Assembly: GCA_018714105.1 (NCBI GenBank)
Contig: DVNW01000002.1
Coordinates: 1-58,648, forward strand
Source of the DNA: Candidatus Faecicola pullistercoris
GTDB lineage: Bacteria > Bacillota > Clostridia > Christensenellales > CAG-917
Direction of reading: 5' to 3'
DNA length: 58,648 nt
A model generated the notes under the pieces. That model did no database searches. It was given only the letters and a program-made list of their open reading frames with translations, and was not told where the DNA came from. Made by a program: the position numbers and the translations under genes. Below are positions 1-58,648 of this stretch, piece after piece (within the stretch, counting starts at the first letter, position 1; every line of letters starts with the position of its first letter).

Positions 1-696
1 ATGTTTTGGGTAAAGCTGCTAAAACGCAATTATACGCGCAGCGTAACTTCGCTGTACCGAGTTATGCGCCGCTTGGGATATTTTAATAAAGCTGCCAAGA
101 AGAAGCCTGAATACGTTCCCAAGCCATATGAACAAATGAGTTATCCCGGGGAACGTGTGCAAATAGATTGCAAATACGTTCCGCCCAAATGCACGGTGGG
201 AATGGCAGAAGAGAGAAGGCTATTCCAATTCACGGCAATAGACGAGTTTTCGAGACAACGCTATTTGGAAGCGTTTTCGGAGAACAGCAGCCACTCTGCC
301 GCAATATTTCTGCAACATGCAATTGAGTACTTTAAGTTCCCGATTAAATGTGTGCAGACGGACAATGGGCAGGAGTTTACAAAATATTTTGAACATGACA
401 AGCGAAGAGAGACGGATCCGACACTGTTTCAAAAAGTACTTTGCATAAACGGAATAGTACACAAGCAGATCCGCGCATACACGCCGAGGCACAACGGCAA
501 AGTGGAAAGAAGCCACCGCAAAGACAATGAGCGTTTCTACTCCAAACACAGCTTCTACAGCCTCGCCGATCTACAAGAACAATTAAAGCGATACAATAGA
601 GAGTACAACCACACTCCTATGCGCCCACTCGGCTGGAAGTCGCCTAACCAATACCTTGCCGATTATTTTAACAACAAAAGTGTAACAGATGTTTGA
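1..696 (+). mobile_element. IS transposase, DDE integrase core (5' part probably cut by window edge)
   Basis: Encodes 231 residues of a retroviral-integrase-like (rve) DDE transposase of the IS481/IS3-like group, which cuts and joins IS ends. A basic helix-turn-helix-like segment comes first (about residues 8-26). The catalytic core follows, with Asp56 (QIDCKYV), Asp121 (TDNGQEF) and Glu169 (GKVERSHRKDNERFY). The C-terminus has the usual YNxxYNHTPMRPLGWKSPNQYL tail. The reading frame is open from base 1, so the true start and the left inverted repeat may lie outside the window. The right IS end should lie between 697 and about 735, but without the left end it cannot be placed. Being an IS at the very edge, it probably marks an assembly break. 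The exact IS family is uncertain. Confidence 0.8.
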
Positions 697-736
697 CAAA
701 CCAACAATATAAAAAGAAAGTAACCTGTAAAAACTG

Positions 737-766
737 TTGAAAAAAGGTGCGGCCGTGTGTTATAAT
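737..766 (+). promoter_or_regulatory. Sigma-A-type promoter for rarA
   Basis: TTGAAA at 737-742 and TATAAT at 761-766 are separated by 18 bp and lie 24 bp before the rarA start. The predicted transcription start is near 773. The elements sit downstream of the transposase stop and probably belong to the chromosome rather than the IS. Confidence 0.65.
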
Positions 767-790
767 TTCTAAAAAAGAAAACGGTGAAAA

Positions 791-2104
791 ATGGATTTAT
801 TCGAATACACTGCCGCATCGGAGGGTAATAAGACAGCTCCGCTCGCCGAGCGTATGAGGGCGCGCACGCTTGACGAGTTCATAGGTCAGAAACACCTTGT
901 AGGACAAGGCAGTCTGCTAAGGCGCGCCATATCCGCCGACCGCCTGGGAAGCTGTATATTTTACGGGCCTCCGGGCACGGGAAAAACCACGCTGGCTAAT
1001 ATTATCGCCAACAATACCGACAGCCACTTCGAGCAGCTGAACGCCGTTTCAAGCGGAGTGGCCGACGCCAAAAGGGTGATAGACGAAGCCAGGGACAGAC
1101 TCAACATGTACGGCAAGCGCACTTATCTGTTGCTGGACGAGTGCCACAGATGGAACAAGGCGCAGTCCGACAGCGTGCTTGCGGCGATAGAAAAGGGTTA
1201 CATAATTTTTGTGGGTTCCACCACCGAAAATCCCTACGTTACCATGACAAAGGCAATAGTGTCGAGATGTCGGGTGTTCGAATTCAGACGTCTGTCGGAA
1301 GAGGACGTCGTTTTCGGCATGAAACGCGCCGTTGCCGACAAGGAAAGAGGCCTCGGAAAGTACAATACGGAAATAGAGGAAGAGGCATATCTGCATATCG
1401 CCCGTACCACGGGCGGCGACATGAGGTCTGCGCTTAACGCGATAGAACTGGGCGTGCTTACCACGCTTCCCGATAAGGACAACGTAATAAGAATAACGCG
1501 TGAAGTTGCCGCCGAAACGGTACAGCAACGCGTGCTTTCGGTTGACGAAAGCATGTATTACGACATGATTTCGGCGTTTTGCAAAAGCCTGCGCGGCAGC
1601 GACAGCAACGCCGCTCTGTACTGGTCCGAAAGGCTTATCAAGGCGGGGTGCGATCCTATGCTTATAGCCCGCAGGCTTATGGTACACAGCGCCGAGGACG
1701 TCGGTATGGCCGATCCCATGGCGCTTGTCGTGGCCGCGTCTGCGGTCACCGCTTATGAAAAACTCGGCCTTCCCGAAGGGAAAATTCCGCTTTCCGAAGC
1801 CATAATTTACGTTTGCGAAGCGCCGAAATCCAACAGTGTGGTAACGGCTATGTACGGGGCGTCCGCGGCGGTTGACGAAATATCTGTAGAGGACGTGCCT
1901 TTCCACCTCAGGGACGTCAATTACAAAACGGAAAAAATTACGGGTTACAAATATCCGCACGATTACGGCGGCTATGTCGAACAGCAGTATCTGCCCGATT
2001 CGGTAAAGGACAAAGTCTTTTACAGACCTTCGGGGCACGGGTTCGAGGCCGAAGTGGCCGAACGGGCGGAAAACAGGCGCGCTTTGGCCCGCAAGGAGAA
2101 ATAA
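791..2104 (+). CDS. rarA: Replication-associated recombination protein A (RarA/MgsA AAA+ ATPase)
   Basis: A 437-residue AAA+ ATPase of the RarA/MgsA/WRNIP1 family. The family acts at stalled replication forks, working with SSB and the replisome. Walker A is GPPGTGKT at residues 59-66, Walker B with LLLDECHR at 113-120, and a sensor-1 stretch VGSTTENPY is near 141-149. The C-terminal half matches the family's tetramerisation region (GMADP, NYKTEKITGYKYPHDY). Length is normal for the family. The ATG at 791 has only a weak Shine-Dalgarno sequence but fits the promoter at 737-766. The ABC transporter gene follows one base after its stop, so the genes may be cotranscribed, although no functional link is evident. 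Confidence 0.95.
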   Translation: MDLFEYTAASEGNKTAPLAERMRARTLDEFIGQKHLVGQGSLLRRAISADRLGSCIFYGPPGTGKTTLANIIANNTDSHFEQLNAVSSGVADAKRVIDEARDRLNMYGKRTYLLLDECHRWNKAQSDSVLAAIEKGYIIFVGSTTENPYVTMTKAIVSRCRVFEFRRLSEEDVVFGMKRAVADKERGLGKYNTEIEEEAYLHIARTTGGDMRSALNAIELGVLTTLPDKDNVIRITREVAAETVQQRVLSVDESMYYDMISAFCKSLRGSDSNAALYWSERLIKAGCDPMLIARRLMVHSAEDVGMADPMALVVAASAVTAYEKLGLPEGKIPLSEAIIYVCEAPKSNSVVTAMYGASAAVDEISVEDVPFHLRDVNYKTEKITGYKYPHDYGGYVEQQYLPDSVKDKVFYRPSGHGFEAEVAERAENRRALARKEK

Positions 2105-2105
2105 A

Positions 2106-2849
2106 GTGCTTAAAATAGAGGGGCTTACTAAATGCTACGGCGGCAAAATCAAGGCGGTGGACAATCTTTCCCTGCACGTAAAAAAGGGGGAGATTTTCGG
2201 TTTTATAGGTCCTAACGGCGCGGGGAAAAGCACTACCATAAAGTGTCTTACCGGCGTGCTGAATTTCGACGCGGGCAAAATAACCGTGGACGGATACGAT
2301 CTGAAAAGGCAGGCGGTGGAAGCCAAAAGAAAAACAGGTTACGTTTCCGACAGTCACATTATATACGATAAACTGACGGGGCTTGAATTCGTCGAGTTCA
2401 TGTGCAATATTTACGGCGCACCGGAAAATAAGACCGAACTGATCCGCAGATATGCCGACGCGTTCGGCATGTCCGACGTTCTGGGCAAGCCCATACAGAG
2501 CTATTCTCACGGAATGAAACAGAAAATCAGCGTCATAGGGGCGATAATCCATCAGCCTTCTTTGCTTGTGCTGGACGAACCGCTGACCGGGCTCGACCCT
2601 CAGTCGGCATATCAGCTTAAAGAAATAATGAAGGAGCACTGCGCAAAGGGCAATACGGTATTTTTCAGCAGTCACGTTCTCGACGTCGTGGAGAAAGTGT
2701 GCGACAGAATAGGCATAATCGACAAAGGGCGGCTTATAGCCTGCGGCGCGGTGGACGAACTTCGCAATAATGCGGACAGCTCTCTTGAAAGTTTCTTTCT
2801 GAAAATAACGTCGGAAAGCGGAACGGAGGGACGGCGTACCGATGCGTGA
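2106..2849 (+). CDS. ABC transporter ATP-binding protein
   Basis: A 247-residue ABC ATPase that should energise the membrane protein encoded just downstream. Walker A is GPNGAGKST at residues 35-43, the signature is the divergent YSHGMKQK (about 133-140) rather than LSGGQ, Walker B is LLVLDEP at 153-159, and an H-loop SSH follows. This pattern is common in ABC-2 type exporters and ABC-type regulators of membrane permeases. The start is a GTG one base after the rarA stop, supported by AAGGAG inside the end of rarA. The stop overlaps the next gene by 8 bp, indicating translational coupling. The substrate cannot be told from sequence. Confidence 0.9.
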   Translation: MLKIEGLTKCYGGKIKAVDNLSLHVKKGEIFGFIGPNGAGKSTTIKCLTGVLNFDAGKITVDGYDLKRQAVEAKRKTGYVSDSHIIYDKLTGLEFVEFMCNIYGAPENKTELIRRYADAFGMSDVLGKPIQSYSHGMKQKISVIGAIIHQPSLLVLDEPLTGLDPQSAYQLKEIMKEHCAKGNTVFFSSHVLDVVEKVCDRIGIIDKGRLIACGAVDELRNNADSSLESFFLKITSESGTEGRRTDA

Positions 2850-4512
2850 GTTCGGCGAACTTGTCAAACTTCTGTTCAGGAACACTTACCGCCGTAACGC
2901 GGGCAGCAAGAGGGACAGAAAATCCGCTTTGATAGTGGGGCTTATCGTGGCCGCTATACTTATACCCGTGCTTGCGGGTACGTCGGTAATGATAACTTAT
3001 CTGTCAAAACTCTTTACCGAAGCAGGTAAAAGTTACGAGGTTTTATCCTTACTGCTGAGCGTTTCGCAGATGTTTATTATAGTTTTCGGAGTGCAGTCGG
3101 TGGTTTCGTATATGTACCTGTCGGCAGACAACGAATTCTTACAGCAGCTTCCCGTAAAGCCGGACGTGATATTCGTCGCAAAAATGGTGTTTGTTTATCT
3201 AAACGAACTGATAATGACGGTAATCATGGTGGTGCCTTTTTCGGCGGCCTTCGTCGCGGGCGTGAAATTCGGGGGAGGAAGTCTGCCCGCGATATTTTAC
3301 ATAGGCATGCCTTTCGCGATACTGCTTTCTCCTACGATACCGCTTATAGTGGTTACGGTATTGTCCTTCCTGCTGGCGAAAATACTGAAATATCTGCGCG
3401 GACGCCAGACGCTTACGCTTGCGGTGTGTCTTGCGCTGATGCTGGCCTTTCTGGCCTGCTATATGTCGGTGATGCCCGATATTAACGGCGTTCTGGAAAA
3501 AGAGGGCGACGAATTTATGTCGGCATACATGGGCGTCGTGGAAAAAATCTCGTCGGTATTTTTCTATAACAAACTGCTTGCCAAGGCGCTCACGGGCGCA
3601 GGCTTTTTCTCAAACGCGGGACTTTATCTGCTGATTCTCGCGGGGGCCGCGGGGCTGATGATCCGGCTTAGTTACGTACTTTATAACAAGGCCGTTTCCG
3701 AGCAGATGGAAAGGGTAACCGTAAGGCTTGCAAAAGAAAGACCTCTCAGGGATATGAGCGTGAAAAAGAGCCTTCTTCTGCGCGAGACGAAACTTCTTAT
3801 GGGCGACCTCGCTTTCGCGCTCAACACGGTAATGAGCGTGCTTATGCCGCCCTTTATGCTTATGATAACTTCGGCGATGGGCGGCGATTTTACCGTCATA
3901 GCGTCCGAACAGGACCTGACGCTTTCGCCTGCGGGCGTAAGGCTTGTTTCGTCGGGTATGGTAACCGTTTTCGGCATGCTGATGCTCTGCGGCATGGACT
4001 ATGCCGCCACCGTGGCGGTTACAAGAGAGGGCAAAACTTTTTACATTAACAAATATCTGCCCGTAACGGCAAAGCAGATTATAGACGCAAAATACACGCT
4101 TGCCAATATATTTACGGCGTTCGGGGCGGTGCTTGTAAGCGTATTCGGACTGTTTTTCAATAAAACGGGCGCGCTTAACGCGCTTCTGACGGCTGTAACC
4201 CTGTTTATATTCGGTACGGGTTTCAATTCGCTGGGCATATACCGCGACCTCAAAAAACCGAACCTGGGGTGGAACAACGCCAACGAGGCCATAAAAAAGA
4301 ATTTTTATCCGCTGATTCCCATGTTCTACTGTATAGCGATAGCAGCGGGAATGATTATGATTTTAAGCGTAAGCCTTACTTATTTCGACTCGGTTTGGGC
4401 TTACGTCGCGCTGTGGGGGGCGTCCGTAGCGGGTGGGACGGTGTTTTCGTTAGTAAACCGCAACAGGCTGTATACGCGCGGAATAAGACTTTTGGAAAAT
4501 CTGGAGGTATAA
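2842..4512 (+). CDS. ABC exporter permease, large multi-spanning membrane protein
   Basis: A 556-residue integral membrane protein with roughly ten to twelve hydrophobic segments. They fall in two clusters (about residues 30-230 and 330-540) separated by a charged stretch containing RVTVRLAKERPLRDMSVKK, which looks like a cytosolic loop. The gene overlaps the upstream ABC ATPase by 8 bp, so this is very likely the membrane half of the same exporter. It resembles large clostridial ABC-2 type permeases. No substrate-specific motif was recognised; candidates are peptides, lipids or drugs. Confidence 0.8.
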   Translation: MREFGELVKLLFRNTYRRNAGSKRDRKSALIVGLIVAAILIPVLAGTSVMITYLSKLFTEAGKSYEVLSLLLSVSQMFIIVFGVQSVVSYMYLSADNEFLQQLPVKPDVIFVAKMVFVYLNELIMTVIMVVPFSAAFVAGVKFGGGSLPAIFYIGMPFAILLSPTIPLIVVTVLSFLLAKILKYLRGRQTLTLAVCLALMLAFLACYMSVMPDINGVLEKEGDEFMSAYMGVVEKISSVFFYNKLLAKALTGAGFFSNAGLYLLILAGAAGLMIRLSYVLYNKAVSEQMERVTVRLAKERPLRDMSVKKSLLLRETKLLMGDLAFALNTVMSVLMPPFMLMITSAMGGDFTVIASEQDLTLSPAGVRLVSSGMVTVFGMLMLCGMDYAATVAVTREGKTFYINKYLPVTAKQIIDAKYTLANIFTAFGAVLVSVFGLFFNKTGALNALLTAVTLFIFGTGFNSLGIYRDLKKPNLGWNNANEAIKKNFYPLIPMFYCIAIAAGMIMILSVSLTYFDSVWAYVALWGASVAGGTVFSLVNRNRLYTRGIRLLENLEV

Positions 4513-4580
4513 AGGGTTTTTCGTATATAGGTTGAAAAATATTGTCAAAAGTATTATGAAAAACCGCTTAAAAGAGAAGT

Positions 4581-4997
4581 ATGAAAAAAATAGGACTTGA
4601 CGTAGGGGACAAACGGATAGGCATAGCGGTAAGCGATATGCTGTGCATGATAGCTTCGGCAAGGGAGAGTTACGTAAGAAAGGACGAAGATACCGACCTT
4701 AAATATTTTGCCGAGCTTGCAAAAGCAGAGGGAGCGGACGCTTTCGTGTTGGGACTGCCCAAAAACATGGACGGCACCGAAGGGCCGCGCGCCGTGCTTA
4801 CCAGGGAATTCGGCGACAAACTTCAAAGCGCGAGCGGGATAAAAGTGATATATCAGGACGAACGGCTTTCCACCGTCGCCGCAGAGCGCATGCTTATTTC
4901 GGCAGACGTCAGACGGGACAAGCGCAAAAAGGTTATCGATAAAGTCGCCGCCGCCATAATACTGCAAAATTTTCTGGACGGTCCGCTCAACAGATAG
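4581..4997 (+). CDS. ruvX: RuvX/YqgF Holliday-junction-resolvase-fold nuclease
   Basis: A 138-residue YqgF/RuvX family protein with the RNase H-like fold. Family members have been implicated in 16S rRNA 5'-end maturation and in Holliday junction resolution. The N-terminal GLDVGDKRIGIAVSD motif carries the first catalytic Asp (Asp7). The central VLGLPKNMDGTEGPRA, YQDERLSTVAAE and late DKVAAAIILQNFL motifs match the family. Length is normal. The ATG at 4581 follows an AAGAGAAG ribosome binding site. In many Firmicutes this gene precedes a DUF1292 gene (yrzB), as here. Confidence 0.93.
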   Translation: MKKIGLDVGDKRIGIAVSDMLCMIASARESYVRKDEDTDLKYFAELAKAEGADAFVLGLPKNMDGTEGPRAVLTREFGDKLQSASGIKVIYQDERLSTVAAERMLISADVRRDKRKKVIDKVAAAIILQNFLDGPLNR

Positions 4998-5017
4998 GCA
5001 AATTTCCCGATTTTCGT

Positions 5018-5046
5018 TTGCCTTAATCGTTTTTTTGTTTTATAAT
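5018..5046 (+). promoter_or_regulatory. Sigma-A-type promoter for the DUF1292 gene
   Basis: TTGCCT at 5018-5023 and TATAAT at 5041-5046 are 17 bp apart, 38 bp before the ATG at 5085. The predicted start of transcription is near 5053. Confidence 0.7.
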
Positions 5047-5084
5047 GTAAAAGCGACGGTTTGTCGGAAGGAGATTTTATTATT

Positions 5085-5396
5085 ATGGCTGACGTTTTTG
5101 ACGATTTACTTGAAATGGAAGACGACGATATCATAACCCTCTTTAACGAGGATACTCAGCAGGAAGAGGATTTTTATCACGTTGCCACTATCGATTATAA
5201 GGGCGAGTGGTACGTTTTTCTCAATCCCGTGGTTCCTACCGAGGATATAGGCGAGGACGACGTCATCATTTACCGTCTCGATATCGACGAGGAGGGCAAC
5301 GACGTATTCGCGCCCGTGGAAAGCGACGAGGTTTTGAACGCGGTTTACGCCGAGTATGAAAAAGAAGTCGAGAAAATGAACGAAGAAGCAAACTGA
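5085..5396 (+). CDS. DUF1292 (YrzB-like) acidic protein
   Basis: About 103 residues, highly acidic, of the DUF1292 family often found next to ruvX in Firmicutes. The molecular role is unknown. A beta-rich core reads DIITLFNEDTQQEEDFYHVATIDYKGEWYVFLNPV. The C-terminus is a charged helix. An in-frame TTG at 5061 would give a longer protein, but AAGGAG at 5068-5073 lies inside that extension and serves the ATG at 5085, so the shorter start is preferred. It has its own promoter (5018-5046) and terminator (5402-5423), so it is probably a single-gene unit. Confidence 0.85.
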   Translation: MADVFDDLLEMEDDDIITLFNEDTQQEEDFYHVATIDYKGEWYVFLNPVVPTEDIGEDDVIIYRLDIDEEGNDVFAPVESDEVLNAVYAEYEKEVEKMNEEAN

Positions 5397-5401
5397 AAGA
5401 G

Positions 5402-5423
5402 GCGGCCGTCGGGCCGCTTTTTT
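5402..5423 (+). terminator. Intrinsic terminator after the DUF1292 gene
   Basis: A perfect 6-bp GC stem (GCGGCC 5402-5407 with GGCCGC 5412-5417, GTCG loop) is followed by six T. Confidence 0.85.
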
Positions 5424-5477
5424 ATTAATATTTATTTAAAATATTTTATTTAACCGCATTTTTACCCTTATTTTTAT

Positions 5478-5506
5478 TTGCCTGACTTTTCTTTTTGTGA
5501 TATAAT
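5478..5506 (+). promoter_or_regulatory. Sigma-A-type promoter for rpsB
   Basis: TTGCCT at 5478-5483 and TATAAT at 5501-5506 with a 17-bp spacer. Transcription should start near 5513 and give an rpsB leader of about 95 nt. Confidence 0.75.
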
Positions 5507-5521
5507 ACCAAAAGAATTCCG

Positions 5522-5572
5522 CACCGTCGGTTTAAAACGTGCCCGTTGCCCTTCGGGTCGGTACGTTTGGTG
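5522..5572 (+). promoter_or_regulatory. Structured leader RNA upstream of rpsB (candidate S2 autoregulatory element)
   Basis: The leader folds into nested helices. CACC (5522-5525) pairs with GGTG (5569-5572). A 9-bp helix joins AAACGTGCC (5535-5543) to GGTACGTTT (5560-5568). A terminal hairpin CCC-TTC-GGG lies inside (about 5549-5557). The fold sits between the promoter and the ribosome binding site of rpsB, where ribosomal protein leaders act in other bacteria. Binding of S2 is inferred from position only. Confidence 0.45.
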
Positions 5573-5607
5573 GCCGCGGGAGGAGAAAAAACAAGGAGGC
5601 TGTTTAA

Positions 5608-6423
5608 ATGGCAGTAACATCAATGAAAGCCCTGCTCGAAGCAGGCGTACACTTCGGCCATCAGACTAAAAGATGGAACCCCAAAATGAGCAAATATATC
5701 TACGCCGCAAGAAACGATATTCACATCATCGACTTGCAGATTTCCGTGGATATGGTCGAAAAGGCCTACGCTTTCGTAAGAGAGCAGGTCAAAGCAGGTA
5801 AGGAAGTTCTGTTCGTAGGAACAAAGAAACAGGCCCAGGAAGCTATTCAGCAGGAAGCCGAAAGATGCGGTATGTACTACATCAACCAGAGATGGCTTGG
5901 CGGTACGCTTACCAACTTCAAAACCATCCGCACCAGAATCGACCGTCTTAACAAAATCAATCAGATGGAAATGATAGGCGAGTTCGAGCTTCTGCCCAAA
6001 AAGGAAGTTATCAAACTCAAAGCCGAAAGAGATCAGCTTGAAAAGAACCTCGGCGGTATCAAAAACATGCGTTCCGTTCCCGGCGTAATGTTCGTGGTTG
6101 ACCTTAAAAAGGAAGAAATTGCCATCAAAGAAGCCAGAAACCTCAATATCCCCATCGTAGCCGTAGTCGATACCAACTGCGACCCCGACCTTGTGGATTA
6201 CGTTATCCCCGGCAACGACGACGCTATCCGCGCCATCAAGCTGTTCGCTTCCATAATAGCCGACGCGGTTATCGAAGCGAAAGAGGGCGAAGAAGTTAAA
6301 ATAGCCGCTCCCGAGCAGGCCGAGCAGGCAGAAGAAGCGGTTCAGGAAGAACCTGTTGCAGAAGAAATACCTCTTACCAGAGAAGAGGCTCTCGAAAAAG
6401 CTATCGCAGAAGCTAACGAATAA
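5608..6423 (+). CDS. rpsB: 30S ribosomal protein S2
   Basis: A 271-residue ribosomal protein uS2, which binds the 30S subunit at the back of the head near S1 or bS21. The family signatures are clear: the N-terminal [19 protein letters not shown] and the central [20 protein letters not shown], then [35 protein letters not shown]. The last ~40 residues are a Glu/Ala-rich tail ([20 protein letters not shown]) beyond the conserved core. AAGGAGG at 5593-5599 serves the ATG. tsf follows 18 bases later, the usual rpsB-tsf operon. Confidence 0.98.
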
Positions 6424-6441
6424 GAATAAGGAGACGGAAAC

Positions 6442-7314
6442 ATGTTTACAAGTAAAGACGTTATGACTCTCCGCCAACAGACCGGCGCGGGTATGATGGA
6501 TTGCAAAAAGGCTCTTATCGAAACTGACGGCGATATGGAAAAAGCCGTTGACTATCTCCGTGAAAAGGGCGTAGCCACCGCGGCGAAAAAAGCTTCGAGA
6601 ATTGCCTCCGAGGGTATAGTTTACGCCGAAATCAAAAACGGTAACGGCGTTATGATAGAAGTTAACTGCGAATCCGACTTCGTTGCCAGAGGCGACGCTT
6701 TTAAGGATTTCGTTAAGGAAGTAGCCGACTATATCGCCGAAAACGACGTTACGTCGCTCGAAGACGTGGTTGCCGCCAAGGGCGCTGCTCTTACCGCAGC
6801 CATCGCCAAAATAGGCGAGAAAATCGATATCCGCCGTTACGTTAAAATATCCGCCAAGGACAGCGCGGTAGACAGCTATATCCACATGGGCGGCAAAATA
6901 GGCGTTCTCGTAGAAGCCAGCGCAGGCGCTTCCGCCGACGTTATTCACGACGTGGCTTTGCAGATTGCCGCGGCAAGACCTTCCTATATCCGCACCGACG
7001 AGGTTTCCAAAGCCGAAGTGGACAAGGAAATGGAAATACTGAAGGCTCAGGCTCTTAACGAGGAAAACCCCAAACCCCTTCCCATCATCGAAAAAATGGT
7101 TCAGGGCCGCATTAAGAAGTATTACAAGGAAGTTTGCCTGTTGGAACAGGATTTCGTTAAGGACAGCTCGATTACCGTTTCCAAGTATCTTAAAGACAAC
7201 GGCGACGTGAAAATTCTTAAATTCGTTCGTTACGAAATGGGCGAAGGCCTTGAAAAGAAAGCCGACACCTTCGTGGACGAAATCATGGAATCGGTTTCCA
7301 AGGTTCAGAAATAA
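6442..7314 (+). CDS. tsf: Translation elongation factor Ts
   Basis: A 290-residue EF-Ts, the guanine nucleotide exchange factor that recycles EF-Tu-GDP. The N-terminal domain has VMTLRQQTGAGMMDCKKALIETDGDMEKAVDYLREKG. The core carries IEVNCESDFVAR and AARPSYIRTDEV, and the end includes LLEQDFVKDSSITVSKYL. Length is typical. A strong AAGGAGA ribosome binding site precedes the ATG. A hairpin resembling a terminator (7323-7351) follows and probably sets the ratio of rpsB-tsf to pyrH mRNA. Confidence 0.98.
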   Translation: MFTSKDVMTLRQQTGAGMMDCKKALIETDGDMEKAVDYLREKGVATAAKKASRIASEGIVYAEIKNGNGVMIEVNCESDFVARGDAFKDFVKEVADYIAENDVTSLEDVVAAKGAALTAAIAKIGEKIDIRRYVKISAKDSAVDSYIHMGGKIGVLVEASAGASADVIHDVALQIAAARPSYIRTDEVSKAEVDKEMEILKAQALNEENPKPLPIIEKMVQGRIKKYYKEVCLLEQDFVKDSSITVSKYLKDNGDVKILKFVRYEMGEGLEKKADTFVDEIMESVSKVQK

Positions 7315-7322
7315 GTATTTTG

Positions 7323-7351
7323 AAAGGGATGCGTTTAGCGTCCCTTTTTTT
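7323..7351 (+). terminator. Terminator/attenuator between tsf and pyrH
   Basis: AGGGATGC (7325-7332) pairs with GCGTCCCT (7338-7345), with one G-U pair, and a T run follows. No clear promoter was seen before pyrH, so partial read-through is likely. Confidence 0.8.
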
Positions 7352-7353
7352 AA

Positions 7354-8076
<723 letters not shown>

Positions 8077-8083
8077 TAAGTTT

Positions 8084-8110
8084 AAAAGGACGTTTCAACG
8101 TCCTTTTTTT
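8084..8110 (+). terminator. Intrinsic terminator after pyrH
   Basis: AAAAGGACGT (8084-8093) pairs with ACGTCCTTTT (8098-8107); the T run continues to about 8111. Confidence 0.88.
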
Positions 8111-8164
8111 TGTTCAGGCCGCGTCAAAACAAATCAATACCGTCCATTTTATTTAATTTAATCC

Positions 8165-8194
8165 TTGATTAATGTTTATACGTTATGGTATAAT
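8165..8194 (+). promoter_or_regulatory. Sigma-A-type promoter for frr
   Basis: TTGATT at 8165-8170, 18-bp spacer, TATAAT at 8189-8194. It lies about 40 bp before frr, after the pyrH terminator. Confidence 0.65.
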
Positions 8195-8232
8195 ATATTT
8201 ACTTAATAATTGTATTTTCGGAGGAATATTAT

Positions 8233-8808
8233 ATGGCTTACAGCGTCGAGGAAGTTCAGCTTGTTTTTGACGAACTCGAAGAAAAACATCAAAAAACCAT
8301 CGACAGTTATAAAACCGAACTGCAGTCCATACGCGCGGGGCGCGCCAATCCGCACATTCTCGATAAGATTTTAGTGGATTATTACGGCGTTGCAACCCCC
8401 ATTCAGAATATGGCCAACATCACCATTGCCGAAGCAAGAGTGCTTGTTATATCCGTTTGGGACAAGAGCGCGCTTAAAAACGTGGAAAAGGCGATACTTG
8501 CCGCAAACGTGGGTATTACCCCCAATAACGACGGCAACGTGATAAGACTTGTATTTCCCGAGGTCACCGAGGAAAGGAGAAAGATGCTCGTCAAGGACAT
8601 CAAAACGCAGGCCGAAAACAGCAAAGTGGCCCTTCGCAATCAGAGAAGGGACGCCAACGAACAGCTTAAAGTTTTCAAAAAGGACAGCGTCATCACCGAG
8701 GACGACCTTAAAATCTATCTCGACGACGTAGACAAGAAACTTGCCGCCGCTTCCGAGGAGATCGATAAACTAGCCAAGGCCAAAGAGCAGGAAGTAATGA
8801 GCGTTTAA
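8233..8808 (+). CDS. frr: Ribosome recycling factor
   Basis: A 191-residue ribosome recycling factor, which with EF-G splits post-termination ribosomes. Family markers are TELQSIRAGRANPHILDKILVDYYG, the central ITPNNDGNVIRLVFPEVTEERRKMLVKDIK, and the C-terminal coiled-coil helix with RNQRRDANEQLK. Length is slightly above the usual 185. A GGAGG ribosome binding site lies just before the ATG. The gene starts a new transcript leading into uppS and cdsA. Confidence 0.98.
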   Translation: MAYSVEEVQLVFDELEEKHQKTIDSYKTELQSIRAGRANPHILDKILVDYYGVATPIQNMANITIAEARVLVISVWDKSALKNVEKAILAANVGITPNNDGNVIRLVFPEVTEERRKMLVKDIKTQAENSKVALRNQRRDANEQLKVFKKDSVITEDDLKIYLDDVDKKLAAASEEIDKLAKAKEQEVMSV

Positions 8809-8820
8809 GCGGACTCGTTA

Positions 8821-9009
8821 GTGGAACTTATAGGTTTGAAAACGGCGGAGGCTTTGAGTATTTTAAAGGCCCGCAACGTAAATAATATAATCATTAAAAA
8901 ACTCTGCGGCAAATGCGCGGTAGAAGCGGACTCGGAAATTGTTGTCAAGGCCGAGGAAACCGCCGACGGATACATTTTGTATACCGCGGAATTTTTAACG
9001 GAAATCTGA
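8821..9009 (+). CDS. Small hypothetical protein between frr and uppS
   Basis: A 62-residue open frame starting at GTG, 12 bases after the frr stop. The composition is protein-like: ELIGLKTAEALSILKARN, one CGKC pair (about residues 29-32), then an alternating EIVVKAEETADGYILYTAEFL stretch that could form beta strands. There is no clear Shine-Dalgarno sequence, so translation could depend on coupling to frr. No family was recognised. The CxxC could bind metal or be redox-active, but this is only a suggestion. The codon choice (GCG, GAA, AAG) is like that of its neighbours, which supports it as a real gene. Confidence 0.5.
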   Translation: MELIGLKTAEALSILKARNVNNIIIKKLCGKCAVEADSEIVVKAEETADGYILYTAEFLTEI

Positions 9010-9052
9010 AAGGGTGGCGGGCTGAAAGGTTCGCCACATTTAAAGGTAGTCA

Positions 9053-9733
9053 ATGACGCAGATTAAACACATAGCTTTTATTATGGACGGTAACGGGCGC
9101 TGGGCCTCAAAGCGAGGGCTTCCGCGTTCGGCCGGACACATAGCGGGGGCAAAGACCGTGGCAAAGGTCATATCCGCCTGCAACGCTCTGGGCATAAAGG
9201 CGGTTAGTCTTTACGCGTTTTCCACCGAAAACTGGAAACGTCCCGAGGACGAAATTAAAAACATTTTCAAAATGATAACCGATTTCAACCGCCGCGCCCT
9301 GAAAGAGTGCGTGAAGCACGGTTACGTTTTAAGATATATGGGCGAACTGTCCGCGCTTCCCGACGACGCGCGCGCTGCCATAGAGGATGCCTGCGCCCGC
9401 ACGGCAGACAACGCCGGTATGATCATAAACGTAGCGGTCAACTACGGCGGAAAACAGGAGATAGTAAGAGCGGCCTGCACCGCAAGACGGGACGAAGAAG
9501 GCAAGGTCAGCGCGGCGGACTTCGAGGACGCCCTTTATTCGACGGGACTTCCTCCCGTGGATTTGCTTGTCAGAACGGGCGGAGAATACCGCCTGAGTAA
9601 TTTTATGCTGTATCAGTCGGCCTATGCCGAACTGTTTTTCGAAAAAACCTTGTGGCCCGATATGACGGCTAAAAAGGTCGAAAAAATAGTCGGAGAGTTC
9701 GCTTTGAGAAACCGTCGTTTCGGCGGAATATAA
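9053..9733 (+). CDS. uppS: Undecaprenyl diphosphate synthase (cis-prenyltransferase)
   Basis: A 226-residue cis-isoprenyl diphosphate synthase that extends FPP with IPP to undecaprenyl diphosphate, the lipid carrier for peptidoglycan. Motif I HIAFIMDGNGRWASKRGLPRSAGH holds the catalytic Asp12. Later motifs include SLYAFSTENWKRPEDEI, NVAVNYGGKQEI and the C-terminal LLVRTGGEYRLSNFMLYQSAYAELFF. The last motif normally reads RTSGE or RTGGE...RISNF. The gene precedes cdsA, the usual order. A weak hairpin (GTGGCG 9014-9019 with CGCCAC 9032-9037) lies upstream of the start. Confidence 0.96.
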   Translation: MTQIKHIAFIMDGNGRWASKRGLPRSAGHIAGAKTVAKVISACNALGIKAVSLYAFSTENWKRPEDEIKNIFKMITDFNRRALKECVKHGYVLRYMGELSALPDDARAAIEDACARTADNAGMIINVAVNYGGKQEIVRAACTARRDEEGKVSAADFEDALYSTGLPPVDLLVRTGGEYRLSNFMLYQSAYAELFFEKTLWPDMTAKKVEKIVGEFALRNRRFGGI

Positions 9734-9742
9734 GAGGTATTT

Positions 9743-10585
9743 ATGTTAAAAAGAGCAATAACCACGGTGGTGCTTATCGCGTTTGTGTGTTCAATGGTAT
9801 GGCTCGGCGTGAAGAATTATATATTTTTTGACGTGCTTATTATGTTTTTCACCACGATAGGCATGTACGAAATGATAAAAAGTCTGCGTCAGGCGGGCTA
9901 TAAAGCTTACATAGCTCCGGCCGTTACGACAATGGCGCTTGCTTATCCGGCATGGCATTTCTTCGGAGTGAACGGACTTTTGGGCGTTTTCGCGCTTGCC
10001 GTAGCGCTTAATCTGTCCATAATGACCTTCAGAAAGGAAGGGGATTTCAAAGACGCGCTTGCGGGTATATTCGCCATAATGTATCCCTATTTCGTAATGA
10101 GCCTTGCGTTCATACTCACTAAGGATTATTGCGCGCTGTTTACAGTTGCGTACGCCGTGTTTATACCCGTAGCGACAGATATATTCGCTTATCTTGTGGG
10201 AAGGTTTTTCGGCAGACACAAACTCTGTCCCGAAATAAGCCCTAAAAAGACGGTAGAAGGCGCGATAGGAGGGTTTATAGGCGGCGTGGCGATGTCGGTG
10301 GCGTTCTTCCTTATATTCGAGCATTACGCGCTGTTCGAGGGTATTGTGGATTTTACGCCTTTCAGCGATAACACAGCCGTTTCGGTGGTACTGTACGTGG
10401 TGCTGGGCATGTTAGGCGCGGTAGTGGCGCAGCTGGGGGATCTTGCCGCCAGCAAGGTCAAACGCAACCTGGGAATAAAGGATTACGGCAATATTTTCCC
10501 GGGACACGGAGGCGCGCTTGACAGGATAGATAGTATTATGTATATGATAATACTTATCTTTATCGCTTTTCAGTTTATCTACTGA
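9743..10585 (+). CDS. cdsA: Phosphatidate cytidylyltransferase
   Basis: A 280-residue CDP-diglyceride synthase, converting phosphatidate and CTP to CDP-diacylglycerol in the membrane. It has about seven to eight hydrophobic segments. The C-terminal signature is SKVKRNLGIKDYGNIFPGHGGALDRIDS (residues ~240-268). The central PKKTVEGAIGG motif is also typical. It starts 9 bases after uppS and ends 56 bases before dxr. Confidence 0.96.
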   Translation: MLKRAITTVVLIAFVCSMVWLGVKNYIFFDVLIMFFTTIGMYEMIKSLRQAGYKAYIAPAVTTMALAYPAWHFFGVNGLLGVFALAVALNLSIMTFRKEGDFKDALAGIFAIMYPYFVMSLAFILTKDYCALFTVAYAVFIPVATDIFAYLVGRFFGRHKLCPEISPKKTVEGAIGGFIGGVAMSVAFFLIFEHYALFEGIVDFTPFSDNTAVSVVLYVVLGMLGAVVAQLGDLAASKVKRNLGIKDYGNIFPGHGGALDRIDSIMYMIILIFIAFQFIY

Positions 10586-10641
10586 TATTAAGCGCGAGGG
10601 GCGCATATTATTATAAAAAACAGGTTAAAACAGAATAGTTT

Positions 10642-11787
10642 ATGAGAAATATAGTTATTCTGGGGGCTTCAGGGTCTATAGGCAGGCAAGCTCTCGAAGC
10701 AGTCAGACTCAACGGCGACAAATTCAGGATAGTCGGACTTTCGGTAAATACGGACGTCGGTTTTCTGATACGCGCGGCAAAGGAGTTCGGCGTAAAAAAA
10801 GTGGCCGTATCCGACGACGCTTCCCGAAAAGCGGCTGAAACCGCGTTGAAGGCCGAAGGGCTTAAACTTGTGTCGGTAAGCGAACTTTGCCGCACGGAAG
10901 AAGCGGATACCGTATTGTCGGCGGTTGTGGGAATAGCGGGGCTTCGTCCCGCTCTCGAAGTTCTGCGCGCGGGCAAGATTCTGGCTCTTGCCAATAAAGA
11001 AGCCATGATTACGGGCGGACGGTTTTTAAAAAGAGCCGAAAAGGAATACGGCGGCAAAATCATGCCCGTCGACAGCGAGCACAGCGCGGTTATGCAGTGC
11101 CTTTCCCAGTCGTCCAAATGCGTAAAAAACATAATATTAACCGCAAGCGGCGGCGCGTTCAGGGATCTGACCGCGGAAGAACTGAAAAACGTCACGCCCG
11201 AAAAGGCGTTACTGCATCCCGTTTGGAAAATGGGTAAAAAAGTTACCGTTGACAGCGCTACTCTTATGAACAAAGGTCTGGAAGTTATCGAAGCCATGTA
11301 TTTGTTCGATATAAGTTTGGATAAAATCAAAGTGTTGCAGCACCGCGAAAGCATAATCCATTCTCTGGTCGAATACGACGACGGGACCATGCTTGCCGCT
11401 CTAAGCCGTCCCGACATGCGCATACCGATTCAGCTTGCGCTGTCTTATCCCGAACGCTACGACGTGGGCGCAGGCGGACTCGATCTCGCGTCTGTGGGTT
11501 GCCTTAATTTCGGCGCAATCGACTGCGAGAAGTTTCCCTGCCTGAAAATCGCGCTCGACGCGGCCGGCAAGGGCGAGGCCGCAATTATAGCGCTTAACGC
11601 CGCCGACGAGGTTGCTGTTAAGGCATTTATAGACGGCAAGATAGCCTTTACGGATATTTCCGAAGTCGTCGGAAATACGGTTGAACGATTCTCGGATATG
11701 AATGTCGGGTGCGAAGAAGACGTTTTTAACATTGACGCGCTTGCTTCGCAATATACTATTAGTAATTTAATCAGAGAGGTGCGTTGA
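10642..11787 (+). CDS. dxr: 1-deoxy-D-xylulose 5-phosphate reductoisomerase
   Basis: A 381-residue DXP reductoisomerase, the first committed step of the MEP isoprenoid pathway. The N-terminal NADPH fold reads IVILGASGSIGRQALE. The metal site MPVDSEHSAVMQCL and substrate motifs TASGGAFRDLT and HPVWKMGKKVTVDSATLMNKGLEVIEA are intact. Length is typical. Its stop TGA shares its last base with the ATG of rseP, so the two are translationally coupled. Confidence 0.97.
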   Translation: MRNIVILGASGSIGRQALEAVRLNGDKFRIVGLSVNTDVGFLIRAAKEFGVKKVAVSDDASRKAAETALKAEGLKLVSVSELCRTEEADTVLSAVVGIAGLRPALEVLRAGKILALANKEAMITGGRFLKRAEKEYGGKIMPVDSEHSAVMQCLSQSSKCVKNIILTASGGAFRDLTAEELKNVTPEKALLHPVWKMGKKVTVDSATLMNKGLEVIEAMYLFDISLDKIKVLQHRESIIHSLVEYDDGTMLAALSRPDMRIPIQLALSYPERYDVGAGGLDLASVGCLNFGAIDCEKFPCLKIALDAAGKGEAAIIALNAADEVAVKAFIDGKIAFTDISEVVGNTVERFSDMNVGCEEDVFNIDALASQYTISNLIREVR

Positions 11788-13367
11788 TGGTATTGACCTT
11801 AGGCTCGGTCGCAAGCGTATTTACCACTATCGGATATATAATCCTCGCCGTACTCGCGCTTATGTTCATGATAGTAGTGCACGAGTTCGGGCATTTTATC
11901 GCCGGCAGAAAACTCGGCTTTAAGGTAAACGAGTTTTCCATAGGCTTCGGCCCTGCCATATTCAAGAAAAAGTTCAAGGACGGCCTGCAGTTTTCCATAA
12001 GGCCCATACCTCTGGGCGGATACTGCGCCTTCGAGGGCGAGGAGGAAGACAGAGACAAAGAGGTTAAAGGCGCGTTTAACAATCAGGCTCCGTGGAAGAG
12101 GATAATAGTGCTTTTCATGGGCGCGTTTTTCAATTTCGTATCCGCCGTAATAATACTTACCATATTTTTCAGCATATGGGGACAGCCGCTTACCACCGTA
12201 GTGGGCGTATTCGATAATTCCGTAAGCAGCACAAACGAGTGGTTCAAGCCCGGAGACGCAATACTCAGCGTCGACGGCAAGATGGCAAACGTGCTTCTTG
12301 CCAACGACAACGCGTTCAACAGCGTCAAGGGCGACAGTGCGGAATTCAGAGTATTAAGGGACGGCAAGGTAGTTAAATTCACCGCCACGAAAGGCGAGTA
12401 TACCTCTTACGAGTTTTGCGTCGAAGACGACTGGATTGTCTATGCGGAAAACGACGGCGCCGTGAACGCCGTTAAGATTGCAGACAGTACGCAGTATACC
12501 TATCTCGGCGGCGTAATGTATAAGGACGCCGACGGTACGGAGAGCTTTTACCGCTTTTCCAATCACGGAAGCAAAGAGATACAGGCGCTGCTGTCCGACG
12601 ATAGCGTTACGGTAACGCAGATAGTTCTTTACCGCTATTTCGACGAAAACAAAAACAGTATAGATTACGAAGCCGTTAACGCAATAACCGACCATAACAA
12701 CAAGGCAGAAATAACCGATCAGATAAAGTATTACGTCGATAACGTATATATAAGTCTTATTCCGACGGAGGAAACTTCCAAGCCCGCCCGGATAACCACC
12801 GAAACTTCGGATACCGTTACCGTTTACAACGTAAACCTTTATACCGGCGCGAACGAATACGGCAATATCGACGTTAACGGAGCAAGCCTTGCTACCGAAG
12901 ATCTGCTCGGATTTACTTCCATGAAGGCCACGCAGCGCTACGGTTTCGGCGTGAATACGGGAACCTATCTCGTGCGCCTTAACTTTTTCCGTGCGTTGTC
13001 AAGGGCAGTGCCTTATACCTTCTTCGTAGTGTTTAAGATACTGGCAAGTCTCGGATTGCTTTTCCAGCCCGGAGGACTGTCGCAGGCGGGCGGTCCCATT
13101 ACCGTCGTAAAGACAATAAGCGACGTCGCGCAACAGGGTTTTTACAACCTGTTCTGGATAATATGTATTCTGTCGGCAAACCTTGCCGTTATGAATCTGC
13201 TGCCTCTGCCCGCGCTTGACGGAAGCAAAATCGTGTTCACCTTCATAGAGTGGATAAGAGGAAAGCCGCTTAACAGAAAAGTGGAGGCCGTTATTCATAC
13301 TGTCGGAATAATCGTGCTGTTCACGTTTACCATCTTTTTGGATATATTCCATCTTGCGGGGGGATAA
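11787..13367 (+). CDS. rseP: RseP-type intramembrane zinc metalloprotease (site-2 protease, M50)
   Basis: A 526-residue membrane protease of the RseP/RasP family, which cleaves anti-sigma factors and signal peptides inside the membrane. The zinc site HEFGH is at residues 32-36 and the third ligand region NLLPLPALDG is near the C-terminus, flanked by transmembrane segments. A PDZ domain follows the second hydrophobic segment. The protein is about 100 residues longer than usual. The extra part lies between the PDZ domain and the last membrane segments (about residues 212-382) and is rich in Asp, Tyr and Thr. The ATG at 11787 overlaps the dxr stop; a TTG three bases earlier is less likely. Confidence 0.93.
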   Translation: MVLTLGSVASVFTTIGYIILAVLALMFMIVVHEFGHFIAGRKLGFKVNEFSIGFGPAIFKKKFKDGLQFSIRPIPLGGYCAFEGEEEDRDKEVKGAFNNQAPWKRIIVLFMGAFFNFVSAVIILTIFFSIWGQPLTTVVGVFDNSVSSTNEWFKPGDAILSVDGKMANVLLANDNAFNSVKGDSAEFRVLRDGKVVKFTATKGEYTSYEFCVEDDWIVYAENDGAVNAVKIADSTQYTYLGGVMYKDADGTESFYRFSNHGSKEIQALLSDDSVTVTQIVLYRYFDENKNSIDYEAVNAITDHNNKAEITDQIKYYVDNVYISLIPTEETSKPARITTETSDTVTVYNVNLYTGANEYGNIDVNGASLATEDLLGFTSMKATQRYGFGVNTGTYLVRLNFFRALSRAVPYTFFVVFKILASLGLLFQPGGLSQAGGPITVVKTISDVAQQGFYNLFWIICILSANLAVMNLLPLPALDGSKIVFTFIEWIRGKPLNRKVEAVIHTVGIIVLFTFTIFLDIFHLAGG

Positions 13368-13368
13368 C

Positions 13369-14409
13369 ATGAGCTTTAAAGTAAAAGCGGGCGCCGTAGA
13401 GATAGGCGGCGGCGCGCCCGTAAGCGTACAATCCATGACCAATACCCGTACGTCCGACGTAAAAGGGACGCTGGCGCAGATAGATTCGCTGTTTCGCGCG
13501 GGTTGCGAAATCGTGCGCGTCGCGGTAAGGAACGAGCAGGACGCTTCGGCTATATCCGACATTGTAAAAGAAAGTCCCTTGCCCGTGGTTGCGGACATAC
13601 ATTTCGACTACCGTCTGGCCATAACCGCGGCGAAGAACGGAGCGGCGAAAATACGCATCAATCCCGGCAATATAGGCGGGGAGGACAAGGTAAAACGCCT
13701 TGCCGACGTTCTCGGCGGTGCGGGCATACCCGTAAGAATAGGCGTGAACGGCGGTTCTCTCGAATCCGAATTCGGCGGACTGCCTCTTTACAAAGCCATG
13801 GCTGAAAGCGCGCTGTCGCACCTTGCAATGCTTGAAAAAGCGGGGTTTCACGATACCGTGATATCGGTAAAAAGTTCGGACGTCGTGCAGACGGTGAAAG
13901 CCTATCGGCTTCTGGCTTCGGAAACGGACAACCCCTTACATATAGGTATAACGGAGGCAGGCACGGTAAAATCGGGGCTGATAAAAAGCTCGGCGGGTAT
14001 AGGATCTCTGCTTCTGGACGGAATAGGCGATACGGTAAGGGTTTCGCTTACGGCAAGGCCCGAAGAGGAGGTTTTCGCCGCGAGAAAGCTGCTTAACTGT
14101 TTAGGGCTCAGGAAGGATATGCCCGAAGTTATATCGTGTCCTACGTGCGGACGTACCGAAATTGACGTGCAGGGGCTTGCCGACGCTGTCGAGCAAATAG
14201 CCGTTCAGGCGGGGAAGCCGCTCAAAATAGCCGTGATGGGCTGCGTCGTAAACGGAATCGGCGAGGGTAAGGAAGCCGATTTCGGCGTGGCCGGCGGCAA
14301 GGAAAAATCCGTTTTATTCAAAAAGGGGAAGAAGTACAAGACCGTACCCAACGGCGAAATACTCGAACAAATGAAATTACTTATCGGAGAATACGAAGCC
14401 GATGATTGA
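13369..14409 (+). CDS. ispG: 4-hydroxy-3-methylbut-2-enyl diphosphate synthase (flavodoxin-type IspG)
   Basis: A 346-residue IspG/GcpE, a [4Fe-4S] enzyme making HMBPP in the MEP pathway. The N-terminal TIM barrel begins VSVQSMTNTRTSDVKGTLAQI and has NPGNIGG. The iron-sulfur ligands are in ISCPTCGRTEID and in MGCVVNGIGEGKEADFGVAGG. Length is normal for the bacterial form. A TTG at 13354 could add five residues, but the ATG at 13369 follows a GCGGGGGG stretch directly after the rseP stop. The end overlaps the next gene by 8 bp. Confidence 0.96.
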   Translation: MSFKVKAGAVEIGGGAPVSVQSMTNTRTSDVKGTLAQIDSLFRAGCEIVRVAVRNEQDASAISDIVKESPLPVVADIHFDYRLAITAAKNGAAKIRINPGNIGGEDKVKRLADVLGGAGIPVRIGVNGGSLESEFGGLPLYKAMAESALSHLAMLEKAGFHDTVISVKSSDVVQTVKAYRLLASETDNPLHIGITEAGTVKSGLIKSSAGIGSLLLDGIGDTVRVSLTARPEEEVFAARKLLNCLGLRKDMPEVISCPTCGRTEIDVQGLADAVEQIAVQAGKPLKIAVMGCVVNGIGEGKEADFGVAGGKEKSVLFKKGKKYKTVPNGEILEQMKLLIGEYEADD

Positions 14410-15991
14410 AAACGCTTTCGATAAAAAATTCAAAGAGGCATCGAGGGGAAATTATCCTTTTCTTAAATTTACCGACGCCGAATACTGCGCCGGAGAAAAC
14501 AGCCTGCGTGTCAATTTTTTGCAGTCGACCAGGCATGGCGACGTTTTCGACGACGTTGCAAAAGCCGCAGTGAAACAGATTGTGCGCGACCTTGTGGGAT
14601 ACGACCTTGACGTTACGGTTAAATATACCAAATGCTACGCCGACGAAAACTCGGTAAAGCAAAAGGTAAAGCAGTTTCTCGTAAAGGAATGCGGGCTGGT
14701 ATTTACAACGGGAATGAGCGGCGACGACATATCCGCCGAGATAACCGAATCGGGCATAAAAATCGTTCTGTCCGCGCCTAAGGAAATGAAAATGATACTT
14801 GTGCAGGACGGTACGGCGGGGCGTCTTGAAGAGGAACTAGATCGGGAATTTGTCGAGCCGGTAAGCGTGGAATTGTTCGAGCGAATGCCGAAAGAGGGCG
14901 ACGCGACGTTTGACAGTATTGCCGACGAAGTGGGTTACATAGACAATTCCAGACTTATAAAAATTACTTTGCGCGATAAGGTTTACGGGCGCGGAAATAT
15001 CACTACCGCACCTATATACATATGCGACGCGGCTGAAAGCGCGAGTACAAATCTGTGCGGCAAAATAACCATAATCGACAAAAAAATGTACAATAACAAA
15101 AATTATGGCAGAAAAGACGTTAAAAAAGGCGGCCGTACAAACACCTCTGACGAACAGCTTGCGATGTATAAATTTACCCTTTCCGACACTACCGGAAACA
15201 TATCCGTGGTAGTCTTTCCCAACAAGCCCGAGGACGAGGCTCTCGAGTCGTTGCAAACGGGCGACACGCTTGCGGTAAGCGGCAGAATAGCGGTAAATTC
15301 TTATTCGGGAGACTTGCAGCTCACTGCCGATATAGTTTCCAAAGCGCTTATCGATTACGACAGTATAACCACCGAGGTCCCCGCTAAGAAAGAGCCTAAG
15401 GATTATGAGTTCGTAAAGCCTGTTCCTTATATCGAGGAAAAGCAATCTTCCATATTCGACAAAGGAGAGCAAACGCCCGATTATCTTGCGGGCAAGACTT
15501 TCGTGATATTCGATACCGAAACCACCGGGCTTAACCCCGTTTCCGATAAAATAATCGAGATAGGCGCGGTCAAGATGAAAGACGGCAGGATAACCGAAGT
15601 GTTCGAAACTCTTATCGACCCGATGGAGCCCATACCGCCGGACAGCATCAAGACGCATCATATAACGGACGACATGGTGAAGGGAAGCCCCGTATTTTCC
15701 GAGGTGTTGCCCGATTTTTACAAGTTCACCCGCAACGCCGTGCTCGTGGGGCATAACGTGGAATTCGATTATAAAATGCTTGCGGAAAACAGCAGAAACA
15801 GCGGTTATGTTTTCGATAACGAACTGGAAGACACCATAGCTCTTGCAAAGAAGTTCAGACCCATGCGCAATTATAAACTGCAAACCCTTTGCGAGGAACT
15901 TGGCGTGGTAAACGAGGAAGCGCATCGCGCTTCCGCCGACGCTTTGGCTACGGCAAAATGCTTTTACGAAATAGCCAAATATATCAAGTAA
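14402..15991 (+). CDS. PolC-like protein: N-terminal domain + OB fold + DEDDh 3'-5' exonuclease, without PHP or polymerase
   Basis: A 529-residue protein at the position (ispG...rimP) where Firmicutes carry full-length polC (~1400 residues). Residues ~1-200 resemble the PolC N-terminal domains. An OB-fold region (~185-340) contains YKFTLSDTTGNISVVVFPNKPED and LAVSGRIAVNSYSGDLQL. A complete exonuclease (~365-525) has ExoI FDTETTG, ExoII GHNVEFDYKML and ExoIII HRASADALATA (His plus Asp), so nuclease activity is expected. In PolC the exonuclease is inserted within a PHP domain. Here the PHP sequence before it is replaced by a short linker (VKPVPYIEEKQSSIFDKGEQ), and nothing follows. Only 139 bp separate the stop from rimP, so there is no decayed polymerase. 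It may be a proofreading or repair exonuclease. Confidence 0.85.
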   Translation: MIENAFDKKFKEASRGNYPFLKFTDAEYCAGENSLRVNFLQSTRHGDVFDDVAKAAVKQIVRDLVGYDLDVTVKYTKCYADENSVKQKVKQFLVKECGLVFTTGMSGDDISAEITESGIKIVLSAPKEMKMILVQDGTAGRLEEELDREFVEPVSVELFERMPKEGDATFDSIADEVGYIDNSRLIKITLRDKVYGRGNITTAPIYICDAAESASTNLCGKITIIDKKMYNNKNYGRKDVKKGGRTNTSDEQLAMYKFTLSDTTGNISVVVFPNKPEDEALESLQTGDTLAVSGRIAVNSYSGDLQLTADIVSKALIDYDSITTEVPAKKEPKDYEFVKPVPYIEEKQSSIFDKGEQTPDYLAGKTFVIFDTETTGLNPVSDKIIEIGAVKMKDGRITEVFETLIDPMEPIPPDSIKTHHITDDMVKGSPVFSEVLPDFYKFTRNAVLVGHNVEFDYKMLAENSRNSGYVFDNELEDTIALAKKFRPMRNYKLQTLCEELGVVNEEAHRASADALATAKCFYEIAKYIK

Positions 15992-16013
15992 TTCAAAAAC
16001 AGCTTAAAAACGC

Positions 16014-16042
16014 TTGCAAATGACGATTATATATGTTAGTAT
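16014..16042 (+). promoter_or_regulatory. Probable promoter for the rimP-nusA-infB operon
   Basis: TTGCAA at 16014-16019 and TAGTAT at 16037-16042 are 17 bp apart. They lie in the only sizable gap before rimP. Confidence 0.5.
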
Positions 16043-16072
16043 ATAGTTACTTGATATTAGTTATGCTAATGT

Positions 16073-16097
16073 AGAGTGAGTTTTTACGGCTCACTCT
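16073..16097 (+). promoter_or_regulatory. Leader hairpin upstream of rimP
   Basis: AGAGTGAG (16073-16080) pairs with CTCACTCT (16090-16097) around a TTTTTACGG loop, about 33 bp before the rimP start. A short pyrimidine tract TTTC follows. The hairpin could be an attenuator or an mRNA-stability element. I recall similar hairpins before rimP in other Clostridia, but have not checked. Confidence 0.5.
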
Positions 16098-16130
16098 TTC
16101 TTTTGCCCGCAGGGCATTAAGGAGCTTAAA

Positions 16131-16601
16131 ATGGAAAAAAACGTCGTTGAAAACCAGATTACCGAAATAATAAGCCCGATGATAGCCGGACTCGGTTACG
16201 AGCTTGTTAAAGTCGGTTTTGCAAAACAGTTCGGCGAAATGAATCTTACGGTAACCATATTCAAAAAGGGCGATATGTGCCATGCCGACTGCGAAAGGGT
16301 TCACCGTGCGATAGAGGACGTTGTAGACGGGCTTAATCCCAACGGCGACAGGCCTTACAATCTGTGCGTATCCTCTATGGGCCTGGACTGGCCTTTGGTT
16401 ACCGACGACGATTTCAGAAGAAGAACGGGCGAGGATATCGAAGTCTCCCTTTACGCGGCGGTCGACGGAAATAAAAAGATAGCCGGAACGCTTATGGGAT
16501 ACGACGCCGACGCTATCGAAATCTGCAGTCTGAAAACGCAGAAAAATTATAAAATAGAAAGAAAAAACTTGGCAAAGGCAATACCTTACGTCAGATTTTA
16601 G
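16131..16601 (+). CDS. rimP: Ribosome maturation factor RimP
   Basis: A 156-residue RimP (YlxS), needed for 30S subunit assembly. The N-terminal alpha/beta domain includes ISPMIAGLGYELVKVGFAKQFGEMNLTVTIFKKG and the family motif VSSMGLDWPLVTDDDFRRRTGEDIEVSLY (usually SSPGLDRPL). The C-terminal SH3-like part ends ERKNLAKAIPYVRF. TAAGGAG lies before the ATG. First gene of the conserved rimP-nusA-ylxR-ylxQ-infB-rbfA operon. Confidence 0.96.
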   Translation: MEKNVVENQITEIISPMIAGLGYELVKVGFAKQFGEMNLTVTIFKKGDMCHADCERVHRAIEDVVDGLNPNGDRPYNLCVSSMGLDWPLVTDDDFRRRTGEDIEVSLYAAVDGNKKIAGTLMGYDADAIEICSLKTQKNYKIERKNLAKAIPYVRF

Positions 16602-16613
16602 GAGGAATTTAAA

Positions 16614-17687
16614 ATGGTAAACAAGGAATTCTTTGCGGCGCTCGACGCATTGGAAACGGAAAAGCACATTCCCAAAAACGTGCTTATCGACTCGCTGGAA
16701 GCGGGTATAGTATCCGCTTACAAAAAAGAAACGGGCGAGGTCAGACCGATAACGGTCAGAATCGACGAGGACAGATGCACCATAAAAATTTATGCGTACA
16801 GGCACGTCGTCGAGGAAGTAGCGGACGAAGATAAGGAAATCAGCCTCGAAGACGCCCGCGAAATCAAGCCTTCTTACAAGGTGGGAGACGTGGTTATCGA
16901 GGACATCACTCCCAAAGATTTTTCACGAATAGCGGCGCAGACGGCTAAGCAGGTAATCATGCAGCGCATCAACGACGCCAAGCGCGACGTTGTATTCAGT
17001 GAAATGAGCGAAAAAGAAAACGAAATTCTTCAGGCAATCGTGCGTCGTAAGGAAGGCGCTACCGTCTATGTCGAAATCAGCGGCAGTCAGATGGAGGGCA
17101 TGCTTTCCGCGGCGGATCAGGTTCCCGGAGAGGTTTACAATATCAACGACGTTATAAAAGTACTTATCAAAAAGGTCAGAAACACCAGCCACGGCGCGCA
17201 GGTAATAGTATCACGCAGCGCGGCAGGCTTTGTAAAAAGACTGTTTGAAATGGAAGTGCCCGAGATACGGGCAGGACTCGTGACAATCAAAAATATCGTG
17301 CGCGAAGCGGGATACAGAACTAAAATCGCGGTATACAGCGAGGACGTTAACGTAGACGCCATAGGCGCATGCATAGGCAACAAGGGCGTAAGGGTAAACG
17401 CCATCGTCAACGAACTTGCCGGCGAGAAAATCGACGTCATTCCGTGGTGTCCCGATCCGCTTGAATTCGTAGCGCGCGCTCTAAGCCCCGCACAGGTACA
17501 GATGGTGCAGATCAACGAGGAAGAAAAGACGGCAAAGGTTATAGTTCCCGACGAAAAACTTTCTCTTGCCATAGGCAAGCAGGGGCAGAACGCCCGTCTT
17601 GCGGCCAAACTTACCGGCTGGAAGATCGACGTCAAGCCCTATTCCAGTGTAGCCCCCGCCGCAGTAAGCGAGGAAGAAGACGCGTAG
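16614..17687 (+). CDS. nusA: Transcription termination/antitermination factor NusA
   Basis: A 357-residue NusA that binds RNA polymerase and nascent RNA to modulate pausing and termination. Order: N-terminal RNAP-binding domain (~1-125), S1 domain (~135-200), KH1 and KH2 (~200-345). Motifs include ISRSAAGFVKRLFEMEVPEI-type KH entry, GACIGNKGVRVNAIVNELAGEKIDVIPW and VPDEKLSLAIGKQGQNARLAAKLTGWKIDV. It lacks the C-terminal acidic repeats of proteobacterial NusA, as usual in Firmicutes. AGGAGG precedes the ATG. Confidence 0.97.
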   Translation: MVNKEFFAALDALETEKHIPKNVLIDSLEAGIVSAYKKETGEVRPITVRIDEDRCTIKIYAYRHVVEEVADEDKEISLEDAREIKPSYKVGDVVIEDITPKDFSRIAAQTAKQVIMQRINDAKRDVVFSEMSEKENEILQAIVRRKEGATVYVEISGSQMEGMLSAADQVPGEVYNINDVIKVLIKKVRNTSHGAQVIVSRSAAGFVKRLFEMEVPEIRAGLVTIKNIVREAGYRTKIAVYSEDVNVDAIGACIGNKGVRVNAIVNELAGEKIDVIPWCPDPLEFVARALSPAQVQMVQINEEEKTAKVIVPDEKLSLAIGKQGQNARLAAKLTGWKIDVKPYSSVAPAAVSEEEDA

Positions 17688-17702
17688 TCGACGAGGTGTT
17701 CG

Positions 17703-17972
17703 ATGAAAAAAACTCCGATGCGTATGTGCGTGGCGTGCCGCAATATGTTTGCGAAGAAGGATCTTTTGCGTATAGTCAGGACGGACGAAAGCGTCAGTCT
17801 TGATTTTACGGGCAAAAAGTCCGGCCGCGGCGCATATATCTGCGATAATCCCGAGTGCATAGCCAAATGCGTCAAAGCAAAACTGCTCGACAAGGTTTTC
17901 GGGCAGCCCATATCCGACGACGTGTACGGCTATATCAAGGAGGAGTATGCAAAACATTCCCAAAATCGCTAG
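17703..17972 (+). CDS. ylxR: YlxR family RNA-binding protein
   Basis: An 89-residue YlxR (RnpM-like, DUF448) protein. The family binds RNA; in Bacillus subtilis YlxR/RnpM has been reported to bind RNase P RNA. Family motifs are the N-terminal RMCVACRNMFAKKDLLRIVRT and the central GKKSGRGAYICDNPECIAKC. It overlaps the start of the L7Ae-family gene by 26 bp, the standard arrangement in nusA operons. Confidence 0.95.
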   Translation: MKKTPMRMCVACRNMFAKKDLLRIVRTDESVSLDFTGKKSGRGAYICDNPECIAKCVKAKLLDKVFGQPISDDVYGYIKEEYAKHSQNR

Positions 17973-18267
17973 TTATCTCGGCTTTGCCGTAAGAGCGGGC
18001 AAGGTTTTGTGGGGCGTCGAAAACGTGACCGCCAAACCCAGGCGGCGTAAAGTGATACTGATGTGTCCCACAACTGCCGAAAATACGTCCAAACAGGTTA
18101 AAGCCTATTGTCAAAAAACGGGGTCGCCCCTTATCGAGCTTGAGGGCGCGACGCTTGAATTCCTTCTGAAACGAAACTGCAAAGTTCTTGCGGTAACCGA
18201 CGATAATCTCGCAAAAGCGATTCTGGCTAACGCCAATATGAAAGTGGAGGTGCAAAGCAATGAGTGA
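17947..18267 (+). CDS. ylxQ: YlxQ, ribosomal protein L7Ae/L30e-family RNA-binding protein
   Basis: A 106-residue protein of the L7Ae/L30e/S12e/Gadd45 fold, whose members bind kink-turn RNAs. Sequence features are IASYLGFAVRAGKVLWGVENV near the start, VILMCPTTAENTSKQVKAYCQKTGSPLIEL in the middle, and VLAVTDDNLAKAILAN at the end. An AAGGAGG ribosome binding site lies inside ylxR. It overlaps infB by 8 bp. OLE RNA of Bacillus halodurans is bound by an L7Ae-type protein (OapC). YlxQ is the only L7Ae homologue in this window, but a link to the OLE RNA here is speculation. Confidence 0.92.
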   Translation: MQNIPKIASYLGFAVRAGKVLWGVENVTAKPRRRKVILMCPTTAENTSKQVKAYCQKTGSPLIELEGATLEFLLKRNCKVLAVTDDNLAKAILANANMKVEVQSNE

Positions 18268-20797
18268 AGCTATCAGCAACGAAAATAAACCGGTACTCAA
18301 CGTACCGGCATCCGAAATAGTAAACGATATAAAACAGGTACAGGCGGCAAGAGTAAACGAGCTGTTCGGCGAATATAAAAACAGGTTGGAGCAGGTCAGA
18401 CGCAAACTTGCAGCCATAAAAGAACGCGAGGAGGCCGAAATTCAGAAAAAGCTTGAAAGCGAGCTTAAAAAACAGGCCGAAATGCAGGCTGCCGCCAAAA
18501 AAGCCGAGCAGGAGAAACTCGAACGCGAAAAAGAAGCCGCATCGGCAAAAGAACAGGCGGCCATAGCCGAGGAAAAGGCGGTTTCCGCACAGACGGAAGC
18601 CGAAGAAGCAAAGCCCGCGCCCGAGCCTGCCGCGCCTGCGGTTCCCGCCGCTCAGACGATAAAAACCAGGGTATTTACCGCCGAAAAGAAAGAGTTTGTG
18701 AAACGCCCTCAGCAACAGGCTCAGCAGCAGAACGCTCAGTCCAAGCCTCAGCAGGGGCAGAAATGGGGCGGCGCCAGGCCTTCCGCGTCCGTTACTCCTC
18801 CTCCCGCGATGCCTTCGTCGGGCGGCAAGGATAAGTTTGCTTCCAAAAAGAAAACGGGTACAAATCAGGGCGACGACAAGAAGGGACAGAACAGAAAGTC
18901 TTTAATCCGCAAAGGTTTCATAGTGACCGACGGCGGTTACATCACCGCGGATAACGAATGGGAAGGCAATACCCGCATCAAATCCAGCAAAAAGGTCAAG
19001 AAAAACGAGTTTATTCAGCCTCAGGCCGTTAAAATCGAAAGCGCCGTCATTACGGTCAATCCCGTGCCCATAAAGGTTTTATCCGAAAAAATAGGCAAAA
19101 CGGGTACCGAAATAATAAAACAGCTGTTCCTGCTCGATATCGTAAAAACCATAAACGAGAGTATCGATTTCGAAACGGCCGAGCTTGTAGCCGATACCTT
19201 CGGCATAACGCTTGAATTCAAACCCGAAAAAACGGCGGAAGAACTGCTTATAGATACCATATCCGAAGCCGACGAAGACGAGAGTCTGCTTCGCTCCCGT
19301 CCTCCCGTGGTTACCATTATGGGCCACGTCGACCACGGCAAGACTTCGCTTCTCGACTATATACGGAACAGCAACGTGGCGTCGGGCGAAGCCGGCGGCA
19401 TAACTCAGCACATAGGTGCGTATACGGTTTCTCTTAACGGTTCGCCCATAACCTTTTTGGATACGCCCGGACACGAGGCTTTTACCGCTATGAGAATGAG
19501 GGGCGCGCAGGTAACCGATATAGCGATTATCGTAGTTGCCGCCGACGACGGCATAATGCCTCAGACCATTGAGGCGATTAACCACGCAAAAGCGGCGGGA
19601 GTTTCCATAATCGTTGCCGTAAACAAAATGGATAAACCCACGGCAAATCCCGACAGGGTTTTGCAGCAGATGACTGAATACGGCCTTCTTCCCGAGGCTT
19701 GGGGCGGCGATACTCCCGTAGTAAACGTATCGGCAAAAACGGGACAGAACGTGAATCAGCTTCTCGAAACCGTTCTGCTGGTTGCCGAAATGCTCGAACT
19801 CAAAGCCAACCCCGACAGGGCGGCAAAAGGCGTAATCGTTGAGGCCAAACTCGACAAGGGCAGAGGTCCTCTGGCCACCGTTCTCGTTCAGAACGGCACT
19901 CTCAAAGTGTCCGACTTTGTGGTAGCGGGAGAAGTGGTTGGTAAAATAAGGGCGATGATCGACGACAAGGGACGTTCGGTAAAAGAGGCCGGCCCCGCGA
20001 CGCCCGTTTCCGTACTCGGTTTTTCCGAAGTGCCCAACGCGGGCGACCAGATGACCGTAGTAGCCGACGAAAAACTTGCAAAACAGGTTGCCGAGGAAAG
20101 GCGTATACGCTCCAAAGAAGAGCTCAGCGCCAAATTCAAGGCCGCCACACTCGAAGATATATTCGGCGACCTCGAAGAGGGTGCTCAGAAAGATCTCAAC
20201 ATCATCGTCAAGGCCGACGTTCAGGGATCCGTCGAGGCGATCAAGCAGGCTCTTGTCAAACTTACCAATAACGAGGTAAAAATCAATATCATACACGGTG
20301 CGGTAGGCGCTGTCAACGAGTCCGACGTAATGCTTGCCAAAACTTCGATGGCCATTATCATAGGCTTTAACGTGCGTCCCGACACCAACGCCAAGAGCGT
20401 TGCGGAGCGCGACGGTATCGACATCAGATGCTACCGCGTAATTTACGACGCGATAGACGACGTCGAAAAGGCCATAAAAGGCATGCTCGAACCCAAATTC
20501 AAAGAAGTCGTCCTGGGGCGCGCCGAAGTAAGGCAGATATACAAAATCAGCGGCGTAGGCGTTGTAGCCGGCTGCATGGTTACCGACGGCAAGATAGTCA
20601 GAAGCGCAAAAGTCCGTCTGCTCCGCGACAATATCGTGGTTTACGACGGAGTGCTTTCCTCGCTTAAACGCTTCAAGGACGACGCGAAAGAAGTTGCCAA
20701 GGGCTATGATTGCGGTATGTCGATTGCCAATTACAGCGACGTCAAGGAAGGCGACGTCATCGAAGCGTACAATATGGAGCAGATAGATGAACAGTAA
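18260..20797 (+). CDS. infB: Translation initiation factor IF-2
   Basis: An 845-residue IF-2, the GTPase that delivers fMet-tRNA to the 30S subunit. Residues ~1-200 are a low-complexity, highly charged extension with a coiled coil ([27 protein letters not shown]) and Gln-rich stretches. An IF2_N domain precedes the G domain. G1 is GHVDHGKTS (about residues 354-362), with DTPGHEAF as G3 and NKMDKP as G4. Domains II-IV follow with [11 protein letters not shown] and the C-terminal tRNA-binding domain. It overlaps ylxQ by 8 bp and rbfA by 11 bp. Confidence 0.98.
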
Positions 20798-21140
20798 AAT
20801 CGAGCGCATAAACGCCGAACTGGCGCGGCAGATATCCTATATAATAAATTACGGGCTTAAAGATCCGCGCGTTTCCGACGGTATGATAAGCGTTACAAAG
20901 GTAAACGCCGCGGCCGACCTTAAAACGGCAAAGGTGTACGTCAGCTTCCTGAGCAGCGACAGCGCCGAGGCTTTTGCCGCGCTGAAAAGCGCGGCTGGCT
21001 TTATCCGTAACGAACTGAAAGGCAAGCTGGATATAAGATATATGCCCGAACTGACTTTCATAAAGGACGACAGTATCGAATACGGCATACGCCTTTACGG
21101 CCTTATCAAAGAGGTAAACAAAAATGATAGCGGCCGCTAA
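20787..21140 (+). CDS. rbfA: Ribosome-binding factor A
   Basis: A 117-residue RbfA, a KH-like cold-shock factor that assists late 30S maturation near helix 1 of 16S rRNA. It shows RINAELARQISYIINYGLKDPRVSDGMISVTKVNAAADLKTAKVYVSFL and RNELKGKLDIRYMPELTFIKDDSIEYG, both family hallmarks. The start lies inside the end of infB and the end overlaps nrnA by 17 bp, so translation is coupled. Confidence 0.97.
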   Translation: MNSKIERINAELARQISYIINYGLKDPRVSDGMISVTKVNAAADLKTAKVYVSFLSSDSAEAFAALKSAAGFIRNELKGKLDIRYMPELTFIKDDSIEYGIRLYGLIKEVNKNDSGR

Positions 21141-22101
21141 AATCGCCAAAGCGGCGGAGTATATCGACAAGGCGCGCGCCGTATGCCTGATATGCCACGT
21201 CAATCCCGACGGCGACACGGTGTCGTCGGCGCTCGCGCTGTTTTCCCTTTTACAGAAAAAGGGGAAAGAAGTGGCGGTTTTCTGTGACAATAAAATACCT
21301 GAAAAGTTTGCTTTTTTGCAAAATTTCGATAAATTCAACATATCTTCGCTAAAAAAGTTTGATTTGGCAATCGCCGTAGACTGTGCCGACGAAGGACGTA
21401 CGGGCACTATGTACCGATATGTCAAAAAGGCTATATCTACCTTGTCGGTAGACCATCACAAACCCGACAGGGCGTTCGGCGATTATATTCTTAACGATAC
21501 CTCTGCGGCCGCAACCGCAGAAATAGTTTACCGCATTATCCGTTATTTCGAAAAGGCCGACGGCAAAACCTATATGGACGATTCAATCGCTGCCGCGCTG
21601 TTTTGCGGAATAATAACGGACAGCGGCGCGTTTTCCTTTTCCAACACCACGGAGGAAACTCTTGCCATAGCCTCCGAGTTAAAAAGGTATTCTTTTGACG
21701 CTTCGGGCATGATTTACGACATGATATCCGCTAAAAGCAAAAAGGTTTTCGAGCTTTCGGCGTCGGTACTGTCGCGCTGTAAATTTTACGAGGACGACAG
21801 GATAGGCGTCATTACTTTCAGAAAGTCGGATTTTGCGGCGACGGGCACGACGTCCGAGGATACCGAGGGTATAATAAATAACGTCATCAACGTGAAAGGC
21901 GTACTTATCGCCGTTGCCGTTACCGAGGAATACGACAAAAGCTTTAAGATAAGCATACGCACAAAGGCGCCCGTCGACGCTTCGTCGGTAGCTTCGGCGT
22001 TCGGCGGAGGCGGTCACGTCAGGGCTGCGGGATGCAGGCTTAGCGGCTATTACGAGGACGTTTTGGATAAAATACTGAAATCGGCGAGGGATAACCTTTG
22101 A
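21124..22101 (+). CDS. nrnA: DHH-family oligoribonuclease / pAp phosphatase (NrnA-like)
   Basis: A 325-residue DHH-DHHA1 phosphoesterase of the NrnA type, which degrades short RNAs and dephosphorylates pAp. Metal-binding motifs are CHVNPDGDTVSSALAL, DLAIAVDCADEGRTG, the DHH motif VDHHKPDRAFGDY and FCGIITDSGAFSFSN. The C-terminal DHHA1 domain ends AFGGGGHVRAAGCRLSG. It overlaps rbfA and shares three bases with truB, as in many Firmicutes rbfA-nrnA-truB clusters. Confidence 0.95.
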   Translation: MIAAAKIAKAAEYIDKARAVCLICHVNPDGDTVSSALALFSLLQKKGKEVAVFCDNKIPEKFAFLQNFDKFNISSLKKFDLAIAVDCADEGRTGTMYRYVKKAISTLSVDHHKPDRAFGDYILNDTSAAATAEIVYRIIRYFEKADGKTYMDDSIAAALFCGIITDSGAFSFSNTTEETLAIASELKRYSFDASGMIYDMISAKSKKVFELSASVLSRCKFYEDDRIGVITFRKSDFAATGTTSEDTEGIINNVINVKGVLIAVAVTEEYDKSFKISIRTKAPVDASSVASAFGGGGHVRAAGCRLSGYYEDVLDKILKSARDNL

Positions 22102-22964
22102 AGCCCTGCGGATTCGTAAATATTCTGAAACCGCCGGGGTACACGTCTTCGGACGTCGTAGTAAAGGTCAGGCGGATTCTTTCGGATTTTTACGGCGCAA
22201 AAACCAAAGCAGGGCATTTGGGAACTTTGGACCCGCAGGGCGCGGGAGTCCTGCCCGTTGCGTTCGGAAACGCTACCAGACTTTTCGAGTACTTCCTCGG
22301 CAAGCAAAAGACCTATATAGCCGGCGTAAAGCTCGGAAAAAGTACGGACACCCTTGACAGTTACGGCAGAATTGTAAGCAGCAGCGCGGTGACGTTGCCC
22401 GACGATATCGGGGCTGTTTTGCAGAAGTTCAAGGGTAAGTCTATGCAATATCCGCCTTCTTACAGCGCAAAATCAGTCAACGGCGTCAGGGCTTACGACC
22501 TTGCAAGAAAGGGCGAACAGGTATGCCTTGCACCCCGTGAAATAGCTATAAGCGACATTTCGCTGCTGACCGATCTCGGAAACGGGCATTACGTGATAAA
22601 GGTTACTTGCAGCGCGGGAACTTATATACGTTCTTTGGCGAGGGATATAGCGGCAGGAACGGGAAACGACGGGTATATGAGTTTCATAATACGAACGGCT
22701 TCGGGAACGTTCGATATAACCGACAGCATAACGATAGATGAATTCGCGGCAAATCCGCAAAAGGGAATTATTCCCATAACGACGTTTGCCGACGGCTTTG
22801 CCCGCGCGGAGTTTACAGACTCCGTTGCCGTCAGACTGCTTAACGGAGTCGGGATACGGTCAGGGCTTTCCGAAGGCGTAACTTATGCCGTATATACCGA
22901 CGGCGAGCTTGCGGGATTTGGGTCTGTCGAGGACGGAAATTTTAAAATAAATATCCGTTTTTAG
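22098..22964 (+). CDS. truB: tRNA pseudouridine-55 synthase
   Basis: A 288-residue TruB that isomerises U55 in the T-loop of tRNA. Motif I is GFVNILKPPGYTSSDVVVKVRRIL. Motif II with the catalytic Asp is GHLGTLDPQGAGVLPVAFGNATRLFEYF. Downstream are SMQYPPSYSAKSVNGVRAYDLARKG and CSAGTYIRSLARDIA. Start is TTG at 22098, overlapping the nrnA stop; no ATG is close. ribF follows after 46 bp. Confidence 0.96.
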   Translation: MKPCGFVNILKPPGYTSSDVVVKVRRILSDFYGAKTKAGHLGTLDPQGAGVLPVAFGNATRLFEYFLGKQKTYIAGVKLGKSTDTLDSYGRIVSSSAVTLPDDIGAVLQKFKGKSMQYPPSYSAKSVNGVRAYDLARKGEQVCLAPREIAISDISLLTDLGNGHYVIKVTCSAGTYIRSLARDIAAGTGNDGYMSFIIRTASGTFDITDSITIDEFAANPQKGIIPITTFADGFARAEFTDSVAVRLLNGVGIRSGLSEGVTYAVYTDGELAGFGSVEDGNFKINIRF

Positions 22965-23010
22965 CAAAAAAAAACACAAAAACAATCTATATCTTACTGA
23001 AAAACGTACA

Positions 23011-23925
23011 ATGGAAATACTGTCTTTCGATAAAAAATCAGACGAAAAAATACATCTTGCGCTCGGATTTTTCGATTGCGTGCATCTCGGACACCGCTAT
23101 CTGATTAGCAGGACGGTAGAGGACGCGCGCGCTTGCGGCCAAAAGTCCGCGGTATTTACTTTTTCAAATAATCCGTTTACGCTTTTCGGAGGCGCGGGGC
23201 AAATTTGCACGTTTGAGGAGCGCTGCGAAATTTTTGCGGAGCTTGGCGCAGATTACGTTATTGCCGCCCACATGGACGAGGCTTTTTCCAGGCTTTCGCC
23301 ACAAAGTTTTTTATCCGAACTTTTCAGCCGTTTCGGTATTTCGGCTTTGTATTGCGGGCCCGATTATACTTTCGGGTACAAGGGAAGCGGTAACGTGGAT
23401 ATGTTAAAGTCCCTTGCGCCGCAGAACGTCGTTGTAAACGTATGCGATTTTCTGCTTTGCGACGGCAGCAAGATTTCCAGCAGCACTATACGCGGTTATC
23501 TGCAAAGCGGCGACGTGCGCTCCGCGGCTAAACTCGCGGGGAAACCGTATTCCGTAAGCGGTACGGTAAGGCACGATTACGGCAGAGGCGGCCGAATAGT
23601 GGGATTTCCCACGGCTAACATATCTCCTTCGCCCGACAAACTTCTTCCCGAAGACGGTGTATACCTTACCACGGTTGAAATAGACGGCTCAGGTACGGAG
23701 CATCTTTCGATAACAAACGTAGGCGGCAAACCCACGTTCGGAGAAAGCCGCGTTAACGTCGAAAGCTATATTCAGAATTTCAGCGGAGACCTTTACGGCA
23801 AAAAAATCCGCGTAAGGTTTTACGATTATTTAAGGCCTGTACAAAAATTCGCGGACGCGGCGGCTCTCGGGCGTCAGCTTGAAGCGGATTGCCTGAAATC
23901 CTTACAAGCGAGGAGAAAAATATGA
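23011..23925 (+). CDS. ribF: Bifunctional riboflavin kinase / FMN adenylyltransferase
   Basis: A 304-residue RibF converting riboflavin to FMN and FAD. The adenylyltransferase half has LALGFFDCVHLGHRYLI (HxGH-like) and ALYCGPDYTFGYKGSGNVDML, ending with SSSTIRGYLQSGDV. The kinase half has GRGGRIVGFPTANISP and NVGGKPTFGESRVNVESYI. The family usually shows GFFDGVHRGH, so the Cys and Leu are minor variants. The stop overlaps the next gene by 4 bp (ATGA). Confidence 0.95.
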   Translation: MEILSFDKKSDEKIHLALGFFDCVHLGHRYLISRTVEDARACGQKSAVFTFSNNPFTLFGGAGQICTFEERCEIFAELGADYVIAAHMDEAFSRLSPQSFLSELFSRFGISALYCGPDYTFGYKGSGNVDMLKSLAPQNVVVNVCDFLLCDGSKISSSTIRGYLQSGDVRSAAKLAGKPYSVSGTVRHDYGRGGRIVGFPTANISPSPDKLLPEDGVYLTTVEIDGSGTEHLSITNVGGKPTFGESRVNVESYIQNFSGDLYGKKIRVRFYDYLRPVQKFADAAALGRQLEADCLKSLQARRKI

Positions 23926-24782
23926 TTAAATTCGGACCTTCCGGTAATTCGCAGAGTTTTTACGACGACGGCCGCAAGGCTACGGCGGATATGCCCGAAT
24001 GGCTCAGCGCCCGCGGACTTGACGCATTCGAATATTCGTTCGGCAGAGGCGTGGCCATAGGCGAGGCGACGGCTAATCTGATAAGGGATAAAGCCGTCGA
24101 ATACGGAATCGAGATTTCCGTTCACGCACCTTATTACATAAATTTTGCAAATCCCGACGCGCAAAAGGCCGCCAATTCCGACAAGTATCTTCTTGACAGC
24201 CTGCAAGCCTTAAAATGGTTGGGAGGAAAGCGTTGCGTGTTTCACAGCGGCACCGAGGGCGGCGCGCCTAGGAAAGAGGCTTTCGGCAGGATTTACGAAA
24301 GGCTTTCGGCTTTTGCGCTCAAAAAGAAGGAGGAAGGATATTCCGACCTCATAGTTTGCCCCGAAACAATGGGCAAATATTCTCAGATAGGCGACGTGGC
24401 CGAAATTTGCGAACTGGTAAAACTCGACGAAACGTATTATCCCTGTATTGACTTCGGGCATCTGAACTGTATTATGCAGGGCGCGCTCAGGACGGCTGAC
24501 GATTTCGAGGCGGTTATCAGATATATGATAAACGAAATAGGTTTTGAAAAGACTTCGGGAATGCACGTGCATTTCAGTAAAATCATGTATACCGTAAAAG
24601 GCGAAGTAAAACATCTTACGTTTGCCGACGACCTGTACGGGCCGGAATTTCTGCCGCTTGCTCAGACAATAGAAAAGTATAAATTGCAGCCCTACGTCAT
24701 TTGCGAATCGGCCGGCACGCAGGCGGAGGACGCGAAAACCATGCGGGATATTTATCAGTCGGTTGCGGGTAAAGGCGTCTGA
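23922..24782 (+). CDS. Apurinic/apyrimidinic endonuclease family 2 (Nfo-like TIM-barrel protein)
   Basis: About 286 residues with the AP endonuclease IV fold (TIM barrel, three metal ions), which nicks DNA at abasic sites. Putative metal ligands are in SVHAPYYINFAN, CVFHSGTEGG, VCPETMGKYSQIGDVAEI, PCIDFGHLN, MHVHFSKI and VICESAG; these match Nfo spacing. The ATG at 23922 has AGGAG 11 bp upstream and overlaps the ribF stop. A longer frame beginning at TTG 23889 is less likely. It could instead be a related sugar isomerase/epimerase, but the ligand set favours the nuclease. Confidence 0.82.
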   Translation: MIKFGPSGNSQSFYDDGRKATADMPEWLSARGLDAFEYSFGRGVAIGEATANLIRDKAVEYGIEISVHAPYYINFANPDAQKAANSDKYLLDSLQALKWLGGKRCVFHSGTEGGAPRKEAFGRIYERLSAFALKKKEEGYSDLIVCPETMGKYSQIGDVAEICELVKLDETYYPCIDFGHLNCIMQGALRTADDFEAVIRYMINEIGFEKTSGMHVHFSKIMYTVKGEVKHLTFADDLYGPEFLPLAQTIEKYKLQPYVICESAGTQAEDAKTMRDIYQSVAGKGV

Positions 24783-24816
24783 TAGGCTGTATTCGGGCGG
24801 TTAATTAAAAAAATTC

Positions 24817-24845
24817 TTTACATATCGGGCGCGATATGGTAAAAT
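24817..24845 (+). promoter_or_regulatory. Sigma-A-type promoter directly ahead of the M24 peptidase gene
   Basis: TTTACA at 24817-24822, 17-bp spacer, TAAAAT at 24840-24845. The predicted transcription start (about 24852) is only two bases before the ATG at 24854, so this mRNA may be leaderless. Confidence 0.6.
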
Positions 24846-24853
24846 TATATGGT

Positions 24854-25918
24854 ATGAAAAACGGTAGTATTTTGCTAAAACAATTCGCCAACGTCGACGC
24901 GGTACTGCTGAAAAACGGCGACAACTGTTTTTATCTGACAGAATACGCCAATTCCGACTCCTACGTACTGCTGACGCAAAAAGCCTGTTACTATCTTACG
25001 GACGACCGCTATTTTACAGAGGCTTGCGGTTTGCTGTCGGGCGGCTACGAGGTAGTGAAAGTCAGTCCGTCGTCCGTGCTGACCGTTATCAAAAACATAC
25101 TCGGCGGCGACGGCGTAAAGCGTCTGGGCTTCGAAGACAGGAGTATAACGTATCGCGATTATACCCGATATGCGGAGGCTTTCGACGGCATATCGCTCAC
25201 GGGCACGGAAGAGACGCTTCTTAAAATCCGCGCGGTAAAGACGGACGCCGAGGCGGCGCTTATCCGAAAGGCCGCGGAAATTAACGACAAATCTTTCGGG
25301 GAACTGCTCTCAAAAGTGCGCGAAGGAGTAACCGAACAGGAACTGAAGTACGAACTCGAATACCTTTTGCATAAAAACGGTGCGGACGGTATCGCGTTCG
25401 ACATCATATCGGCTTTCGGCACGGCGACTGCAAACCCGCACGCTCATCCCACGGACAGAAAGCTCGTAAAGGGAATGCCCGTAACGCTGGATTTCGGATG
25501 CAAATACAAAGGTTATTGCAGCGACATTACGCGCACTTTCTTTTTCGGGACTCCTTCGGAGGAGTTTAAAAAAATATACCGGGCCGTTCTCAACGCAAAC
25601 GAGAACGCTTTGGACGCCGTATCGGCGGGCAGGGACTGCGCCTTTGTCGATAAAGTCGCAAGGGAAACGCTTAAAGCCTGCGGCCTGGCAGAATATTTTA
25701 CGCACGGTACGGGGCACGGAGTGGGTATATGTATACATGAATCGCCCGTTCTTAACCCGTCAAGCGAGGACGTACTCGCCGAAAACATGGTGGTTACCGT
25801 CGAGCCGGGCGTTTATATAGCGGGCCTTGGCGGCGTCCGCGTCGAGGATATGGCGCTTGTTACGTCGGACGGAGTGAAAGTATTAAGTAAAACAGACAAA
25901 AAATTAACGATAATATAA
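24854..25918 (+). CDS. M24 family metallopeptidase (Xaa-Pro aminopeptidase, PepP/PepQ-like)
   Basis: About 354 residues: a creatinase N-terminal domain (~1-125) followed by a 'pita-bread' M24 domain. Metal ligands are seen in [21 protein letters not shown] (two Asp), GTGHGVGI (His), VEPGVY (Glu) and VRVEDMALV (Glu). Such enzymes remove N-terminal residues ahead of proline. In Bacillus subtilis the homologue yqhT also precedes efp, so the association is conserved. An in-frame ATG at 24836 lies inside the promoter and has no ribosome binding site, so the ATG at 24854 is chosen. Confidence 0.92.
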
Positions 25919-25934
25919 GTTTACGGAGGTAAGT

Positions 25935-26498
25935 ATGGCTTACATTTTAGCAGGCGATTTCAGAAAAGGTATTACTTTTCAGGACAACGGCAACGTTTTG
26001 GTTATAGTGGATTTTCAGCACGTCAAACCCGGTAAGGGCGCGGCTTTCGTGCGCACGAAAATCAAAAACGTAATTACCGGCGGCGTTATCGAAAGAACTT
26101 TTAACCCCACGGATAAATTCGAACTTGCTCACATCGAGCGCAAAAAGATGCAATATCTTTACACCGACGGCGAACTCTATTACTTTATGGACGAGGAAAC
26201 TTACGAGCAGATACCGCTCAATCACGATCAGGTTGCCGACGCGCTTAACTTCGTAAAAGAGAATATGGTTGTAAACATTGCCTTCTTTAACGGACAGCCT
26301 TTCTCCGTTGAACCCGAAAACTTCGTCGAACTTAAAATCACTTTCTGCGAACCCGGCGTAAAAGGCGATACCGCTACGGGCGGCACGAAGCCCGCCACGC
26401 TTGAAACGGGATACGTAATTCAGGTTCCTTTCTTCGTAAACGAAGGCGACGTTATAAGGGTAGATACCAGAACGGGCGAATATATGTCCAGAGTATAA
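25935..26498 (+). CDS. efp: Translation elongation factor P
   Basis: A 187-residue EF-P, which relieves ribosome stalling at polyproline. Three OB/KOW-like domains are present. The tip loop reads [12 protein letters not shown] with Lys34 at the usual modification site. The C-terminal signature is [51 protein letters not shown] precedes the ATG. A strong terminator follows at 26514-26541. Confidence 0.98.
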
Positions 26499-26513
26499 CG
26501 AAAACAAAACGGA

Positions 26514-26541
26514 ACGGACGGCGAAAACCGTCCGTTTTTTT
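26514..26541 (+). terminator. Intrinsic terminator after efp
   Basis: ACGGACGG (26514-26521) pairs with CCGTCCGT (26528-26535), then seven T. A 12-bp palindrome CGGTTATAACCG follows almost immediately. Confidence 0.9.
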
Positions 26542-26592
26542 ATGCGGTTATAACCGTGTTTTTAAATTTTTGTTCGACTTTATTGTTTTGAT

Positions 26593-26612
26593 GCGCCGAA
26601 AGGCGCTTTTTT
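26593..26612 (+). terminator. Second terminator before spoIIIAA
   Basis: GCGCC (26593-26597), GAAA tetraloop, GGCGC (26602-26606), then six T. With the efp terminator it isolates the spoIIIA operon from vegetative transcription. Confidence 0.8.
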
Positions 26613-26645
26613 CATGCGTTTAAAAGGGCGTTTTTTGTCGCTTAT

Positions 26646-26674
26646 AAATAAAGCGCTAGCACGAGTCATAATTT
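26646..26674 (+). promoter_or_regulatory. Candidate sigma-E-type promoter of the spoIIIA operon
   Basis: A -35 core AATA inside 26646-26652 and a -10 CATAATTT at 26667-26674 are 14 bp apart and resemble sigma-E sites. The predicted start falls at or next to the ATG at 26680. The spoIIIA operon is sigma-E dependent in Bacillus subtilis. Confidence 0.4.
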
Positions 26675-26679
26675 TTAGT

Positions 26680-27543
26680 ATGAAGTATTTGAGCGAGATA
26701 CTGCCCGACGAAATAGTTTACCATCTTTCCGGCATAGCGGGCATAACCGAAATAAGACTGAGAAGGGACAGGCCGGTTTATTACAGCACGGGACAGGCTT
26801 TTTTACCGCTCACGGAAAAATCGGGTTACAGGCAGGTCAGGGCGGACAGGTCGGATATAGAATACGTAATCGGCAAAGTCAGCGGTCAATCGTTTTACGT
26901 GGTAAACGATACTTTGATAAAAGGCTATCTGTTTTACAAAGGGGGCATACGCATAGGCGCGACGGGGGAAGGTGTGGAAAAGGAGGGAAGGCTTACAACG
27001 CTTAAAAGCATATCGGGCCTGACGATAAGAGTCCCGCACGAAATAAAAGGCGCGGCCGACGAAATTATGCCTCTGATAATCAAGGACGGGGAGTTCAGAA
27101 ACACTCTTATCATATCGCCGCCGGCAGGAGGGAAAACCACTATGCTGAGGGATATAGCGCGGCAGGCTTCCAAAGGGCGCAATCTGCTGATTATCGACGA
27201 GCGATACGAACTCAGCGCATTCTGCGACGGACAACCGCTGCTGGACGTCGGCGAAACTACGGACGTCATAGCGGGAGTCGGAAAAAAGGCGGCGTTTGAA
27301 AACTCCGTCAGGGCTATGAATCCCGACGTAATAATAACGGACGAAATATATACCGAGGAGGATTGCGATTACATCACCGAAGCCGTAAGAACAGGGGTTG
27401 CAGTTGCCGCATCCGTACACGGAAAGGACCTGAATTATATGAAAAACAGCAAAATTTTTAAAATACTGAATCTTTTTAAAGTAAAAGTCGTAATGTCAAA
27501 GACCCCGTCTGCGGGCACGGTAAAGGCCGTATATTCGGAATAG
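26680..27543 (+). CDS. spoIIIAA: Stage III sporulation protein AA (SpoIIIAA ATPase)
   Basis: About 287 residues of a secretion-type ATPase that powers the SpoIIIA-SpoIIQ channel between mother cell and forespore. Walker A is SPPAGGKTTMLRDIAR, and Walker B-like LLIIDERYELSA is followed by MNPDVIITDEI. It matches SpoIIIAA over the entire length. The frame is open from an ATG at 26614, but that start sits directly behind a terminator, and the sequence from 26680 (MKYLSEILPDEI) fits the family start better. No Shine-Dalgarno sequence is visible at either start. Confidence 0.93.
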   Translation: MKYLSEILPDEIVYHLSGIAGITEIRLRRDRPVYYSTGQAFLPLTEKSGYRQVRADRSDIEYVIGKVSGQSFYVVNDTLIKGYLFYKGGIRIGATGEGVEKEGRLTTLKSISGLTIRVPHEIKGAADEIMPLIIKDGEFRNTLIISPPAGGKTTMLRDIARQASKGRNLLIIDERYELSAFCDGQPLLDVGETTDVIAGVGKKAAFENSVRAMNPDVIITDEIYTEEDCDYITEAVRTGVAVAASVHGKDLNYMKNSKIFKILNLFKVKVVMSKTPSAGTVKAVYSE

Positions 27544-27545
27544 TC

Positions 27546-28043
27546 ATGAGCGCTTTCGGTCTGATTACGGGCGGAATTATGTGTGCGGCGAGCTGTTATG
27601 CCGGCGTAAAAATTAAGCGGGTATACAGTTCAAGAAGCCGTTTCTTTTACGAGTTCCGCGATTTTCTGGGAGACCTTAAAGGAGGTATAGTCATTTACAA
27701 GAAACCTCTTACGGAACTTATATCCGATTATACTTCGGGACGGGACGGAGCGTTTATAGATTTTCTGAAAGAGTGCGACGCTTGTATCAGAAACGGGACG
27801 AGAGAGGCAATTTCGCTTAAAAGGCCGGCTTTTCTGCCTCAGAAATACTTCAAGGACGTGGAATCGTTTTTCAAGGAAGTAGGAAAAAGCGGCATCGACG
27901 AGCAACAGAGACTTATCGAATATCATTTTAATAAGGCCGAGCAAACGGGGGATGCTCTTAAAAAACTTTCGCAGAAAGACGGAACGATGTATTTCAAGCT
28001 GCTTATCTTGCTGGGAGTGACGATTATGATAATTGCGGTATAG
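27546..28043 (+). CDS. spoIIIAB: Stage III sporulation protein AB
   Basis: A 165-residue SpoIIIAB, a membrane-anchored GspF-like component of the SpoIIIA channel. It has an N-terminal hydrophobic segment (about residues 3-22), a helical cytosolic part with FRDFLGDLKGGIVIYKKPLTELI, and a C-terminal hydrophobic segment (YFKLLILLGVTIMIIAV). It starts two bases after spoIIIAA. Confidence 0.93.
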   Translation: MSAFGLITGGIMCAASCYAGVKIKRVYSSRSRFFYEFRDFLGDLKGGIVIYKKPLTELISDYTSGRDGAFIDFLKECDACIRNGTREAISLKRPAFLPQKYFKDVESFFKEVGKSGIDEQQRLIEYHFNKAEQTGDALKKLSQKDGTMYFKLLILLGVTIMIIAV

Positions 28044-28051
28044 GAGAAAGT

Positions 28052-28249
28052 ATGGAAATAGACGTAATTCTGAAAATCGCGGGTATCGGTATAATAACCG
28101 CTATAGTAAATATAATTCTAAAAAAAAGCGATAAAGACGAAATTGCCACTTTCGTAACCATTACCGCGCTTGTGATAGTGCTTCTGATAGTGGTAGACAT
28201 GGTTGGCGGGCTGTTTGAAACCGTTAAAAACATATTCGGACTGAGCTGA
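28052..28249 (+). CDS. spoIIIAC: Stage III sporulation protein AC
   Basis: A 65-residue protein with two transmembrane segments (about residues 5-24 and 33-55) joined by a short charged loop KKSDKDE. Size, hydrophobicity and position match SpoIIIAC. TAGGAGA precedes the ATG; the last base overlaps spoIIIAD. Confidence 0.92.
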   Translation: MEIDVILKIAGIGIITAIVNIILKKSDKDEIATFVTITALVIVLLIVVDMVGGLFETVKNIFGLS

Positions 28250-28635
28250 TGGAAATTTTTAAACTCATAGGCATAGGAATAGCGGGGGCGGTAGCGGCCA
28301 CCGTAATAAAAAACGTAAAGCCCGAATTTACCGTGCTTGTTATACTGTCGGCGGGGCTTATAATGCTTATATATCTTCTTAATTCGCTTGGCGAAGTCGT
28401 TACGGCGTTTACCGGGCTTGTTGACAAAAGCGGCCTTGACAACAGGCTTTTTGCCGGGATACTCAAAATTATAGGGATAGGGTATCTTACGGAATATTCG
28501 GCGGGGATATGCGAGGACGCCGACGCGAAAAGCCTGGGGATGAAAATACAGTTAGGAGGTAAAATAACCATTTTTCTGATGTCGCTGCCGATTTTGACCG
28601 CGCTTATCGAAGTGGTGGAAAAACTAGCGTTATGA
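28249..28635 (+). CDS. spoIIIAD: Stage III sporulation protein AD
   Basis: A 128-residue membrane protein with about four hydrophobic segments, including IFKLIGIGIAGAVAATVIKNVKPEF at the start and a conserved central GILKIIGIGYLTEYSAGICEDADAKSLGMKIQLGGKITIFLMSLPILTALIE. This matches SpoIIIAD. It overlaps spoIIIAE by 4 bp (ATGA). Confidence 0.93.
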   Translation: MEIFKLIGIGIAGAVAATVIKNVKPEFTVLVILSAGLIMLIYLLNSLGEVVTAFTGLVDKSGLDNRLFAGILKIIGIGYLTEYSAGICEDADAKSLGMKIQLGGKITIFLMSLPILTALIEVVEKLAL

Positions 28636-29837
28636 AAAGAAAAATAGTATTTATATTGATTTTTGCCGCTGTAATCGGACTGACAGTATTCTACAAAACT
28701 CCGCAAAATATAGCACTCGCGGACGAGACCGACAGTGTTACGGAACAGCTTGAAGATCGCGTGGACGAAACGGTGGACAAGCTTGATTTATCGGATTTTC
28801 AAAGTTTTCTGGATTCGCTTTCGGACAGGCAGAAAGAACTGCTGGGCACGAATTCCGTAAAACAGCTTATCAAGAACATAACTTCGGGCGATTTGTCCTC
28901 GCTCGATATAAAATCTTATCTAACCGAGATATGCTCGGTATTTTTTGCCGACCTCAAAGTTTTGCTGCCCATGCTTGTTACCATACTCGTAATATCCGTT
29001 CTGGGCAGTATCATGAAAGGTCTCAATTCGGGATTTCTGGATAAGCAGACGTCCGAAATAATCTACTTTGTATGCTATGCGGCGGTAGTGATAGTGTTGC
29101 TTACTTCCATAGTTCCGCTTATGCAGTCGGCAAAAAACGCAGTCAATGCAGTTAAGAGTTTTGCCGAAATAGTATTTCCCGTGCTTCTGACGCTTATCGT
29201 AGCCATGGGCGGGGGCGTTTCGGCGGGAGTATTTCAACCGGCTATGGCGATTTTTTCAACGGGAATAGTGTTTATTATAAGTTCGGTAGTCTTCCCGTTT
29301 TTTATTGCGGCGACGGTGTTTGCGGTAGTGGGCAATCTGTCCGAAAACGTCAAACTTTCAGGCCTGACTTCCTTTTTCAAAAGCAGCGCGGAATGGCTTC
29401 TGGGCTGGATATTCGGGCTGTTTCTCACATTTCTTACGATAAAGGGCATAACGGGATCCGCCATAGACAACATGTCGGTTTCGGCCGCGAAATTCGCCTT
29501 GTCGAGTTATGTGCCCGTGCTGGGCGGATATCTGTCGGAAGGGTTTGATCTGGTGCTTGCAAGCTGCGTGCTCATCAAAAACGCGGTAGGGGTAACGGGA
29601 GTGCTGTTTTTGCTGTCCGTAATTTTGTTTCCCATACTTAAAATCTGCGTTTTCGTGCTGGGACTCAGGCTTACGGCCACGCTGTCCGAGCCTATGGGCG
29701 ATAGTCGTATTTCGGCATTGCTGAACTCGGTATCCAAAAGCATGACGCTGCTTATATCGGCTCTCGCGGGGCTCGGATTCGTTTTTTTCATATTGGTTAT
29801 GCTTGTCATATATACCGGAAATCCGGGGGTGATGTAA
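28632..29837 (+). CDS. spoIIIAE: Stage III sporulation protein AE
   Basis: A 401-residue polytopic membrane protein of the SpoIIIA channel. An N-terminal signal-like segment (~5-28) is followed by a charged extracytoplasmic region to ~100 and then about seven to eight hydrophobic segments. Typical SpoIIIAE stretches include MKGLNSGFLDKQTSEIIYFVCYAAVVIVLL and CVLIKNAVGVTGVLFLLSVILFPILKI. Length is normal. Confidence 0.94.
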   Translation: MKRKIVFILIFAAVIGLTVFYKTPQNIALADETDSVTEQLEDRVDETVDKLDLSDFQSFLDSLSDRQKELLGTNSVKQLIKNITSGDLSSLDIKSYLTEICSVFFADLKVLLPMLVTILVISVLGSIMKGLNSGFLDKQTSEIIYFVCYAAVVIVLLTSIVPLMQSAKNAVNAVKSFAEIVFPVLLTLIVAMGGGVSAGVFQPAMAIFSTGIVFIISSVVFPFFIAATVFAVVGNLSENVKLSGLTSFFKSSAEWLLGWIFGLFLTFLTIKGITGSAIDNMSVSAAKFALSSYVPVLGGYLSEGFDLVLASCVLIKNAVGVTGVLFLLSVILFPILKICVFVLGLRLTATLSEPMGDSRISALLNSVSKSMTLLISALAGLGFVFFILVMLVIYTGNPGVM

Positions 29838-30320
29838 ATGGCTTGGTTATTGTCCGTTACGGGCATAGTCGCACTGGGGCTGCTTCTTGAAATTCTTCTG
29901 CCGACGGGTAAGACTTCAAAGTATATACGCGGCATTTTCGGACTGATAACGCTTTACGTAATAATATCGCCGCTGCCCGGAATTATCGATAAAATAGCCG
30001 ACACGGATTTTGAAAACGTCTTTTCAGACGTGGCCGTAGATTACGAATTCGTGGGGGATATTTCCGGCGATTATTTTGCGGGAAAGGAAAAACAGGCGGC
30101 AGCTCTTCTTGAAAAGATGGGATACGAAGGGGTTAAGGTGAATATTGTCGGAAAAGAGGGGATTTATTACGAAATTGAGTATATAAACGTGAATTTGGAG
30201 GATTGCGACATATCGGCAGACAAGCAGAATATATTTATTAGCGAAATAAAAACCGAGGTAAAAAACTTTTTCAAAATCAGCGACGAGGAGGTGCGTATAG
30301 TTGGATATAAAAGACATTAG
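29838..30320 (+). CDS. spoIIIAF: Stage III sporulation protein AF
   Basis: A 160-residue protein with two N-terminal transmembrane segments (about residues 3-21 and 33-52) linked by LLPTGKTSKYIRGIFG, a family hallmark. A soluble ring-building-motif-like domain follows. It starts immediately after the spoIIIAE stop. Confidence 0.92.
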   Translation: MAWLLSVTGIVALGLLLEILLPTGKTSKYIRGIFGLITLYVIISPLPGIIDKIADTDFENVFSDVAVDYEFVGDISGDYFAGKEKQAAALLEKMGYEGVKVNIVGKEGIYYEIEYINVNLEDCDISADKQNIFISEIKTEVKNFFKISDEEVRIVGYKRH

Positions 30321-30846
30321 AGGCGAAGCGAAGCCTTTGAAAAAGAGTTTGTTTAAATTGAGCGGCGGCAAGCATACGGCGGTAATAGCGGGCATATTAA
30401 TATTAGCGATGGCGCTTGCCGTATACGTTTATACCGAATACGGAGACCGGACCGAGGAGGTCGGACAGAGTTATTACGAGCAGACGGAGCAGAAGCTATC
30501 GGCCATTTTAAGCGGCATAAAAGGCGCGGGAAAGGTAGAAGTAATGATATGTTACGACGGCGGCGCCGAGCTTGTCGTCGCTTACGACGAGAGCACGGTT
30601 ACCGACAGCAAGACCGACAACAGCGGCGGAAACGAATACACGGTAACAACTACGACTCAGGAAAAGACTCCCGTTATGTCGGGCGGCGAACTGGTGGTGC
30701 TTAAAGAAAAGAATCCCGAAATCGTAGGCGTACTCGTAGTGGCAGAGGGAGCGGACGATATAGGCGTGCGCCTCGAACTTCTGAACGCCGCGGCCACCGT
30801 TCTGCAAGTGGATAAAAAAATTATCACCGTATCGGTGAAAGGTTGA
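30301..30846 (+). CDS. spoIIIAG: Stage III sporulation protein AG
   Basis: A 181-residue ring-forming component of the SpoIIIA channel. One transmembrane segment lies at about residues 22-43. The C-terminal ring-building-motif domain has SAILSGIKGAGKVEVMICYDGGAELVVAY and ..PEIVGVLVVAEGADDIGVRLELLNAAATVLQVDKKIITV. It begins with TTG at 30301, served by GAGGAGG inside the end of spoIIIAF, overlapping it by 20 bp. Confidence 0.93.
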   Translation: MDIKDIRGEAKPLKKSLFKLSGGKHTAVIAGILILAMALAVYVYTEYGDRTEEVGQSYYEQTEQKLSAILSGIKGAGKVEVMICYDGGAELVVAYDESTVTDSKTDNSGGNEYTVTTTTQEKTPVMSGGELVVLKEKNPEIVGVLVVAEGADDIGVRLELLNAAATVLQVDKKIITVSVKG

Positions 30847-30895
30847 CGAAAATCAGTCCGTACGGGACTAAAATAGACAAACATGGAGGTATATC

Positions 30896-31387
30896 ATGAA
30901 AAACGGCAACAAAAAAAAGATTATCGTACTATGCAGTATGCTGGTACTGTTGGTAGCAACGGGGTTTCTGAATTTTTATCTTAACGGCAAACTCGGCGAC
31001 AACAGCGACATGGGCGGCGACGGAGGCATAGTCACGACTACTTATTTCGGTACTTTCCGTTCGGACAGAGAGGCGCAGAGGCAGGAGATTTTCACCTATC
31101 TCGACAGCATCGTAGCGTCCGAGGCGTCTTCCGAAGAGGCGAAAGCGGCGGCTGAAAGCCAGAAGCTCGAACTGTGCGAGAAAATCGAACAGGAACTCAC
31201 TTTGGAAAATCTTATCAAGGCAAGCGGCTTCGAGGACGCGGTCATCACCATGAGCACGGGCAACCTCAACGTGGTGGTCAAGGCCGATAACGAACTCGAC
31301 AATTCTCAGGTAGCTCAGATTCTCAGCATAATTACGAGAGAAACGACATATACACCTTCGCAGGTCGTAATAGTTCCGTATAACTGA
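30896..31387 (+). CDS. spoIIIAH: Stage III sporulation protein AH
   Basis: A 163-residue SpoIIIAH-like protein, which in other species interacts with SpoIIQ across the intermembrane space. An N-terminal membrane anchor (about residues 7-24), a Gly/Asp-rich linker, a long charged helix (REAQRQEIFTYLDSIVASEASSEEAKAAAESQ), and a C-terminal ring-building domain are visible. It is shorter than the Bacillus protein (about 218). ATGGAGG lies before the ATG. The operon ends at the terminator 31414-31440. Confidence 0.92.
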   Translation: MKNGNKKKIIVLCSMLVLLVATGFLNFYLNGKLGDNSDMGGDGGIVTTTYFGTFRSDREAQRQEIFTYLDSIVASEASSEEAKAAAESQKLELCEKIEQELTLENLIKASGFEDAVITMSTGNLNVVVKADNELDNSQVAQILSIITRETTYTPSQVVIVPYN

Positions 31388-31413
31388 TGAGGCAGATATG
31401 TCGGGAGCAAAAG

Positions 31414-31440
31414 GCCGAAACTTTATGTTTCGGCTTTTTT
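31414..31440 (+). terminator. Terminator of the spoIIIA operon
   Basis: GCCGAAAC (31414-31421) pairs with GTTTCGGC (31427-31434), then six T. Confidence 0.9.
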
Positions 31441-31483
31441 GACGTTTATGCGTCATTTAGCCTTTATCCTTCCGAAAAATGGC

Positions 31484-31512
31484 TTTACATAAAAATAAAT
31501 AAATGATATAAT
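31484..31512 (+). promoter_or_regulatory. Sigma-A-type promoter of asp23-nusB-folD-xse-ispA
   Basis: TTTACA at 31484-31489, 17-bp spacer, TATAAT at 31507-31512. GGAGG and the ATG follow about 25 bp later. Confidence 0.75.
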
Positions 31513-31537
31513 TAATTAAACGTCCGGAGGAATACAA

Positions 31538-31873
31538 ATGGCTAACGTATCTGAAAGCAGGAACAATCAAATTTATGCCGAAATAATTACCTCTCTCGCC
31601 ACTACCGCAGCCGCTAAGGTGGAAGGTATAACCGTGCTCGGCAACGACAACAGCGGCAAGAAAAAGAAACTTCACGGCAGCGACGTGCAGGTATATTTTA
31701 TAAAGGATAAAGTTTCCATAGACATTTTCATTAACGTTTATTACGGTTACAGGGTGCCCGACGTGGTCTGCACCGTGCAGGAACATATCAAACAGGACGT
31801 CGAGGCGGCCACCAGATACAAGGTCGGTTCGATTAACGTAAAAGTAGTAAGCGTTATTTTCCCCAAACTCTGA
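31538..31873 (+). CDS. Asp23/Gls24 family envelope stress protein (YqhY-like)
   Basis: A 111-residue Asp23 family protein. It corresponds to yqhY, which lies before nusB in Bacillus subtilis and has been linked to control of acetyl-CoA carboxylase there. Family features are YAEIITSLATTAAAKVEGITVLG and VSIDIFINVYYGYRVPDVVCTVQEHIKQDVE. The accB-accC genes that sit between spoIIIAH and yqhY in Bacillus are absent here. Confidence 0.93.
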   Translation: MANVSESRNNQIYAEIITSLATTAAAKVEGITVLGNDNSGKKKKLHGSDVQVYFIKDKVSIDIFINVYYGYRVPDVVCTVQEHIKQDVEAATRYKVGSINVKVVSVIFPKL

Positions 31874-31887
31874 AAAAGGCACCGGTT

Positions 31888-32292
31888 ATGAGCAGAAGAA
31901 GCGCCCGCGAGGCGGCATATAAATTAACGTTTGAATATCTGTTTTACAATAAAGGCAACGACACCACTCTCGAATTGCTCACTCTAGACAGCAGTCTTTC
32001 CGACGACGACAAGGACTATATAAACAGGGTGTACGAGGGCATTCAGCGCGACTACGACAAGCTGTACGCGCTTATTTCCAGGCATTCGGGCAATTTCACG
32101 GCGGATCGTATATATAAACCCGATCTTGCCGCCATGATACTTTCGGCTTACGAGCTTGTGAACGAGCCTGAAATTTCCGCCGCGGTTTCCATATCCAGCG
32201 CGATAGAACTTGTAAAAAAATACTCTTCGGAAAAGAGCAATACTTTCGTTAACGGTATACTCGGAGCAATCAACAAGGAGGTGCGCGGATGA
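31888..32292 (+). CDS. nusB: Transcription antitermination protein NusB
   Basis: A 134-residue NusB, an all-helical RNA-binding factor that with NusE promotes antitermination in rRNA operons. It opens with SRRSAREAAYKLTFEYLF and contains DRIYKPDLAAMILSAYELVNEPEISAAVSISSAIELVKKYSSEKSNTFVNGILGAI, the family's C-terminal signature. It overlaps folD by 4 bp (ATGA). Confidence 0.95.
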   Translation: MSRRSAREAAYKLTFEYLFYNKGNDTTLELLTLDSSLSDDDKDYINRVYEGIQRDYDKLYALISRHSGNFTADRIYKPDLAAMILSAYELVNEPEISAAVSISSAIELVKKYSSEKSNTFVNGILGAINKEVRG

Positions 32293-33128
32293 TTATCGAC
32301 GGAAAGGCCGTAGCCTCCGGAATAAGAGAACAGATTAAACTTCGCGCGAAAAAACTTGCCGACGAGGGACGTCCCGCAGGGCTTGCGGTTATCAGAATCG
32401 GCGACGACGCGGCAAGCGAGGTTTACGTACGCAATAAAATCAAGGGTTGCACAGAGGTAGGCATATCGAGTTTCAGTTACGAGCTTCCCGCAACTACTTC
32501 GCAGGCCACGGTCATCGAGCTTATACGCGAACTCAATTCGCGCGACGACGTTCACGGTATACTCGTTCAGCTTCCGCTTCCGAAAGGACTCGACGAATCC
32601 GTGATTCTGGCCGCCATCGACGAAAGCAAAGACGTCGACGGTTTCAGCGCAAAACAGACGGGACTTCTGGCTCTCGGCACGCCCGACCTTGTAGCATGCA
32701 CGCCTCACGGCTGTATGGAGCTTATTAAAAGCACGGGCGTTCAGATAGCAGGCAAGCGCGCCGTTATCGTAGGGCGCAGCAATATAGTGGGCAAGCCCAT
32801 GTTTCATCTTCTGCTTGCCGAAAACGCCACTGTTACTGTATGCCACAGCAAAACCCGCGATTTAGTCGAACTGACAAGACAGGCCGACATACTTGTTGCC
32901 GCCCTGGGTAAGCCCCGCTTCGTGACGGCGGATATGGTTAAGGAAGGCGCGGTGGTTATTGACGTAGGCATCAACAGGGTTGACGGCAAACTCGTGGGCG
33001 ACGTGGATTTCGACGCGGTAAGCAAAAAGGCGTCGTATATTACGCCCGTTCCGGGCGGCGTCGGTCCGATGACAATTACCATGCTGCTTTACAATACCGT
33101 CAAAGCGGCTGAAAGAAGCGTGAAGTAA
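32289..33128 (+). CDS. folD: Bifunctional methylenetetrahydrofolate dehydrogenase/cyclohydrolase
   Basis: A 279-residue FolD interconverting methylene-, methenyl- and formyl-THF in one-carbon metabolism. Signatures are VYVRNKIKGCTEVGI (catalytic Lys), GILVQLPLPKGLD, SKDVDGF, the NADP motif AVIVGRSNIVGKPMFHLL and YITPVPGGVGPMTITML. Its last base overlaps xseA. Part of the conserved nusB-folD-xseA-xseB-ispA cluster. Confidence 0.97.
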   Translation: MIIDGKAVASGIREQIKLRAKKLADEGRPAGLAVIRIGDDAASEVYVRNKIKGCTEVGISSFSYELPATTSQATVIELIRELNSRDDVHGILVQLPLPKGLDESVILAAIDESKDVDGFSAKQTGLLALGTPDLVACTPHGCMELIKSTGVQIAGKRAVIVGRSNIVGKPMFHLLLAENATVTVCHSKTRDLVELTRQADILVAALGKPRFVTADMVKEGAVVIDVGINRVDGKLVGDVDFDAVSKKASYITPVPGGVGPMTITMLLYNTVKAAERSVK

Positions 33129-34318
33129 TGGAAAGACGCATAGTATCGGTAGGCGAATTCTGCAAAGCGTTCAAAAACGTTCTGTCAGCCGAGGTAATGC
33201 TTAATAATATTGCCGTCGGCGGCGAGATAAGCGGCTTCAAAATTTCGGGCGAGCACGCTTATTTTACTTTGAAGGACGAGGAGGCGGCGCTTCCTTGCAG
33301 TTGCTTCAATTACAGACGCACCTACGTTCCCAAAGAGGGCGAATCCGTAATTGCCGTCGGCAGTCCGGATTATTATCTTAAAGGCGGCAAATTCAGCTTT
33401 GTGGTTCGCAGTATCGAAGCCGTGGGGCTGGGGCTGCTTTACCTGAAAATAGAACAGCTGAAAAAAGAACTTGCCGCCGCAGGCGTTTTCGACGCGAGTC
33501 ATAAAAAGCCCGTTCCCGCTTTTTGTAAAAGCATTTGCGTGGTAACTTCGGCTACCGGCGCCGTTATACGCGACATAATAAAGACCGTAAGACTTAAAAA
33601 TCCCGTAATCGACATCACGGTAAAGGACGTGCGGGTGCAGGGTGCCGGAGCGGAAAAAGAAATCGCTTCGGCGATTAAAGCCGTGGACAGACTGGGGTAC
33701 GATTGCATAATCGTAGCGCGCGGAGGCGGCTCTCTTGAAGATCTTATGCCTTTTTACACAAGGGAAGTGGCAATGGCGGTTTACGAAGCCGATACCCCTA
33801 TAATAAGCGCCGTAGGACACGAAACGGATTTTTCGATATGCGATTTCGCGGCCGATCTGAGGGCGGCTACTCCTACCGCGGCGGCCGAAGCCGCGGCGTT
33901 CGATTATTACCGCATGCGCTCGGATATACTTTCCATGGCCGCCCGTATCAGGGAACGTACGGTAAAAAGGCTTACCGACGGGTTCAACGATACCAAATAC
34001 AGTTGCAGCCTGCTTTCGGCGAAGCTTCAGAAAAAGAGCGAAAGCGACTACGCAAAAGTGCGCATAGCCCTGCTTACCTTAAAGCAGCAGGTGGAAACGC
34101 TTTATCGCGCACGCGCGTTCGAGATAGAAAAATGCATGACGGCGCTTGATAAACTCAATCCCGTAAAAGTGCTTAAATCCGGTTATTTCCGCATATACGC
34201 AGGCGGTCTGCCGGTTATGAGCGTCAAAGAAGTCAAAGCCGGCGACTTGATAGAGGCCAGAGGCGCCGACGGCAGGATAACGGCAAAGGTAGAAAAGGTG
34301 GAGGAAGAAAATTTATGA
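33128..34318 (+). CDS. xseA: Exodeoxyribonuclease VII large subunit
   Basis: A 396-residue XseA, the catalytic subunit of a bidirectional single-strand DNA exonuclease. An N-terminal OB fold (~1-100) has LNNIAVGGEISGFKISGEHAYFTLKDEEAALPC. The catalytic domain has VVTSATGAVIRDIIKT, IIVARGGGSLEDLMPFYTREVAMAVYEADTPIISAVGHETDFSICDFAADLRAATPTAAAE. The C-terminal helical part is somewhat shorter than in Bacillus (448). It overlaps xseB by 4 bp. Confidence 0.97.
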   Translation: MERRIVSVGEFCKAFKNVLSAEVMLNNIAVGGEISGFKISGEHAYFTLKDEEAALPCSCFNYRRTYVPKEGESVIAVGSPDYYLKGGKFSFVVRSIEAVGLGLLYLKIEQLKKELAAAGVFDASHKKPVPAFCKSICVVTSATGAVIRDIIKTVRLKNPVIDITVKDVRVQGAGAEKEIASAIKAVDRLGYDCIIVARGGGSLEDLMPFYTREVAMAVYEADTPIISAVGHETDFSICDFAADLRAATPTAAAEAAAFDYYRMRSDILSMAARIRERTVKRLTDGFNDTKYSCSLLSAKLQKKSESDYAKVRIALLTLKQQVETLYRARAFEIEKCMTALDKLNPVKVLKSGYFRIYAGGLPVMSVKEVKAGDLIEARGADGRITAKVEKVEEENL

Positions 34319-34533
34319 CTTTTGAGCAGATGTACGCAAAACTCGACGAAATCGTCAAAAAGCTCGAGGGACAGGGCGTCGGCCTGGAAGAAAGCATCAA
34401 ACTTTTCAACGACGGATTGGAACTTTCCAGAAAGTGCCTTGAAAGTTTAAACCAGAGCAAGGGCAAAATTTTGCTTTTGACGGACGAGCTTAACAAACTC
34501 ACCGAAGAATTCAATCCCGATGGCAGAAATTAA
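34315..34533 (+). CDS. xseB: Exodeoxyribonuclease VII small subunit
   Basis: A 72-residue XseB, forming a helical hairpin that binds XseA. It has the usual TFEQMYAKLDEIVKKLEGQGVGLEESIKLFNDGLELSRKCLESL. It overlaps xseA by 4 bp and ispA by 14 bp. Confidence 0.95.
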   Translation: MTFEQMYAKLDEIVKKLEGQGVGLEESIKLFNDGLELSRKCLESLNQSKGKILLLTDELNKLTEEFNPDGRN

Positions 34534-35359
34534 CGCTGACAACCTGCTTTACAGGCTTCTGAAGCTGAAAGCGGAAGATTATATAAACGGTTATATAGGT
34601 ACGCTCGAAGCGCCCGAGCCTCTTATTTCCGCCATGAAATACGCCCTCGAGGGCGGAGGAAAGAGAATAAGGCCGGTACTCACTCTTCTGGGCGCGCGCA
34701 TAGGCGGGGGGAAAGAAGACGACGCGCTTCCTTTCGCACTTGCCGTCGAGCTGGTGCATACCTATTCGCTCATACACGACGATTTGCCTTGTATGGACGA
34801 CGACGACATGCGCCGAGGACGGCCTACCGTGCATAAAAAGTTCGGCGAAGCCGTGGCCGTGCTTACGGGCGACGCACTGCTTAACGCCGCTTTCGAAGTG
34901 CTTGCGGCAGAGCTGTTGAAAGACGCGTCCGCCCCGCGGACGGAAGCCTTTGCTCTGCTTGCCGAATGCGCGGGAATGAAGGGCATGATAAAAGGGCAGA
35001 TTATGGATATCTCCACATATCCTTATCCTCTTGAGGAAATCAATATGGGAAAAACCTGCGCGCTGATAAGATGCGCCCTTCTTATGGGAGCAAAAGTCGG
35101 CGGAGCAAGCGAGGTATTACAGGAAAGCCTTAAAGTTTACGCGGATAATCTCGGCATGGCTTTTCAGATTGCCGACGACATACTCGATTACGATGCGGGC
35201 GAGCGGAGCGATATTAATTACGTAGAGGTAAACGGAATGGAAAAGGCGGCCCGGGCCGTAGCTTATCATACTGCAAAGGCAAAGGAAGCCGTTATGCCGT
35301 ACGGTCGCAGGGAGGAACTTATCGGGCTGGCGGATTATCTTATGAACAGAAAAAACTGA
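34520..35359 (+). CDS. ispA: Polyprenyl (farnesyl) diphosphate synthase
   Basis: A 279-residue trans-prenyltransferase making farnesyl or geranyl diphosphate from IPP and DMAPP. The first Asp-rich motif HDDLPCMDDDDMRRGRPT is at residues 86-103. The second, DDILD, is at 219-223. The stretch after DDILD is about 12 residues shorter than in typical FPP synthases and lacks the GKPxGSDxxxxKxTY segment, going straight to AGERSDINYVEVNGMEKA. Product length or activity may therefore differ. It is the last gene before the bidirectional terminator 35390-35416. Confidence 0.92.
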   Translation: MAEINADNLLYRLLKLKAEDYINGYIGTLEAPEPLISAMKYALEGGGKRIRPVLTLLGARIGGGKEDDALPFALAVELVHTYSLIHDDLPCMDDDDMRRGRPTVHKKFGEAVAVLTGDALLNAAFEVLAAELLKDASAPRTEAFALLAECAGMKGMIKGQIMDISTYPYPLEEINMGKTCALIRCALLMGAKVGGASEVLQESLKVYADNLGMAFQIADDILDYDAGERSDINYVEVNGMEKAARAVAYHTAKAKEAVMPYGRREELIGLADYLMNRKN

Positions 35360-35389
35360 AAAAGTTCCGAAAACAAATGAATTAATTAA

Positions 35390-35416
35390 AAAAACGGCAA
35401 AAATGCCGTTTTTTAA
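35390..35416. terminator. Bidirectional terminator between ispA and the MATE gene
   Basis: The stem ACGGCA (35394-35399) with TGCCGT (35404-35409), AAAA loop, is flanked by an A run on the left and a T run on the right. It therefore works for ispA on the plus strand and the convergent MATE gene on the minus strand. Confidence 0.85.
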
Positions 35417-36850
35417 TTATGAAAACGAATTCACGGTGCGCTTGCAGTCGGTTATTTCCGACAGAGGTTTTTTGTTTGATTTTATAAGTTTTACGGTATA
35501 AAACCAAAACATGGCGCCAACAGTTATCGCGCTCAACGTCCAGAGTATCGGTTCCGAAAAGCACACGGCGGTATATCCGAATTTCGGGGTAAGGCCGAAA
35601 GCGATTATGACTTTGCCCGCGCACTCTATGAGGCTTGCAAGCAAAGGAGCTGCTTTTTTGCCTATGCCGGGCATGCTTTCGCGGGCCAGCAGCATGAGTC
35701 CGAGCGCAAGGAAGAACGGAATATTGATTTTAAGATAATAAAATGCGGTGGATATTACGTCGGCGTTATCCGTAGTCGCCAGCCATGCAAGCAGAATCCT
35801 GCCCAGAGTAAAGGTGACGAGAAGCGCGAGAGCCGACCATATCAGAGCAAGGAAGGCGGCGTCGATAATACCTTTTCTGATACGTTCATATTTTGCCGCG
35901 CCGAAGTTCTGACTGACGAAGGTAGCCAGTGCGGCGGCTATGGCCGAGAAAGGCATCATCAGCATTTCGTCGATTTTGCGGGCTACCGTATGCGCGGTAA
36001 TTGTAACCAGGCCGAGCCCGTTTATTGCGGCCTGAAGCGAAATCGAGCCTATGGCGACGATGGATTCCAAAAATCCCATTGTCGCGCCCGTGGCAAGAAT
36101 TTCCTTGACCTTTCCGAATCTGAATTTAAAATCGCTTTTGACGGGTTTCAGATAGGGGTTGGTTTTTGCTGCATAGAAAAAGCATGCCAGGGCGGATATG
36201 AACTGAGCCGCGACGGTAGCGTATCCCGCGCCGCCCACGCCCATGTCGAAAACCAGTATGAACGCATAATCCAGCACGATATTTATCACGGTGGACAACA
36301 GCAGAAACATGATAGGAGCCACGGGGTTTCCCATAGCGCGCAGCAGAGCGGCGAAAAGGTTAAAAAACATTGTAAACAATATACCGGCGAATATAACCGT
36401 AATATATTCCGCCGACATGGCTATAATTTCGTCGGGAGTGTCTAGAAGCCTCAGCAGAGGTTTTGCCGACGCGCAGCTCAGCGCGGTAAGCAAAATGCTT
36501 ATCGCAACGGTAACAACGTAGGAGCAACCTATGGTTTTACGCATATCGTCGAATTTTTCCGCGCCGAAGTATTTTGCTACGACTATACCCATGCCGTTAG
36601 CCATGCCCGTGGCGAAGCCGATTATGAGAAAAGACAGCGAAGCGGTTGCGCCTACGGCGGCAAGCGCCGTTTCGCCCAGAGTCGCGCCTACTATTTTTGT
36701 GTCCACGAGATTATAAAGCTGTTGGAGAACGTAGCCGAAAAGCACGGGAAATGCAAATCCCAAAAGATGTTTCATCGGACTTCCGACAGTGTAATCGCCT
36801 GTTGTTTTCAGCTTTCTTTCTTTTAAAAAATCAATATTTATTCCACTCAT
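35417..36850 (-). CDS. MATE family efflux transporter
   Basis: A 477-residue, 12-segment MATE antiporter that likely exports cationic drugs or metabolites using Na+ or H+. Features are an N-terminal GSPMKHLLGFAFPVLFGYVLQQLYNLVDTKIVGATLGETALAAVGATASLSFLIIGFATGMANGMGIVVAKYFGA and the repeated-half homology (GATMGFLESIVAIGSISLQAAINGLG). It resembles the clostridial MepA/DinF-type branch. It faces ispA and diverges from the AraC-family gene, so this pair interrupts the usual ispA-dxs linkage. Confidence 0.93.
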   Translation of the reverse strand: MSGINIDFLKERKLKTTGDYTVGSPMKHLLGFAFPVLFGYVLQQLYNLVDTKIVGATLGETALAAVGATASLSFLIIGFATGMANGMGIVVAKYFGAEKFDDMRKTIGCSYVVTVAISILLTALSCASAKPLLRLLDTPDEIIAMSAEYITVIFAGILFTMFFNLFAALLRAMGNPVAPIMFLLLSTVINIVLDYAFILVFDMGVGGAGYATVAAQFISALACFFYAAKTNPYLKPVKSDFKFRFGKVKEILATGATMGFLESIVAIGSISLQAAINGLGLVTITAHTVARKIDEMLMMPFSAIAAALATFVSQNFGAAKYERIRKGIIDAAFLALIWSALALLVTFTLGRILLAWLATTDNADVISTAFYYLKINIPFFLALGLMLLARESMPGIGKKAAPLLASLIECAGKVIIAFGLTPKFGYTAVCFSEPILWTLSAITVGAMFWFYTVKLIKSNKKPLSEITDCKRTVNSFS

Positions 36851-36944
36851 AAGTTTTTATATTCCGGTCCTTTTTTTATCAATGAGATTTTAGTTTTTTT
36901 TGCAAGAAAGTATATTAAAATAATTTTTTTTATATCAAAATAAT

Positions 36945-36972
36945 TTGTTTTTTTATAAAACCGCGCTATAAT
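36945..36972 (+). promoter_or_regulatory. Promoter for the AraC-family regulator
   Basis: TTGTTT at 36945-36950, 16-bp spacer, TATAAT at 36967-36972, in an AT-rich gap of about 140 bp shared with the divergent MATE gene. The gap could also hold an operator, but no clear inverted repeat was seen. Confidence 0.5.
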
Positions 36973-36990
36973 GTTTTTAAGGAGAAGGCT

Positions 36991-37758
36991 ATGACGCAAA
37001 GTAAGGAAAAATCAGTGAAAACGCAGGACGAAATACTTGCCGACATAGAGTACGCAAGGCGCGAGAGCGAGACGAAACACCACGGTTACAAGGACGAAAC
37101 CGAACTGTATAGGAAGTTACAGTCGGGCGACGCTGACTGTGTGGACAAATTTTGTCGGCTGTTCGAGTCCGGCGCAACGGGAAAGCTGTCCGACGACGGG
37201 TTGCGCAACAAGAAATATCTTTTTGTGGCTTTTATGACGATGTGTACCAGATACGCCATAGAAGGCGGAATGGAAGAGACGTATGCGTACGACCTAAGCG
37301 ATACCTATATACGATCGGCCGACGAGTGCGCGGATATTCAAAGTCTGCAACGCCTTTTCAGACGAACGGTAAACGACATGGTAGCCGGCATGAAAGCCTT
37401 GCTCGACCGCAAGGCATATTCGAGGCCCGTAAATCAAGCCGTTAGTTACGTGAACAAAAACCTTCACACCGTAACCGAGGTGGAAGAATTAAGCCGTGCG
37501 GCGGGTCTGTCGAAGGCGTATTTCATATCCGTATTCAAGGAGGAAACGGGGCTTTCGCCTATGGAGTACGTCAGGCGGGAAAAGCTTAAAGCGGCGCAAA
37601 AACTTTTGAAATATACCGATTACGACTATTCGTACATAGCCTATCTTTTCAATTTCAGCTCGCTGAGCCATTTCATAAGCGTTTTCCGCAAGTATGCGGG
37701 CGTAACGCCACGCGTTTATCGCGAGAGATTTTATCAGCACGACTGGCAGGGTAAATAA
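36991..37758 (+). CDS. AraC family transcriptional regulator
   Basis: A 255-residue regulator. The C-terminal ~100 residues contain the two AraC helix-turn-helix motifs: VTEVEELSRAAGLSKAYFISVFKEETGLSPMEYVRREKLKAAQKLLKYTDYDYSYIAYLFNFSSLSHFISVFRKYAGVTPRVYRE. The N-terminal ~150 residues are helical and lack a recognisable cupin; the stretch LRNKKYLFVAFMTMCTRYAIEGGMEETYAYDLSDTYI recalls other clostridial AraC-type proteins. AAGGAGAAGG precedes the ATG. Divergence from MATE suggests it controls that exporter. It is also just upstream of the OLE RNA promoter. Confidence 0.9.
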   Translation: MTQSKEKSVKTQDEILADIEYARRESETKHHGYKDETELYRKLQSGDADCVDKFCRLFESGATGKLSDDGLRNKKYLFVAFMTMCTRYAIEGGMEETYAYDLSDTYIRSADECADIQSLQRLFRRTVNDMVAGMKALLDRKAYSRPVNQAVSYVNKNLHTVTEVEELSRAAGLSKAYFISVFKEETGLSPMEYVRREKLKAAQKLLKYTDYDYSYIAYLFNFSSLSHFISVFRKYAGVTPRVYRERFYQHDWQGK

Positions 37759-37785
37759 AACGGGAAAACAATATTATATTGTCGT

Positions 37786-37814
37786 TTGACAATTTTATTT
37801 TATTAGCATATAAT
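37786..37814 (+). promoter_or_regulatory. Consensus sigma-A promoter of the OLE RNA
   Basis: A perfect TTGACA (37786-37791), 17-bp spacer and TATAAT (37809-37814) predict transcription from about 37821, at the base of the closing helix of the RNA. It is the strongest promoter seen in the window. Confidence 0.85.
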
Positions 37815-37824
37815 ATATATAAAA

Positions 37825-38415
37825 TATGGTGGTGCAGTATTCTAGTCGGGTCAACCACTTCGAAGGCGGGGTTAAAATACCGTTAAAGGGCACATCGATG
37901 AAGTTTCTTGTGATGGCCTTTGTTGCCCAAACAAGGGTTGTTGCTGGAAGTTAAGGTTTTTGGGCGGTTCGTAACGGCATACGAAAGGCGACCCAGCTAC
38001 CGTGGAGACCTGTATCGGTGAACGTAAAACCGTTTACTGACCGGGGTAAAACCTGTAATGCGGCGAAAGCTGTGTGCAGAGTAGCCTGCTTTGAGCGGAA
38101 ACAGCGGATTAAGGAACCACGCATAGCGCCGTTGGCCAATGGCGCAGTGCGATTGCCTTATGAAACTTATTCTGCAAAAGAAGATAGAAGTGATTCTGGC
38201 CTGTCAAGGAAATCTTCTAGACTGTTCCGAAAGAGATATACCGGGGATTATAGTATGCTCTAAGTGGCAATCCAGTCCGACCTAAGGTAACTTGGTTTGT
38301 CTGCGGCGTAATAGGAAACTTCCCGTTCGGCGACGACGGGTTTCCGCAGGGGGAAAGCCTACTGGACCTGAAGGCGTAAGGTTTACTCGGTATATTGCCA
38401 CCATAATTTTTTTTT
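37825..38415 (+). ncRNA. ole: OLE RNA (ornate, large, extremophilic RNA)
   Basis: A ~580-nt non-coding, structured RNA between ispA/araC and oapA-dxs, the exact locus of OLE RNA in Firmicutes. TATGGTGG (37825-37832) pairs with CCACCATA (38398-38405), closing the molecule, and a run of nine T (38407-38415) follows. Internal helices include GCGCCGTT (38126-38133) with AATGGCGC (38138-38145), GGCC loop, extended by GCAT/GTGC, and a CCCGT/ACGGG hairpin near 38325-38340. Purine-rich GAAAG, GGAAAC and CGAAAGG stretches fill the loops, as in other large structured RNAs. The only sizable frame inside (38018-38263) has no ribosome binding site. Known OLE RNA is ~600 nt, very abundant, forms a membrane-bound complex with OapA, and is linked to stress tolerance. 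The call rests on context, length, architecture and the downstream OapA. Confidence 0.88.
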
Positions 38416-38442
38416 ATAACGGCTTCGGCCGGGGAGACAGAA

Positions 38443-39108
38443 ATGGAAGAAAGCGAAAACAGGACTGACGAGGCCGCCGCAAGCGAGCAGCCGTCCGCTC
38501 CTGTCGTTGCGGAAGAAAAAGGCACTTCAAAAAACGCGAAACAAGATAAAAAGCAGTCGGAAAAGAAGTCGGTTAAGAAAGGCGGGTTAAAAAACCATTG
38601 GGCGATAAAAGCCACGGTCATAACCTTTTTTCTTTCGGCTTTTTTCAGTTTGCTTTCCGAACTGACGGCGTCTGCCGGCATAATAGTAACTACGCTGCTG
38701 CTCGTATTTCTGATATTCTGCGGCGTACTGTTCGACGGCGTAGGAGTAAGCGTTGCGGCTTGTGAACTCGCTCCGCTCATGTCCATGGCTTCAAAAAAGG
38801 TCCCGGGTGCGAAAACGGCAATCAAACTCGTTAAAAACGCCGAAGTGGTTTCCAATATCTGTAACGACGTAATAGGCGACTGCTGCGGTATTCTTTCGGG
38901 TGCGTGCGCTTCCGCGGTGGTAATAAAACTTATGATGATACTTCCCGGCACTTACGAAAAGATTATAGCCATAGTTATGAGCGCGGTGGTATCCGCCATT
39001 ACGGTAGGCGGCAAGGCGTTTTTAAAGAACGTAGCCATCAATAATGCAAAGGATTTCGTAATGTTCACATCGAAAGTCATATCTGTATTTATCAAGGAGA
39101 AAAGATAA
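38443..39108 (+). CDS. oapA: OLE-associated membrane protein OapA
   Basis: A 221-residue membrane protein directly after the OLE RNA. Residues 1-50 are a Lys/Glu-rich extension. About four transmembrane segments follow (near 54-73, 77-97, 150-172 and 180-202). The middle has a distinctive Asp-containing block: FDGVGVSVAACELAPLMSMASKKVPGAKTAIKLVKNAEVVSNICNDVIGDCCGILSG, where two short Asp clusters could bind metal. In Bacillus halodurans OapA binds OLE RNA and localises it to the membrane. GGGGAG is upstream of the ATG, preceded by a small GGC-TTCG-GCC hairpin. dxs begins immediately after the stop. Confidence 0.87.
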   Translation: MEESENRTDEAAASEQPSAPVVAEEKGTSKNAKQDKKQSEKKSVKKGGLKNHWAIKATVITFFLSAFFSLLSELTASAGIIVTTLLLVFLIFCGVLFDGVGVSVAACELAPLMSMASKKVPGAKTAIKLVKNAEVVSNICNDVIGDCCGILSGACASAVVIKLMMILPGTYEKIIAIVMSAVVSAITVGGKAFLKNVAINNAKDFVMFTSKVISVFIKEKR

Positions 39109-40791
39109 TTGCTGACGGACAAAATCAAATCCGCCGACGCAGTCGAGCTTGAAAGAGTAGCTGCCGACGTGCGTTCGGATATAATAAACGTAATAAGAAA
39201 AAACGGAGGGCACCTTGCGTCTAACCTCGGCGTCGTAGAGGTTACCGTAGCCCTTTATAAGGTATTCGATTTCCCCAAGGATAAACTGATATTCGACGTA
39301 GGGCATCAATGTTACGCGCACAAGATAATCACGCGCGGCAGAGAGGCTTTTTCGTCCATAAGGAAAAAGGGAGGGCTCAGCGGTTTTCCTAAAAGCGGCG
39401 AAAGCGTATACGACTGTTACGATTTCGGACACAGCAGTACTTCGCTGTCCGTTGCCTGCGGTTTTATGCGCGCGAGAAAACTTAAAGGCGAGAATTTTGA
39501 AATAATAAGCCTGATAGGAGACGGCGCGCTTTCGGGCGGCATGATTTACGAGGCTCTGGGGGACGCTTATTCCATAGGAGAAAAGCAGATAATAATCCTT
39601 AACGACAACAAAATGGCCATATCTCCGACCGTAGGCGGTATGAGCGCGGGGCTTTCGGACGCGGCCGGCACCAAAGAGTTTTTCGCAAGATTCGGGTTTA
39701 AGTACGTTGACGGCGTAGACGGTCACGATATAGGCGCTTTAATCGACGCGTTCACGGCGGCAAAAAACGGTACGGAGCCCGTTGTTATAAGAGTAAGCAC
39801 CCGAAAAGGAAAAGGGCTGGACGAGGCGACGGTGTCTCCCGAAAAATATCATTCGGTAAGCGCCGAAAGTCCCGCGGGAAGTTATTCTGCCGTTGCGGGC
39901 GAAACGCTCAAGGAAATGGCGGCAACAGACGGGAATATCGTGGCCGTAACCGCGGCGATGAAGGACGGAACGGGTCTTTCGGCTTTTGCCGAGGCATATC
40001 CCGACAGGTTTATCGACGTGGGCATCTGCGAAGAACACGCCGCAACCATGTGCGGCGCTATGGCTAAGGCGGGATTAAAACCGTACTTTGCCGTATATTC
40101 GAGCTTTATGCAGCGCGCTTTCGACCAGATTATACACGACAACGCTTTGCAGAATCTGGACGTAAAGTATCTCGTAGACAGAAGCGGGGCGGTAAACGAC
40201 GACGGCGAAACGCATCAGGGCATATTCAATTTAAGTTTCCTGAGTCTTATACCCAACATGAAAATCGTCGCGCCGAAAAACTTTGCCGACCTCAAATATA
40301 CTTTGCCGCAAACGCTTGCCGAAAAAGGCCCGATAGCCGTCAGGTATCCCAAAAGCAGTTTGTCCGAAGGGGACGACGCTGACCAAACGGCTTTCGGCAG
40401 ATGGGCCGAACCCGATTCCGACGCGGACGGCATAATACTTACAACAGGGGCAGTTATGTATGCAAAAGGCGTAAAACTGGCAAAAAGTATTATGAAAAAC
40501 GGCTTAAAATTAAGTACTGTCAACGCAAAATACATATGGCCTCTCGACGAGAATTGGCTTGTCGAATTTGCAGATAAGCCTATAATGATACTCGAAGACA
40601 ATGAGAGGCGGGGCGGTTTTTACGAGGCGGTTTTATCCTTTTATGCAGACAAAGGCTTGCGTGCCGGACTGACCGCGGTAAACTTTCCTCAAAGCTTTCT
40701 CTGCGTCGGTACGCTTGACGAACTGCTCGACGAATACGGCTTTTCCGACGACAGACTTCTGTCGCTCGCCGGGGCGTTTTTTGCAAAATGA
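39109..40791 (+). CDS. dxs: 1-deoxy-D-xylulose-5-phosphate synthase
   Basis: A 560-residue thiamine-diphosphate enzyme joining pyruvate and glyceraldehyde-3-phosphate, the first step of the MEP pathway. ThDP/Mg motifs are GDGALSGGMIYEALGDA and NDNKMAIS; DVGHQCYAHKIITGR-type His site and GICEEHAATMCGAMAKAG (catalytic Glu) are present. It is about 60-70 residues shorter than the Bacillus enzyme (633), mostly through a shortened linker after the first domain. Start is TTG at 39109, adjacent to the oapA stop, with AAGGAGAA inside oapA. It overlaps tlyA by 4 bp. Confidence 0.95.
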   Translation: MLTDKIKSADAVELERVAADVRSDIINVIRKNGGHLASNLGVVEVTVALYKVFDFPKDKLIFDVGHQCYAHKIITRGREAFSSIRKKGGLSGFPKSGESVYDCYDFGHSSTSLSVACGFMRARKLKGENFEIISLIGDGALSGGMIYEALGDAYSIGEKQIIILNDNKMAISPTVGGMSAGLSDAAGTKEFFARFGFKYVDGVDGHDIGALIDAFTAAKNGTEPVVIRVSTRKGKGLDEATVSPEKYHSVSAESPAGSYSAVAGETLKEMAATDGNIVAVTAAMKDGTGLSAFAEAYPDRFIDVGICEEHAATMCGAMAKAGLKPYFAVYSSFMQRAFDQIIHDNALQNLDVKYLVDRSGAVNDDGETHQGIFNLSFLSLIPNMKIVAPKNFADLKYTLPQTLAEKGPIAVRYPKSSLSEGDDADQTAFGRWAEPDSDADGIILTTGAVMYAKGVKLAKSIMKNGLKLSTVNAKYIWPLDENWLVEFADKPIMILEDNERRGGFYEAVLSFYADKGLRAGLTAVNFPQSFLCVGTLDELLDEYGFSDDRLLSLAGAFFAK

Positions 40792-41552
40792 GACTCGATC
40801 TTTACATTGCCGAAAAATTTTCGCTGCGTTCGAGAAGCATGGCGGCAAATCTCATTAAAAAGGGCGCGGTTACCGTCAACGGCAAAATTTGCCTTAAAAC
40901 GGCTTTTGAAGCCAGCGCCGACGACGACGTGACCCTCGAAAACGAAAATTACGCCAGTCTGGGCGCATACAAACTTCAAAAAGCGCTGGATATCTTCGGC
41001 ATAGACGTTGCAGGCAAAAAAATTGCGGATATAGGCGCGTCGAACGGCGGGTTTACCGATTGTATGCTTAGGCGCAACGCCGCGGTAATATATGCGGTGG
41101 ACGTTTCCGAATGCATGCTCGACGAAAAGCTCTTGTCGGACGGAAGGGTGATTTACAAACGCCTCAACGCAAGAAACCTCACTGCGGACGATACCGACGG
41201 CCCCGTGGATTTTGTTACCGTCGATCTCAGTTTCATATCTCTGAAAACCGTAATACCTGCGCTTAAAAATCTGCTTGACGCAGACGGCGAGATGGTCTGT
41301 CTTATCAAGCCGCAGTTCGAACTCGGGCGCATGGCGGGAAAAAGTGGAATTGTCAAACCCGAAGACAGGCGTAAAATTCTGAACGACTTATCCGCATATT
41401 TTTACAATCAGGGTCTGACCGTAAAGGATATTTGCGCCGTTCCGCGTATTTTCGAAGATAAAAACGTGGAGTATACTTGCCGTCTTTCTTTCAGGCGGGG
41501 CGACGAAACCCCCATGGTTTTCGATAAAGAGGCTTTCGGTAAAATCAAATAA
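40788..41552 (+). CDS. tlyA: TlyA family rRNA (cytidine-2'-O)-methyltransferase
   Basis: A 254-residue protein with an N-terminal S4 RNA-binding domain (MRLDLYIAEKFSLRSRSMAANLIKKGAVTVNGK) and an FtsJ-like SAM methyltransferase domain (KKIADIGASNGGFTDCMLRRNAAVIYAVDV; VTVDLSFISLKTVIPAL; CLIKPQFELG). TlyA homologues methylate 16S and 23S rRNA and have been called hemolysins. In Bacillus subtilis yqxC lies in the same place after dxs. Confidence 0.95.
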   Translation: MRLDLYIAEKFSLRSRSMAANLIKKGAVTVNGKICLKTAFEASADDDVTLENENYASLGAYKLQKALDIFGIDVAGKKIADIGASNGGFTDCMLRRNAAVIYAVDVSECMLDEKLLSDGRVIYKRLNARNLTADDTDGPVDFVTVDLSFISLKTVIPALKNLLDADGEMVCLIKPQFELGRMAGKSGIVKPEDRRKILNDLSAYFYNQGLTVKDICAVPRIFEDKNVEYTCRLSFRRGDETPMVFDKEAFGKIK

Positions 41553-41616
41553 TCGGCCGCTTATTTTTTAAAAATTCTTTTACGATAAAAAAATTTATAA
41601 ATATACCTGAAAATGA

Positions 41617-41645
41617 TTGAAATAGGTGTAATTATACAGTATAAT
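41617..41645 (+). promoter_or_regulatory. Sigma-A-type promoter for nadK-argR-recN
   Basis: TTGAAA at 41617-41622, 17-bp spacer, TATAAT at 41640-41645, 31 bp before the nadK start. Confidence 0.75.
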
Positions 41646-41675
41646 GTTTTTACATATTAAAAAGGCGGAAATTTT

Positions 41676-42533
41676 ATGCAGATAGGCATTTTTGCCAACG
41701 GGCTCAGAGACGTAGGTTTCAAAGTGGCGGACAAGCTGGTATCCGTTCTCGAAAGCAAGGGTATAAAAGTTAAAATTCACAAACAGACGGAAGAGAATTA
41801 CATTTTCCCCGATAACGCCGCCCGAACGCTTAAAGGCTGCGACGTGATTATGATTCTCGGAGGCGACGGTACCGTGCTCAGCGTGGCCGGGTTCGCTTCG
41901 GACAACAATATTCCGCTGCTGGGCGTCAATACCGGTCATACGGGTTTTCTTACCGAAGTGGAAGCGGACGGATTGGAGGAGGCGGCTGCGCACCTTGCAA
42001 GCGGGGATTATTCCGTGGAGGAGCGCTCCACGGTAAGCGTGGATATAGGCGGGAAGAGCTATTTCGCGCTTAACGACGTCGTACTTTCAAAAGGGGCGAA
42101 TACCCGTCCCGTGGATATAAAAGTGGACGTAGACAGCCAGTTGCTTGACAGGTACTTTGCCGACGGTATAATAATCAGCACGCCTACGGGTTCGACGGCA
42201 TATTCGCTTTCCGCGGGCGGTCCCGTACTGTCGCCCGACATAGAGGGGCTGATAATAATTCCCATATGCGCGCATTCGCTTCACAGCAGGCCTCTTGTAG
42301 TTTCGGACAAGCATACGCTTTACGTAAGTACCGAGCCTCATCCTAAAAACACCGCCGTTATAGTTGACGGCAAAACCGTATGCGAATTATCCTATAAAAC
42401 GGAATTTTTTGTTAAAAAATCGCAAAAAACGGTTAAATTTATTAAAATTAACGGTAAATCGTTTTACAGTAAGCTGCTGCATAAGATGAATTACTGGGGC
42501 GTTACCGACATCGATTCGAACGATAAGGAGTAA
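41676..42533 (+). CDS. nadK: NAD kinase
   Basis: A 285-residue NAD+ kinase making NADP+. Motifs are IMILGGDGTVLSVAGFA (GGDG), GVNTGHTGFLTEVEADGLEEAA, RSTVSVDIGGKSYFALNDVVLSKG and TPTGSTAYSLSAGGPVLSPD. An AAGGCGG ribosome binding site lies upstream. It is inserted between tlyA and argR relative to Bacillus subtilis, an order common in Clostridia. argR begins six bases after it. Confidence 0.97.
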   Translation: MQIGIFANGLRDVGFKVADKLVSVLESKGIKVKIHKQTEENYIFPDNAARTLKGCDVIMILGGDGTVLSVAGFASDNNIPLLGVNTGHTGFLTEVEADGLEEAAAHLASGDYSVEERSTVSVDIGGKSYFALNDVVLSKGANTRPVDIKVDVDSQLLDRYFADGIIISTPTGSTAYSLSAGGPVLSPDIEGLIIIPICAHSLHSRPLVVSDKHTLYVSTEPHPKNTAVIVDGKTVCELSYKTEFFVKKSQKTVKFIKINGKSFYSKLLHKMNYWGVTDIDSNDKE

Positions 42534-42538
42534 ACTTT

Positions 42539-42991
42539 ATGGCACGTTCCGCACGACAGTTAAGATTGCTTGAAATCATAAATAAAACAAATATCGAAAC
42601 TCAGACCGATCTTGCCGACGCACTCAGGGAGGAGGGGTTTGACGTTACTCAGGCCACCGTTTCCCGCGATATCAAGGAGCTGGGCCTTATAAAAGTAATG
42701 ACTCCTCAGAAAACCTATAAATACGCTCAACCCGCCTCTAAGGAAAACCAATCGTCGGGCAGACTTCTCAATCTGTTCAGGGAATCGGTTATCAACATCG
42801 ATTCCGCTCAGAATATCGTTGTGGTAAAAACCCTTTCGGGTACGGCGAATTCGGCCTGCTCGCTTATAGACAAGATGAACCTTTCGGAAATTATCGGGTC
42901 TGTTGCGGGCGACGATACCATCATACTTATCGTCAAGGACGAAAAATACGTCGAAGCAATAGTGGACAAACTCAATTCGCTGATGATTTAG
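42539..42991 (+). CDS. argR: Arginine repressor
   Basis: A 150-residue ArgR/AhrC. The N-terminal winged helix (RLLEIINKTNIETQTDLADALREEGFDVTQATVSRDIKELGLIKV) binds ARG boxes. The C-terminal hexamerisation and arginine-binding domain contains NIVVVKTLSGTANSACSLIDKMNLSEIIGSVAGDDTIILIVKD, with the usual GTA and GDDT motifs. AAGGAG precedes the ATG. Conserved argR-recN linkage. Confidence 0.97.
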   Translation: MARSARQLRLLEIINKTNIETQTDLADALREEGFDVTQATVSRDIKELGLIKVMTPQKTYKYAQPASKENQSSGRLLNLFRESVINIDSAQNIVVVKTLSGTANSACSLIDKMNLSEIIGSVAGDDTIILIVKDEKYVEAIVDKLNSLMI

Positions 42992-42995
42992 AAAA

Positions 42996-44690
42996 ATGCT
43001 TGCCTCTCTTCAGATCACGAACATCGCAATAATCGAAAAAATAGAAATCACTCTTTCGCGCGGTCTTAACATACTTTCGGGCGAAACGGGCGCGGGTAAA
43101 TCCATTATCATAGATTCGCTCAATTTCGTGCTGGGCGAAAGAGCGGACAAATCGCTTATAAGGTTCGGGGAGGACAGCGCCTCCGTTCAGGCCGTCTTCG
43201 AGGATTATATTAACGGTAGCGTGGCGGCCTATCTCGAAGATACGGGCATTGAAGCGGAAGAGGTGCTTATTCTGTACAGAAAAATGACCGCGGAAGGCAA
43301 AAACGAGTGCAGGATAAACGGCAGACAGGTTACGCTGTCCGTACTTAAAGGCCTTACCGAGCTGCTTGCCGACATCCACGGTCAGCACGAGCATCAGGCC
43401 TTGTTAAAGCCGTCCGTTCACATGGGCTTTCTCGATTTATACGGCAAAGAGGTTACTGCCGCCGCGAAACGCGCTTATTACGACAAGTATTGCGAGCACA
43501 GGAAAGTGCTGAAAGAGCTGTCGGAATTCGGGGACGAAGAAGAGCGTCTCCGCCGCATGGACGTACTTAAATATCAGATAGAAGAAATCCGAAAAGCCTG
43601 CGTAAAAGAAGGAGAGCAGGAAAACCTTATAGCCGAACGCACCAGGCTCCGCAATTTCGAGAAAATCAAAACCGCTTTGGAAACGGCTGCGGCCGCGATC
43701 GACGGCATGGGAGGCAATTCGGCAGCCGGACTTCTGAACTCGGCAAGACACGCCCTGACTTCGGCCGTCGCATACGACGAAAGACTTGCCGAACTCGAAG
43801 AGCGTCTCGAAAGCGCAAAAATCGAAGTGCAGGATATTGCCGAGACGCTAGGCGATCTTTTGTATTCGCTGGGAGCAAGCGGAAACCTCGAAGCCGTAGA
43901 AAACCGACTTGAAAAAATACGCAATCTGTTCAAGAAATACGGCGGCGATTACCCGTCGCTTACCGAGTACGCCGAAACGGCAGAAGAGGAATACGATAAG
44001 CTGTCGGGCGCGGCGGACAGGGTTGCGGAGTTGACCGTTAAGGCGGAAAAAACGCTTCGCGAATTACAAAAATGCGCCGAAAATCTGACCGAAAACCGCA
44101 AAAAAACGGCAAAAGAACTTGAAATTGCCGTAAAAAAGGAGCTTGCGGATCTGGGGATGGGCGGCGCGATGTTCAAAACGGAAATAACTCCGTCGGCCGA
44201 TTATACGCCTTCGGGCGCGGATAACGCCGAGTTCACCGTAAGTTTCAACAAAGGCACGCCGTTAAAGCCTCTTGCCAAAGTAATATCGGGAGGCGAGATG
44301 AGCAGATTTATGCTTGCTTTCAAAAATATTTCGGCGGACGGCGACGGAATCGCCACTATGGTTTTTGACGAAATCGATACCGGCATAAGCGGAAATATAG
44401 CGCAGGTGGTAGCGCAGAAACTGGTTAATATTTCGCGCGATAGGCAGGTGATAGCCGTAACGCATTTGCCTCAGCTGGCAAGCATGGCCGACAAACATTT
44501 TCTCATAGACAAAAGCGAAAAGGACGGAAAAACCCTTACTTCGCTGTTGCCCCTCGACCGCGACGGACGCGAAAAGGAGATTGCCAGACTTATCGGCGGC
44601 GACGGTTACAGCGGACACGCTTTGCCGCACGCGAGAGAGATGCTGACTTACGCCGACGAATACAAGAACTCGATTGCAAAGCCGCGATGA
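42996..44690 (+). CDS. recN: DNA repair protein RecN
   Basis: A 564-residue SMC-like ATPase acting early in double-strand break repair. Walker A GLNILSGETGAGKSIIIDSL, ITNIAIIEKIEI at the start, IHGQHEHQALL, two coiled-coil arms (~150-360), signature VISGGEMSRFMLAFKNI, Walker B TMVFDEIDTGISG and AVTHLPQLASMADKHF are all present. Its start lies four bases after argR without an obvious ribosome binding site, so coupling is likely. The terminator 44679-44703 overlaps its stop codon. Confidence 0.97.
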   Translation: MLASLQITNIAIIEKIEITLSRGLNILSGETGAGKSIIIDSLNFVLGERADKSLIRFGEDSASVQAVFEDYINGSVAAYLEDTGIEAEEVLILYRKMTAEGKNECRINGRQVTLSVLKGLTELLADIHGQHEHQALLKPSVHMGFLDLYGKEVTAAAKRAYYDKYCEHRKVLKELSEFGDEEERLRRMDVLKYQIEEIRKACVKEGEQENLIAERTRLRNFEKIKTALETAAAAIDGMGGNSAAGLLNSARHALTSAVAYDERLAELEERLESAKIEVQDIAETLGDLLYSLGASGNLEAVENRLEKIRNLFKKYGGDYPSLTEYAETAEEEYDKLSGAADRVAELTVKAEKTLRELQKCAENLTENRKKTAKELEIAVKKELADLGMGGAMFKTEITPSADYTPSGADNAEFTVSFNKGTPLKPLAKVISGGEMSRFMLAFKNISADGDGIATMVFDEIDTGISGNIAQVVAQKLVNISRDRQVIAVTHLPQLASMADKHFLIDKSEKDGKTLTSLLPLDRDGREKEIARLIGGDGYSGHALPHAREMLTYADEYKNSIAKPR

Positions 44691-44703
44691 AAGCGGCTTT
44701 TTT
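44679..44703 (+). terminator. Terminator overlapping the end of recN
   Basis: AAGCCGC (44679-44685) pairs with GCGGCTT (44693-44699), followed by T. The stop codon TGA (44688-44690) lies in the loop. Confidence 0.82.
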
Positions 44704-44722
44704 ATTTGGAAACTTTTTACTT

Positions 44723-44751
44723 TAATATTTTAAAGCCGCCGTAACAGAATA
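44723..44751 (+). promoter_or_regulatory. Candidate sigma-G-type promoter of spoIVB
   Basis: TAATA (44723-44727) and CAGAATA (44745-44751), 17 bp apart, resemble the forespore sigma-G pattern. The predicted start coincides with the ATG at 44757. spoIVB is a sigma-G gene in Bacillus subtilis. Confidence 0.35.
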
Positions 44752-44756
44752 GCATT

Positions 44757-45908
44757 ATGAAAAAATCGATATTTAAATTTTTTGCGGCAATCTTAATGCT
44801 TATTTCGGTTGCTGTGGGGCTCAGTCTGGAAATGGCTCCCGCAAGCGGCGTTTACACGGTTAGCGAAATAGAACAGACAAAAGCGATAGCGCCCGTTACC
44901 CTTAGCGTAAGCCGCGACGGCGAGCGGGTAACATTCGATTATAAACTCTTCGATTTTATCGACATTAAAAAAATATCGGGCAAAGTCGGAGAAAACAGGG
45001 TATACCTAGGCGGTCGTCCGATAGGGCTTACCGTCAGCGCGGACGGCGTGATAGTTATAAGCAAAAACGCCGTCGTTACCGAAAACGGACTTGCTTTTCC
45101 TTGCGAGGACGCCGATTTGAAATGCGGCGACGTTATAGAAAAAGTAAACGGCAAAACTGTAAGCACGTTTGAAAATTTCGGTCTCGCGGTAGGAGACAAT
45201 CCCGAGGCTGTTCTGGAAGTGGACAGGAAGGGACAAAAGTTTTCCGTTACGGTAAACCCCGCAAAAGACGCGCTTACAGGCAAGTACAAGCTGGGGCTTA
45301 AAATAAAGGAGGGCGTAAGCGGTATAGGAACGCTGACTTACGTTACCGAAAAGGCCGGCTTCGGCGCGCTTGGACATTACGTTATCGACGGAGAAACGGG
45401 GTTATCCTCGCAGCTTGACGGAGGCAAAATCTACAAAGCGGTAATTAACGGAGTAGTAAAAGGACGGCGCGGAGCGGCAGGCGGACTTGAAGGCGCGTTC
45501 AACAAGTACGACGGACAGACGGGCACGATAAACAAAAACAATAATTTCGGCATATTCGGTAATTATACCGCTTCGCTCGAAGGCTTTGAAAAAATAGAAG
45601 TAGGCGGCGCGGATAGCGTTAAGGTGGGGAAAGCGCAGATTTATACTACGGTGGACGGAGCAACGCCCGATTATTACGATATCGAAATAATAAAAGCCAA
45701 GGCCCAGTCCCGACCGGAGGAAAAGAGTATGGTGATTTCGGTTACCGACAAGCGCCTTCTCGAAAAGACGGGCGGAATAGTACAGGGAATGAGCGGCAGT
45801 CCCATTATTCAGAACGGTAAAATCATCGGCGCGGTCACACACGTGTTTGTGAACGACCCGACAAAGGGATACGGTTTGTATATAGGCTGGATGCTGGGTA
45901 ATGATTAA
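44757..45908 (+). CDS. spoIVB: SpoIVB peptidase (stage IV sporulation signalling protease, S55)
   Basis: A 383-residue secreted serine protease which, in Bacillus, is made in the forespore and cleaves SpoIVFA to trigger pro-sigma-K processing. An N-terminal signal anchor (~5-25), a PDZ domain (~90-165, DLKCGDVIEKVNGKTVSTFENF) and an S55 protease domain are visible. The domain carries GFGALGHYVIDGETG (His) and GGIVQGMSGSPIIQNGKIIGAVTHVFVNDPTKGYG (Ser). Length is close to the Bacillus protein. recN-spoIVB-spo0A order is conserved, here with a reduced Spo0A. No Shine-Dalgarno sequence is seen before the ATG. Confidence 0.95.
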   Translation: MKKSIFKFFAAILMLISVAVGLSLEMAPASGVYTVSEIEQTKAIAPVTLSVSRDGERVTFDYKLFDFIDIKKISGKVGENRVYLGGRPIGLTVSADGVIVISKNAVVTENGLAFPCEDADLKCGDVIEKVNGKTVSTFENFGLAVGDNPEAVLEVDRKGQKFSVTVNPAKDALTGKYKLGLKIKEGVSGIGTLTYVTEKAGFGALGHYVIDGETGLSSQLDGGKIYKAVINGVVKGRRGAAGGLEGAFNKYDGQTGTINKNNNFGIFGNYTASLEGFEKIEVGGADSVKVGKAQIYTTVDGATPDYYDIEIIKAKAQSRPEEKSMVISVTDKRLLEKTGGIVQGMSGSPIIQNGKIIGAVTHVFVNDPTKGYGLYIGWMLGND

Positions 45909-45991
45909 AATAGCATATAATATGTAAAAAAACGCAAAAATCCTCAAAAAAGGAAGGCTGTACGGTGCTACTCTTAAAGCGAGAGGAGCAT

Positions 45992-46321
45992 ATGGAACAA
46001 AAAATTCAGAACTATCTTTTGAAACTCGGCTTCGTGCCCAACAAACTCGGGTACAGAATGCTTTACGACATACTGTTATGGGGGGCGAGCGGGGAAAACC
46101 TGCTTCCTCTCAAATACGTAGCTTATCCCAGGCTGTCGCTTAAATACGGCAAAAACAGCGACGCCGTGGAAAAAGACATTCAGAACGCCATATCCGTAGC
46201 CTGGCTGAAAGGAGACGTAGGCGAACTTTACGGCGAATTCGGCGAGACTATAGACATGCGGAAGGGTAAGCCTACTAACAAACAGTTCATTCTGACGGCT
46301 TTGGTCAGGTTATCGGTATAA
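45992..46321 (+). CDS. Spo0A-type DNA-binding domain protein lacking the receiver domain
   Basis: A 109-residue protein consisting only of the Spo0A C-terminal effector domain. It aligns by eye with Spo0A from the helix after the linker to the end: IQNYLLKLGFVPNKLGYRMLYDIL, the recognition region VEKDIQNAISVAWLKGD and the C-terminal KPTNKQFILTALVRL. Full Spo0A is about 267 residues with an N-terminal phospho-acceptor receiver. Here only 83 bp separate the ATG from spoIVB, so no receiver is hidden upstream. GAGAGGAG serves the ATG at 45992; a GTG at 45965 would add nine residues. It occupies the conserved spo0A locus. It may be a constitutive DNA-binding regulator or antagonist of a full Spo0A elsewhere. 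Confidence 0.88.
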   Translation: MEQKIQNYLLKLGFVPNKLGYRMLYDILLWGASGENLLPLKYVAYPRLSLKYGKNSDAVEKDIQNAISVAWLKGDVGELYGEFGETIDMRKGKPTNKQFILTALVRLSV

Positions 46322-46335
46322 AAAGCCAAAAAAAC

Positions 46336-46364
46336 AAATATTTCGCAAAAAAGCTTCATATAAT
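46336..46364 (+). promoter_or_regulatory. Candidate sigma-E-type promoter of the SpoIIM-like gene
   Basis: AAATATT (46336-46342), 14-bp spacer, CATATAAT (46357-46364) closely match the sigma-E pattern. The -10 is also a good sigma-A TATAAT (46359-46364), but without a -35. The predicted start is the ATG itself (46371). Confidence 0.5.
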
Positions 46365-46370
46365 TTTTGT

Positions 46371-46934
46371 ATGAAGTATAAAAACGATTGGTTTTATATT
46401 GCCGCGGCCTTCGTAAAGGAAAACGGCTATTATTACGTTACGGGCGCGTTTTTCGTCCTGGCGGGATTTATACTCGGCGCGGTTTCGGCAAGCAGATACG
46501 AAGTTACCGAAATCACGACGGGCAGTATGTTTTTCGGTTTCGCTCTGGTGCTTACGGCGGTTTACGTGACGGTTGCGGCATCGCTGATTCTTAAAGGCAT
46601 ACTGTCGAAACTGTATCTTGTCGGACTGGTTGTACTGGGGATATACGCGGGCAGAGCCGTCTATTTTCTGCTTGCTTTCTGCGGATTTGCGGGCATAATG
46701 AATTTTATCTTTTTTTATTTATGGATAATAATGTTTACCGTTATGTGCGTGCTTACGGCTTCCGTACTGGCGGCAAGCCCTGATTTTTCGGCGTGCAGCT
46801 ACAAAAGCACGGTGGCGCGCATAAAAAAGCACCTTATAATCATTGCCGTGATTTTTACGGTAAATCTTATATTTACGGCATTGCTGTCGGCAATGTTCGG
46901 GATTTTCGCCGACGTTATCGTCATCAGGTTCTAG
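46371..46934 (+). CDS. Hydrophobic membrane protein, possibly SpoIIM-like
   Basis: A 187-residue protein with about five transmembrane segments (near 22-40, 50-72, 78-97, 105-135, 152-180). The start, NGYYYVTGAFFVLAGFILGAVSASRYEV, recalls SpoIIM (a membrane part of the peptidoglycan-remodelling DMP complex during engulfment), and the neighbours spoIVB, Spo0A domain and dacF are sporulation genes. The protein is shorter than SpoIIM (about 215 residues) and I see no decisive motif. A sigma-E-like promoter abuts the start codon, fitting a mother-cell role. No Shine-Dalgarno sequence. Function is inferred. Confidence 0.45.
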   Translation: MKYKNDWFYIAAAFVKENGYYYVTGAFFVLAGFILGAVSASRYEVTEITTGSMFFGFALVLTAVYVTVAASLILKGILSKLYLVGLVVLGIYAGRAVYFLLAFCGFAGIMNFIFFYLWIIMFTVMCVLTASVLAASPDFSACSYKSTVARIKKHLIIIAVIFTVNLIFTALLSAMFGIFADVIVIRF

Positions 46935-46984
46935 CCGAATAAAAAACCTTATAATCGGTACACTAATCCGAGGAGGAAGTGTAT

Positions 46985-48154
46985 ATGAAGGAAAAAAGGT
47001 TTTTTAAAACGCTTGCGGCAACACTTGCGGTTATAGCCGCGGGCGCCTTGTTTACCGCGACGGCGGCGCCTGTAGGCGCGGCGGCGAGCGAGCCCGTGCA
47101 TGCGGCTTCCAAAGCGGCATACGTAATCGAGGCGGAAACCGGCAAAGTATTATACAGCCGTAACGAAAACGAAAGACTGCAGATTGCAAGCATGGTTAAA
47201 ATCATGACCGTTCTGTTATCCCTGGAAGCGGAGAGCAGAGGTGAAATAGCCTTCGACGAGGGAATAGAAATATCCGAGACCGCCGCGGGAATGGGCGGTT
47301 CGCAGGTATTTCTCGAAGCGGGTACGGTGCACAAATTTCAGGACCTGCTTAAAACGGTTATAGTGGCAAGCGCGAACGACAGTTCCGTGGCGATAGCCGA
47401 AAGACTTGGCGGCAGCGAGGCCGGCTTTGTCAAAATGATGAACTCGCGCGCGGCAGAACTCGGTATGAACGATACGCTGTTTTCAAACGCAACGGGGCTG
47501 CCCGCCGCGGGGCAGTACAGCACGGCCGCGGACGTTTCAAAAATGACGGCCGAACTGGTAAAGTACGATAAGTACCACGAACTCAGCAAAATCTGGCTTG
47601 AAGACTATGTTCATCCCGACGGCAGAATAACCTCTATTACCAATACAAACAAGCTGGTCAGATTTTATAAGGGATGCGACGGCGGCAAGACGGGCTTTAC
47701 CGGCGAGGCGGGATTCTGTCTGTCTGCAAGCGCGGTCAGAAACGGTATGAGAGTAATTGCAACCGTAGCAGGCGCTCCGACGTCCAAAGAGCGCAACAAG
47801 GAAGTATCCGATCTGTTCGATTACGCTTTTGCCGAATACGAAAACAAAGTGATACTCGAAAAGGGTAAGCCTGCGGACGTTAAGGTAAACGTAAGCAAGG
47901 GTAAGCAGAACAAACTCGACATAACGCCCGCAAGAGACCTTAAAGTACTTGCGGCAAGAGGGGAAAATCCCGAATATACCTTAATTTACAATCTGCCCGA
48001 TAAGGTAGCTGCTCCCGTAAAGGCGGGCGACGTTATAGGCGAGGCCGTGATAACTTACGGCGGTAACAGCTATAAAGTGCCCATGCTGGCGGCAGAGGAC
48101 GTGGAAAAAGCCGGGTTCAGAGATATTCTGGACAAAATCACGGGCAAAAAATAA
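46985..48154 (+). CDS. D-alanyl-D-alanine carboxypeptidase, DacF-like
   Basis: About 389 residues: an exported S11 penicillin-binding protein trimming peptidoglycan stem peptides. A signal peptide (KRFFKTLAATLAVIAAGALFTATAAP) is followed by active-site motifs SMVK (IASMVKIMTVLL), SAN (VASANDSSVAIAERL) and KTG (GCDGGKTGFTGEAG). The C-terminal PBP5-type beta domain is present. A GTG at 46979 is two bases from the AGGAGG site, so the ATG at 46985, eight bases from it, is preferred. Proximity to sporulation genes suggests a DacF-like role. Confidence 0.92.
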   Translation: MKEKRFFKTLAATLAVIAAGALFTATAAPVGAAASEPVHAASKAAYVIEAETGKVLYSRNENERLQIASMVKIMTVLLSLEAESRGEIAFDEGIEISETAAGMGGSQVFLEAGTVHKFQDLLKTVIVASANDSSVAIAERLGGSEAGFVKMMNSRAAELGMNDTLFSNATGLPAAGQYSTAADVSKMTAELVKYDKYHELSKIWLEDYVHPDGRITSITNTNKLVRFYKGCDGGKTGFTGEAGFCLSASAVRNGMRVIATVAGAPTSKERNKEVSDLFDYAFAEYENKVILEKGKPADVKVNVSKGKQNKLDITPARDLKVLAARGENPEYTLIYNLPDKVAAPVKAGDVIGEAVITYGGNSYKVPMLAAEDVEKAGFRDILDKITGKK

Positions 48155-48179
48155 AAAATCCGCTTCGGCGGATTTTTTT
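48153..48179 (+). terminator. Terminator after the dacF-like gene
   Basis: AAATCCGC (48156-48163), TTCG loop, GCGGATTT (48168-48175), then more T. It begins at the stop codon. Confidence 0.88.
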
Positions 48180-48227
48180 AATGCGTTTTTAACCGTTTGG
48201 CGCTAAACCTTAAAAAGGCGGTATAAC

Positions 48228-48256
48228 TTGACATAAAAAATATAATATTATATAAT
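48228..48256 (+). promoter_or_regulatory. Sigma-A-type promoter of the M50 protease-scpAB unit
   Basis: TTGACA at 48228-48233, 17-bp spacer, TATAAT at 48251-48256 (a second TATAAT at 48241 is too close to the -35). Confidence 0.75.
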
Positions 48257-48304
48257 TACAATAATTGTTATGGCCTGGCAGACGCGCGGCCATCCGGAGT
48301 ATCG

Positions 48305-49033
48305 ATGATTTTACAGGTTTTAAGAAGCTCGGTAAGCGTGAGAGATAAATTCATTATTCTTGTGGCGTTTATCGGGGCGGCAATGCTTTCAATAATAGTC
48401 CACGAGGTAGCTCACGGTTACGTGGCGCTGAAGAACGGAGATCCTACCGCAAAATGGGCGGGCAGACTTACTTTGAATCCCAAAAGCCATTTCGACCTTT
48501 GGGGCATACTGATGTTTTTGTTTATCGGCGTAGGCTGGGCTAAGCCCGTACCCGTCAATTACGATAATTTCACAAAAAAGCGCAGGGGTATAGTTACGGT
48601 TTCGCTTGCAGGTGTAACCGCAAATCTGATAATGGCTTTTGTGGCTTTCGGTTTGCTTGCGCTTACCGCGCTTATAATATCGAAAACGACCGTTGAAAGC
48701 TATTTCGCTCAGGGCATAGCGTCTCTGTTTATATATTTTTTCAATTATTTGATAACCGTTAACATTTGCCTTATAGCGTTTAACATATTGCCGATATTCC
48801 CGCTGGACGGGTTCAGGGTAGTGCAGGCGTTTTTCCCTAACAGCAAGTACGTATCCTTTATGTACCGATACGGCTCCATGACATTGCTTATACTCATAGT
48901 GGGCGGCAGCCTGTTGAGCGTGATATCGCCGTATCTGGACGTGCTCGGCCTGTATATAGGCTGGGTATACGATCTGGTATTCGGTCTGATAAATAAATTG
49001 TGGGGAGCCATCGTCGGAGTATGGATTTGGTAA
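48305..49033 (+). CDS. Site-2 protease family membrane metalloprotease (M50, rhomboid-independent)
   Basis: A 242-residue M50 family protein with about five to six transmembrane segments. Zinc motif HEVAH lies in IIVHEVAHGYVALKNGDPTAKWAGRLTLNPKSHFDLWG, and the third ligand is in NILPIFPLDGFRV. The topology and GWAKPVPVN motif are those of the minimal FtsH-like site-2 proteases often next to scpA in Clostridia. The substrate is unknown. It overlaps scpA by 13 bp. Confidence 0.92.
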   Translation: MILQVLRSSVSVRDKFIILVAFIGAAMLSIIVHEVAHGYVALKNGDPTAKWAGRLTLNPKSHFDLWGILMFLFIGVGWAKPVPVNYDNFTKKRRGIVTVSLAGVTANLIMAFVAFGLLALTALIISKTTVESYFAQGIASLFIYFFNYLITVNICLIAFNILPIFPLDGFRVVQAFFPNSKYVSFMYRYGSMTLLILIVGGSLLSVISPYLDVLGLYIGWVYDLVFGLINKLWGAIVGVWIW

Positions 49034-49968
49034 AGACTAAAGAAGACGTTTTCGAAGAGAAATCGGCCGCGCCCGAGGAAAACCCCGAGTCCGACCGGGC
49101 GGAAGCTCCGCAATACGAGATAGGCCAGCCTATACCGGGGTTCGAGGACGTGTCCTTTTACGAGACCGAAGAAGAAGCCGCCGGCGGACGTAAGAACTAT
49201 AAATTTTTTATTTCGCATTTCGAGGAGCCTATCGAGATGATACTTTATCTGTTAAAGATAAAGCAGATAGAAATAAAAGATCTTTTCGTATCCGATATCA
49301 CGGGCCAGTATCTGGAAATAATATCCCACCTCGAAACCTTCGACGAAGACGAAATAGAGTATGCGGGCGAGTTTATCGTGTTCGCCTCTAAAATACTTTA
49401 CATGAAATCGGTAACCATGCTTCCCATAGAGACGGACGAAACTCTCGAAGTTCAGGAAATGCAGAGGGAAATAATCGATCGCGCCATCGAGCTTAATATG
49501 TTCAAGGAAATGGCGATACGCTTGAAAAATACCGAAACGGTAAACACCTTTTTCCGCGAACCCGTTTATTCCGAAAGCGATTACCGCCTGGCCATAAAGA
49601 ATTTTTCTATGGACAAGCTTCTGGACGTATTCGCGCAGCTCATAAGCCGATTCAGCAGGGAAGAATACAATCAGGAACCCAAAAAGGTCATCAAAGAGAG
49701 GTATTCGGTATCCAACCGTATGAATTTCATATCGCTCAGGCTTTACCACGAGCGCACGATAAAGCTGTCGGACCTGTTTGACGACGATTTCAGTAAACTC
49801 GAAATTATCAATACTTTTCTTGCCGTGCTCGAACTCGTGAAAAGGCAGCAGATTACCGTCGACCAGCAGGAAGAATTTACCGACATCACGCTTTCGGCAA
49901 CCGACGAGCTGCCCAATCCTGCTGAAACCGACAGCGAGTATACCGAAGAGGAGATTGAAAATGGATAA
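49021..49968 (+). CDS. scpA: Segregation and condensation protein A
   Basis: About 315 residues of the kleisin subunit of bacterial condensin, which bridges SMC heads. After a ~60-residue acidic extension not usual in ScpA, the SMC-neck-binding part reads FFISHFEEPIEMILYLLKIKQIEIKDLFVSDITGQYLEII (family: FxGPLDLLLxLI). The C-terminal winged helix includes SLRLYHERTIKLSDLFDD and NTFLAVLELVKRQQITVDQQEEFTDITL. The ATG at 49021 has CGGAG upstream and overlaps the protease gene; a TTG at 49000 is less likely. Confidence 0.93.
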   Translation: MDLVKTKEDVFEEKSAAPEENPESDRAEAPQYEIGQPIPGFEDVSFYETEEEAAGGRKNYKFFISHFEEPIEMILYLLKIKQIEIKDLFVSDITGQYLEIISHLETFDEDEIEYAGEFIVFASKILYMKSVTMLPIETDETLEVQEMQREIIDRAIELNMFKEMAIRLKNTETVNTFFREPVYSESDYRLAIKNFSMDKLLDVFAQLISRFSREEYNQEPKKVIKERYSVSNRMNFISLRLYHERTIKLSDLFDDDFSKLEIINTFLAVLELVKRQQITVDQQEEFTDITLSATDELPNPAETDSEYTEEEIENG

Positions 49969-50722
49969 TATCAAAGAAATAGTCGAAGCCCTTATATTCG
50001 CGTCGGGCGCGCCCATATCCAAAAAGGATATAGTGGACAAAATTCCCGAGCTGACCACCGCGGGGCTGAACAAGATTATAGACGCCCTTAAAGAAAAATA
50101 CAGCGGCGAATGCGGTATAAGGCTTTCCGTATTCAACGACAAACTCCAATTCGGCACAAATCCCGATTACGGCGACGTGCTTGCCGAAGTGCTTACTCCG
50201 ATAAAAGAACGGGAACTCAGTAAATCGCTTCTCGAAGTTCTGGCAATAATCGCATACCGCCAGCCCATTACGAGAGCCGAACTCGAAGAAATAAGAAAGG
50301 TGGGAGTAGAATATCAGATTACCATGCTCAGTAAGGTAAACCTGATTAAGATAGTCGGACGAAAGGATACCGTGGGCAGGCCCGTCCTGTTCGGGACGAC
50401 GGATGAATTTCTTAGGAAATTCCAGATCGAAAGCCTGGACGATCTGCCCGATTTCAGACAGGTCAAAGAGCGCATAGCCCTGTTCGATATGAAGTACAAC
50501 GAAACGCGCGATACTCTTTACAGTAACCGCAAACTGTTTGCAAAGGACGACGAAACTCCCGACGAAATTATCGTCGAGCCTAATATTGAGATACCCGAAA
50601 TATTCCTAAGGGAAAACACCAATAAAATTGCCGACGATTTTCTTCCCGAAGACGCCTTTTTCAGAGATGACGACGACGATGACGATTTTCTCAGCGGAGA
50701 AGACTTCGAGACTTTCGAGTAA
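49961..50722 (+). CDS. scpB: Segregation and condensation protein B
   Basis: About 253 residues of the condensin accessory subunit ScpB, with two winged helices. Motifs: VEALIFASGAPISKKDIV, SLLEVLAIIAYRQPITRAELEEIRKVGVEYQITMLSKVNLIKIVGRKDTVGRPVLFGTTDEFLRKFQI and SLDDLPDF. The final ~60 residues, past the usual ~195, are acidic and end in a run of seven Asp. It overlaps scpA by 8 bp; GAGGAG serves the ATG at 49961. Confidence 0.95.
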   Translation: MDNIKEIVEALIFASGAPISKKDIVDKIPELTTAGLNKIIDALKEKYSGECGIRLSVFNDKLQFGTNPDYGDVLAEVLTPIKERELSKSLLEVLAIIAYRQPITRAELEEIRKVGVEYQITMLSKVNLIKIVGRKDTVGRPVLFGTTDEFLRKFQIESLDDLPDFRQVKERIALFDMKYNETRDTLYSNRKLFAKDDETPDEIIVEPNIEIPEIFLRENTNKIADDFLPEDAFFRDDDDDDDFLSGEDFETFE

Positions 50723-50749
50723 TTGCCATAATTTACCTTTTAACTTTTT

Positions 50750-50777
50750 TTATACTTAAGCAATCGGGCCATATACT
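50750..50777 (+). promoter_or_regulatory. Candidate sigma-E-type promoter of ytfI-ytfJ
   Basis: TTATACT (50750-50756), 13-bp spacer, CATATACT (50770-50777). The predicted start lies two bases before the ATG at 50786. Confidence 0.35.
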
Positions 50778-50785
50778 AACGGTAT

Positions 50786-51334
50786 ATGGTCGTTTTATTT
50801 TACTCGGCAATCGGCGTTTTGGCGCTGTTATTGATAAGCGCGGTTAAAACCGAAATAAACGCGGCCGTTTATTTCAATCTGGAACGTGGCACCGTTATGT
50901 TTACTTTGGGCCTAAAAAAATTTACCGTGGTAAAACTGCGGCTTTTCATGCGCGAAAAAGGCCCCGAGTACAGCCTTAACGGACGGCCCGCGAAAAAACT
51001 GGTTTTAAGCGACAAAAAAAGCAAAAAGAGTAAAAAAATGAAAATTCCGTCGCTTTTGGCCGCTTATAACGACATAATAGGATTCAGCAAAATAAGCGCC
51101 GATATAGTTTTTTGCGACGAAGCGGCCACCGCCGCACTTACGGGCAGGTTTATTTACGATATGCTCGAAGGCGCTTTGGTTACGCTTAACGTACGTCGTC
51201 CTAACGTAAATGTAAAAATACTGTGCGGAGCGGAACGGGCCGTATCCGACATCAGAATTTCCACCCGCCCGAGCGTAAAACTGCTCGCAGAAGTATTGAT
51301 AAGAAGCATAAGGAGAACTCGACATGCAATTTAA
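50786..51334 (+). CDS. DUF2953 membrane-associated protein (YtfI-like)
   Basis: A 182-residue protein with one N-terminal transmembrane segment (about residues 3-20) and a soluble domain of the DUF2953 family, which includes YtfI of Bacillus subtilis. A Lys-rich stretch (DKKSKKSKKMK) separates two beta-rich parts. ytfI and ytfJ are adjacent in Bacillus, as here. The gene overlaps ytfJ by 11 bp. No Shine-Dalgarno sequence was seen. Exact function is unknown; the pairing suggests sporulation. Confidence 0.82.
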   Translation: MVVLFYSAIGVLALLLISAVKTEINAAVYFNLERGTVMFTLGLKKFTVVKLRLFMREKGPEYSLNGRPAKKLVLSDKKSKKSKKMKIPSLLAAYNDIIGFSKISADIVFCDEAATAALTGRFIYDMLEGALVTLNVRRPNVNVKILCGAERAVSDIRISTRPSVKLLAEVLIRSIRRTRHAI

Positions 51335-51683
51335 AGAAAAACTCGAAGGTATCGTACAAACTACCTTGAACGGTCTGAAACAGGCAATCGACGCCGACAA
51401 CATCGTGGGCAATCCTATAAGCGGCGGCGACGGACTTACCGTTATCCCCATAAGCAAAGTAAGCTACGGTTACGTAGGCGGAGGCGGGGAATACGGCAAA
51501 ACGGGCGAAGGCGGCATTTATCCTTACGCGGGCGGCAGCGGCGCGGGGGTAAGCATACAGCCGATAGGCTTTCTTATATGCGGCGACGACAAGCCCGAAT
51601 TTATAAAGGTTGATAACGAGGAGGATGAAGATAAATGGCTGAAACTCGCCAAATCTGCACTGAATTTGCTAAAAAAACAGTAA
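51324..51683 (+). CDS. ytfJ: Sporulation protein YtfJ (GerW family)
   Basis: A 119-residue GerW/YtfJ protein, made during sporulation and affecting germination in Bacillus subtilis. Hallmarks are VGNPISGGDGLTVIPISKVSYGYVGGGGEY and GGSGAGVSIQPIGFLICGDD. AGGAGA in the overlap with ytfI serves the ATG. The carboxypeptidase gene begins 49 bp before its stop in another frame. Confidence 0.93.
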   Translation: MQFKEKLEGIVQTTLNGLKQAIDADNIVGNPISGGDGLTVIPISKVSYGYVGGGGEYGKTGEGGIYPYAGGSGAGVSIQPIGFLICGDDKPEFIKVDNEEDEDKWLKLAKSALNLLKKQ

Positions 51684-52789
51684 TTTTAGCCTTTATAGCT
51701 ATTATTTTTGTAATGCCGTTTACCGCACTGAAAGCCCGGGCGTCGGGAGGCAGCGCATATATTCTGATAGAGCGGTCAAGCGGCAGGATTTTGAAATCCG
51801 AAAACCCCGACCTGCGTCTTCCCATGGCAAGCACCACCAAAATCATGACCGCATATACCGTGCTCAGCGAAATCGAGGATATCGACAGTGTAATAACGGT
51901 TGCCGACGAAGCGGTAGGCGTAGAAGGATCGAGTATTTATCTCAGAAAGGGCGAGAAACTTTCTTACAGAGAACTGTTGTACGGACTGATGCTGCAATCG
52001 GGCAACGACAGCGCGGTCGCTCTTGCGATAGGCGTGGCGGGCAGCGTGGACGCTTTTGCGGATATGATGAACGGTTATGCTAAGCGGCTCGGCGCGACGG
52101 ATTCGCATTTCGTAAATCCGCACGGTTTGCATCATCCCGACCATTATACGACGGCGAGAGACCTTGCCGTTATAACCGCGGCTGCATACGCAATGCCCGA
52201 ATTTAAGGAAATAGTAAGCTGTAAGCATACAGAGATTTCGTCGGGCGAAGGCAAAAGATATTTAGCCAACAAAAACAAACTTTTAAATATTTACGACGGC
52301 GCCAACGGCGTTAAAACGGGATATACCAAAAACGCGGGGAAATGCCTTGTATCCGCCGCCGAGAGAGGCGGAATGCAGCTTATCGCCGTAGTCCTCAACA
52401 GAGGGGATATGTGGGCGAAAAGCATCGAACTTTTAAATTACGGATTTGATAATTACCGCATGGCGAAGCCGGTAGACAAGACGGCGGAGACTTACGAAAT
52501 CGGCGTGAAAGGAGGCGAAGTCGGACGGGTGCTGATTCAGCCCGAGGAAAACTTTGTTTATCCGATTCGCAAGGACGGAAGCGAAAAACCCGATATCCGT
52601 ATCGAAATTCCCGACCGTGCGCTGTCGGCACCCGTAGAATACGGACAGGTCGTGGGGAAAATAAGCGTATATGCGGAAAACCGCTTGCTTTTTAGCACGA
52701 ATTTTACTACAATTCAAAATGTAGAAAAAAAAGGAGTGTACGACAAAGTCAAGGACTTTTTCAAAGCGGGCGATGAAAGTAAGACTTAA
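51635..52789 (+). CDS. D-alanyl-D-alanine carboxypeptidase, DacB-like (S11)
   Basis: A 384-residue S11 penicillin-binding protein, the second in the window. A signal peptide (KTVILAFIAIIFVMPFTALKARA) precedes the active-site motifs STTK (MASTTKIMTAYTV), SGN (LQSGNDSAVALAIG) and KTG (NGVKTGYTKNAG). The C-terminal beta domain and amphipathic end are present. GAGGAGG inside ytfJ supports the ATG at 51635, so the genes overlap by 49 bp. Linkage to ytfJ suggests a role in cortex peptidoglycan, like DacB. Confidence 0.92.
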   Translation: MAETRQICTEFAKKTVILAFIAIIFVMPFTALKARASGGSAYILIERSSGRILKSENPDLRLPMASTTKIMTAYTVLSEIEDIDSVITVADEAVGVEGSSIYLRKGEKLSYRELLYGLMLQSGNDSAVALAIGVAGSVDAFADMMNGYAKRLGATDSHFVNPHGLHHPDHYTTARDLAVITAAAYAMPEFKEIVSCKHTEISSGEGKRYLANKNKLLNIYDGANGVKTGYTKNAGKCLVSAAERGGMQLIAVVLNRGDMWAKSIELLNYGFDNYRMAKPVDKTAETYEIGVKGGEVGRVLIQPEENFVYPIRKDGSEKPDIRIEIPDRALSAPVEYGQVVGKISVYAENRLLFSTNFTTIQNVEKKGVYDKVKDFFKAGDESKT

Positions 52790-53492
52790 CAAATATTTAG
52801 CCGAGTGCGGCATAGCGTCCAGGCGCGGAGCGGACGAAATTATCAAAAGCGGTATAGTTAAAATCAACGGCAAGGTCGCAGCCGCAATGGGGCTTGAAGT
52901 GGACACGGCTAACGATACGGTTACCGTTGACGGCACCGTGGTCAAACCCGTATCCGCTTACACCTACGTAATGCTTAACAAGCCAAAAGGCTGCGTGACT
53001 ACGGCCAGCGATCAGGACCGCGACAGAAAGACTGTTTACGATTATCTCGATTACCCCGTAAGGCTTTTCAGCATAGGGCGTCTGGATTACGACAGCGAGG
53101 GCCTGCTTCTGTTCACCAACGACGGCGACCTTGCGCAGAAACTTACTCATCCGAGCAGAGAGATTCCCAAAACCTACGTTGTCAAAGTTGAGGGCGACGT
53201 ACCCGAAAACGATCTCGCGCTTTTAAGAAAGGGTGTAGAGCTTGACGGACGCAAGACAAAGCGCGCCAAAATCAAACTTATCGGCAAAGAGCAGGACGGC
53301 AAGATTTCCCGTTTCGAAATGGTAATTTACGAGGGCCGTAACAGGCAGATCAGGCGCATGTTCGAGTCGGTAGGTAAAAACGTCGTATTTCTGAAAAGAA
53401 CGGCCGTAGGCGATTTAAGGCTTGGCGGCCTGGGCAGGGGGAAGTCCCGCTATCTGAAAGATTACGAAATAAATTATCTCATGCAACTGTAA
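52773..53492 (+). CDS. rluB: RsuA/RluB-family rRNA pseudouridine synthase
   Basis: A 239-residue enzyme with an N-terminal S4 domain (RLNKYLAECGIASRRGADEIIKSGIVKINGK) and the RluB/RsuA catalytic domain. The catalytic Asp is in FSIGRLDYDSEGLLLFTNDGDLAQKL, and IYEGRNRQIRRMFESVGKNVVFLKR matches the family. It likely isomerises a uridine in 23S rRNA. It overlaps the previous gene by 17 bp and ends the unit at 53491-53515. Confidence 0.93.
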   Translation: MKVRLNKYLAECGIASRRGADEIIKSGIVKINGKVAAAMGLEVDTANDTVTVDGTVVKPVSAYTYVMLNKPKGCVTTASDQDRDRKTVYDYLDYPVRLFSIGRLDYDSEGLLLFTNDGDLAQKLTHPSREIPKTYVVKVEGDVPENDLALLRKGVELDGRKTKRAKIKLIGKEQDGKISRFEMVIYEGRNRQIRRMFESVGKNVVFLKRTAVGDLRLGGLGRGKSRYLKDYEINYLMQL

Positions 53493-53515
53493 AACAAGGC
53501 TTCGGCCTTGTTTTT
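53491..53515 (+). terminator. Terminator after rluB
   Basis: AACAAGGC (53493-53500), TTCG loop, GCCTTGTT (53505-53512), then T. The region to 53591 is AT-rich and shows no gene. Confidence 0.9.
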
Positions 53516-53591
53516 ATATTGAAATCCGCGATACCGCAGACTCCAATATTTAAAATATAAAATATATTTATATAAATCATAATTAAATATG

Positions 53592-53620
53592 TTGCAAATT
53601 TAACAAAGTTGTTATATACT
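53592..53620 (+). promoter_or_regulatory. Promoter of the carboxyltransferase/decarboxylase operon
   Basis: TTGCAA at 53592-53597, 17-bp spacer, TATACT at 53615-53620. Transcription should start near 53627. TTGGAGG and the ATG follow at 53652-53662. Confidence 0.7.
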
Positions 53621-53661
53621 GTAAACTAGGTAAATTTGTTGAATTCCACATTGGAGGTACT

Positions 53662-55056
53662 ATGAATACATTAAACCGTTTATCCGCAAACCTTGAAAAA
53701 GTACTTGCCGCAGGCAAGGAAACAAGGTCTTTTTTAAATGAAATAATCGATGCGGAAAGTTTGGTAGAAACCGATGTGTTTACCGCGGGTCAGCAGACGG
53801 CGGACGGAGCCGAAGGGCTGGGCGAAGGCGTTGTGACGGGATATGCATCCGTTAACGGTCGCCCTGTGTGTCTTTTCGCTCAGAACAGGGACGTCATGGG
53901 CGGTAGTTTTTCATCGGCACAGGCCAGGAAAATTGCAAAAATGATGGATATGGCCGTCAAGACGGGCAGCCCGTTTTTATCGGTAATCGATTCGGCGGGC
54001 GCAAGGCTTGACGAAGGCACGGCCGTGCTGGAAGGCTATGCGGGGCTTATAGCGTCATCCGTCAGAATGAAGGGTATTGTTCCTCATATCGCGGTCATAA
54101 AGGGTGCTTGCGTAGGCATGATGGCCGATTTTGCGGCCACAGCCGACTTTGTGATAGTCGATTCCGAAAAAGGTTACATCAGTCAGAAATCCCCCGCGGT
54201 ACTCGCCGCGGAAGAAAAGCTTTCAGCCAAGGCCGAAAAACTTACCGGCGCACAGGCCATGAGCAAGTCCGGGCTGGTTGATTTGACTTACGACTCGCCG
54301 ACCGACCTCAAAGCCAAAATTTCCGCTTTGTTCGAATTGTACGCCGGGGCAGATATGCCTTCCGACGACGCTAACCGCATAAGCGACCGTCTTAATTCCG
54401 ACAGGAGCGTGGACGCCCTTATCGAGGCCCTTTGCGACAACGGCAGGGCTGTCGTACTCGGAGGCGAAAGCTGCATAGTTACCGCGCTCGCCAAAGTAAA
54501 CGGTTACAGCGTGGGTATTATAGCAAGCAACCCCGACAAGGCGGACGGCAAACTTTGCAAAGGCGGCATCGAAAAAGCCACGGCATTCGTTAAAAAGCTC
54601 GATATGCTGGGCCTTCCGCTTATTACGCTCGTAAACGCGAAAGGTATCAAGTCGAATCTGGATTCCGAAGTGAAAGGATTTGCTTACAAAGCCGCCGCAC
54701 TCATGTCGGCCATAGCTTTGTCGGATATCGACAAAATAGCCGTTATCACCGGCAACGCGATAGGTTACGCCTATTCCGCACTTTGCAGTAAGGCGATAGG
54801 GTTCGATTATACTGTAGCGTTCGCCGATGCTTCGATAGCTCCCGTAAGCGCGGAAACGGCCGTCAATTTCCTTGACGATAAGGCGCTTGCGTCGGCAAAG
54901 GATCCCGTCAAGGCGCGCGAAAAACTTATTGCAGGATATACCGAAAGAGAGGGTAATCCCTTCATAACCGCAAAAGACGGTTTTATCGACAATATCATCG
55001 AGCCCGCTACGCTCAGACCTTATATAGCCAGCGTGCTCAATATGCTTGTAGGTTAA
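53662..55056 (+). CDS. Acyl-CoA carboxyltransferase (MmdA/12S-like)
   Basis: A 464-residue carboxyltransferase of the acetyl-/propionyl-CoA carboxylase beta and methylmalonyl-CoA decarboxylase alpha family (crotonase-like double domain). The N-terminal half has RPVCLFAQNRDVMGGSFSSAQARKIAKMMDMAVKTGSPFLSVIDSAGARLDEG (usually GGARIQEG) and GACVGMMADFAATADFVIV. The C-terminal half has GIEKATAFVKKLDMLGLPLITLVNAKG. It is about 50 residues shorter than MmdA. It likely moves CO2 between a CoA ester and the biotin carrier encoded two genes downstream. Confidence 0.85.
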   Translation: MNTLNRLSANLEKVLAAGKETRSFLNEIIDAESLVETDVFTAGQQTADGAEGLGEGVVTGYASVNGRPVCLFAQNRDVMGGSFSSAQARKIAKMMDMAVKTGSPFLSVIDSAGARLDEGTAVLEGYAGLIASSVRMKGIVPHIAVIKGACVGMMADFAATADFVIVDSEKGYISQKSPAVLAAEEKLSAKAEKLTGAQAMSKSGLVDLTYDSPTDLKAKISALFELYAGADMPSDDANRISDRLNSDRSVDALIEALCDNGRAVVLGGESCIVTALAKVNGYSVGIIASNPDKADGKLCKGGIEKATAFVKKLDMLGLPLITLVNAKGIKSNLDSEVKGFAYKAAALMSAIALSDIDKIAVITGNAIGYAYSALCSKAIGFDYTVAFADASIAPVSAETAVNFLDDKALASAKDPVKAREKLIAGYTEREGNPFITAKDGFIDNIIEPATLRPYIASVLNMLVG

Positions 55057-55067
55057 GGAGCGCGGCT

Positions 55068-55382
55068 ATGCTTGAAAATTTACTTTTAGGTTTGCAGATA
55101 ACCGCAATCGGACTGATAGTGGTGTTTGCCATACTTGCCCTGCTTATAGTAGCTTTGCATCTTTTTGAAAAATTTTTGTATAAGAAAAGTTCCCTGCAAG
55201 ACGCAGAGCCCGAGGCGGTACAGCCGGTTCAGCCGCAGATAGCGGTATCACAGGACGTTAATGCAGATGCCGCGGTGGTTGCGGCGATAACCGCGAGTCT
55301 TGCGGTTATACTGGGGCAGAGTCAGCAGCCTGCCGCAAATTCAAGAGTGTCTTTCGTAGTACGCTCTATTAAAAAGTTTTAA
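55068..55382 (+). CDS. OadG family sodium-pump decarboxylase gamma subunit
   Basis: A 104-residue protein with one N-terminal transmembrane segment (about residues 9-32), a Pro/Gln/Ala-rich linker and a small C-terminal region (AAVVAAITASLAVILGQ). This is the OadG/MmdD layout, which tethers the carboxyltransferase to the membrane subunit. It lacks the C-terminal His-rich tail seen in some OadG. Confidence 0.85.
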   Translation: MLENLLLGLQITAIGLIVVFAILALLIVALHLFEKFLYKKSSLQDAEPEAVQPVQPQIAVSQDVNADAAVVAAITASLAVILGQSQQPAANSRVSFVVRSIKKF

Positions 55383-55404
55383 GCCAATAACGGAGGAATA
55401 TAAA

Positions 55405-55812
55405 ATGCGTAAATTCAACGTAAACGTAAACGGACAAAATTATGTAGTAGAAGTAGAAGAGGTTTCGGCAGGAATACCCGCACCCGCGCCCGCACCCGTT
55501 GCGGCACCCGCACCCGTTGCACCCGCACCCGCGCCCGTTGCGGCACCCGCGCCCGCACCGGCGCCTGCTCCTGCCGCACCCGCAGTTGCTGCACCCGCAG
55601 ACGGCATTAAACTTACTTCTCCCATGCCCGGCACCATAAACGACGTCAAGGTTGCTACAGGCGCCGCCGTTAAAAAAGGTCAGACGTTGTTTATCCTTGA
55701 AGCCATGAAGATGGAAAACGATATTGTTTCGCCCGCAGACGGTACGGTTACCGTTACGGTCAGCAAGGGCGCAAGCGTAAATTCGGGCGATTTACTTGCC
55801 GTTATTAAGTAA
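55405..55812 (+). CDS. Biotin carboxyl carrier protein of the decarboxylase complex
   Basis: A 135-residue carrier. A short beta N-terminus (RKFNVNVNGQNYVVEVEEV) is followed by a 40-residue Pro/Ala hinge (residues ~25-65) and a biotinyl domain with EAMKMEND, biotin being attached to Lys102. It shuttles CO2 between the carboxyltransferases and OadB. ACGGAGG precedes the ATG. The hinge DNA is a GC-rich repeat (see separate entry). Confidence 0.95.
   Translation: MRKFNVNVNGQNYVVEVEEVSAGIPAPAPAPVAAPAPVAPAPAPVAAPAPAPAPAPAAPAVAAPADGIKLTSPMPGTINDVKVATGAAVKKGQTLFILEAMKMENDIVSPADGTVTVTVSKGASVNSGDLLAVIK
55477..55600 (+). repeat. Pro/Ala-coding short tandem repeats in the biotin carrier hinge
   Basis: Repeats of GCACCCGC/GTTGCGGC units encode the PAPAPVAAPAPV hinge. 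Such arrays may vary in length between strains through slippage. Confidence 0.75.
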
Positions 55813-55827
55813 TACGGAGGAAGTAAA

Positions 55828-57222
55828 ATGCTTGAACTTATATCTGCCGGAGGCAGTAATATAGGTCAGTGGTTCGTAAATCTGTGGAACAGCACGGGTT
55901 TTAAAGCGGACTTTTCCTATTATGCCGAAAACGGTTATAAGCTGGGTATCTGGGGCCTGCTTATAATGATAGCGATAGGTTGTTTCCTGATCTATCTCGC
56001 CGTCGTCAAAAAGTACGAACCCAATCTTCTGCTCGGTATAGCTTTCGGTTTGCTGCTGATTAACATACCCGGCGCTTACAACGCGCTTTACGGTACTTAC
56101 GGATATACTTTTACCGAAACGGCAACGGGCGCGGTACTTGCAAGCAATACTCTTGCCAATCTTTGCAGCCATTACGGTATAGTCGCCGACGGCTATACTC
56201 AGGCTCAGCTTGTAGAGCAGATTACGCAGGTAATAAGCGCTAATTCCGGAATTGCCGTTGAGGCAATCGACGTCTCTTACGAGGTTGTTGCGGATTTCGG
56301 ACTGTTCTATTATATCTATAAGGGCGTAGAGTGGGTTATATTCCCGCCGCTCATATTCCTCGGCATAGGCGCTATGACCGACTTCGGTCCGCTGATTGCC
56401 AATCCCAAGAGTCTGCTTCTCGGCGCAGCCGCTCAGCTCGGTATCTTCCTTGCGCTTCTGGTCGCGCTGCTTATAGGCTTTACGCCTGCCGAAGCCGCAG
56501 CTATAGGCATAATAGGCGGTGCAGACGGTCCTACAGCGATATACGTTACGTCTAAACTCGCGCCCGAACTTCTGTCGGCGATAGCTATTGCGGCGTACAG
56601 CTATATGGCGCTCGTTCCCGTAATTCAGCCGCCCATAATGAAGCTTCTTACCACCAAAAAAGAGCGTCGCATAAAAATGGAGCAGCTTCGTCCCGTTTCC
56701 AAGAAGGAAAAGGTTATTTTCCCCATAGCGGTTACCGCGCTTGTAGGCATATTCCTTCCTTCGGCACTGCCTCTTATCGGTATGCTGATGCTCGGTAATC
56801 TGTTCAAGGAGTCGGGAGTCGTTCCCAGGCTTGTCAAAACCGCGGGCAACGAAATGATAAACATCATTACCATACTGCTGGGGTTTATCGTTGGAAGCAA
56901 GGCTTACGCGCCCGTGTTCCTGCAATTGTCCACGCTGAAAATAATCGTTCTCGGCGTATTCGCGTTCGCGATGGGTACGGTGGGCGGCGTGCTTTTAGGC
57001 AAACTTATGTGTAAAATCACCAAAGGCAAAATCAATCCGCTTATCGGTGCCGCGGGCGTATCCGCCGTGCCTATGGCGGCAAGGGTTGCTCAGGACGTGG
57101 GCAGAAAGGAAGACCCCGAAAATTACCTGCTTATGCACGCTATGGGACCTAACGTCGCGGGCGTAATAGGCAGCGCGGTTGCGGCAGGCGTTCTGCTTGC
57201 TATTATACCTTTCATCGGATAA
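55828..57222 (+). CDS. Sodium-pump decarboxylase beta subunit (OadB/GcdB/MmdB)
   Basis: A 464-residue polytopic membrane protein that decarboxylates biotin-CO2 and pumps Na+ outward. The hallmark IIGGADGPTAIYVTSKLAPEL has the key Asp233. GAMTDFGPLIANPKSLLLGAAAQLGIF and GAAGVSAVPMAARVAQ are also typical. Between the second and third membrane segments there is an extra ~70 residues (about 84-156), rich in polar residues, not seen in the usual OadB. TACGGAGG precedes the ATG. Confidence 0.93.
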   Translation: MLELISAGGSNIGQWFVNLWNSTGFKADFSYYAENGYKLGIWGLLIMIAIGCFLIYLAVVKKYEPNLLLGIAFGLLLINIPGAYNALYGTYGYTFTETATGAVLASNTLANLCSHYGIVADGYTQAQLVEQITQVISANSGIAVEAIDVSYEVVADFGLFYYIYKGVEWVIFPPLIFLGIGAMTDFGPLIANPKSLLLGAAAQLGIFLALLVALLIGFTPAEAAAIGIIGGADGPTAIYVTSKLAPELLSAIAIAAYSYMALVPVIQPPIMKLLTTKKERRIKMEQLRPVSKKEKVIFPIAVTALVGIFLPSALPLIGMLMLGNLFKESGVVPRLVKTAGNEMINIITILLGFIVGSKAYAPVFLQLSTLKIIVLGVFAFAMGTVGGVLLGKLMCKITKGKINPLIGAAGVSAVPMAARVAQDVGRKEDPENYLLMHAMGPNVAGVIGSAVAAGVLLAIIPFIG

Positions 57223-57234
57223 GGAGAATTTAAA

Positions 57235-58635
57235 ATGGCTAAAAAAGTATTAATTACCGAAACAATATTGAGAGACGCGCATCAGTCTCAGGCGGCTACC
57301 AGAATGAAGCTGTCCGAGATGTTGCCCATTGCCGAGAAACTTGACAAAATAGGTTATTATTCGCTCGAATGCTGGGGCGGAGCTACTTTCGACGCTTGCC
57401 TGAGGTTCCTTAACGAGGACCCGTGGGAGAGGCTCCGCGCGCTGCGTAAGGCCATACCCAACACCAAATTGCAGATGCTTTTCAGAGGTCAGAACATTCT
57501 GGGTTACAAGCACTATGCCGACGACGTTGTGGACGCTTTCGTCAAAATGTCAATTAAAAACGGTATAGACATAATAAGAATTTTCGACGCTCTCAACGAC
57601 GTTAAAAACCTCAGACAGGCCATACAATCCACCAAAAAATACGGCGGTATCTGCGAATGCGCCATGAGCTACACTACAAGCCCCGTTCATACCACCGAAT
57701 ATTTCGTCGACCTCGCGGTAAGGCTTGCCGAGGAGGGCGCGGACATCATCTGCATAAAGGATATGGCCAACCTGCTTCTGCCCTATACGGCGTACGATCT
57801 CGTAAAGGCGATAAAAGCAAAAGTCAACCTTCCCGTACACCTGCATACGCACAACACTGCGGGTACGGGCGATATGACCATATTGAAAGCGATAGAAGGC
57901 GGCGCGGATATAGTAGATACCGCCATATCCGCTTTGGGTAACGGCACCAGCCAGCCCGCAACCGAACCCCTTGTGGCAACCTTACAGGGTACGCAATACG
58001 ATACAGGCCTCGACCTCGCCGCGCTCAGCGATATAGCGGCTTATTTCCGAGGCGTTGCCGACCGTCTCAAACAGGACGGATTCCTCAACGAAAAAGTTTT
58101 GCGCATCGATACCAACGCTCTTATTTATCAGGTTCCGGGCGGCATGCTCAGCAACCTTATCAATCAGCTTAAAGAGCAGGGCGCTTCCGATAAGTATTAC
58201 GACGTTCTCGCCGAAGTTCCCAGAGTCAGAAAAGATCTGGGTTATCCGCCTCTCGTTACGCCTACAAGTCAGATAGTGGGCACTCAGGCCGTGCTTAACG
58301 TGCTTGCGGGGGAAAGATACAAGATGTGCACCAAAGAGACCAAGGGGCTGCTTCGCGGCGAATACGGCACCTTGCCCGCCGACTACGACAAGGACGTATA
58401 TAAGAAGGTTTTGGGCGATACGCCTCGCATAACCTGCCGTCCCGCGGACGAGATTCCTCCCGAGTACGACAAATACAAAGAGGAAGTCAAACCTTATTTC
58501 GAACAGGAGGAAGACGTGCTTTCTTATGCGCTGTTCCCTCAGGTTGCAACCAAATTCTTCGAGGCCCGCAAGGCTGCGAAGTACGGCGTGGATTACGAAC
58601 TCGGCGACAAGGAAAACCGTGTTCATCCCGTATAG
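57235..58635 (+). CDS. Oxaloacetate/pyruvate carboxyltransferase subunit (OadA/PycB/5S-like), no biotin domain
   Basis: A 466-residue DRE-TIM family carboxyltransferase. Metal and catalytic residues are Asp14 (TILRDAHQSQ), carboxylated Lys175 (IICIKDMANLL) and His204/His206 (LHTHNTAG). The C-terminal part is the conserved PYC/OADA domain (VPGGMLSNLINQL...TPTSQIVGTQAVLNVL). It lacks its own biotinyl domain; the separate carrier at 55405-55812 should serve it. It transfers CO2 between oxaloacetate/pyruvate and biotin. AAGGAG precedes the ATG. The stop lies 13 bases before the window end, so further operon genes may follow. Confidence 0.93.
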   Translation: MAKKVLITETILRDAHQSQAATRMKLSEMLPIAEKLDKIGYYSLECWGGATFDACLRFLNEDPWERLRALRKAIPNTKLQMLFRGQNILGYKHYADDVVDAFVKMSIKNGIDIIRIFDALNDVKNLRQAIQSTKKYGGICECAMSYTTSPVHTTEYFVDLAVRLAEEGADIICIKDMANLLLPYTAYDLVKAIKAKVNLPVHLHTHNTAGTGDMTILKAIEGGADIVDTAISALGNGTSQPATEPLVATLQGTQYDTGLDLAALSDIAAYFRGVADRLKQDGFLNEKVLRIDTNALIYQVPGGMLSNLINQLKEQGASDKYYDVLAEVPRVRKDLGYPPLVTPTSQIVGTQAVLNVLAGERYKMCTKETKGLLRGEYGTLPADYDKDVYKKVLGDTPRITCRPADEIPPEYDKYKEEVKPYFEQEEDVLSYALFPQVATKFFEARKAAKYGVDYELGDKENRVHPV

Positions 58636-58648
58636 AAGTTTGTTTTAC

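Follow-up and report, generated by a model that had tools for sequence, protein, structure and literature searches.

PolC variants without an exonuclease are reported from Clostridia and Negativicutes in the sections of PMC3919608 drawn on here, which also predict two KH-like subdomains for PolC and give QxxLF as a form of clamp-binding motif. The sections of PMC12926913 on proofreading report that most Clostridia with both PolC and DnaE1 have three proofreaders that appear active, and that in B. subtilis the PolC exonuclease serves DnaE3 in trans. The same source describes PolX-like proteins of polymerase family X, mostly from Actinobacteria, in which a PHP nuclease was kept after loss of the polymerase. 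Of a PolC that has lost its polymerase we found no account in open-licence PMC papers.

Here we describe such a protein from Candidatus Faecicola pullistercoris. The window – the whole stretch of DNA that was analysed – comprises 58,648 nucleotides, and the gene of interest lies at the site that polC occupies in related genomes.

A short gene at the polC site

The open reading frame (14402–15991, forward strand) begins with ATG and encodes 529 amino acids. Its 5′-end overlaps the end of ispG (13354–14409) by 8 bases; its stop codon is followed by 139 bp, then by rimP at 16131 and nusA at 16614. The neighbours are genes that we take to be ispG, rimP and nusA, and the site between ispG and rimP–nusA is where polC stands in relatives. 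The open reading frame and gene order agree with the original prediction of a 529-residue gene at the polC site, ahead of 139 bp and rimP. The features are as follows:

13354..14409, + strand: ispG, upstream neighbour, 8-base overlap (sequence and gene order)
14402..15991, + strand: short PolC-derived protein, 529 aa, without polymerase
14402..14641, + strand: N-terminal subdomain I (aa 1–80), predicted alpha-beta-beta-alpha-beta (AF2 model of the N-terminal domain alone; profile match to the PolC N-terminus)
14642..14896, + strand: N-terminal subdomain II (aa 81–165), KH-like fold (VIA-align to Era KH domain 1ega and ribosomal S3)
14954..15352, + strand: OB-fold domain (aa 185–317) (Pfam PF01336; strands in the model; structural match to PolC 9qpc)
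15353..15490, + strand: linker (aa 318–363), in place of the PHP N-half
15443..15457, + strand: putative beta-clamp-type motif QSSIF (aa 348–352) (pattern enrichment and column counts)
15491..15982, + strand: DEDDh 3′-5′ exonuclease domain (aa 364–527), with D371, E373, D456, H508 and D513
16131..16601, + strand: rimP, downstream neighbour (sequence and gene order)
16614..17687, + strand: nusA, downstream neighbour (sequence and gene order)

Pfam recognizes an RNase_T exonuclease at residues 368–521 (E 4.5e-39) and an OB-fold domain at 255–310, and all five DEDDh residues are present, as had been claimed from the letters alone. Models of complete PolC score the protein far below their cut-offs: 150 bits against 1043 for TIGR01405, and 168 against 873 for NF001688, where the best stretch is the exonuclease. 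The wide DnaQ domain model TIGR00573 is passed (123 against 71.5 bits); the equivalog TIGR01406 (dnaQ_proteo) is failed (96.2 against 222.7 bits). Alignment with 11 PolCs of the same order shows no PHP half and nothing past the exonuclease, which upholds the earlier claim that both PHP halves and the polymerase are missing; the PHP N-half, PHP C-half and polymerase are likewise missing from all 45 short forms aligned. The OB fold and exonuclease are joined by a linker of ∼45 residues. What the short form keeps of PolC is the N-terminal domain and OB fold ahead of the exonuclease, a PolC-type DEDDh exonuclease and the locus; what it lacks is the C-family polymerase core and a PHP domain split by the exonuclease.

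The window genome, which is 98.4% complete, contains no PolC and one DnaE, in support of the original suggestion that replication is done by another polymerase. Among 60 relatives PolC scores above the cut-off in 13, and in 0 of the 36 genomes of the window's family. With the short protein as query a match is returned from 58 of the 60, confined in PolC genomes to the exonuclease. Across the order we surveyed 198 genomes, each at least 90% complete: 69 carry PolC at E<=1e-100 (66 above the cut-off), 104 a nearly full-length short form at E<=1e-100, 16 a weaker short form (exonuclease degraded or partly matched) and eight, all of family f16, a diverged short form found with an f16 query; one (G356) has neither PolC nor any short form. 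No genome of the 198 is on both the PolC and the short-form lists. Fifteen family codes of the order include the short form, and named carriers are Candidatus Coproplasma, Candidatus Gallimonas and uncultured Christensenella and Christensenellaceae bins. In the NCBI taxonomy Candidatus Borkfalkia falls under Christensenellales and Coproplasma under Eubacteriales incertae sedis; the whole short-form group we presume, following GTDB, to be Christensenellales. Among 293 genomes of the class, matches that cover the N-terminal region come only from this order, among the matches listed; elsewhere in the class the matches listed are exonucleases, nearly all in PolC-size frames.

Gene order was read by script at 91 short-form loci, which are not independent genomes (some duplicate ones already coded, as with L141/G017 and L168/G043): 63 have ispG upstream and rimP/nusA downstream, 14 ispG only, 12 rimP/nusA only and two neither. 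At least one of these neighbours is found at 26 of 30 full-PolC loci, and none at the 12 loci of other exonucleases. At its own locus, then, PolC has been replaced by the short form; a check proposed with the original prediction, on whether relatives share the short form at the same locus, came out positive in many genomes.

Descent from PolC and change on the DnaE tree

When profiles were compared, the short forms matched residues 1–430 of 29 PolCs with an E value of 8e-62. Pfam is silent on the N-terminal domains – no Pfam model for this domain matched the N-terminal 190 aa of the window protein, and the families listed at E<=1 for 30 members include no PolC N-terminal model – so that profile comparison was needed here too: the N-terminal 190 aa match PolC N-termini with an hhalign probability of 96 (E 3.5e-9). 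An AF2 model of the whole chain, built on 85 aligned rows, has a mean pLDDT of 92 and a pTM of 0.71; for the N-terminal domain alone the pLDDT is 89.8. The top Foldseek match of the whole model in the PDB is the cryo-EM structure of E. faecium PolC, 9qpc (E 2e-19), and VIA-align places model residues 191–529 on 9qpc chain residues 217–591 at Z 22.8, the rmsd of 17.4 being large with two domains taken together. For the exonuclease alone, the DinG exonuclease and epsilon tie with PolC 9qpc (Z 22–24, VIA-align). The profile comparison, for the N-terminal domain, and Pfam with the structural match, for the OB fold, thus bear out the domains assigned in the original prediction.

Timinskas and Venclovas are said to have related the N-terminal domains of PolC, in 2011, to Tau domain V. 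Tau domain V is not among the structural matches listed for the N-terminal domain; KH domains are. Subdomain II superposes on the Era KH domain 1ega at Z 8.9 (rmsd 2.0 over 80 residues) and on ribosomal S3 rows at Z ∼8, which agrees with the two KH-like subdomains predicted for PolC in the relevant section of PMC3919608. OsmY and PrgH, the first Foldseek rows for the N-terminal domain (E 1e-4 to 1e-3), superpose poorly and were set aside as sharing a common fold only. By descent the short protein is a PolC.

A 62-row DnaE tree that has five genomes as outgroup puts all 39 short-form genomes on one side of a branch with an SH-aLRT of 100. Their sister is family f12, which has full-length PolC, and PolC is therefore the older state; the PolC-bearing rows do not form one group, as expected if PolC is ancestral. 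On this tree, a stand-in for the species tree made by a quick method under a simple model and including 12 of the 36 window-family genomes, the change from PolC to the short form is single. Full-length polC at this site in relatives had been named at the outset as evidence against the original prediction: it is found in sister families only, not in this lineage, and so marks the ancestral state and is no refutation. The exonuclease tree, also proposed at the outset, gave a mixed answer. Short forms and PolC exonucleases fall together on one side, with four alphaproteobacterial exonucleases on the other, as descent from PolC would have it; the short forms, however, need three changes, not one, and two long-branched stand-alone exonucleases fall among them, in a tree where many inner forks are weak and the outgroup is not one side of a branch. 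Since this tree is less clear, the claim of a single event rests on the DnaE tree.

The short form is under purifying selection: dN/dS lies between 0.056 and 0.162 in six closely related pairs, a seventh pair being saturated. The DEDDh residues, which were read in part of the 104 short-form genomes, are found in 43 of 45 whole-genome short forms and in 85 of 85 members of alignment A2, a set of short forms from which degraded ones were left out; they were also read in the f16 set, to which we return below. Conservation, as the majority fraction, is lowest in the N-terminal domains (0.32–0.35) and highest in the exonuclease (0.57).

Could the polymerase segment have been lost in assembly, or in a recent deletion that left a decaying pseudogene? 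We give this next to no credence. Nothing was found in its favour, and against it are the short form in 104 of the 198 order genomes and 24 variants at the same site, the one ancient change, the low dN/dS and the lack of PolC elsewhere in a nearly complete genome; the same form in the same place in so many genomes excludes both chance and misassembly. With 15 family codes, intact catalytic residues and purifying selection, the view first taken, of a stable architecture and not a pseudogene in decay, holds.

DnaE, the linker motif and the role of the short form

A single DnaE of ∼1200 aa per genome is the rule. All 9 residues of the DnaE PHP metal site are present in 51 of 51 proteins, whether or not the genome also has PolC, and the protein shows the marks of a self-sufficient DnaE1 as these are set out in sections of PMC3919608 and PMC12926913. 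The lack of PolC and the single DnaE support DnaE1 as the sole C-family replicase of the short-form lineage. Given an intact PHP domain DnaE may proofread alone, so that no gap forces a proofreader role on the short form; the same 51 proteins led us to reject the idea that it makes up for a PHP proofreading activity that DnaE has lost.

The linker is conserved mainly at one place, ...Y..V.P.P[YF]....Q.[SDN][LIMF][FL], and the pattern Q..[LIMF][FL] corresponds in form to canonical clamp-binding peptides. It occurs in the linker of 60 of the 85 A2 relatives; shuffled linkers gave a mean of 2.8 and a maximum of 9 in 500 rounds. Counted by column in the 85, Q is present in 65, position four is L/F/I/M in 82 and position five is F/L/I in 82. 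The window protein has QSSIF and others QADLF, QSDLF, QGDLF or QKSLF; the pattern is absent in 25 of the 85, several of them from the window's own family. All 11 full PolCs that were read from the order have a clamp-type motif of their own near the C-terminus (e.g., QISLF), and within residues 1–420 of these proteins the pattern is confined to positions 3 to 168, never after the OB fold; 50 of 51 DnaEs carry a clamp-type motif in the expected region. Along with the polymerase, then, the short form lost the tether of PolC, and it has a putative second one elsewhere in the chain. Judged by its sequence, the linker motif would hook the short protein to the beta clamp. The original prediction had spoken of kept replisome-binding domains; the clamp-type motif, which that first reading missed, gives this idea a concrete candidate.

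Taken together these data make it probable, in our view, that this former PolC is now an epsilon-like, clamp-tethered 3′-5′ exonuclease serving the sole replicase DnaE1. In one ancestor within the order PolC lost its PHP domain and polymerase, with the N-terminal domains, OB fold and DEDDh exonuclease staying at the site, and the single DnaE1 was left as sole C-family replicase. Through the linker motif the protein would be hooked to the sliding clamp on which DnaE1 also sits; next to DnaE1 at the primer end, the exonuclease on its flexible linker would trim mispaired 3′-ends, as its descent and intact catalytic residues suggest. The OB and KH-like domains might, at a guess, hold single-stranded DNA or another part of the replisome. 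If, as one section of PMC12926913 reports, the PolC exonuclease already acts in trans in B. subtilis, then a separate protein is a small step away. An essential proofreading role is a different matter, and the intact DnaE PHP sites and the loss of exonuclease residues in some families both speak against it.

The first of these points also serves an alternative: that the protein is a clamp-recruited repair nuclease, trimming 3′-ends at stalled forks or while mismatches and gaps are repaired, and no proofreader of the replicase. Replicative proofreading may be covered by DnaE, the OB fold suits single-stranded DNA, and clamp clients of repair use the same clamp motif. We nonetheless regard this as unlikely, though to be taken seriously, because the short form is kept at the replicase locus and derives from the replicase's own proofreading domain, and the neighbouring genes read are not repair genes.

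Loss of the catalytic residues brings in another alternative. The DEDDh residues are gone and the frame kept in 8 of 8 f16 genomes and in one f19 genome read; the f16 frames still measure ∼490–525 aa, and further f19 genomes, making up much of that family, and two of f99 (one genus) score as exonuclease-degraded or weakly matched with a frame of ∼500 aa persisting. Such frames suggest that the N-terminal and OB parts are useful in themselves. They are what might be expected if the protein were a scaffold first and a nuclease second, its N-terminal and OB domains tying clamp, clamp loader or DnaE together, as maybe in PolC, and its exonuclease dispensable. The pattern of conservation runs the other way, with the N-terminal domains changing most and the exonuclease least, and the DEDDh residues are perfect throughout A2 (which leaves out degraded forms); a scaffold seems to us quite improbable. 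The f16 short protein itself (L281–L288) is a possible non-catalytic replisome protein.

In the window genome the short protein is the only strong PF00929 exonuclease, the other match being weak (E 1.7e-11, in a 338-aa frame). Among 21 genomes with a degraded exonuclease, 13 have a separate small exonuclease frame (190–260 aa, E<=1e-12), three a longer one and five none; in 19 genomes whose short form is intact, no second exonuclease was found at E<=1e-12. A Fisher test of 13/21 against 0/19 gives 2e-5, which overstates the difference, as the rows are related. Several of the small exonucleases look like a different exonuclease type, and G004 and G039 have both an intact short form and an extra small exonuclease. 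Compensation by a swap of nucleases is partly borne out, with no clean rule.

Several further arrangements were seen. A PolC in the sister family f12 (L012, G046:C12) is without all five DEDDh residues, its polymerase matching well, and the same genome has a separate 177-aa exonuclease frame (G046:C39). A 368-aa protein (L289 1435–2541, G000:C18) contains DnaE-like fragments (TIGR00594 positions 253–389 and 673–740), and its palm-like stretch seems to be without catalytic aspartates; G014 and G029 have similar frames, and G020 and G025 match in part. In the DnaE of the window's family (L095 in G000, ∼aa 20–40) the PHP domain has an insertion past the second metal histidine and ahead of the next motif, of up to ∼45 residues in some members; G059 is the only PolC-bearing genome with it. 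Finally, a 464-aa DEDDh exonuclease frame (L137, G020:C38) has as its neighbour, on the opposite strand, a 366-aa frame that is DnaE-like.

Comparison with known systems

Across a large group of gut-associated Clostridia, these results suggest, an enzyme that copied DNA has become a helper in proofreading: one polymerase was removed and its proofreading domain stayed, together with a stretch of sequence that resembles a new clamp tether. PolC's two functions are thereby separated in living cells, which makes their division of labour testable, and the short form records one switch from a replisome with two polymerases to a replisome with one. It also predicts that these gut lineages are without the target of PolC inhibitors such as ibezapolstat. 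The further claim, that PolC passed once and for good from replicative polymerase to epsilon-like, clamp-tethered proofreading subunit in the DnaE1 replisome, with the newly placed motif as tether instead of the lost polymerase, strikes us as evenly poised.

With PolC the short form shares its locus, N-terminal KH-like domains, OB fold, DEDDh exonuclease and descent; it differs in having no PHP domain, polymerase core, HhH or C-terminal clamp motif, and in the clamp-type motif between OB fold and exonuclease. Like DnaQ, the epsilon subunit of E. coli Pol III, it is a separate DEDDh exonuclease with a putative clamp-type motif, found alongside a DnaE1 replicase. Unlike epsilon, it derives from PolC and not from the dnaQ line, carries N-terminal KH-like and OB domains, and has its motif before the exonuclease. 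The short protein fails both the definition of PolC and the proteobacterial dnaQ equivalog: PolC by descent, it is in our reading epsilon-like in function.

The exonuclease-less PolC, as it appears in the sections of PMC3919608 used here, is also a PolC domain variant in Clostridia paired with DnaE1, and it is the mirror image of the short form: there the polymerase stays and the exonuclease is gone. PolX-like proteins, in the account that PMC12926913 gives in part, share with the short form a nuclease that outlives its polymerase, but belong to family X and keep a PHP nuclease. If our reading is correct, the short form with DnaE1 would be a fourth Pol III arrangement, to stand beside DnaE1 alone, PolC with DnaE1, and PolC with DnaE3.

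Follow-up and report, generated by a model that had tools for sequence, protein, structure and literature searches.

Which part of the membrane protein OapA meets the OLE RNA, and what OapA does alone, are the questions raised by an OLE–oapA locus in the window, the whole stretch of 58,648 nucleotides of Candidatus Faecicola pullistercoris DNA that was analysed. To our knowledge, OLE is among the largest structured bacterial RNAs that lack a known biochemical function. The locus itself is ordinary; the new result comes from its relatives, which make both parts of this open question testable.

An ordinary OLE locus

An earlier note, made from the sequence alone, had proposed that an untranslated region here encodes OLE RNA and had called for a covariance-model search. 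The Rfam OLE model RF01071 matches the plus strand at 37813–38417 with 469.2 bits (E = 1.3e-134; the curated threshold used, the gathering score, is 50), from position 1 to position 616 of its 616 positions. With 605 nt aligned to all model positions and large deletions absent, the gene falls into the full-length class, a choice between this class and variants 1 or 2 (short P7–P9, missing end of P13) that was judged by alignment, the published bit-score limits belonging to another model. OLE is the sole match above cut-off in a curated-score scan of positions 30000–46000, and a genome-wide search gives a copy number of one in the host. In a consensus fold of 30 OLE sequences from the same order, 108 of the 164 predicted pairs display at least one two-sided change. 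That the region is instead an untranslated leader of a different kind, or protein-coding sequence, as overlapping reading frames of 81 and 62 amino acids might suggest, is already refuted by the model score and by these compensated changes. The OLE RNA gene in the window is real, full-length and unexceptional, and adds one more member to a known class.

The sigma-70-type consensus promoter that the note had called perfect, TTGACA-17-TATAAT at 37786–37814 (plus strand), matches at 12 of 12 positions, and the two arms of the closing helix P1, TATGGTGG at 37825–37832 and CCACCATA at 38398–38405 (both given on the plus strand), are exact complements, again as claimed. The T-run said to end the region does follow the 3′ arm, but no local terminator hairpin was found before it, and we rejected it as an intrinsic terminator on that ground; as the T-run sits after the long-range helix P1 and not after a local hairpin, a terminator role is not required.

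The oapA gene (38443–39108, plus strand, 221 amino acids) starts 26 nt past the end of the OLE match, and its stop abuts the start of dxs (39109–40791, plus strand; TIGR00204, 528 bits), which is followed by a gene for a tlyA-type methyltransferase (40788–41552, plus strand; S4 and FtsJ domains, TIGR00478 at 170 bits, below cut-off). The oapA reading frame adjoins OLE in 30 of 30 OLE loci examined. The usual upstream neighbour, an ispA-type prenyl synthase gene, is found at 34520–35359 (plus strand; PF00348, 154.7 bits). The isoprenoid/tlyA/argR/recN neighbourhood described in the note is thus present, but a position directly after ispA is not, as two further genes, one on the minus strand for a MATE transporter and one on the plus strand for an AraC-type regulator, intervene at 35417–37758. 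In several relatives, unlike in the window, ispA is the direct neighbour. In three genomes of family f13 (G013, G063, G117) and for the L082 OapA, OLE and oapA are found at a distance from each other or on separate contigs, which shows that the tandem arrangement is not universal. Compared with the RF01071 systems of Halalkalibacterium halodurans and Clostridium botulinum, the window has in common all 616 model positions, P1, the downstream oapA and the genomic context, and differs in its small gut-type Clostridia host and in the MATE and AraC-type genes between ispA and OLE.

The protein downstream of OLE had been described as a four-segment membrane protein with an Asp-rich conserved block, and both features are those of OapA. 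Hydropathy and AlphaFold2 both fit four predicted membrane helices. The score against the CNNM family (PF01595) is 27.7 bits, just below the cut-off of 28.4; in the published histogram of CNNM scores, OapA ranks next after MpfA (PMC11332333). A PDB sequence search with OapA returned no relative, and the CNNM likeness is visible by fold comparison only: the best solved fold relatives of the AlphaFold2 model (48 locus sequences, mean pLDDT 83.5) are CNNM/CorB proteins, with a Z score of 12.5 over 130 residues to MtCorB and of 8.4 for the next unrelated fold. This comparison repeats one that has already been published (PMC11332333). The Asp-rich block is D142-V-I-G-D146 (38866–38880, plus strand), the DxxxD hallmark of OapA, which is kept in all OapAs compared, with or without OLE, and is absent from CNNM domains (PMC11332333). 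MpfA, CorC and CorB, which carry CBS and CorC_HlyC domains next to the CNNM domain, share the CNNM fold with the 221-residue window protein, whereas the latter has the DxxxD motif and neither a CBS nor a CorC_HlyC domain. The window OapA is conserved with 21 OLE-adjacent homologues. It resembles the H. halodurans OapA in its four membrane helices, DxxxD motif, CNNM-like fold, conserved cytoplasmic-side basic pair and position beside ole, and differs from it in its N-terminal tail, which is basic, about 50 residues long and modelled at low pLDDT. By analogy with its family, the window OapA would bind OLE RNA.

The OLE particle in the host and its order

The host is a member of the Clostridia; its genome assembly spans 1.62 Mb over 28 contigs and is 98.4% complete. 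The nearest named relatives of its OapA come from gut metagenome bins, namely Candidatus Stercoripulliclostridium (placed by NCBI taxonomy in Clostridia, Eubacteriales incertae sedis), Christensenella-labelled bins, and rumen and colon Clostridia. A gut mesophile is therefore a fair inference and the likely identity of the host, in line with the gut-type, non-extremophile organism that the earlier note had envisaged, although its placement in Clostridium does not hold in the strict sense of the genus.

OapB (90 amino acids) is encoded between map and infA (L038:7847-8119), its best PDB match being 7k9b, OLE-associated protein B (E = 4e-10), and OapC (YbxF) is encoded directly upstream of rpsL (L037:7169-7423), with YbxF 3v7e as its best match (E = 1e-12). 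CorC_HlyC (PF03471), the mark of MpfA, has no match anywhere in the host genome. With the genes for OapB and OapC each in its customary operon and an MpfA-type transporter absent, the particle looks complete, and the gene set looks like the constitution expected of an OLE-dependent species.

The same components were surveyed in a sample of 200 genomes from the window's own order (G-labels denote genomes, L-labels loci or contigs). OLE occurs in 100 of them. Both OLE and CorC_HlyC are present in 22 genomes, OLE only in 78, CorC_HlyC only in 76 and neither in 24, so that the two are strongly anticorrelated (Fisher 1.5e-14, from counts uncorrected for phylogeny). OapB is nearly universal (188/200), and L7Ae-type proteins, among which OapC and YlxQ were not separated, track OLE. 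The claim that the locus widens the context of OLE beyond extremophiles is not supported in view of this frequency and of the literature: Fernando and Breaker (PMC11332333) found OLE in 2,822 Bacillota genomes, among which the uncultured clades TANB77 and RF39 from the gut are represented, and the RNA was reported from anaerobes generally in 2024 (PMC11332333). We therefore rejected novelty through habitat.

OapA was detected in 123 survey genomes, and 25 genomes have OapA without detected OLE. OLE without detected OapA was seen in two genomes of family f13 (G041 and G083), in whose congeners oapA and ole are unlinked. Contigs of four genomes (G195, G204, G034, G171) end inside the OLE gene and mimic short or double OLE genes, which we rejected as such; assemblies probably break there owing to the strong conservation of OLE across species. 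A 789-nt OLE of G187 was likewise set aside, as it contains runs of N. An 831-nt OLE match in G030 (L156:347-1177) has three expanded stem regions, the usual length being about 600 nt.

OapA in genomes that lack OLE

It has been stated that OLE and OapA 'might never appear independently' (PMC11332333). Three lineages carry OapA at its home locus without OLE: family f5 (10 sampled genomes, including Candidatus Alloclostridium intestinigallinarum, L111), family f7 (G007 and G037) and genus g62 (two of its 10 members, G137 and G196). In the eleven f5, f7 and g62 loci that were read for spacing, ispA and oapA lie on one contig and the gap between them, where OLE would be expected, is 31–102 nt. 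Permissive search thresholds brought up no OLE, either at the RNA-free loci of the three lineages or elsewhere in the genomes that contain them. CorC_HlyC is present in all 14 RNA-free genomes of these lineages and absent from each of the seven g62 genomes that have OLE; within this genus, OLE loss goes with MpfA presence.

Such genomes could be artefacts, either because OLE dropped out during assembly or because its sequence has diverged beyond the reach of the model. They are metagenome bins, OLE genes are known to break at contig ends (G195, G204), and the L082 OapA seemed RNA-free until a search of the genome revealed an unlinked OLE. This explanation is nevertheless improbable, considering (i) that the gaps on single contigs are too short to accommodate OLE, (ii) that 13 of the 14 sampled RNA-free genomes are 95–98% complete, and (iii) that the sensitive search that came back empty in these genomes does find OLE in seven g62 congeners. 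L082, whose block of residues described below is intact, was rejected as a case of RNA-free OapA, and G101, G105 and G159 were not counted, being incomplete assemblies or having congeners with unlinked OLE.

In an OapA tree from which the block tested below was left out, f7 is sister to the window OapA (support 0.77), and f5 and the pair of RNA-free g62 sequences are placed at other points among sequences from OLE-bearing genomes; some of the deeper nodes are weak. The scattered positions of f5, f7 and g62 suggest that OLE was probably lost several times; it was probably deleted in place at least three times in related gut Clostridia, most recently, it would seem, in g62. Subject to confirmation in closed genomes, the f5, f7 and g62 genomes contradict the published inseparability of OLE and OapA. 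The RNA-free OapAs of these lineages, like those of family f28 treated at the end, have the core with DxxxD in common with the window protein, and those of f5, f7 and g62 also share its gene slot.

A predicted cytoplasmic hairpin and its erosion in RNA-free OapA

OapA residues 111–122 (PLMSMASKKVPG; 38773–38808, plus strand) form a predicted hairpin that is conserved with OLE and follows the pattern PxxxMxx[KR][KR][VI]xG. This block comes after membrane helix 2 and before helix 3, on what is predicted to be the cytoplasmic face, and AlphaFold2 models it as a helix-turn-helix with pLDDT 96–97. Its positions P111, M115, K/R118, K/R119, V/I120 and G122 are 87–98% conserved among 107 OLE-linked OapAs from several orders, and the same six positions are kept in 0–33% of twelve f5 sequences. 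D98, D142, G145, D146, G153, T187, V188, K191 and K195 are retained in every f5 sequence. In total, f5 has lost eight of 62 conserved columns: six of six within the block, against two of 56 outside it (Fisher 4.6e-7). The block is mostly gone in f28, partly gone in f7 and nearly intact in g62; its erosion is found in the two longest-diverged RNA-free groups, with the membrane core and DxxxD unchanged. The nearly complete retention in g62 and the partial one in f7 fit a recent loss of OLE and are not independent proof; the f5 erosion represents one lineage with shared ancestry, and the f28 paralogue has other changes too (at residues G189 and G190).

A basic cytoplasmic cluster of OapA was earlier proposed as an RNA contact (PMC12265935). 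On the evidence of its conservation pattern, we infer that block 111–122 is this OLE-dependent contact and probably serves in RNA docking. Alternatively, OLE and OapA form a standard pair, and the block has a role unrelated to RNA, such as a contact between OapA subunits or with a partner that was lost together with OLE. The predicted helix-turn-helix, modelled with high confidence, could also be a protein interface, and OapA-binding sites have so far been mapped on the RNA side only (PMC12265935). However, the KK/KR pair of the block is conserved and would face the cytoplasm, which matches the proposed positive cluster (PMC12265935), and nearly all conserved positions that f5 has lost fall within the block, the remainder of the core being kept. 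A role unrelated to RNA is thus unlikely, though worth keeping in mind.

With 111–122 as the candidate docking site, we propose the following model. OLE, OapA, OapB and OapC would form a membrane OLE ribonucleoprotein that stands in for an MpfA-type system in the handling of divalent metals and in the stress response; that OLE is localised at the membrane and has stress phenotypes is established from published H. halodurans work. The membrane core of OapA (DxxxD, TVGGKAxxK) would carry the ion-handling role, dealing with divalent metal itself, and could act independently of the RNA. OLE would dock at the 111–122 hairpin, or the hairpin would answer to OLE, and the RNA would in this way control or scaffold OapA. 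Once MpfA is acquired, it would take over control, making OLE dispensable first and OapA later or never. We put the probability of this explanation as a whole, in which the OLE particle stands in MpfA's place, the OapA core is autonomous, OLE docks at 111–122 and MpfA frees the cell from OLE, at roughly 0.6. We also incline, with somewhat better than even confidence, to the combined claim that OapA outlives OLE (at least three in-place losses being probable), that residues 111–122 dock or read the RNA, that OapA has a core function of its own, and that the inseparability statement is wrong. Genomes in which OapA is kept and the RNA is gone would separate the two roles naturally: they predict which twelve OapA residues face the RNA, and their OapA is the protein to test for metal transport.

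Family f28 (L129–L134) holds a second, RNA-free OapA, whose gene lies beside a ribosomal L20 leader, mostly after proS. CorC_HlyC is absent from the f28 genomes that have this RNA-free OapA, which implies that MpfA is not a universal replacement. Two of them, G052 and G138, hold an OLE-linked OapA as well; the block reads PFMAMASKKVKGAK or PFRAMAAKKIRGAK in their OLE-linked OapA and YFLLQKEKNNQGSE, or a similarly altered stretch, in the RNA-free one. The L20 leader of f28 scores 27–51 bits, below the Rfam cut-off of 58.7, and is thus a divergent form.
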